32,337 bases of DNA from Endotrypanum monterogeii (taxonomy: Eukaryota; Euglenozoa; Kinetoplastea; Trypanosomatida; Trypanosomatidae). Below the pieces are notes generated by a model. It had not been told where the DNA came from, searched no databases, and saw only the letters and a program-made list of their open reading frames with translations. Positions within the stretch are counted from its first letter, which is position 1; every line of letters starts with the position of its first letter. Positions 1 through 32,337 of the stretch are shown here, in pieces. The translations under genes were made by a program, and so were the position numbers. The stretch covers positions 799,224-831,560 of the forward strand of contig CM007315.1 in NCBI GenBank assembly GCA_000333855.2. Direction: 5' to 3'.

Positions 1-33
1 CTGTGAGACATCGTAAAGTCAGAGTACACACAC

Positions 34-77
<44 letters not shown>

Positions 78-904
78 GCCCCTTCTTTTTGTTCTTCACA
101 AGAAAAAAAACATCTAAGGCCCCCGCTTCTGCGTGGTGGTTGCAACAGTCTCGCAGAGACTGTGTCCCACCAGTCACGCATCCGCGCAATGTGTAATCCT
201 TTCATTCACTGCTGAACCTTACTCATGGGTTTGCTCTGAGAAATAAAAAAAAATGAGAAGGGAGAAGAGAAAAAAAACCTATCGTTTTGGTGTGCACTTA
301 TGGGCACAAAAATACATCTCCACGCACTGTGATGTAGTCCAACAGTGTCATCTCAGCTGTCCTTATGACAGGAGCAGCAGAAAAAAAAAAAAACGTACCA
401 AGAAAGCCCGAATGGAGGCACGTAATCATAGTCTCGTACACGAAGAACGCCGCGCCGAAGGGGAGGTGCTCCAATCGAGCTTTCGTTGACCCTTATCATC
501 TCACTGCTGAGCGTTTTTAATCTCAAGAACCAAATAAAAACAGTCACATAAACCCCTGAAAAGACTCCGAAAACCCACCCCCCACATCTTATGGGAGATC
601 GTATCTGTTTCTTCAAGGAGTGTCTTTGGCTGCACCGTGTGCCCTCGCCTCCACAGAGCGCCTCACTTGATGACTCTCCGAATAATAATAATAATAATAC
701 CGTTGAGAAGAGTCGCGGTACTCTGACTCACGACGCCTTCTGATTCACGTCGATTAAATATCAAAGCCCACACGACACCCAACCACCGCCAACAACACTT
801 GCACTCCCTTAGTTCCACTGAAAAAAAACACCGCTCTCTTCCTTCGTTCTTTGTCAACAAAAAAGAGTTGCACACTAAACACACCCTAGAACATCGAACA
901 TACC
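1..904. other. Non-coding, downstream of permease copy A
   Basis: It holds the CA microsatellite, A-runs and a short AAT repeat near 681-698. No frame on either strand looks like a gene. Polyadenylation of copy A probably falls in here. Confidence 0.6.
26..75. repeat. (CA)n microsatellite
   Basis: An almost uninterrupted CA run of about 50 bp lies near the left edge. Confidence 0.97.
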
Positions 905-2637
905 ACAGGAGCACAGTGGATACACTCGTGATCTCCCTCCCCTCCCCACGACAGGACTGCCCCAGAAAGCGTACGGTAAGACGCACACGACCGCGCGGGC
1001 TTCAGCGCCTAGATTGTTTTATAGATGGTGCCGCCGGTGCCAAAGATGATTCCGAAGACGCCGCAGATCAGCAGCACGTATGTGTTCACATAGGTGAACC
1101 AGCCCAGCTTCTCCACAGTGAAGTTGCCGGCGTACATGATGAAGAGCGCAGGGAACACGAAGGCCATAAATCCACCGCTGATCGCGCCTGCAAACCCGAA
1201 GACTGTGTTGATGTCGGGGATGAAGAGTCCGCACAGCAGCGATGCGACCGAGAGGATGAGCACCACAAGCAGGTGCTGCCACAGTGGGATGTTGTCCACG
1301 TACGACGTGTCCTCAGCGGTATTGTCCACCCCGTCGGCGGTGAACCCGTCTGCAGTGATGTCCACTGTCTCGCAGCCTTTCTGTGCAACCTTCTGCTTGA
1401 GGTTCTCGCACGACTCGTCCAGAGCGTCGGCAGGACTCACCACGCGGTGCTCTGTGTCCAGGAGCAGACCGGTGTCAGCAGCGCTGGCGATGTCGACAGA
1501 CTTGAGCTCCTCGGCGACAGCCGCCACGGGGCGGTTGCGGTAGCGGTGCTGGAACCCGATCAAGTAGTACAGAGAGTTGCGCGCTGATAGAGTGATAAGT
1601 GCGTAGGCGACACACAGCTTGACCATGACAGCGGCGTAGGCAACCATGATGGCAGTCTCTTCCAGTGGGTTGAACATCAGCAGCAGCGAGTTGCCATTCA
1701 GATTCCCAGAGCCGAAGTCGAAGTAGCCGAACACGCACACCAGCAGATACAGTGTGCCACACAGTAGCATGCCGATGGTAGCCGACAGTGTGTAGTTCTT
1801 TGTCGTGCGAATCTCCGGTCTGAAGTCCCAATATACTTCGTAGGCGTTAATCTGGCAGACATACGCGAAAATAAATACGCCAACAGCCTGGACAACAGAG
1901 TTGCCGGTACGAAACAGAAACACAGCGTTCTCCTTCAGTTGGACATCGCTCACCGGGTTGCCGGACACCACCACGTGCTGGGTCGTCTCACGCAGCCCGT
2001 TCTGGCAGCTGTGCACGACGACTATGATGACGAAGTACACCATGAATGTCACCGCGACGGCGGAGGCGTAACGGAGCGAGTCGATGTGCTTGGGAATCAC
2101 CATCGGCAGCATGACAAAAAACCACACGGTGACTGTGAGCACACGGTTGCCATTCTTGGTGGAGAGGAATTGTATGGCGCTGTTGCCGGAGTTGCGCTTT
2201 GCGGCCTCGGTGAATATGGGGTACAGGCAGTTGCCCACGCTGATGATGTAGGCCACGCACGCGGCAAAGGAGTGGAACCACCGAATGAATGCAGCCCAGT
2301 AGGAGAATGCGTAGTTGCCGTACGGGAACAGCCATCGCGCCATGCCCTCGAAGCTCTTGATGCGCGTATTCTGTGCCGCGATCGCCAGAATGTACATGGA
2401 GAATACGGAGAGGTATGTGATGATCACGAGGAGTATGATGGCGAGGACGAGACCGGCCGAATCAGTTGCCGCCGGCAGACCGAGAATACCCGCGCCGATG
2501 GACGCACTGGCCATGTTGAAGGCACCGGAGAGCACGCCGCCAGGCGGCACAACGGTGTACACCAGCCCGATGATCCGATCACCGATGCCGTCGAGGACGC
2601 CAAGGCACCCGGTGCGACGTGGCTTTGAGGAGAGGTC
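905..2637 (-). repeat. Direct repeat unit A, permease CDS plus 3' flank
   Basis: This 1733-bp unit matches 6255-7987 at a constant offset of 5350 bp with no gaps that I could find. It starts about 104 bp beyond the permease stop and ends inside the CDS at the codons just before 'DLSSKPRR'. By eye, about 30 bases differ: 20 of them fall in 1590-1656 and about ten elsewhere (1283, 1343, 1846-1847, 1955, four in 2261-2269, 2331). Flanks on both sides are unrelated, so the ends are sharp. Confidence 0.95.
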
Positions 2638-2787
2638 TGGGGATCGAGGAGCGTTTCCTGCACCCCACGCCTCTCTCCTGGGTGCGCTGGTGCCTGCTGT
2701 GGCGTGCGCCATAGAGTTGCCCCATGAAGAGCCCGGCGCTGCATCGCAGGGCTCGCTGGCGCGATCAGAGGCCGACCGACTCGGCAT
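1009..2787 (-). CDS. Amino acid permease, copy A (AAAP/AAT family)
   Basis: This 592-residue polytopic membrane protein belongs to the kinetoplastid amino acid/auxin permease (AAAP) family, which moves amino acids across the plasma or an organellar membrane. The family signature FNMASASIGAGILGLP lies at about residues 90-105, and 'MVIPKHIDSLRYAS' and 'VVVHSCQNGLRET' are further typical blocks. About 11 hydrophobic segments can be counted. A hydrophilic loop of roughly 90 residues separates the eighth and ninth segments. The ATG at 2787 follows a pyrimidine tract and AG closely; Met26 (2712) is an alternative start. The first ~50 residues are hydrophilic and differ completely from those of copy B, whereas the remainder is nearly identical except for one block in helix 8. 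The family is certain; the substrate cannot be told from sequence. It is the last gene transcribed in the window. Confidence 0.96.
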   Translation of the reverse strand: MPSRSASDRASEPCDAAPGSSWGNSMAHATAGTSAPRREAWGAGNAPRSPDLSSKPRRTGCLGVLDGIGDRIIGLVYTVVPPGGVLSGAFNMASASIGAGILGLPAATDSAGLVLAIILLVIITYLSVFSMYILAIAAQNTRIKSFEGMARWLFPYGNYAFSYWAAFIRWFHSFAACVAYIISVGNCLYPIFTEAAKRNSGNSAIQFLSTKNGNRVLTVTVWFFVMLPMVIPKHIDSLRYASAVAVTFMVYFVIIVVVHSCQNGLRETTQHVVVSGNPVSDVQLKENAVFLFRTGNSVVQAVGVFIFAYVCQINAYEVYWDFRPEIRTTKNYTLSATIGMLLCGTLYLLVCVFGYFDFGSGNLNGNSLLLMFNPLEETAIMVAYAAVMVKLCVAYALITLSARNSLYYLIGFQHRYRNRPVAAVAEELKSVDIASAADTGLLLDTEHRVVSPADALDESCENLKQKVAQKGCETVDITADGFTADGVDNTAEDTSYVDNIPLWQHLLVVLILSVASLLCGLFIPDINTVFGFAGAISGGFMAFVFPALFIMYAGNFTVEKLGWFTYVNTYVLLICGVFGIIFGTGGTIYKTI

Positions 2788-2809
2788 GTGTCACTCGCTT
2801 ACGGGCAGT

Positions 2810-2860
2810 CTGCTAGCGGGTGCAGCGGGAGAGTGGGGGCGAGGGGAGGGCGGAAGAGGT
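2810..2860 (-). promoter_or_regulatory. Trans-splice acceptor region, permease copy A
   Basis: The minus strand is strongly pyrimidine-rich over about 2817-2860, with candidate AG acceptors at 2814-2813 and 2811-2810. These would leave a 5'UTR of about 25 nt before the ATG at 2787. The assignment is by pattern only. Confidence 0.6.
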
Positions 2861-5800
2861 CTTTGGCGATGTGCTGCTGGGAGAGGATCGACTGGAGGTG
2901 GGGTAGCGCCGGGGGTGTGATGTTGTGAGGCGGAAGGGAGACGCGGAGACGGGAAGGACAAGAAAGAGTGCAAGGGCATGTTCAGGAGGAGGGAGGAGGG
3001 TGAGAGCGCGCACAGGGCGAGCGCGCCGCACCATCGCGTCACCGGCTGTCCTCGTGCTCGAGAAGGCGGGCGTTTCTCCGGAGGAGAGGCGCTCCACTGA
3101 GAGCGAGTTACCGTGCTATCGTCCGTGCTTTGGCAGGCGTCATTGACGTGAGCTTTGTATCGGGTTGTCTGAGCTGCCGTCAGCTCAACAGGACAAGGGG
3201 TGAGAAGGAGGAGGAGGAGGAGGGGAGCAGCGCTGAAGAGACGAGAGTGCCAAACGGGGAGGGTTTCACACGGCGGCACTGATGGGCTGTGCGACTACCG
3301 CCACACTTCCATTTCGCGCCGCACCATCGCGCGTCACGGCTGTGCTCATTGGAAAAGAATGTGTATCAGAGATAAAGGGCACGGGCACCTGTCGCAGTTT
3401 TGCACCGACACCGCTCTGTCTCTCTCTCTTTCTCTCTTTCCATCTCCTTGTGTATGTGGGTGCCTCCGCGCACCCCTCTCCGCAGGTAGCGCAGGTACCC
3501 CACGACACCTTAGGGAGCACTTGATTCCATCCCGAGACACACGCTGGGACGGGAGCACAGCGTCCACCCACACAACATCGTGTGAGCGGAACCATTGCAC
3601 GGAAAAAGCAAAAGAATACAGGAAGGAAAAAAAAACACCCGCCTGAGAACACCGGTCCCCTGGGCGGGGGCAGGTATGGTGGGAAAAGAAATCTTTGGTG
3701 GGGAGGAGTGTAGTTTTGGGTGCTTTGGGGGCTACACGTTCATGGTCCAAGTGACATGTTCCATAAGACGGGAGCTCAGGCAAAGGTCTTTAAAAAAAAA
3801 CATTTGCACCCTCCCTTACTTCAGCAGGTCACAATGTGCGGCGTCACGGGAGTCTGGCGCGGAATGGCCGAGCGTGAGTACACCTACGTGTAAGCCTCGG
3901 GTCCACCGGAGGCCGTTAGGCATACAGAACCGGAGACGCGTGGTCTGCTACCGGTGGGGCCGAGGTGCGTAGCGTGGCACCCGACACACGGTAGGATGCA
4001 ACGTTGCCATGTGGCGAATGTTTTTGAAGCAGTGTAACCGATAATGAGGGGGTGGGGGCCGCTGGGGTGGTGCCCAAGAGATGCGGGAGCGGATGCTGCA
4101 AATGGGGAGGGTGGTGTTAGAAAAAGGGAGGATACAAAAAAAAAAAGCAGTACACTGTATCACGCTCTCCCCTATTTCTCTGCTTGTGTTATTCACAAGA
4201 GACGAATAGGGGAGCGCCTTGGTGATGGTGACTGTCGCTGTACCCCCCCTCCTGAATACATGATACTGCCGGGTAGCTTCGTCCATTTTTGTTTCCTGTC
4301 TGAGACAGGTTCGAGTACGTGTGAAGATGTGTGTGTCTAGGCTCTTTTTCCCTTGTGTAGAGAGTACTGTAGACAAAAGGTATAAGATGAGGAGGGCAGA
4401 CGTGATTACCATACGAGTAAGGGGTTGGGTGGTGTTCCTATCTATTCGCGTCGCAAGAAGTGGTGCACTTGGGGCATTCGCCCGTGTCTTGCGTCATTCT
4501 ACAGGTAGAGTACGTGATCATATCCACATGCAAGCTCCTCTCATACCTGACCGCGCAGGCCGGAGTGAGAATCGTCGATAGGCTACGAGTGGGTAGAAAT
4601 CCAGAGAGAGAGGGGGCTGCGGCATAACAATCAAACATATATGCGTGTGTGGGTGTATATAAATAACAGTAATTCTTGTATAACACACTACAGGCAGATA
4701 ACTATCTCCAATTTACCACAGGCGTATCTTTTTATCGAGCGCAGGCATCTCAGCACCGCCTCTTCATCCTAACCTTGACTCTCTGAAGCTGCCACGTATC
4801 AACCAAAGACACACCCTGTTCCCGCAGCTGGTAACCCGGCGTGCTTCAGGATTTCTATCGAAGAGCAGCGGGGGTTTTGGGTGCATTACCTCCGGGCCTT
4901 TGATAACACTTTTGCTGGTCAAGTGTAGGAGGTGGAAAACACAAGTGTTCTTTGCGTCGCCTATCGCTGCCGTGCAGTCGCTTGATCCTGTCACCAGAAA
5001 ACGTGAAGCGACCTTGACGAGGGGAGGTGAGGCGAAAAGCAATGGTGTTTATGTGTGTGTTCCGCTCACCGCACCGAGTACTTTCTGGTCTCGCGTCTGC
5101 TCACACACCTTCTGTTGCCGGGGTCACCTCCGCGTCCGGGGCAGGTGTCGCTTATTCAGGAGGGATGGGAACACCACACACGGGCTGCAGGCAGAAGGGA
5201 AGACGGAACTAACGCACACAAGCACACACACACACACGCGTCTGTTCCTCCTTTGAAGAAGTACGGCTGTTGCCGTAGCCGCACTCATCGAGGCCCAGAG
5301 GTGACTGGAGACGAGGGGCCACATCTGGGCAATGAGGTAGCGGAGGAGGCCAAGGGGGAAAGAAGAGTTGTCTCGGTTGCGCAAAGTCCCCTCCACACAC
5401 ACTGATGCACCCACAGACAGTCACCGTTGCTTTATTCTCACGTGACCTCACGCTTTTTTTTTTTTCATTATCATTAGGGAAGCCAAAATAGAAAGGTATT
5501 ATAGAACAAAAAGGGAAAATGTGTCCTGGCATCTGCGTGGGCCTCCCACCTCTCCTCAGAGGGAGGGGGAGGGGCCAAAAAAAAAAACGGATTGCATTCC
5601 CCCTTTCTTTAATCACAAGCTCGCTACCTTTAAATCCTCGCGATATGGCGAAGGAAAGCATTGTACAACACAGTCGAGGAGCGAGACGCGCATGCAAGGG
5701 GGAAGGGAAGGAAACAAGTGCGCGTATTTCAGCCGTTCGCAGGGAGTGGGGAGCGAAGGCCTTCGAGTCGACATCAACGCTCTGGTGTGCCCTTTGCACC

Positions 5801-6254
5801 AGCACAGAGCAATGGTAGAACAGGGGGCGCAAAAAAAAAGGAAAAAACATACACCGATGCGCACATGCGGAAGACCTGGGGAGGTCATCACCAGGGCATT
5901 TACAGATGTGATACCCCCCTCGTTAGACAGATCGAGAAAAAACAACAGACTGTTACAGTTAACGCATCGCGTGCCTCGAATGGGGGGGGGATGGGGAATG
6001 GAGGCAGGCAAAAGTGGGGGTGGTGCTTGAAGTACACCGGCACGGTATCCCGTGCACCATCCCCTAACCCTGCACGCACACACAAGCGAGGTCTCCTCTA
6101 TGCAGAAAGCCGCGCATGTGTTTCCAAAGGACTGCGGGATGGGCACCCCGTGCTTCTCGTGTAGGCGCAACTCCGTCGACGCACCCGCCGCTTCCGAGAT
6201 CCGCCTCCTATCACTCCGCACGGCTCCAGACGTGAACACTGGAAAAAAAGGGGG
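2861..6254. other. Intergenic gap between permease copies
   Basis: About 3.4 kb without a supported gene. Purine-rich plus-strand runs (for example 2930-3000 and 3200-3240), a CT-rich stretch at 3418-3450 and A-runs fill it. Long open frames on the minus strand here (such as around 5613-6338) lack an ATG near their start, are Pro/Cys/Ser-rich and reflect base skew. No trace of a third permease copy was seen. Confidence 0.6.
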
Positions 6255-7987
6255 ACAGGAGCACAGTGGATACACTCGTGATCTCCCTCCCCTCCCCACG
6301 ACAGGACTGCCCCAGAAAGCGTACGGTAAGACGCACACGACCGCGCGGGCTTCAGCGCCTAGATTGTTTTATAGATGGTGCCGCCGGTGCCAAAGATGAT
6401 TCCGAAGACGCCGCAGATCAGCAGCACGTATGTGTTCACATAGGTGAACCAGCCCAGCTTCTCCACAGTGAAGTTGCCGGCGTACATGATGAAGAGCGCA
6501 GGGAACACGAAGGCCATAAATCCACCGCTGATCGCGCCTGCAAACCCGAAGACTGTGTTGATGTCGGGGATGAAGAGTCCGCACAGCAGCGATGCGACCG
6601 AGAGGATGAGCACCACAAGCAGGTGCTGCCACGGTGGGATGTTGTCCACGTACGACGTGTCCTCAGCGGTATTGTCCACCCCGTCGGCGGTGGACCCGTC
6701 TGCAGTGATGTCCACTGTCTCGCAGCCTTTCTGTGCAACCTTCTGCTTGAGGTTCTCGCACGACTCGTCCAGAGCGTCGGCAGGACTCACCACGCGGTGC
6801 TCTGTGTCCAGGAGCAGACCGGTGTCAGCAGCGCTGGCGATGTCGACAGACTTGAGCTCCTCGGCGACAGCCGCCACGGGGCGGTTGCGGTAGCGGTGCT
6901 GGAACCCGATCAAGTAGTACAGAGAGTTGCGCGCTGATATAGTAAGCAGTGCGTAGGAGACACACAGCTTGACCATAACCCCGATATAGGCGATCATCAC
7001 CATTGCCTCTTCCAGTGGGTTGAACATCAGCAGCAGCGAGTTGCCATTCAGATTCCCAGAGCCGAAGTCGAAGTAGCCGAACACGCACACCAGCAGATAC
7101 AGTGTGCCACACAGTAGCATGCCGATGGTAGCCGACAGTGTGTAGTTCTTTGTCGTGCGAATCTCCGGTCTGAAGTCCCAATATACTTCGTAGGCTGTAA
7201 TCTGGCAGACATACGCGAAAATAAATACGCCAACAGCCTGGACAACAGAGTTGCCGGTACGAAACAGAAACACAGCGTTCTCCTTCAGTTGGACATCGCT
7301 CACCTGGTTGCCGGACACCACCACGTGCTGGGTCGTCTCACGCAGCCCGTTCTGGCAGCTGTGCACGACGACTATGATGACGAAGTACACCATGAATGTC
7401 ACCGCGACGGCGGAGGCGTAACGGAGCGAGTCGATGTGCTTGGGAATCACCATCGGCAGCATGACAAAAAACCACACGGTGACTGTGAGCACACGGTTGC
7501 CATTCTTGGTGGAGAGGAATTGTATGGCGCTGTTGCCGGAGTTGCGCTTTGCGGCCTCGGTGAATATGGGGTACAGGCAGTTGCCCACGCTGATGATGTA
7601 GGCCACGCACCCCGCGAAAGAGTGGAACCACCGAATGAATGCAGCCCAGTAGGAGAATGCGTAGTTGCCGTACGGGAACAACCATCGCGCCATGCCCTCG
7701 AAGCTCTTGATGCGCGTATTCTGTGCCGCGATCGCCAGAATGTACATGGAGAATACGGAGAGGTATGTGATGATCACGAGGAGTATGATGGCGAGGACGA
7801 GACCGGCCGAATCAGTTGCCGCCGGCAGACCGAGAATACCCGCGCCGATGGACGCACTGGCCATGTTGAAGGCACCGGAGAGCACGCCGCCAGGCGGCAC
7901 AACGGTGTACACCAGCCCGATGATCCGATCACCGATGCCGTCGAGGACGCCAAGGCACCCGGTGCGACGTGGCTTTGAGGAGAGGTC
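6255..7987 (-). repeat. Direct repeat unit B, permease CDS plus 3' flank
   Basis: This is the partner of 905-2637. Its 3' flank is shared with copy A for about 104 bp and may hold common 3'UTR elements. Its upstream end lies within the coding region, so the promoter-proximal sequence and the N-terminal tail are private to each copy. Confidence 0.95.
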
Positions 7988-8068
7988 GGGAGCGGCATTG
8001 CGACCAAGTGTCTGAGAACCCGCGGGACCCCTCCCAGAGCCTGGCGGGGACTGGGGGTTGTCGCTCAT
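6359..8068 (-). CDS. Amino acid permease, copy B (AAAP/AAT family)
   Basis: This is a 569-residue paralogue of copy A, in tandem 3.6 kb upstream of it in transcription order. The permease signature is at residues 67-82. Membrane segments lie at about 60-83, 88-112, 145-168, 193-210, 218-236, 273-293, 310-332, 354-382, 483-501, 504-530 and 541-562. A loop at 391-480 is polar and acidic. The N-terminal 27 residues are Pro/Gly/Ser rich and unique. From Asp28 on it matches copy A, apart from 9 differences in 25 residues around 355-379 (helix 8) and five others: Gly153 for Ala, Gln255 for Pro, Thr291 for Asn, Ser459 for Phe, Pro479 for Leu. The ATG at 8068 is the first one after the pyrimidine tract and AG near 8150. 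Different copies could have different substrates, but that is inference. Confidence 0.96.
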   Translation of the reverse strand: MSDNPQSPPGSGRGPAGSQTLGRNAAPDLSSKPRRTGCLGVLDGIGDRIIGLVYTVVPPGGVLSGAFNMASASIGAGILGLPAATDSAGLVLAIILLVIITYLSVFSMYILAIAAQNTRIKSFEGMARWLFPYGNYAFSYWAAFIRWFHSFAGCVAYIISVGNCLYPIFTEAAKRNSGNSAIQFLSTKNGNRVLTVTVWFFVMLPMVIPKHIDSLRYASAVAVTFMVYFVIIVVVHSCQNGLRETTQHVVVSGNQVSDVQLKENAVFLFRTGNSVVQAVGVFIFAYVCQITAYEVYWDFRPEIRTTKNYTLSATIGMLLCGTLYLLVCVFGYFDFGSGNLNGNSLLLMFNPLEEAMVMIAYIGVMVKLCVSYALLTISARNSLYYLIGFQHRYRNRPVAAVAEELKSVDIASAADTGLLLDTEHRVVSPADALDESCENLKQKVAQKGCETVDITADGSTADGVDNTAEDTSYVDNIPPWQHLLVVLILSVASLLCGLFIPDINTVFGFAGAISGGFMAFVFPALFIMYAGNFTVEKLGWFTYVNTYVLLICGVFGIIFGTGGTIYKTI

Positions 8069-8104
8069 GGCGGCGTGACCTGCTGTGGTGGGGGCGGGTG
8101 GCGC

Positions 8105-8175
8105 CTTTGATGTTATGGTTGGTGTGTCAGTAGAGGAGGGGGTAAGTGCTAAAAAAAAAAGGAAGGGGGGCAGTC
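8105..8175 (-). promoter_or_regulatory. Trans-splice acceptor region, permease copy B
   Basis: On the minus strand a C/T run at 8151-8175 is followed by AG at 8150-8149. A second pyrimidine-rich stretch leads to an AG at 8106-8105. No ATG occurs between either acceptor and the start codon at 8068, which supports that start. Confidence 0.6.
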
Positions 8176-8724
8176 AAGACAAAAAGGGGGTGAGTTGTCT
8201 CGCGTAGTGTACAGATGTGTGGTAAGTAGGAGGGCGGGGAGAGAGGTATGGAGAGAGGGATGTGTAGAGTCAGTCAGCTCATCTCTGACAGCGTTGGCGT
8301 GATCAGCGTTTTGGGGCACAGGGGAAACAGGATAGATGGTTCAGATCGGAGCAATGGGGGGATGCCGTGTTGGTGGTAGGGAGAAGAAAGCGAAGAAAAA
8401 AAAATAGCGAAGGAGGTGAATGCACAGGCGAATAAAGAAGGCAGGGGGGGGGACATTTGTGCACATGCCACATATGACTGCACGAAACAAGAGCAGATCA
8501 CGTAAGAGTTCGTGTCGGGTTCGCAGGGTAGAGTGCTGGGTGTGATTCCACAAGTGAACACCCGTATCGTTGGTGCGCGGGGGTCCTACTGCTAGAAAGG
8601 AGCGGATGGAATGATAGCTCCCAAATGTTGGGGGTGGAACGGTGGCACTGCGCGGGGCAACAACAACAACAAAAAAAACGTATGGGCGATTTTCCAAGAC
8701 AGCCGAAGATACGCTAGGGGAAGA

Positions 8725-8725
<1 letters not shown>

Positions 8726-8757
<32 letters not shown>
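8726..8757. repeat. (TA)n microsatellite
   Basis: About 15 TA units between permease copy B and the RDK1-like gene. Confidence 0.97.
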
Positions 8758-8759
<2 letters not shown>

Positions 8760-10532
8760 CATTTACATAAAGGGTGTGAGGTGGTGGGCGTAAAGGATGA
8801 TACTCGCACGCCACCCTTTCTGATGTGCACCTGTATGAGACATTTGCGTTATGCTCACCGATCGGCTAGCTGGGTTTATATTTTTTCCTCCCCTTCCTTC
8901 ACCCTCCCCCCCCTCTCTCTCTTTTCCTTAATTGTCATTTGTTCACCGATTGGTCAGTTGGCCATCTTCGTGCCCTCCTTTTTTTTTTTGTAAAATTTAT
9001 TCCTTCACTGCATGCAACAGCGATGAGCGAAATCTTCGCACTTCCATGTAATGAGCCCGGGCGTCGGCGCCATCGCGAAAAAAAAAAAAACCACGAGGAA
9101 TTCTCCCTTCTATTCCCCCTTTCTCTCCCGCGAATATCGCAGTCCAACCGCGCACCGCCTACACAAGAAAAGAACAATAGATGATTACGAGCGATGCCCC
9201 TGTTCCGCTTCAAAACACCCGCCAGCACTACTCTGATCTCGATTGACAGGGCGTTTCGAGAGATCGCGTGAACACTCCGCCCCCCCCCCCCCCGTCAGGA
9301 ATCGCCTAAGGGTGCCGACGGAGCACAGGTATATCTTGGCGTGCTGGGGAAGATGCGGGGGAGGGGAGGGAGGGAGGGGGAGGAGGGGAGGTGCACAACA
9401 CAGTGAAGGGTTGGCGCGTCACTGTAGGTTTCCCTCCTTCGCACCTCTTCCCATTTGCACATTCTCAAGTCAGCCGCAGTCACATCGAGGTCTCCAGAAC
9501 ATAAAAATTATTCAGTTTCTCCTTTTCGGAGGGAGGGAGAGGGGGGTGGGCTGGGGCATTCTGGAAGGCGTGAAGAAAATGCAGCGCCCAATATGGAAAC
9601 ATACGCCGCTTATTTCATAATCGTCCAGAAAATTTGGGATATGCGAACTCACAAAGAAAAAGGCGAACAAACAAACAAACAAAATGCTAACATAAACATC
9701 AGCGGCTTGTATATTGACAGCGCAAGAGAAAGGGGATTCAGATAGGGAGGGAGAGGGAGAGGAGATGGGGGTGGCTACTTATAGGTTTCTTCCATCAATG
9801 GACACGTTCAACAAGGACGGAGTGTTCGCGTCTGTGGTGGGTGATGAGGGGTGTTCGGTTATTATAAAAAAGAAATAACATATTTATTTTGTTCCTGAAG
9901 CGAACATGTGAGCACTCCAACGCGTACACTTGACAGAAAAAAAAAACAAATACATCACAACTCACATCATCCATGGAGTGGTAGAAGTTTCATTCGGGCA
10001 TTCGTACAGCAAATGAACTGTAGTGACCAAGAGAGGTGTGCGTGTGTGTATGTATGTGTATGCATATGTCTGTGTGTGTGCAGAGGGGGGGGGGGCGGTC
10101 AGAACACTGTTTGGGGGGAAAAAGTTATAAAGAATAAAAGATAAAAAGATGCTCATGTAACCCTTCACTTATATGTATATATACTTGAACGTGTATATAC
10201 ATGGGCAAAAATGAGTATGTGGGGTAGGGGGAATACACTGAGCCTGCCCTCTTCCTTTTGAAGAGGGTTGGACTGAAGGAAAGACCATACACACACACAC
10301 AGACCAAAAAAAAAGAAAAACATCTGTTCTGTGAAAATCTACACAACTTCTGTGAGGGGAAGAAAGAAAATCATTGGATAAGAAGAAACCGAAGAAAAAA
10401 AAATATATAAATGTATTCTCCTGAGGCAGGGGAGGGGTGAAAAGAACATAGGAAGGTATGTACGCTATCAGCTGGCTTGAACTCAGCAACAGGTATAGTT
10501 GCACATGCTTAAAACAGATGACTCCGCATGTG

Positions 10533-10533
10533 A

Positions 10534-10577
<44 letters not shown>
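10533..10577. repeat. (TG)n(TA)n compound microsatellite
   Basis: A short TG run leads directly into about 18 TA units. Confidence 0.97.
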
Positions 10578-10584
<7 letters not shown>

Positions 10585-11643
10585 ACGGTATACAAAAATA
10601 CAAAAAAGTGTGCAGCACATTTTTACAACTTCGTTTTATATACGTGTGCGATGGTTAAGTGTGTTCCACGTCGACCGAGGGTGCCAACTCCTTCTCCCAC
10701 AAAAAAAAGATTTCAGGGAAGCATTGTACGCATCACAAACCGTTAAGAAAAATCAAGAAAAAAAAAGAAGAAGACGTAGGGAAGAGGGGGGGAGGAGGGG
10801 GAGCGAAAAAAAATCTTCCTTTTCCAGTGCCATAAAAGAAAAGGATGCTTATGGTGATGCTGATGCATTCTCCCGTCAGGTTTGGATCAAATAAGCGTGA
10901 AAAAACATAACGCGAAAGGACAAGGCCAATATGAACCATACCATATACACACAGGCGGTGGAGAAGGAGAGAGAGAGAGAGAGAGGAGAAATGGGGGTAT
11001 GTGGAACAACCACGAGAGGCGCCCGTTGTGCGAGCTCACAGTACGCGTATGGATATTGGCAAACAAACAAACAAAGGAAAAACAAAAATGGAGGTATAGG
11101 TCAAAAAAAAAAAATTAACATATTATTAGGTGAAAAAGGGAGGGGGGAAAGGAGAAGCTAATCATTTATAAGGGTGTACGTGACACCCCTTCTTCCTCCG
11201 TCCATCATCCTGCTTCTCTTCGCCTGCGTCAAAGAAATGCAGCTGTTCAATGTGCTTCATCCTCTCATCTCGACTTTCGGGCTTTCAGATGCTGTCGTCC
11301 CCCCCCCTCCTCCTCTTCCTCCCCTCTGGGGGGACAAGGTAGCAGGTACATATCCTCTCACCCTTCCCCGAGAAGTACGAGAAGCAGAAAAAAAAAATCT
11401 TCGCAAAGAAAAAAAAAAACAGTTGATACTGCACGCGCAAACCACGGATTTCCGATGACTAAACAATCAGAAAAATCTCTTTGATATATATAAATATATC
11501 TTTTCGTTTTTCGCGGGGTGGTCGTAATGATGGAGGGAGGAGTGGAGGGAGGGGGGGAAGGGGGGGGGTTCATCAACGTGAGAAATGTACCGCGCAGTAG
11601 GTAAACATAACTGGCCCATTGATCCAAAGCGGTACACACATAA

Positions 11644-11644
<1 letters not shown>

Positions 11645-11691
<47 letters not shown>

Positions 11692-11693
11692 TG
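11645..11693. repeat. (CA)n(TA)n compound microsatellite
   Basis: A short CA run followed by about 20 TA units with one phase slip; it lies just downstream of the RDK1-like stop. Confidence 0.97.
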
Positions 11694-11857
11694 TAGGTAC
11701 CCTATTGGCAACAGAAAGATGCATACCGAGAGTAGTCATCACAGCCAGCATGTCGGCTTGCCCCCCCCCCCTTGACCATTATCCGCTCCAGAGGAAGGGA
11801 AAGAAAAAAAAAGGGAGGGGGTTAGGAGGGGGAGACCTGCGCATTTTTTCTTTTCTT

Positions 11858-14800
11858 TCAATCTTCATCCTCTTCACAAGCCAACCCGCCTTCGCTGAGA
11901 AGTATCTTGACAATATTTCGAACCTCCACCGCAGTGGGCCGTTCCGAGGGTGTGTGATGAACGCAGCTGCGAAGTGTTTTCCGCGCGAGTAGGCTATATT
12001 TTTCACAAAACGTAGGTGAGTCAAACACGTCTGCGTTGGCCACCAATCGCCCCTGCGCCACGGCGGCGTGAAATGTGTCTTCCCCATTTTGTATGAGTTG
12101 CGTCAGCTCCTTCATCGTGCCGAATGGCTGTCCGTCTTCGGCTGTGGCCCACCTCCAACAGGGGAGCTCTGTGAGGGCTTCTATCGCGACGAGGCCGTAG
12201 CAAAACACGTCGCAAGGGGGTGTAGCGGGGGCACCGGCGGCCATGGCAGGACTCACGTAGTGACTTCGAGGAAGTACGAGGGGATTTCGCTTGTCTGTGT
12301 ACAAGCCGGCAAGGCGACAATTTCCGTCTGAGTGCGCCATGATCGTGTCCAAATGGATGTTTCCGTGGGCTATGTGATGCGCATGGAGAAAGGAGAGAGC
12401 GGACAACAACTGCAAACCAAACCTGTTTGCCGTCATCGCCGGAAGTCGACGGTATCTATTGCGCAGATCACGCAGCGTCCCACCAGGACTGAATTCCCAA
12501 ATAAGCACCACACCCCCCTCCAGGGAGTGCGAGTAGCCGATAAGAGAAATCATATTCGGGTGGCGAAGGCTTTGGTGTTTGGCGAGAGCAGCCTTCATGA
12601 AGGCTTCCTGCGCGGGAGAGGGACCGCAAACAGGCGTCGCGCTGCGCAGAGCATCGGACATGGGCCCAAGCGGCGCCTCGCGAATAACCTTGGCCACCAC
12701 TGGATGCACGTCACGGAAGGCGGAAAAGCTAGCAGATGCGATGAAGCCGGTAGATGCGACAGCCATTCGCATTCCTTTCCAAATCGGTATCGCCTCACCG
12801 TCACTTGGGCCCTGCGCGATATTCCAGTGATACCCCATATGATCACAAATCCACCTCGGTGCTGAGGGCAGTGCACACCGGAGGGTCCCCTGCGTTTCGT
12901 GCAGATCAACTACAAAGCGATATCGAGATTCTGGGTACCTTGAGGGAGCTCTGAGGTGCTGCACGCTCACTCGAGTTCCCCGTCGTTGTCGCCCCGCCGT
13001 TGCGTTTTTTCCTTTCCCTTTTGCACTCTCCTCTACGGGGCGCGGATGACCTCCTCCCATGAAAACATCGAGGTGCTCCTTGCCGAGCACCTCGTCCACG
13101 CCAAAGGGGTTGGTGCAGCTCCTGCAAAATGGTGTGGTAGTACCCAGCCGCACACAGCGCCCGCACTCGTGCATCAGTCGTGCGACCTGCATCGAGACAG
13201 CACCACTCGTCGCGGTGCTGGCCACCACCTCGCGACTCATGCACGCCGGCAGGAGGCCAGGCTCGAGGTCGGCGATCTCCGCGACGCTGCGGTAGGCAGC
13301 CAGCGCACCCGTGTAGTCACCTCGCAGCATGTGCGCAAAGCCGTCGGTGCAGCAGCGCGCGTACAGCTGCCACGCCGTGTCGTCGGTTGCGCGGCCGGGC
13401 AGCACCTCGTAGAGCACAATGACGTCGCTGTCCAGCCCCGCACGGCCCGTGCGCAGCACATCCACCGGGATTAGCCGCACGCCGTGGTCTGCCCTGCCGC
13501 ATCGGCTGACCGTGCGCCGCACCTCCGCGCGCAGCAGCGTCGATGTTTCCTCCGTCGTGGCGACGCGCACACCGATGCGCTGTGGCACGCAGCCCAGCTC
13601 GCGCTGCACGTCACGACCGAGCGCCACCTGCAGTGTCTGCTCGCTGCCGGCGGGGCAGTACTGGCCGCAGGTGAACATGCTCGTGTCCAACAGCGCGCGC
13701 ACGTCTGGCATGGACGAGATGCCGTCCTGCTGCGCATCGACCCAGCTTAGCAGATCCAGCGCGAAGGCGACGGCGTTGCGTGCATCCTGCGCGGCGTGGC
13801 ACTTCATCTCTTCCCGCTGCATGGGGCTCTGTGGCTGCGATGCGGATGAAGAAGCGGACTCACCGTGCGGCGTCGAGGCGTCCGTAGACGACACCGCTGC
13901 CAACGGCGCCTCGTCACTACGCGGGAGGTGCGCTCGCACGGTGCTGTTGAAGTGCAGAACGCACGCATCGGGGCAGAGGCGGTGCAGCGTGCCGTGGTGC
14001 GTGTGGCACAGATCCTGCACGGCGGTGATAAATGCGGTGAGTGCGGCCGGTGTGGGGAAGGGGCCGCTGTTGGCGGTGTTGGCTGCTTGCGCCGCGTGCT
14101 CTACAACAGCCACCAACCGTAGACCCGGCCGAGGACTCCTGCTTCCTTCCTCAGCAGCCGGTGGTGGTGGTGGCGTCGTCGTGTGGGCGACGGGGGGTAT
14201 CCCAGCAGATGTTTTTGTTGGTCGAACAGCAATGAACACTGCCGTGGAGACGTGTCTGGCGAGAGAGCGATCTACTAGCGTCGATACATTATCCCTGCCG
14301 TGAAGCGGTGTAGAGGACACTGCGGCGGGGATATTCTTGTGACGGGGTGGCGAGATGTGCTTCACGCGCAGCTGATCAGGTACGAAGGCGTCGATGCTTC
14401 GAAGCTGTTTCATGGCGGTGTTGTGTGCCTTGATGAGCTCATGCACCTCTTTTAACCGAAGAGGTGTCGTCGTCTTCGTGGCGTAAAAGAGCGCGCGTCG
14501 GCCAGCACACCGACTGCCGCACATGAGTGCTGTGATGCGGCGGAGCGGCTTCGATACCAGACAATGTAGACCGCCGAAGAATGCGACGGTGAGAAGCAGG
14601 ATCGCTGCGGCTAAGATGACATTGAAGAGGGTGACGCGTCGCAGGTGTGGTGCCATCGTGGCAGCGTGGCTGCTGGCGAGCACGATCGGGAGGACAAGAC
14701 CGTGCACGGTGGTGAAGGTGTAGGCCGAAACCACGGCGGTGGTGCCGTCGTACTGGAAGTCGGCCGTGTATCGGTACCCCTCGACCTGCAGTGCCGCGAG

Positions 14801-15898
14801 GTCGAGATGTTGCAGTGCAGCGCGCATGAACCTGTTACTGATCTCGCTCACCTTCAGGTATGTGACGGACCCCGTGGAAAAAGGGGAGAGGATGTTGACA
14901 TCACTGACACAGGGCTGACCCCAGCTATTGGATAGAACAAGCGGGTCATCGTCGGCGAGGCTTTGGTTGATGAAGATCGCCGTGACCGACCCTGAAGCCC
15001 CTGGTATTCCGTCAGTCAGCAGAAGCTGCGAGCCGTCGAGCTGCACCTGAGTGAAGTCTTCGTAAGAGACTCTTCCGATATCTGCGCGACCACGGGCGAG
15101 GTAGCCGAGTGGCAGTGTGTAGCAGAGGAGGTGCGGCACGGCAGGCGCGAAGCTCCAGTGGTTGCTTGGATCTGGGTTATCGATGCTGCCGTTGAGATAG
15201 GCGGGCAGCAGCTCAAAGATGAGCTCACCGCTGCACACTGTTTGTATGAGGCCAGAGATGTTGCGTGCTGACGCGGGCCACTCCTTCACCAACTGCAGCG
15301 GCTGCACGAAATTGTAAGTCTCATTATCGATGCGATAGACTCCCTGGATGATATGATCCTCTGATGAATAGCCGACGAGGGTGCGGATGGACGCTGTGAG
15401 CTGGGTGCCATGAATGCAGCTTGTGATTCGATCTTCTCCCATGGACACCCACGCCAGAGCGCGCAGGCGCGTCTTCTGGTCATATGTGTCCAGCGAGGAG
15501 CAGAGCTGCCGCATGAGGCGGCGGTGACTGTAGTTGCCGATGTCCGGTGTATTGAGTGCCATGAAACTGTTGGCAATGCTGTGCACGGTGGCAGCGCTGG
15601 TAGAGATACTCTCTGTAGCGTAGTACACGCGTGCATCGTGTCCGTTGCGCCACGAACCCGCCATCGTGCGCATGACGTAGATCTGTGTGACGGTGGCGAC
15701 GGGCAACGCAATACAAATAAGCATAAGGAGGTACAGTAGAGAGCAGAAGACATCGACGCGCAGCACTGTGTTTCTTATTCCCGTGAAGCGGCGGTGTGGT
15801 TGTATTTTGGGCGGACGAAGGGGAGGGGGTTTATCAGAGCCAAGCTCGTTCGACAGAGTCCCACCTCGTACCTGACCAGAAGAACGATGCGGGTGCAT
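11858..15898 (-). CDS. RDK1-like two-pass receptor with cyclase-like and pseudokinase domains
   Basis: This 1346-residue protein has a short basic/proline-rich cytosolic N-tail and a membrane segment at about 47-72. A 350-residue ectodomain follows, with several N-glycosylation sequons and paired cysteines, possibly a CACHE-type sensor. The second membrane segment is at about 423-447 and a HAMP-like helical linker at 448-515. A degenerate class III cyclase-like region covers about 540-840, a helical repeat about 842-875, CxxC-x9-CxxC 912-928, and a kinase fold about 1045-1335. The order resembles T. brucei RDK1, a membrane STE11-type kinase recalled to carry a cyclase-like domain. VAK lysine (1070), 'LRHPN', DVFCYG and the late arginine (ERP) remain, but HRD reads HGN (1178-1180) and the DFG position reads LAGL. 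It is therefore probably a catalytically dead receptor or scaffold. The frame is open further upstream to a TTG, but the ATG at 15898 is the first in-frame ATG and the first ATG after the likely splice site. Confidence 0.88.
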   Translation of the reverse strand: MHPHRSSGQVRGGTLSNELGSDKPPPLRPPKIQPHRRFTGIRNTVLRVDVFCSLLYLLMLICIALPVATVTQIYVMRTMAGSWRNGHDARVYYATESISTSAATVHSIANSFMALNTPDIGNYSHRRLMRQLCSSLDTYDQKTRLRALAWVSMGEDRITSCIHGTQLTASIRTLVGYSSEDHIIQGVYRIDNETYNFVQPLQLVKEWPASARNISGLIQTVCSGELIFELLPAYLNGSIDNPDPSNHWSFAPAVPHLLCYTLPLGYLARGRADIGRVSYEDFTQVQLDGSQLLLTDGIPGASGSVTAIFINQSLADDDPLVLSNSWGQPCVSDVNILSPFSTGSVTYLKVSEISNRFMRAALQHLDLAALQVEGYRYTADFQYDGTTAVVSAYTFTTVHGLVLPIVLASSHAATMAPHLRRVTLFNVILAAAILLLTVAFFGGLHCLVSKPLRRITALMCGSRCAGRRALFYATKTTTPLRLKEVHELIKAHNTAMKQLRSIDAFVPDQLRVKHISPPRHKNIPAAVSSTPLHGRDNVSTLVDRSLARHVSTAVFIAVRPTKTSAGIPPVAHTTTPPPPPAAEEGSRSPRPGLRLVAVVEHAAQAANTANSGPFPTPAALTAFITAVQDLCHTHHGTLHRLCPDACVLHFNSTVRAHLPRSDEAPLAAVSSTDASTPHGESASSSASQPQSPMQREEMKCHAAQDARNAVAFALDLLSWVDAQQDGISSMPDVRALLDTSMFTCGQYCPAGSEQTLQVALGRDVQRELGCVPQRIGVRVATTEETSTLLRAEVRRTVSRCGRADHGVRLIPVDVLRTGRAGLDSDVIVLYEVLPGRATDDTAWQLYARCCTDGFAHMLRGDYTGALAAYRSVAEIADLEPGLLPACMSREVVASTATSGAVSMQVARLMHECGRCVRLGTTTPFCRSCTNPFGVDEVLGKEHLDVFMGGGHPRPVEESAKGKGKNATAGRQRRGTRVSVQHLRAPSRYPESRYRFVVDLHETQGTLRCALPSAPRWICDHMGYHWNIAQGPSDGEAIPIWKGMRMAVASTGFIASASFSAFRDVHPVVAKVIREAPLGPMSDALRSATPVCGPSPAQEAFMKAALAKHQSLRHPNMISLIGYSHSLEGGVVLIWEFSPGGTLRDLRNRYRRLPAMTANRFGLQLLSALSFLHAHHIAHGNIHLDTIMAHSDGNCRLAGLYTDKRNPLVLPRSHYVSPAMAAGAPATPPCDVFCYGLVAIEALTELPCWRWATAEDGQPFGTMKELTQLIQNGEDTFHAAVAQGRLVANADVFDSPTFCEKYSLLARKTLRSCVHHTPSERPTAVEVRNIVKILLSEGGLACEEDED

Positions 15899-16174
15899 CA
15901 CTGGAAATGGTGGCTGGTGCCCCGGAGGGAAACACCTGCCTCGTAGAGTGCTGCGCTTGATGGAGTTGTTGTCCCTGCCAGAGGGCCCGAGTCGTGTGGA
16001 TGCCGATGGCGTCCTTGTCGATACAACCGGGGTAGAGAAAAAGAGGAAATGCTTTCCGAGGATCGGGTCGGGGGAGCGTGTTGTCCTTCCGTCGCCTGGT
16101 GTGTGCGCTGAGATAATTTGATGAGTGTTGCCGGCACACCGGTGACGTGCACGAGGTAAAAGATGACGGCAGTT

Positions 16175-16255
16175 CTGTGTGTCGAAGGGAAGACGGAGGT
16201 GACAGGAGAGACGGGGAGCGGATATGAGAAGTGTGTGGGGGTGGGGTGAGGGAAC
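16175..16255 (-). promoter_or_regulatory. Trans-splice acceptor region, RDK1-like gene
   Basis: The minus strand is pyrimidine-rich over about 16185-16255 and leads to an AG at 16176-16175. The stretch 15899-16175 contains no ATG on the minus strand, so the scanned start would be 15898 with a 5'UTR of about 277 nt. Confidence 0.6.
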
Positions 16256-17951
16256 ATGGTAGCGCGCCTTAGACAACGCACGCAATGCCCAGGCAGCGAG
16301 GTGATCATTACTTCTTTTGGCATTTAGAAGCTTTTTTTTTTTTTTAGGGGAGTCGTATTTGCTGTAGAGGCAAAGGGAGGGCAAACCTTAGTGGTGTATC
16401 GACTTGTGTGGTTGTTGTGTATTTGGGAGGGAGGGAACGGAGGAGGGGGGACCTCCAGCGCCGTTCCTCTCTCACAGAGAAAAGATAAATCATATAAATA
16501 TAAAAAAAAAACGAGTGCGGCATCGTTTGAACAGCTTCAGATCAATACCCACGGATGCCAAGGCATTCCTCGAACAGGGGACACACATGGGGTGGGAGAA
16601 TCACATCAATGCTGAGGGGGAAAAAAAAAAGAGGATTGAAACACCATTTGTGGTGGGTATATGAGCCAGGTGAGCACCTCTAGTACTGTGCGTCGCCTTC
16701 GCATCTTTGTCGAAACGTGATGAGCGGCTTCAGGAGAATTCCACACACCTCCCCTCCCCTCTTTTTTTTTTTTTGCTCCCCGCACTGGATCAGAGCATGA
16801 GAAAGCATAGAGGGAAAGAAATGAGGAGGAGGATGGAGGGAGGGAATCAAATGAGTGCGTGTGAGCTGTTTGCAAAACTCTCGTCTCCGTCTCCTATTGT
16901 TTCCCGGTGGCAAAAAAAAACATGACGGCGATAGACTGTGGAGGGCTTTTGGAGGAGATGGGGTGGAGTCAGCATTACATTCTTCTTCTGCAGTTGGCTC
17001 CCTCTCGCCTATGCAAACCCTCCAGGTCGCACGCGGCCCTGAGAGTCCGTCTAGGATTGATTGAGCACAGACAGGGGTTCGCTCACCGCTCCTCTACCCT
17101 TGTTCAAGAAAAAAAAAAACAGCAACAAAAAAAATGAGATAAATCGCGCTTGATATGTCATATATATATTCACACAGTGGTGGTGGTGGTGGTGGTGGGG
17201 CAGAAGCAGCGAAGAAAAAGATTGTGAATCCCCCTGCCCCTGGGATCTCCAAACAAACAAACAAAAAAACACTAAAAAATGCGTTTCTTCCACATGACTT
17301 CTTTACCCCTCCCCTTCTCCCACCTTCAAGCCCCCGGCCCCCAGTCAGTATCGCGCACTCCTGTCTCGTCATATGAAACACAGCGCAACACCTGAGTAGA
17401 TAAACCACGCCTACGCAGTAGTCGTCGCATAGATGTTCTCCCGCCTTCCTTCCCCTCTGACATCCCCAAGAAGCGCCCAATGTTAAGGGGGTGCTGTCCT
17501 TGGCAGTAATAGAAAGAAAGGGGGTTAACGGCAGCAACAAGAAGAAAGCAAAGCAAAACAAAAGCAGCCCACAATGATGGCTACGATTAAAGGTATAATG
17601 TCCATCAGCACTACGTCCACCGCAAACAGAATACAGTTTTTTTTTTTAAATTCATTATTACGTCCCATGGGAGAGGAGGGAGGGTGGGTGGGGGGGGGGA
17701 CTTGGTCGCAACTTGTTTCTCTTTCCCCCTTTCCAACGACGGCGACTGGCTATGTAAAACAGACAAAAGAAAAACGAAGAAACGTAAAATGTTTCCAAGG
17801 AATGCGAAGCAAGGAGGGATGAAGGACACTGTGACCTAACGAGACCGCGGCTGCATTTAAGTGCATCGAGTTCGCCATATATATATGTATATATTATGAG
17901 CATATGTGATTTTCCCGTCATCAAAACCGTCAATGGATGAAGGGAGGTAAT
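16256..17951. other. Intergenic gap between the RDK1-like gene and member 1
   Basis: About 1.7 kb holding A-runs, the GGT repeat and short purine-rich stretches. No supported frame; the part near 17951 is the likely 3'UTR of member 1. Confidence 0.6.
17177..17200. repeat. (GGT)n repeat
   Basis: Seven tandem GGT units ending in a G-run, in the non-coding stretch upstream of the RDK1-like gene. Confidence 0.95.
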
Positions 17952-18350
17952 TTATTTGGTTTGTTGTGGACTAGCGATGATCTGGTCTTCCGGTATATCT
18001 ATATATGTTGCCTCGCCATAATGAACTGGCTCTGGCGGAACAGGCAAGTGCCCATTCGCGTCCGGAACCAGAGCACCTTCGCAGGGTTCGTTAATGTTCG
18101 TGTTTGAGACTTCATCTGCGCCAATAACGATCACAGCTATGGGTGACGTGGTGTCGTCGACAGCGGTAATCCCTGTCTGGGTACGTATCAGTTGTTCTTC
18201 CAGGTGCGCAGCAGCTTCCCGCTCGTATGCTAGAGCTTCTTGTTCCTCAATGCGGCGCGCTGCACGGCGTTCACACTGATTGAAGGATAGGTGAAGGAGA
18301 ATATACACAAACCAAAGTAGGATGATTATTTGTGTATCGTCTTCAGACAT
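17952..18350 (-). CDS. Small single-span protein with YGxAxY tail motif (member 1)
   Basis: I do not recognise this 132-residue protein. An acidic N-terminus of seven residues precedes one membrane span at about 8-23. A charged, probably helical or coiled-coil stretch (25-57, rich in Arg, Glu and Ala) follows, then an acidic tail. The charge distribution predicts N-out, C-in topology. Tyr-Gly-Glu-Ala-Thr-Tyr at 111-116, followed by IDIP, is the motif shared with the four genes upstream. Tyr116 also fits a YxxI sorting signal. The ATG at 18350 is the only ATG in the frame; the frame opens further upstream only to a TTG. A (TTCC)n pyrimidine tract and AG sit just before it. It is the family member nearest to the RDK1-like gene. 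Confidence rests on the open frame, the start context and the shared motif. Confidence 0.78.
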   Translation of the reverse strand: MSEDDTQIIILLWFVYILLHLSFNQCERRAARRIEEQEALAYEREAAAHLEEQLIRTQTGITAVDDTTSPIAVIVIGADEVSNTNINEPCEGALVPDANGHLPVPPEPVHYGEATYIDIPEDQIIASPQQTK

Positions 18351-18364
18351 TATTCTCCACGTGC

Positions 18365-18420
18365 CCTGGTGGCGGTGAGGGAAGGAAGGAAGGAAGGAAG
18401 GAAGGAAGGGGGGGGGGAGA
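18365..18420 (-). promoter_or_regulatory. Trans-splice acceptor region, member 1
   Basis: A (TTCC)n plus C-run pyrimidine tract (18380-18420, minus strand) is followed by AG at 18366-18365, 15 nt from the ATG. A tetranucleotide repeat serving as the polypyrimidine tract could make splicing efficiency sensitive to repeat length; this is inference. Confidence 0.6.
18380..18408. repeat. (GGAA)n tetranucleotide repeat
   Basis: Seven GGAA units on the plus strand, read as TTCC on the transcribed strand, immediately before member 1. Confidence 0.95.
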
Positions 18421-18943
18421 AGTAGGACAAAACTGTTCAAGTGAGATAGGGGGGAAAAAAGGGGGAGGGAAGCAGCAGCAGTGAAAAAAGACTTTAAAAA
18501 AAAATTGTTTCGATGTGTTTTTTTTTTTTTTTACCTTCTGCCAAAAGGTTTATATACATAGATATATGTTTATGCAGAGAGTTATATATAAAGATGTGTG
18601 TGTGTGTGTGCATGAGACGTACGGGAGACATATGTGAGTTGAGAGGTGTGAGAAGAGGACGAGGTGAGCGGAGGAGTGGGAGTGCATGGGGAGGCCCCGA
18701 GGGACAGCATACAGAAATAGAAGATATTCACAGTGTAAAGATTGCTGTTAGGCACGTTACACTTGCCGCTGGAGGTGATGCACACACCACGTGTGTGTGG
18801 TGGGGGGGGGTCAGTGTGACGTATACGGTCACATGAGCACACGCACAAATAATTTATTAGAGACTTTTTTGGCGACCGACTGGGGTGAAGGGGCGGCCGC
18901 GGGGCGAGTGCGCAGCAGGCTCCAAGAGAGGGAAAACACTACA

Positions 18944-18944
18944 C

Positions 18945-18976
<32 letters not shown>
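18944..18976. repeat. (TA)n(TG)n compound microsatellite
   Basis: About nine TA units followed by seven TG units. Confidence 0.95.
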
Positions 18977-19556
18977 ATGCGTGTAGATGTATATAAGAAT
19001 AGTAAGAGAAAGCAGGAAGGGCTACCCGGTCGCCCTCAGTGTTACCAGGAGTCTTGTTTGTATGGTGATTGTGAGCCCGTGAATGCAAGATGGCCTTGTT
19101 ATACCGGATTGGCTCCGAGACGCCAGGGGAGTCGTTTTTCCGACTTCCCGGGATCCCTTTCCCTGGTGGTCACTGCCGACCCGCTACGATTCTGGCTACA
19201 GAGGCCGCTCTTTGCCGTTGTGGCGCGTGTGGGAGCTACTCGTACTGTACTGAGATATTGCCGCTGCCGTCCCTTCACATTCCGCTTCTCTGTCATAGAA
19301 TTTTTTTTTTGTTCCATACAGGGTGAGACAACGTAGACCACATCACACCTCTAAAGCGATGCTCACACTCAAAGATAAGAGCAGAAAAAAAAAAATAAGC
19401 TACTCACATTGAACAATAAAAGAGTCCAACATACGTTGTGTGTGTGCACTGCTCCTCGAGCGATACACGAGGGTGTATGTTATCCGTAGGTGATTGTGCA
19501 GTTGTTTCGGTAAAAAAAATGGTTTACAGGGTTGCAGAGCGAGAGAAAAAAAAAAA

Positions 19557-19575
19557 TATATATATATATATATAT
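19557..19575. repeat. (TA)n microsatellite
   Basis: About nine TA units after a 12-base A-run. Confidence 0.95.
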
Positions 19576-20993
19576 GCGGGAGAGTTGAGTTGTAGCCCTC
19601 CCCTCCTTCCCTCCCTGATTGCGGGGTACTCAGTGGGGCTTCAGCATCTGAGTAGTATTCCTGGAGGGGACAGAGACTACTGTCCAACGCATGACATTGC
19701 TGACATAGCGGGCAGAGAAAAGAAGGAAGGTCAGAGGAGCTACTCGCACGTCATCATGCGGTATATATATTTTATTTCTTGCCGGACCCAGCAGCTAAGA
19801 AGTGTCTCGGCGCTACACTGGGACTGTTAAGGAGGACGACACTTACATGCGGTCTTACACCCGTGTGAGTTGGGGGAGGGGGAGGGGCAGCAGGTAGCAT
19901 TGGGGCTGAGAGTGAGAGAGAGAGCAGGGGGAAAAAAAAAAGGAAACACATAATGGGATTGAGAGGAGCGGAGATCTCATAATTGAAGGCTCCGAAAGGA
20001 CGATGTGTGGGTACGTGTGTCTAGGAAGGAAGGAAGGAGGGGGGGGGGACTGACGTATAGGCGGAGAATACCCTTCCCTTTTTTTGCTCACGAATGAAAG
20101 AAAGCTGAAATGAAATTACATCCGAGAATCAGGGGTCGTAGCAGCATAGGGGGGGGGAGGTAAATGGGTTAAGGGCACAGGAAAAAGAAAAAAAAGGAGA
20201 GACCATCGCGTGTTGGTGTAAGTGGGTGGGTGGGTGAGTCCCTCACCGCCTACTTCTCCGCCACCCTTTCCCACGGAAAAAAAAAATTGAACTGGAGGTT
20301 TTCAATTACATGGACAGAGCTCGTTATGCGCTGTCTTCCCCTTCATCAGGGAGATGCAGAGGCTGAAGGGAGATCAGGCGACACAACGGGTGGGGGAGCG
20401 ACGGGGGGGGGGGGACGGCGGGGATGACAAGGGAAACATGGTGCGAGAACCAAGGCGGAAAAAAGTTGTATAAGAAGCACAATTAAGGGATCACAGACTT
20501 TCACATGCAGCGAGTAGAAATGATGAGAGAAGAAACAACGAAACAAAAACATGCGCTGTGAATGCACATATATATTTTTACGGACGAAACATTGCGGGGG
20601 AGAGGGTCAAATAAGCAGGAATATGCTCAAAGAAGAAAGACCTGTATAGGTAGAATACATGCACACCCACATGCAGACGACGTTAAACAAAAAAAACAAA
20701 AAAAGGGTTACTGACACTTAATTTCTACTTTTGTAGCAGGAAAAAAAAATTACATTATTCAGAGCAGGTTTGAAAAGGGTCGAACATGAGTTTTTTTTTT
20801 TTCCGTTCCTACTGTGCCCGCGCACAGCGTCGGAAGAGGGAGCCTGTGATTGCTGTTCTCGATTTCCACTTTGCGTCGTTGACAGTCTTGTAGCCATCCT
20901 CCATTTGTTTTTTTTTTTCCAAAGAGCGAAGATGATGGCATTGTTTTCTCCATTAGTCTACTTCGGTGTGCTTAACGGGTCGACTCGATTTTC

Positions 20994-21881
20994 CTAGGCA
21001 CGAGAGATGTACTGCGCCTGGCCGTAGACATCATTCATTTCGTTTGTCGGGATTTCGTTACCGTGTTCATCACAGCAGTATCCATCCGCTACGTTCACCG
21101 GATTGCCGGAGCTATCGTTCGGGGATGGTTCTCTAGTCCAGCGGTTGTGCCTTTGTCGTTGCCAAAGGTAGCTCCAAAAGTTAGCTCTGGTCCTCTCGAG
21201 GGTGCCTTGACGATTTTCCGGGATATAGAGAATTTGATCCTGCATGTAATAGATTCGCATTGATGGTACAGATAGTGCCCTGTCACTTGTGCTACTTATA
21301 GGGTTCGTGTGTGTTGTCCAGTCGACGATTCTAGCATCAATAGGTCTGATGTTCAGTGCCATCGGGTACGGGCGTTGGTTTCCTTCACTGCGACTGCTAT
21401 GTGTGAGAGAGATTGTGTCGTCAGCGTGTGGTGAAGACGGAGGCGCACGGACATCGGTGTCATCGACTACACGGTGTGGGTGCGGACTTTCGAGGGCGTG
21501 TTGTGTGCCATCTGCACTCTCACTTCGAGTTGGGCTGGAGATGAAGGTTCGGCTACTTGTTAAGCTTCCGCCTGGGTCGTGCCGTGCCTCCGCTGCGATG
21601 TCTTCTTCGGCAACAAGTTCTTCTTGCCCTCCCCCCTCCTCGGTATTCATGACACGATCCGCGAGGGGCCTCAATATGCTGCTTGTGTGTGTGTTCATAA
21701 CGCCATCGTTCACGCGATTCTCGAGCACTGATGCAGGCATCACAAGTATTCTGGTTGACCCCCACTGCGAGCTTCTTTGTAAGCGCCGCATTTCTACTAC
21801 GCGTATCAGAAAAAATACTGTGGTGAGCAACAGCACCAAAAAAATGCCGATGAGCAACACCACCACTATAAAAATATCCAT
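20994..21881 (-). CDS. Single-span protein with C-terminal YGxAxY motif (member 2)
   Basis: This is the longest of the five small membrane proteins (295 residues), with no function I can recognise. A strongly hydrophobic segment begins almost at the start (3-27) and is followed by RVVEMRRLQR, so the bulk is predicted to be cytosolic. The tail is Ser/Thr/Asp-rich and low in predicted structure up to about 200. It then becomes more ordered, with a tyrosine pair at 211-212, an aromatic/basic stretch (234-250) and a Cys pair (269-270). The shared motif YGQAQY lies at 286-291, only four residues from the C-terminus, followed by ISRA. The ATG at 21881 follows AG candidates at 21904-21903 and 21898-21897. 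Codon use is less G/C-biased at third positions than in the permeases. Confidence 0.82.
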   Translation of the reverse strand: MDIFIVVVLLIGIFLVLLLTTVFFLIRVVEMRRLQRSSQWGSTRILVMPASVLENRVNDGVMNTHTSSILRPLADRVMNTEEGGGQEELVAEEDIAAEARHDPGGSLTSSRTFISSPTRSESADGTQHALESPHPHRVVDDTDVRAPPSSPHADDTISLTHSSRSEGNQRPYPMALNIRPIDARIVDWTTHTNPISSTSDRALSVPSMRIYYMQDQILYIPENRQGTLERTRANFWSYLWQRQRHNRWTREPSPNDSSGNPVNVADGYCCDEHGNEIPTNEMNDVYGQAQYISRA

Positions 21882-21896
21882 GTAGGGAGAATTCCA

Positions 21897-21965
21897 CTGC
21901 GGCTGCCTTTTGTATTGGGAAATCAGGTGTGTGTGTGTATGAGATAAGGGAAGGGGAAGGATTTG
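21897..21965 (-). promoter_or_regulatory. Trans-splice acceptor region, member 2
   Basis: The minus strand carries a pyrimidine tract around 21935-21962 and a CA-rich stretch, then AG at 21904-21903 and 21898-21897, giving a 5'UTR of 15 to 21 nt. Confidence 0.5.
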
Positions 21966-22267
21966 GGTCTAAGCAGTAGCTCCTAGCGCAGTCACATGAA
22001 GGGCCGATATATGAAAAAATGCCACGCGGTTTCCGATGCGAGTTGGCGTCAAGCTGGACAGCGGAAGAGTGGGGGGGGGGAGGGAGGGGGGCTTCCGATG
22101 AAGCACAGGAGGGTCGCTCATCATCGTTAATTATTTTCGGGCCTTATGAAGTCTGTTCGGCGAGATGTTCAATGAAGAGAATTCATACCACTATATATGT
22201 GTGTGTGTGTAACGAAATCAAGGGGATCAGGTAGGTGCAAGGCAAACAAAGCAACGGAGAGGAAGAA

Positions 22268-22269
<2 letters not shown>

Positions 22270-22304
<35 letters not shown>

Positions 22305-22321
22305 TGTGTGTGTGTGTGTGT
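22270..22321. repeat. (TA)n(TG)n compound microsatellite
   Basis: About 16 TA units followed by 10 TG units, between members 2 and 3. Confidence 0.97.
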
Positions 22322-22886
22322 GGAAGAAACAAACTGACCAACAACAACAACAACACAAAAAAAAACAGCAGCACTTGCGCACGCAGAATTCAACTTTCCC
22401 TCCTTCCCCGTCCTCGAGCACCTCACTTTAATTAACCCTCCTTCTCTCCCCCTTCCTCATTCTTTTAGGAGGCATATGCGTGTATGCTACGCCTTCTCTG
22501 GTACTCAAGCCCAGTCATCTGTGCTCACTTGCCCGTGCACTCGGGGAGGAGGACACATGTACACGCACGCCATTGTTTCAATGAGAGTTTGTATGCCTTC
22601 CTTCCTCTTTTCACCGGAGGAGAGAAAAACAAAAAGATGTGATTCGGAAGTGTAGAGAACATGTCCACCAAACAGAGGAGTGCACAGCACAGGAGGGGAG
22701 GGAGGGGGACTTGTGTGAGGGGATGTGGGGGAGGGACGGGTCAAATCGAGTGCACATCTCAAAAAGAGCGGCGCGACATAATCCACCACATCGATCCAGG
22801 AAAAAAAAAAGCAAAACTCTTGCTCTTTTTCCTGGCGCCCCCTCCCCCACTGTCTGCCAATGGTTGTATGTAGTAATAGCATCTGA

Positions 22887-22890
<4 letters not shown>

Positions 22891-22939
<49 letters not shown>
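22891..22939. repeat. (TA)n(TG)n compound microsatellite
   Basis: About 18 TA units followed by six TG units, ending 70 bp from the stop of member 3 and probably in its 3'UTR. Confidence 0.97.
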
Positions 22940-23008
22940 AGAGGGAGGGGGGGGGGGCAGCGTATGATGAGTCGTCGAAGAAGCGTTCGTACCCGCAAGC
23001 TATGGTGG

Positions 23009-23539
23009 CTAAGACTTAGATTGAAGTGGTGTGCCAACTACATGTGGGACGTAGTCTGCCTCACCGTACGGAGAAATAGCTTCAGGGCGGTCTGTGTTTT
23101 GGTCGTTCACTGCCGTCTCAGAATTACGTATGTTGTTGCCTTGAGTGTTTGATGACACTACCTGTGCTTGGGGGAAGTACCGTGTATAATCAGCATCGTC
23201 GACGTGCGTCCCAGGCGGGGCCGCGAAGAGGACAGTGGCGGGGAGGGCTCCCTGCGTAGCGCCCTGTGCGTTCACCCCGGCCAGGTTTGGGTGTGGTCTT
23301 CCATGCGGAGAGTCTTCTCCATCCATGTGATGCCCACTTTGTCCATAAACATGTTGATAATACATTTCGTACTGCTGACCCTCCGACGCTAAGGGACGAT
23401 GCCTCAAGGAGGCCTCGGCCTCAGCGGCTCGCCTCGCCTCCAACGATTGCTGACGTCGCGTTCTGCGCCAAAAGAGGAAAGCGAGGTATAGAAACAACAC
23501 ATTTATCGCGATAAAAAAGAGAAAGAGGAGTTTCCGCAT
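23009..23539 (-). CDS. Small single-span protein with YGxAxY tail motif (member 3)
   Basis: This is a 176-residue protein of unknown function. A hydrophobic signal-anchor at 4-24 is followed at once by WRRTRR and an Arg/Ala/Glu helix (29-47), predicting a cytosolic C-terminal tail. That Arg/Ala/Glu pattern just after the membrane resembles member 1. The tail is rich in Gln, Asn, His and Pro. It carries EMYYQHVYGQ at 58-67 (tyrosine pair plus a partial copy of the motif) and the full motif YGEADY at 158-163, followed by VPHVV. The ATG at 23539 sits 22 nt after an AG that follows a T-rich tract. Support is the clean frame, the membrane segment, the motif shared with neighbours and the spliced-leader context; there is no recognised homologue. 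Confidence 0.82.
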   Translation of the reverse strand: MRKLLFLFFIAINVLFLYLAFLFWRRTRRQQSLEARRAAEAEASLRHRPLASEGQQYEMYYQHVYGQSGHHMDGEDSPHGRPHPNLAGVNAQGATQGALPATVLFAAPPGTHVDDADYTRYFPQAQVVSSNTQGNNIRNSETAVNDQNTDRPEAISPYGEADYVPHVVGTPLQSKS

Positions 23540-23560
23540 CGCGGATTCTACTCTCCTTTT

Positions 23561-23605
23561 CTTTAAACAACAAAAAAAAAACCTTTAATTTTTTTTTCCA
23601 GAGTC
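23561..23605 (-). promoter_or_regulatory. Trans-splice acceptor region, member 3
   Basis: A T-rich tract on the minus strand (about 23570-23582, with a second T-run upstream) precedes AG at 23562-23561. No ATG lies between it and the start at 23539. Confidence 0.55.
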
Positions 23606-24333
23606 CTTTATGCGTATAGGTGTGTATGTATGTCGTTACAGAAGATGCAGATGGGGGGGGGGGAGGTAAACAATCGAGCAATGCACCTTCACGATTGTCC
23701 CCGGTATAGTTCTGCCGAGAAGAGGGAGACAATATAGCGTGGAGAGAGGAGTGAGAGCGCATCCTTAAAATAAAAGAACAAAAAAGGGTTTAGCTCAGCT
23801 GATGTGTTACGCTCCCTTCCCCCCCCCATGTTCCGCGGTACGGGAGTTTGCTAACATCGCCTACCATGCATTGCTGCACGAGTATTCATTCGGAGTTGAG
23901 AGTGCAGACTGTGCGGCGGCTTCGCCGACGTCGGCGGACGCCCCGTTTCTCAGATCCACGCGCTTTCCTGCTGACTTCTTGCCATGCACACGCCTCCCTT
24001 TTGATCTGTTATTTCGTCGAAGGAGGGGAAGGGGGGGGGAGGTACGCGTGTAGCGAGGAACAAAAGAGGTGTGGGGGAAAAAGGACTCGATACTCTCAAG
24101 AATTAATATCGTTTTTTTTTTTTTTTATGTTTGTGTGTGTGCAGTTGCGTTGGATGTCCACGTTCATCACACAACTTTCTGTGTCTTGGTTTGCCTATCG
24201 TGTGATGCATTATACGGCAAAAAATAAAAAGTACAGTCGTAGCTCGTCTGCCTGCTGAGCATTCGCTTCATTACGAATAAGAATAGGAGCAGGACAGAAA
24301 AAAAAACAAATAGAGCCCACGTTTCAGAGCACA

Positions 24334-24383
<50 letters not shown>

Positions 24384-26737
24384 AACGCTCTTCCCCTTCT
24401 ATTCACAACCATAATGGGCAGAGGATCGATGTATCCATCTACCGCCGTCGGTTAGCCTTATCACCAGAGGAGGGAAAATCATATGACGCAGGTGGAATCG
24501 TTTTACGGGGCAGCAGCGGTGGCGCCAAGTCGAGCAGCTGAGATGAGCTGCAGATTTCTTTTTTTTTCGGGTGGAGGGAATTCGAGTGAAGCTACTGCAC
24601 CGACGCATTGTCTTTCCCTCTTCCTTGAAGCCTTCACATCTAGCTTTTAAATTTTCGTATGACCTGCTTTGGTGCAAGCGCGTTGCGCATCGCACGAGGG
24701 AGGTCCAGAAGAGGTCTACGCCATTAGGTATACACTGTCGAGATGAGCCACTGCTGTTGCGGTAGGGTAGGACTCTGTTGTATTGTATCCTTACTTGATG
24801 TGTGTGTGTGTGTGTGTGCCCAGAGGGCAACGCGTGCACTCACTTGAGTGCCTCCCTCCCTCCCTCCTCCTCTATTTTTTTTTTGTAGAAGAGAAGGGAG
24901 ATGAGGGACAGGGTGACGAAGTCTCAGAGAAGGCGTCGTCGTCGTACCCAGACAACTCAGTGAAGGTGAAAGGAGGAAGAGGCAGTGTCCACCATTGTTG
25001 ATGGGAGAATAATAATATACGCCTAAGAAGTCACTGGGGCCAACTGTTTTTGTCTTTTGGAGAGAGGGGGAGGCATGTGGAGTATCAGGATGACCTGAGA
25101 GGGCAGGGGATGCCAACATTGGGGCGGAGGAGGGAGGCCATCGGCACACACCGATGCGCCGTGTGAACCTGTGTAACCACGACGGGTATATACACAAGGT
25201 TAGCGGCATCTCCAGACCTCTTTGGAGCATCGCGCTAACGCTTCTACGAGGCAGTGCACCTATACACAGCGAGGAGGTTCAAAAGAAGGGAACACCACTT
25301 GCCCCGTCTCTTGTTTTTTCCTATCTGTGAGAGTGTCCACGAAGAAGCGGAAACACAGAAAAAGATTATACAATATATGGATGTAATGTATCATGACCTA
25401 CCAGGCACATAAAAGGGGGGGGGGGCAAAAAAAAAAGAAAAAGAGGTGCAACCTAGGAAGCAGTAAATTCGCGAACGGTGCAAAGGCAGGGCCATAAGGA
25501 ACCAAACACTAATGCACAAAGCAGATGTTTTAGTTGAGGAGAAGAAGGGCAGGGTCAGCACATCTCTAAAGTAGGGCGAACACAGAGCGCCGCGTGGGGG
25601 TGTTCCGCGAGTGCAGCTCCACCCTTCTCTCCCTCCTTTTGAAATAAAATAAAATAAAAATAAAAACAATGTTGATGCAAGACATATCAACGGCTTTCGC
25701 TTCCAGCGTTCCACGTGCTCTGAGAGGGGAGGAGGGGGGAGGATTATAATCCAAACGGAAGTGACATGCAAATTGATGCAACAGGCGCAGGTATGCGATG
25801 TAAACATGGTCACGCATGTAGATCTATAAGCACACTCGGAGGAAGAGAGATGAGGTTGATCTGTATGGCGGGGGTGGGCAGGCGCACGAGGGAGGCGGAG
25901 GGGGAGGACAATCCGAGAGAGAAAAAAAGTGGAGGTTCTCGTTAGGTAAAAAAAGAAAAAAAAACGAACGCACGTAAAAGGCTGAGGAGGAGGGGAAGGG
26001 GGAAGGCATTTGTTTCTCACCATCGCTTAAAAAAAAAAAAATTATGATTAATATACTACAGATGCCAAATGATATACTCGTTCCCCTCTGCTGGACCTCC
26101 GTCCATTATTCTTAGTCGTTAACTTTTCCAAACCGAATTCATTGCGCTGCAAAGCACGCATCCAGACCACACCCGCTGAGCCAACCTCGCACACAGACGG
26201 AAAAAAAAAGGGGGATAAATATTTGAGGCTGCACTGATGATGCACATATGCATCCAGATGGTGCAGGGAGAGGAGGGAGAGGAAGTAAGTGGACAAACAA
26301 AATAATAAAAAAAAAAACACGCTCGCCTAGAATAAAGAAAAGGAGATCGTTGATGCGGATGAGTGTTGGCATTTCCAGAGCCAAATTTAGCCGGAGTAAG
26401 CGCTTCGCACCAACAACCATTCACCACACACACACACACACAAACATACACACACCCGACAAGAGAGCTGAGAATCCGTGTGAATCCTTTGATATAAGCC
26501 ATAGAAGGAATCTAGCGGCCAGAGCAAGAGATCATTGATCCTATACATTGGGGAACAGAGCGATCGCGTGTGCAGTGCCTCATAAAAAAAAAAAACCTGG
26601 AAACAAGAGGAGATTATTATATATGTATATATTGTACCTGTGTTTGCGTTGTGGCATCTGCCCACTCCCCCCCCTCTCCCTGGAGTTCATGAGGTGCAAT
26701 AAACCACTCACAAAAAGCAACGCCACAACTAATGGCC
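23606..26737. other. Intergenic gap between members 3 and 4
   Basis: About 3.1 kb, the longest gap within the small-gene cluster. It contains a CA microsatellite, a 16-base T-run near 24112-24127, and a non-repetitive island at about 23800-24010. The frames here are short or low complexity. A degenerate sixth family member was looked for through the motif pattern and not found. Confidence 0.55.
24335..24381. repeat. (CA)n microsatellite
   Basis: About 23 CA units in the gap between members 3 and 4. Confidence 0.97.
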
Positions 26738-27544
26738 TCAATGTAGATGCTCAAAATCCTCTTCAAGTCCGGCGGATTCGTCGCCAAGACTCACTGTGCG
26801 GCGATCCTGGTGCTCTTGTTTGTCGAGAGCATTGCTGTAGTACATTGCTGATCCATAATCGAGTCTCCTCCACGGTTGCCCTTGATCTTGCAGACGTATT
26901 ATTTCATGGTCTTCTTCTTCGTCCGTGTTCACGGGCTGCCCCAGGAATGCCTGCGTATCAGCAGGGCTCGATGACCTCGCAAGCGGGTTGAGTGAGTGAA
27001 TCTCAGAATCTGTGACATGCAGGGTGTTCTGCTGATCGGCAGCCCCTGTGCGTGTGTGATACGTCACAACAACAGAGCTGCCTCGCGGGATCACAGCTGG
27101 GGAGGCCTGTGGCAGCCTCTGCAAGGAAAAATCCCCCTCAATCAGCTCCTCTTCCGTCGCAGGTGCTGTGGTGTAGTACAACGGAATACCATCTGCCATG
27201 TGGACTGTGCGCGGGCTTCCGTCATTACGACTGCCATCCCGATTTCCACTGACATCTCGATTACGCGCGCGTCTCGCAGCCGCCTTGCGACTGGTGCAGG
27301 TGTGAGACACATAGGAGATGACAATCATCACCAAGAGAAACAGGAGAAGGATCGGCAGCGAATAAAGGGAGACAGATCGCTTAATGATATCGCTCGCATC
27401 TGGTGATGTCATGCCTGATTCCCGCTGTGCATCGCCTGATGAGGCCACCGACATGAATGAAGTGCTGGCCGTCTCTGGCGGGCGCGCTGGCGCAGGGGCC
27501 ACGGAGGCTATAAAGCAAAATACCGTGTAGTAGTAGGGGACCAT
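26738..27544 (-). CDS. Type I single-span protein with YGxAxYY tail motif (member 4)
   Basis: This 268-residue protein of unknown function differs in topology from its neighbours. A hydrophobic N-terminus (4-17, ending in APAPA) looks like a cleavable signal peptide. A short Ser/Thr-rich ectodomain (20-57) follows, with likely O-glycosylation sites, then a membrane span at about 62-79. A basic stop-transfer region (86-97) leads into a long acidic tail. The tail has a tyrosine pair at 123-124, the motif YGSAMY at 230-235 with an extra Tyr236, and a 32-residue extension rich in acidic residues after it. An out-of-frame upstream ATG at 27557 may affect translation. If the signal peptide were uncleaved the protein would have two spans. 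The frame, start and motif make a real gene likely. Confidence 0.82.
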   Translation of the reverse strand: MVPYYYTVFCFIASVAPAPARPPETASTSFMSVASSGDAQRESGMTSPDASDIIKRSVSLYSLPILLLFLLVMIVISYVSHTCTSRKAAARRARNRDVSGNRDGSRNDGSPRTVHMADGIPLYYTTAPATEEELIEGDFSLQRLPQASPAVIPRGSSVVVTYHTRTGAADQQNTLHVTDSEIHSLNPLARSSSPADTQAFLGQPVNTDEEEDHEIIRLQDQGQPWRRLDYGSAMYYSNALDKQEHQDRRTVSLGDESAGLEEDFEHLH

Positions 27545-27557
27545 GCAATCTTTTCAT
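27381..27557 (-). other. Upstream ORF overlapping member 4 start
   Basis: An ATG at 27557 opens a 58-codon frame that overlaps the start of member 4 in another frame and ends at a TAA at 27381-27383. It would lie in the mature mRNA if the AG at 27562-27561 is the splice acceptor, but not if the AG at 27551-27550 is used. Its first 25 residues are themselves leucine-rich and signal-like. Probably it is a regulatory uORF or a chance frame. Confidence 0.35.
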
Positions 27558-27605
27558 GAACTGCCAAAACAGGAGTGAAGCAGGGGGGGGGCAACAACAA
27601 CGACG
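27550..27605 (-). promoter_or_regulatory. Trans-splice acceptor region, member 4
   Basis: A minus-strand tract of T/G triplets and a nine-C run (about 27570-27605) precedes AG at 27562-27561. A second AG is at 27551-27550. Choice between the two decides whether the upstream ATG at 27557 is included. Confidence 0.5.
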
Positions 27606-28961
27606 ACAAAATGTATATATGTTTTGAAATCATACAAGTTGCTCAGTTGCTTCATATACAGAGGGGGCTGAGATCAGCACGGTGAGGGGGGGGGGTGGCG
27701 AGGAGCCAAACGGAATTCTCCCCCCTTTTTTTTTGTGTGTATGGATGTAAGTGATACGTGTTTGAGCTCGAGATAGCCCAGGGGAGGATGGGAACAAAGA
27801 AATATGTTTTTTTTTGTCTGAAGCGGTACTGCTTTTTTTTTTCTTGGGCAGGTTGGGGGGGGGGGAAGAAACTGGGGGTGGGTGGGTGGGTGGCAGGAGG
27901 AGCGAGGGAGTGTATATGGACTTCAGCGTTGCGTAGCATCACTTTATATGCAGCTTTTTTTTTTTTTTTTGTGTGTGTGTGTGTAGACCACAAAGTGAAG
28001 GGTGTGGCGGAGATAGAGACGTGCAACACAGTCGATGAGGAGTGTAGCCGCCGCTCCCGCAGCCCACTGGAGAGAAGACAGAATGTGCTGTTGTAGCGCC
28101 TTTTTCACGAGCCTTCCGTATCGATAGTGTTTCTATATAAGTTTCTGAATGAGTATACACGTACACACACCTCTCTCTTTCCCTATATATATATATATAT
28201 AGGGAGGCGATGCAAATATGAGCGAATAAAACACGATAGAGTAGGCAATTCAAAAGATGCTCTTCTACCCGCAAGACTCTGTGGAGCATCAGGGCAGAGG
28301 GATACTGGACAACATGCACCAGGGGAAAGAAAAAGGCAGAGGACTGTAGCATACCCTCCACAATTGAGGCTATTACGGTATATGATGTGTGCGGTGCCGA
28401 TACAACGCAGGCAGCTCACTTATCATCGAGGTTGCATGCTTTTTTTTTTCCCCGTGTCACATCCATGTACAGGAATGTTTGTTGATAAAAAAAAAAAGGC
28501 GAGATAATTTTATATGGACACAAACCGAGTCGCGTGGGCGAGGGAAAGGAGTTGTGGTGAGGGTAGGGAATGGGTGTGTGAGCCCCATAGAGGAGAGGCA
28601 GTCACAAAAAGAATAATACTACTAGCACATGCATCTGCACTTTGACGCTATTCTTCACTTTTTCTCCCCTCCTCAGCATACATACAAAAACGCTTTACTT
28701 GGAAGCCACCAGTATATACGTCGAGAAAACTGAGGCTGTTAAATGCGGGGTGGAGGGGGGGGCGGGGGGGTAGTATCGATCAAGAACCACAAAGGGTATG
28801 CTTCTCCTTCATCCGACCTGCAGGAGAATACAACGCTGACCCCCCTCCCCCTCCTCCTCTTCCTTGCAAGGGAAGCAGTCGCATAATAATAATTAAAAAT
28901 ATACATCACAGAAGACATCATCCAAGGGAGGAGACTGTGTGTGTGTGTGGTTGCTGTCGAT
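27606..28961. other. Intergenic gap between members 4 and 5
   Basis: T-runs (27811-27818, 27833-27842, 27957-27970), a GGGT repeat near 27879-27893 and a TA microsatellite. No gene is supported. Confidence 0.6.
28184..28201. repeat. (TA)n microsatellite
   Basis: About nine TA units in the gap between members 4 and 5. Confidence 0.95.
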
Positions 28962-29459
28962 CTACACCAACTTCACCCGTTGTCGTTCCCTACGGTGTTT
29001 GAGGATTTTCTCTCCTCTGACTCGTAGGGGAGGGGGGGGGATTCGGTTATAGTACATGCCCGTGCCGTATACATTATTCGCCTCGGGACTGTTGCCAGTG
29101 GTCTGTTGTTGCTCCATCACCACTCCCACGCAGTGACCGCCTTCTCCCGAGGCGGAGAAAAAGTTTCTGTGGCCGTCATTTGGTGCACGCTGTTGTGCTG
29201 ACACAGCTCTCATCGATCCGTCCTCCATCATTGCAGGACCCTCCACAAAGCGCACTGAGCGTCTCGCAGTGTGATCATGATCTCCCAATACCCCGACAGC
29301 CGATCTTTGCGCTACCTGAATCTTCTTTCGTTTAAAGTAGCGCTGCAAACCGATTAGGCAGAGCAGAGCAGCACATATACCAATTATGATCAGTGAGATA
29401 GTCGTATTGCGTTTCCTTTCGTATCGCATACGAATAGAATCTTCGATATAGCTTGACAT
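28962..29459 (-). CDS. Small single-span protein with YGxGxYY tail motif (member 5)
   Basis: This is a 165-residue protein of unknown function. A 19-residue N-terminal segment rich in Arg and Tyr precedes one membrane span at about 19-38 and a basic patch (QRYFKRKK, 39-46). Positive charge on both sides leaves topology unclear, although the family pattern suggests a cytosolic tail. The tail is Gly/Gln/Asn-rich and carries YGTGMY at 131-136 with an extra Tyr137. This is the only member with Gly where the others have Ala. A proline run (141-144) and a strongly basic C-terminus (150-163) follow. The ATG is at 29459: the codon before it is GTG, not a start. An AG two bases further upstream follows a good pyrimidine tract; using it would give an extremely short 5'UTR. 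It is the first gene transcribed in this window. Confidence 0.78.
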   Translation of the reverse strand: MSSYIEDSIRMRYERKRNTTISLIIIGICAALLCLIGLQRYFKRKKIQVAQRSAVGVLGDHDHTARRSVRFVEGPAMMEDGSMRAVSAQQRAPNDGHRNFFSASGEGGHCVGVVMEQQQTTGNSPEANNVYGTGMYYNRIPPPPLRVRGEKILKHRRERQRVKLV

Positions 29460-29461
29460 CA

Positions 29462-29540
29462 CTGCCGGCAGAGGGAGAGAAAGGAAAAGAGGGTGCTCGA
29501 CAATATCTATGAAGAGGCGCAGAAAAAAAAAACAGAGATG
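29462..29540 (-). promoter_or_regulatory. Trans-splice acceptor region, member 5
   Basis: Two pyrimidine tracts are visible on the minus strand: about 29466-29490 with AG at 29463-29462, and about 29509-29540 with AG at 29508-29507. No ATG occurs between the outer acceptor and the start at 29459. Confidence 0.5.
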
Positions 29541-29646
29541 GAATGTATTGAGGCACTGTGTGTAAACATCAAGCAGCTTTCTGGGGAGTAGGTATTGTAA
29601 CGCATGGTAGAAAAGGGGCGCTTTCTATTTGCCTGAGGCTGCTAGG

Positions 29647-29647
<1 letters not shown>

Positions 29648-29711
<64 letters not shown>
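29648..29711. repeat. (CA)n microsatellite
   Basis: About 32 CA units with one TA interruption, upstream of member 5. Confidence 0.97.
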
Positions 29712-30156
29712 ATCTACGCTAGCTTCAGGGATTCGATTTTCATTTTTCAATTATTTTATCCTTTTTGTGGATTGTCTCTCTCTCTCCTTTTTTTTTTCTG
29801 CTCTCACATCTTTTACCAAAAAGTCTACTGCATCAGATATGTTGTGTGTACAACACACGCCGATCCGGTGTACACAGAGACAATGCGGGAGAAGGGGAGG
29901 AGGGACGATGTGAAACTGTTATAAGGCACACACACACACACATTGCCAAATCATTTCGATAAAATATCAGAAAAAGAAAAAAACGAGAGGCCATGACTGG
30001 TAGCCATTCTCTTCCCTCCCCCTCCCCCCCTTGAACGATCGACAAGTAAAAAAAAGGGAGGGGTTAGGTGACTGGGAGATGTAACTGTCCCCTGGACACG
30101 CCTGCGATTCCTCGGCATCAGCAAAGACTCTATGTGCAGGGAACACTAGTAGTTCG

Positions 30157-30159
30157 GTA

Positions 30160-30195
<36 letters not shown>

Positions 30196-30198
30196 TAC
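30157..30198. repeat. 42-bp perfect AT palindrome
   Basis: The arms GTATGC and GCATAC flank fifteen AT units, so the whole 42 bp is self-complementary and could extrude as a cruciform. Confidence 0.95.
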
Positions 30199-32337
30199 AT
30201 ATATAAAGGGGAGGAGGGAGAGGTGGGATACACAAGCTGAGGCGATGGAGGCAGCAGGAAAAAAATATATAAATAAAGGAAAAACTGGTTGGCAACGCAT
30301 TGACAGAATCATACTCGCAATAAAATGAGAAAAGAAACGTCGTGTGCGCGGGCCACCTGCTGAGGTTGAGGAGCACATCTTGCACGCCGTAGCCGCTTGC
30401 CCAGCCATGCAATAACATGTGATGCGTCGCGTCACGTTGTTCTTGTTAAGGAGGAGTGGGAGGGGGGATTCACAGTGGTTGAGTGCGCTGTCAGCCACAA
30501 CCCTCCCTTACTGTCTGCATCGCGATGCCCGCTTCCCTAGGCGCCCTCCCCCTTAAAGGAGTTGTAGACGTACCCCTGTGGGTGCGAGCTGAGGCATGTT
30601 ACACGCCCCCTCGAGTCGTCGACAATAACACCTCAGACACCGTCGCCGCTTCGGCTTCCACGGAGTGAGTCATCGGTGCTCATGGCGAGTGTATCGTCAA
30701 CATGGGCACTGATCAAATTTATTGAGAAGTGTCAGCGATGCCTATGGAGGGCTGTGCTCATCTCCTTGACATCACCGGATGGGTGAAGTGCGCTGGTCGG
30801 CGCCTGTTGGGGCGAAATCAGCATGCTTCGCCGCGAATGCGAGTCGGGAGCACATATGTCGATGTGAATGAGTGCGAGGTGATACCACAACATGGAGGGG
30901 GGGGGATGTGCAGGATGCAGTCACGGCGGCTTTTGGGTGCTTGTGCGCCTTGCAGGAGACAGTCACAGGTAACATGTTCGAGACCGAGAACACAGCGGTT
31001 CGCAGGGAACGATGGGTAGGGAGAGAATGTGGGGAGCAGACTTGGGGAGGGGGGGGAAGGTGATAGGCCTGAGATATACAGTGTCCATGGTATCCGGTTG
31101 CGGTGCGGAACAGTGCGATGGCACCGCAAAGAGGAGCGGGACCAGGGGGGGGGGGAAGAGCTCAGTGCCTAGATTCAGAGCAGGTGGCGCAAGAGGAGAC
31201 CGATTGCGTGCCATCGACTATCCCCGTCCACTTCTTGACAAGTATGCGTTGTCGTACAGACGGTGATGGTCGTGGTGGGGAAGACGGAGGAGGAGGGACG
31301 GTAACCGACCCTGCCGGCGCGCGCTCGCTTTGCGGTACACACACACACACACGCAGAGACAGGCCCGTGCCCTCCGCTATATCCGTTTCTTTTCTTCATT
31401 TCGATTTTCACGACCGCCGTCGGTCAGGTGAGTCAAACCAACAAAATAAACCCGTCATGATGGGCGAGCGAGGATATCCAGTCCCGTGCAGAACAGAAAG
31501 AGGGATGACACAAGAGGCGGGTGTCTCACTGGGCAGTGATAGTGGAGGGGTGGGGTGTGCGAGGTCAGTTCGTTTTTTTCCGTGGTTCCGGAGGTCGTGG
31601 CAGAGGGAGCAAGAGGAGGAAAGAAACAGGATGGGTTTGTGCTTTGTGCACATGCTGGTTGTATGTACTGCGCACGACTAACGTGCATCAGGGGGACTGC
31701 GGCGCGCATTTTATTTTTTTTTGTCCGCGCGCTCTCGATGATCTCCCGATGAAAAAAAGAAAAAAAACCGAAGGCGTTCAAAAAAAAAAAAAATACACAG
31801 AAGCACACAAACACGCAGAAACAAAAAATCGAAAATGCTGAGGGGGAGATGATAAAAGCCAACAACTAACACAAGTATTTTATATTTTCTTGTTCAATTG
31901 CGGAAAAGGGGGTGCAAAAGTTGCAGTTCTTTTCACGAACCCCCAAAACACGGTACAGAAATTAGTATGTTTTCTCACAGGGATATAGGAGAAAAAAAAA
32001 AGATGGATAAGGGGGGAACAAAATCCGTATATATATGTATATATATGGGTGCGTTCAATTATGTATATTGTGTAAAAAAAATCGGATCCAAGGCGACAAA
32101 GCAGACGAATATGAAGATAGACACTCACACGAGATGAAGGGGGGGGGGGGCACCAGTAATATTGCAGCGATTAAGATGGGGGGAGGGTCGTGTTAGTGGT
32201 GAACAAACGAAGCAGATATTTGAAAGTATATGTGTGTATCAGCACGCAGCGGAGGTACACCCCAACAAAAAACACATCGGATAATCAAAAACAAAAGGGG
32301 GGATAGGCGGGTCGGGGGGGGGGAAAATATACACACA

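What the first reader, a model, noticed from the sequence alone, without database searches (positions are those of the whole stretch)
17952..29459. Five tandem single-span proteins share only a short tail motif, Y-G-x-(A/G)-x-Y-(Y/I/V)
The motif reads YGEATY-I (member 1, residue 111), YGQAQY-I (member 2, 286), YGEADY-V (member 3, 158), YGSAMY-Y (member 4, 230) and YGTGMY-Y (member 5, 131). Lengths run from 132 to 295 residues and the rest of the tails cannot be aligned by eye. Each has one membrane span near the N-terminus and the motif in the C-terminal part of the tail. Conservation of two tyrosines and a glycine amid free drift points to a selected docking, phosphorylation or sorting site. 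I know of no described trypanosomatid family defined this way.
Basis: partly seen in the sequence, partly recalled or inferred. Interest (0 to 1): 0.9.

Follow-up and report, generated by a model that had tools for sequence, protein, structure and literature searches.

The report
Tail-motif membrane proteins near TOR gene
Five neighbouring one-span membrane proteins of a Leishmania-like parasite share almost nothing but a short Y-G-x-A-x-Y tail signature, which also occurs in nearby genes including the likely TOR gene, reported to divert a nutrient transporter to the lysosome, so they may be membrane sorting adaptors.

Summary
All five minus-strand ORFs have one N-terminal hydrophobic span (weak in the first) and one Y-G-x-[A/G]-x-Y-[Y/I/V] near the C-end. 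It is the only 3-residue pattern (span up to 7) common to all five. A pattern this good arose in 1 of 6000 shuffles and in 0 of 3000 draws of five real 45-residue C-termini. Genome-wide the DNA pattern is at background (46 against 42 control), yet four of the 46 lie in 8.9 kb here. Outside the array the motif occurs in seven more same-strand proteins at C31:765-925 kb (0.23 expected) and in none of 44 proteins (22 kaa) beyond.

One of the seven, a 479-aa N-terminal single-span protein beside the dihydrouridine-synthase gene, is by synteny and size the orthologue of LmjF.31.1940 (NUPM1/TOR), reported to reroute the adenosine permease to the lysosome. I therefore read the array as TOR-like, membrane-anchored sorting adaptors with a shared docking motif (inferred, about 0.35). 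Phosphotyrosine signalling is weaker: kinetoplastids lack true tyrosine kinases. Three homologue queries could not be made (database off), so conservation across species is untested. No array member aligns with TOR outside the motif.

The parts
17952..18350 (-). m1: 132-aa single-span protein, weak span about residues 8-26 (window 18273-18329), motif YGEATYI
   Evidence: pyrimidine-rich stretch plus AG 15 nt upstream of ATG
18000..18020 (-). m1 motif YGEATYI
20994..21881 (-). m2: 295-aa single-span protein, span residues 3-21 (window 21819-21875), no lysine in the whole protein
21006..21026 (-). m2 motif YGQAQYI, starts 10 residues from the C-end
23009..23539 (-). m3: 176-aa single-span protein, span residues 4-22 (window 23474-23530), RRTRR after the span
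23048..23068 (-). m3 motif YGEADYV
26738..27544 (-). m4: 268-aa protein, span residues 58-76 (window 27317-27373); a weaker hydrophobic stretch (1.17) at residue 2
26837..26857 (-). m4 motif YGSAMYY
28962..29459 (-). m5: 165-aa single-span protein, span residues 20-38 (window 29346-29402), FKRKK after the span
29049..29069 (-). m5 motif YGTGMYY
11858..15898 (-). protein-kinase gene downstream of the array; synteny anchor (LinJ.31.1870 is called protein kinase-like)
   Evidence: Pfam Pkinase 7.9e-16; PMC4203910 passage
1009..8068 (-). two amino-acid permease genes (1009-2787, 6359-8068); synteny anchor
   Evidence: Pfam Aa_trans 6.4e-41 and 1.3e-40; LmxM.30.1820 and LinJ.31.1850 are called amino acid transporter or permease (passages)

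Best explanation
The five genes encode N-out/C-in single-span membrane proteins whose fast-drifting, probably disordered cytosolic tails end in one conserved docking signature, Y-G-x-(A/G/S)-x-Y-(mostly hydrophobic or aromatic). They belong with a set of motif-bearing genes in one directional block of chromosome 31 that includes the likely TOR/NUPM1 orthologue. Most likely they work as TOR is reported to work: each is a membrane-anchored adaptor. Its span or variable tail recognises particular surface transporters, and the shared motif engages a common cytosolic trafficking partner, so that the client is diverted to the multivesicular-tubule lysosome or held back from the surface. Shown: the motif, the hydropathy architecture, non-chance sharing and the regional cluster. 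Shown by synteny, size and span only: the TOR assignment. Inferred: topology, disorder, the docking partner, the clients and the sorting role.
For: Motif shared beyond chance. Seven further motif proteins among 53 at C31:765-925 kb (shuffle mean 0.23, maximum 3 of 2000), against 0 of 29 (16.0 kaa) and 0 of 15 (6.3 kaa) proteins beyond. Of 19 ORFs scored as N-terminal single-span in 302 kb, 7 carry the strict motif: the five plus 862532 and 866111. In these 7 the net charge is higher after the span than before it in 7 of 7, and positive after it in 6 of 7. The 862532-863971 protein has 479 aa, 52.8 kDa and one N-terminal span, and lies next to the Dus gene. [quoted passage not shown] Further anchors agree: Ub-L40 at 843863 by eye (LdBPK_311930, PMC12409989 passage), RINGv at 852496 (LmjF.31.1920 RING-P, PMC10163012 passage), tryparedoxin-like 870382 by eye (LmxM.30.1960), Peptidase_M8 at 888523 (a GP63-like gene lies beside LmjF.31.2010).
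Against: No array member aligns with the TOR orthologue; own-genome searches with m2, m4, m5 and the TOR orthologue find none of the others (m1 and m3 not searched). In 862532 and 866111 the motif lies mid-tail, 313 and 405 residues from the C-end. Five motif proteins of the block are not N-terminal single-span proteins (779651, 788264, 877002, 905597, 921065), and one of these (788264) is polytopic by eye and may be chance. Conversely four single-span ORFs that could be real genes (746047, 767243, 785325, 873506) lack the strict motif. TOR's published localisation also includes mitochondria, and nothing that I saw in print ties its activity to this motif. No orthologue, transcript or protein data were available for the array. 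m1 has a weak span and no net positive charge in the 15 residues after it.
Confidence: 0.35

Rival explanations
1. The motif is a docking site for some common cytosolic partner (cytoskeleton, flagellar-pocket or contact-site scaffold) and has nothing to do with transporter sorting; TOR shares the partner or carries the motif by chance.
For: Several motif proteins of the block lack an N-terminal span (877002, 905597, 921065), so the motif is not bound to single-span adaptors. The motif as such is none of YxxPhi, PPxY or NPxY.
Against: It would leave the co-location of the array with TOR and a membrane RINGv protein unexplained.
Confidence: 0.33
2. A tyrosine phosphorylation switch: the two tyrosines are substrates and the phosphorylated motif recruits a reader.
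For: Both tyrosines are kept in 5 of 5 array members; the other six windows were chosen by the motif and add nothing on this point. Tyrosine phosphorylation is detected in T. brucei and inferred for Leishmania (PMC2994645 passages).
Against: The TriTryp kinome has no bona fide tyrosine kinases (same source). The invariant glycine and the small residue at position 4 suggest a shape requirement rather than a kinase site (inference). No phosphosite data were available.
Confidence: 0.1
3. An old tandem array of paralogues decaying neutrally, the motif being the last recognisable remnant of a common ancestor.
For: No alignable similarity elsewhere, low third-position GC (0.45-0.57 against 0.68-0.77 for the window's permease and kinase genes), long gaps between genes.
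Against: Neutral decay would not be expected to keep Y, G and Y in five of five while all else drifts. Four of the five are also lysine-poor (6 in 871 aa, 27.0 expected), which points to constraint.
Confidence: 0.12
4. Some ORFs are not genes and the shared motif is a coincidence of hand-picking.
For: m1, m3 and m5 are short enough to be chance frames by length alone (my estimate, no call); genome-wide the DNA pattern is at background (46 against 42).
Against: correct for picking the pattern afterwards; four of the 46 genome-wide matches fall in 8.9 kb; an AG after a pyrimidine-rich stretch lies 2-16 nt upstream of the ATG for m1, m4 and m5 (m2 and m3 are weaker).
Confidence: 0.06

Closest known systems
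NUPM1 / TOR (toxic nucleoside resistance protein) of Leishmania, LmjF.31.1940
   Same: One predicted span and no other predicted domain (published); its syntenic counterpart here has the span at the N-terminus with a long charged tail and carries YGRSTYL; same gene block, about 34 kb from the array.
   Different: Longer (479 aa), motif in mid-tail, no alignable similarity to array members outside the motif; whether TOR needs the motif is unknown.
Transmembrane adaptors of membrane-protein ubiquitination (yeast Bsd2/Tre1/Ear1/Ssh4, mammalian Ndfip1/2; recalled, not searched)
   Same: Membrane proteins with cytosolic parts that route other membrane proteins to the lysosome or vacuole through a short motif (recalled).
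   Different: Those use PPxY motifs for Nedd4-type ligases (recalled); no PPxY occurs in the 12 proteins scanned; no sequence relation shown.
Tyrosine-based endocytic signals (YxxPhi, NPxY; recalled)
   Same: Tyrosine in a presumed cytosolic tail close to a hydrophobic residue.
   Different: Y-G-x-small-x-Y spacing; position +3 of the first Y is A or G in the five, so it is not YxxPhi.

Membership tests
TOR/NUPM1 orthologue (for C31:862532-863971, outside the window) | Position directly beyond the dihydrouridine synthase gene, after Ub-fusion, hypothetical and RING genes (LmjF.31.1900-1940) | tested here: met
   Ub-L40 843863 (by eye), 846361, RINGv 852496, Dus 857279, then 862532 (paper passages)
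TOR/NUPM1 orthologue (for C31:862532-863971, outside the window) | About 53 kDa, one predicted span, no known domain | tested here: met
   479 aa, 52.8 kDa, span at residue 10, no Pfam match above cut-off
TOR/NUPM1 orthologue (for C31:862532-863971, outside the window) | Sequence identity to published TOR | not testable with these tools
   no TOR sequence was at hand; the homologue query could not be made
TOR family (for array members m1-m5) | Alignable homology with TOR | tested here: not met
   own-genome searches with m2, m4, m5 and the TOR orthologue find themselves and at most weak hits on other contigs, best E 0.0145; BLASTP among 14 block proteins gives no array-TOR pair at E<=1
TOR family (for array members m1-m5) | N-terminal single span with a more positive charge after it than before it | tested here: met
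   (m1 weak)
TOR family (for array members m1-m5) | Diverts a permease to the lysosome | not testable with these tools
   needs experiment
PPxY ubiquitin-ligase adaptors | PPxY motif | tested here: not met
   0 in 12 proteins scanned
YxxPhi sorting signal proteins | the conserved motif is YxxPhi | tested here: not met
   A or G at +3 of the first tyrosine in 5 of 5 array members; YxxPhi at the second tyrosine only in m1 (YIDI), while in m5 one starts a residue later (YNRI)
Any Pfam family | match above the curated cut-off | tested here: not met
   0 of m1-m5

The most novel reading that the evidence does not exclude
The supernumerary chromosome 31 of Leishmania carries a block of about a dozen diversified genes whose products share one Y-G-x-(A/G/S)-x-Y docking signature, TOR among them: a lineage-specific adaptor system in which variable tails choose the membrane client and one constant motif hands it to a common sorting machine that resets the surface transporter set.
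Probability: 0.2. Interest if true: 0.85.

Novelty: new variant of a known kind. Interest (0 to 1): 0.62.

Why it matters
How Leishmania remodels its surface transporters between sand fly and macrophage is open (my judgement), and TOR is annotated as transcription-factor-like although its reported effect is on transporter trafficking. If the motif is TOR's working part, it gives TOR a mechanism and a family, and a peptide to test by pull-down. Chromosome 31 (30 in L. mexicana) is reported supernumerary in all examined Leishmania and shows the most striking enrichment of amastigote-upregulated genes (PMC4599935, passages), so such a family there would bear on why that chromosome is kept in extra copies.

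Tried and rejected
Homologues elsewhere: three queries to the large protein database (m4, the TOR orthologue, m2) could not be made. In viral contigs 13 stretches matched a pattern of m4 and none encoded a relative. The genome collections hold prokaryotes and were not scanned; so no orthologue test was possible. Pfam gave nothing above cut-off for m1-m5; Rfam gave 0 matches at gathering score in the window. Bacterial-type promoter and terminator patterns in window 17000-18000 were at shuffle level and are not meaningful here.

Motif elsewhere: of the 40 matches outside C31:779-922 kb, six were read. Four lie in open frames of 89 codons or fewer, one in a repeat protein that looks MORN-like and one in a DnaJ-like protein (both by eye). 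None of the six has a hydropathy window above 1.31. A seventh, at C31:699065, lies in fetched DNA where no ORF of 60 aa or more bears the motif. The other 33 were not read.

Considered and rejected: canonical YxxPhi, PPxY and NPxY signals; repeat-driven similarity (only short DNA matches of 26-58 bases between gene neighbourhoods). Structure prediction was not run: the tails look disordered and no alignment depth was available.

Papers: ID searches for LmjF.31.18/.19, LinJ.31.18/.19 and LmxM.30.18/.19 prefixes (10 papers; passages of all 10 seen, in PMC5015992 12 of 25 places) and for LdBPK_3118/3119, LdBPK_31.18/.19, LinJ.31.197 and LmjF.31.1950 (4 papers, passages of 3 seen) showed no text on the array's likely orthologues. 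NUPM1 with Leishmania gives one paper; YGxxxY and tail-motif terms give none. Only open-licence PMC main text was searched. One finding does not fit neatly: LdBPK_311920 is called mannosyltransferase and LmjF.31.1890 peptidase M20; I saw neither between the kinase and the Ub-L40 gene, and assume that they lie in the N stretch there.
Full report
WHAT IS THERE. Five minus-strand ORFs, 132 to 295 aa, lie at 17952-29459. The window is C31:799224-831560 of a 30.7-Mb, 44-contig genome. Each ORF has one N-terminal hydrophobic stretch, weak in m1, and each has exactly one Y-G-x-[A/G]-x-Y, starting 10 to 39 residues from its end. The rest does not align: pairwise BLASTP at E<=1 finds among the five only m1-m3, across the motif itself. 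Own-genome searches with m2, m4 and m5 find no paralogue (best other hit E 0.0145, m4 on C6); m1 and m3 were not searched so. Pfam has nothing above cut-off.

IS IT CHANCE? I tested the picking of the pattern, not only the pattern. Among all 3-residue patterns of span up to 7, one is shared by all five: Y(+1)G(+5)Y, with A/G at +3. Shuffled proteins gave any such triple in 114 of 6000 runs and a triple plus a fourth grouped position in 1 of 6000. Five real C-terminal segments of matched length, drawn from neighbouring genes, shared some triple in 11.5% and a 3+1 pattern in 1 of 1500 draws (an S-A-S pattern); five real 45-residue C-termini shared a 3+1 pattern in 0 of 3000.

GENOME-WIDE. At DNA level TAYGGNNNNGSNNNNTAYDWY occurs 41 times (control 42), with four sites in the window. 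TAYGGNNNNGCNNNNTAYNWH occurs 46 times (control 42): four of the 46 lie within C31:817223-826080, and six of the 46 within C31:779-922 kb, which is about 0.5% of the genome. So the motif is not a general habit of this proteome. Seven of the 40 matches outside that stretch were examined, and none is an N-terminal single-span protein.

BEYOND THE WINDOW. I read C31:669224-971560, which contains 21,017 N, including 831561-843515 right beside the window. Outside the array, in the minus-strand ORFs of at least 120 aa left after dropping overlapped ones, the strict motif YG.[AGS].Y occurs 7 times in 53 proteins (21,598 aa) between 765 and 925 kb (shuffle mean 0.23, maximum 3 of 2000), 0 times in 29 proteins (16,031 aa) on one side and 0 in 15 (6,337 aa) on the other; the block limits were set after seeing the hits. 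Without that split it is 7 in 97 proteins against 0.49 expected from composition, and eight permuted forms of the same strictness give 0-2. The looser YG.{3,4}Y occurs 12, 1 and 0 times in the three segments; control forms of the same looseness give 0-3, except FG.{3,4}F with 4 in the middle one. The seven are 779651, 788264 (polytopic by eye, perhaps chance), 862532, 866111, 877002, 905597 and 921065.

Of the 19 ORFs scored as N-terminal single-span in the 302 kb, seven carry the strict motif: the array plus 862532 and 866111. Of the other twelve, eight look to my eye like low-complexity or spurious frames; four could be real genes without the strict motif: 746047, 767243 (has YGGGSEYV), 785325 (has CGSGEYP) and 873506 (has LYGTAATP).

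WHO THE NEIGHBOURS ARE. Two Aa_trans permeases and a kinase gene lie downstream of the array. Upstream, after the N stretch, come Ub-L40 (843863, by eye), a 689-aa protein, a RINGv membrane protein (852496), a Dus protein (857279), the 479-aa single-span protein (862532), a 605-aa single-span protein (866111), a tryparedoxin-like protein (870382, by eye) and a leishmanolysin (888523). Published IDs run in the same order: LmxM.30.1820 and LinJ.31.1850 permease, LinJ.31.1870 protein kinase-like, LinJ.31.1930/LdBPK_311930 ubiquitin fusion, LmjF.31.1920 RING-P, LmjF.31.1930 dihydrouridine synthase, LmjF.31.1940 NUPM1/TOR, LmxM.30.1960 tryparedoxin (passages). NUPM1 is 1455 bp, 53.1 kDa, with one predicted span; 862532 is 479 aa, 52.8 kDa, with one N-terminal span. 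I take it as the TOR orthologue by position, size and span; I had no TOR sequence to align. It contains YGRSTYL at residue 167. A mannosyltransferase (LdBPK_311920) and a peptidase M20 (LmjF.31.1890), expected between kinase and Ub-L40, were not seen; the N stretch may hold them.

WHAT TOR DOES, AS REPORTED. In L. [quoted passage not shown] GFP-TOR is in mitochondria and Golgi/trans-Golgi but not the nucleus (Detke's work as told in PMC5015992: passages, and Discussion part 1 of 2). I did not see the original papers.

HOW IT MOST LIKELY WORKS. The charge is more positive after the span than before it in 7 of 7 single-span motif proteins, and positive after it in 6 of 7 (zero in m1), which suggests that the tails are cytosolic. 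A constant docking motif on otherwise free tails, carried by several single-span proteins near each other and near TOR, suggests membrane-anchored adaptors: span or tail selects a client, the motif binds a common partner. The near absence of lysine in m1-m4 (6 in 871 aa, 27.0 expected; P about 1e-6 by Poisson, but 0.4% of 681 sliding background windows also reach 6) would suit proteins that bring ubiquitin machinery to others without being modified themselves; this is inference, and m5 does not share it (7 in 165). A membrane RINGv protein in the same block fits that picture but proves nothing.

LIMITS. No orthologue, transcript or proteome was available, so selection on the motif across species is untested. 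The TOR link rests on synteny and on a six-residue motif. The motif is also in nearby proteins without an N-terminal span. The verdict on function is therefore a lead at about one in three; the verdict that the motif is real and local is firm.

Noticed in passing
window m1-m4 (17952-18350, 20994-21881, 23009-23539, 26738-27544): Nearly lysine-free proteins: 6 K in 871 aa against 27.0 expected, m2 has none in 295. m5 does not share this.
   Followed up: partly
L008:936-4631 (C31:852496-856191): RING-variant (RINGv) membrane protein of 1231 aa in the same gene block as the TOR orthologue; such ligases often act on membrane proteins (recalled).
   Followed up: partly
C31:767243 (L023), 777274 (L012), 785325 (L011), 873506 (L013): Four further block proteins carry near-forms of the motif: YGGGSEYV, YGDPVSYL at the very C-end, CGSGEYP, LYGTAATP. 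Not counted in any statistic of the strict motif.
   Followed up: partly
window 11858-15898 and L010:3240-7313: Two long genes flank the permease pair; antisense ORFs inside them begin with the same 40 residues, so they look like tandem copies. The Pkinase match of the window copy starts at profile position 52; the other copy was not scanned.
   Followed up: no
C31:831561-843515: A run of 11,955 N starts at the window's right end; genes expected there from the Leishmania order (peptidase M20, mannosyltransferase) were not seen, and array members could be hidden too.
   Followed up: no
window 16300-32337: Low-GC spacers, mostly 1-3 kb, between the small genes, with AT, CA and GGAA runs; low third-position GC in the five genes.
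   Followed up: no
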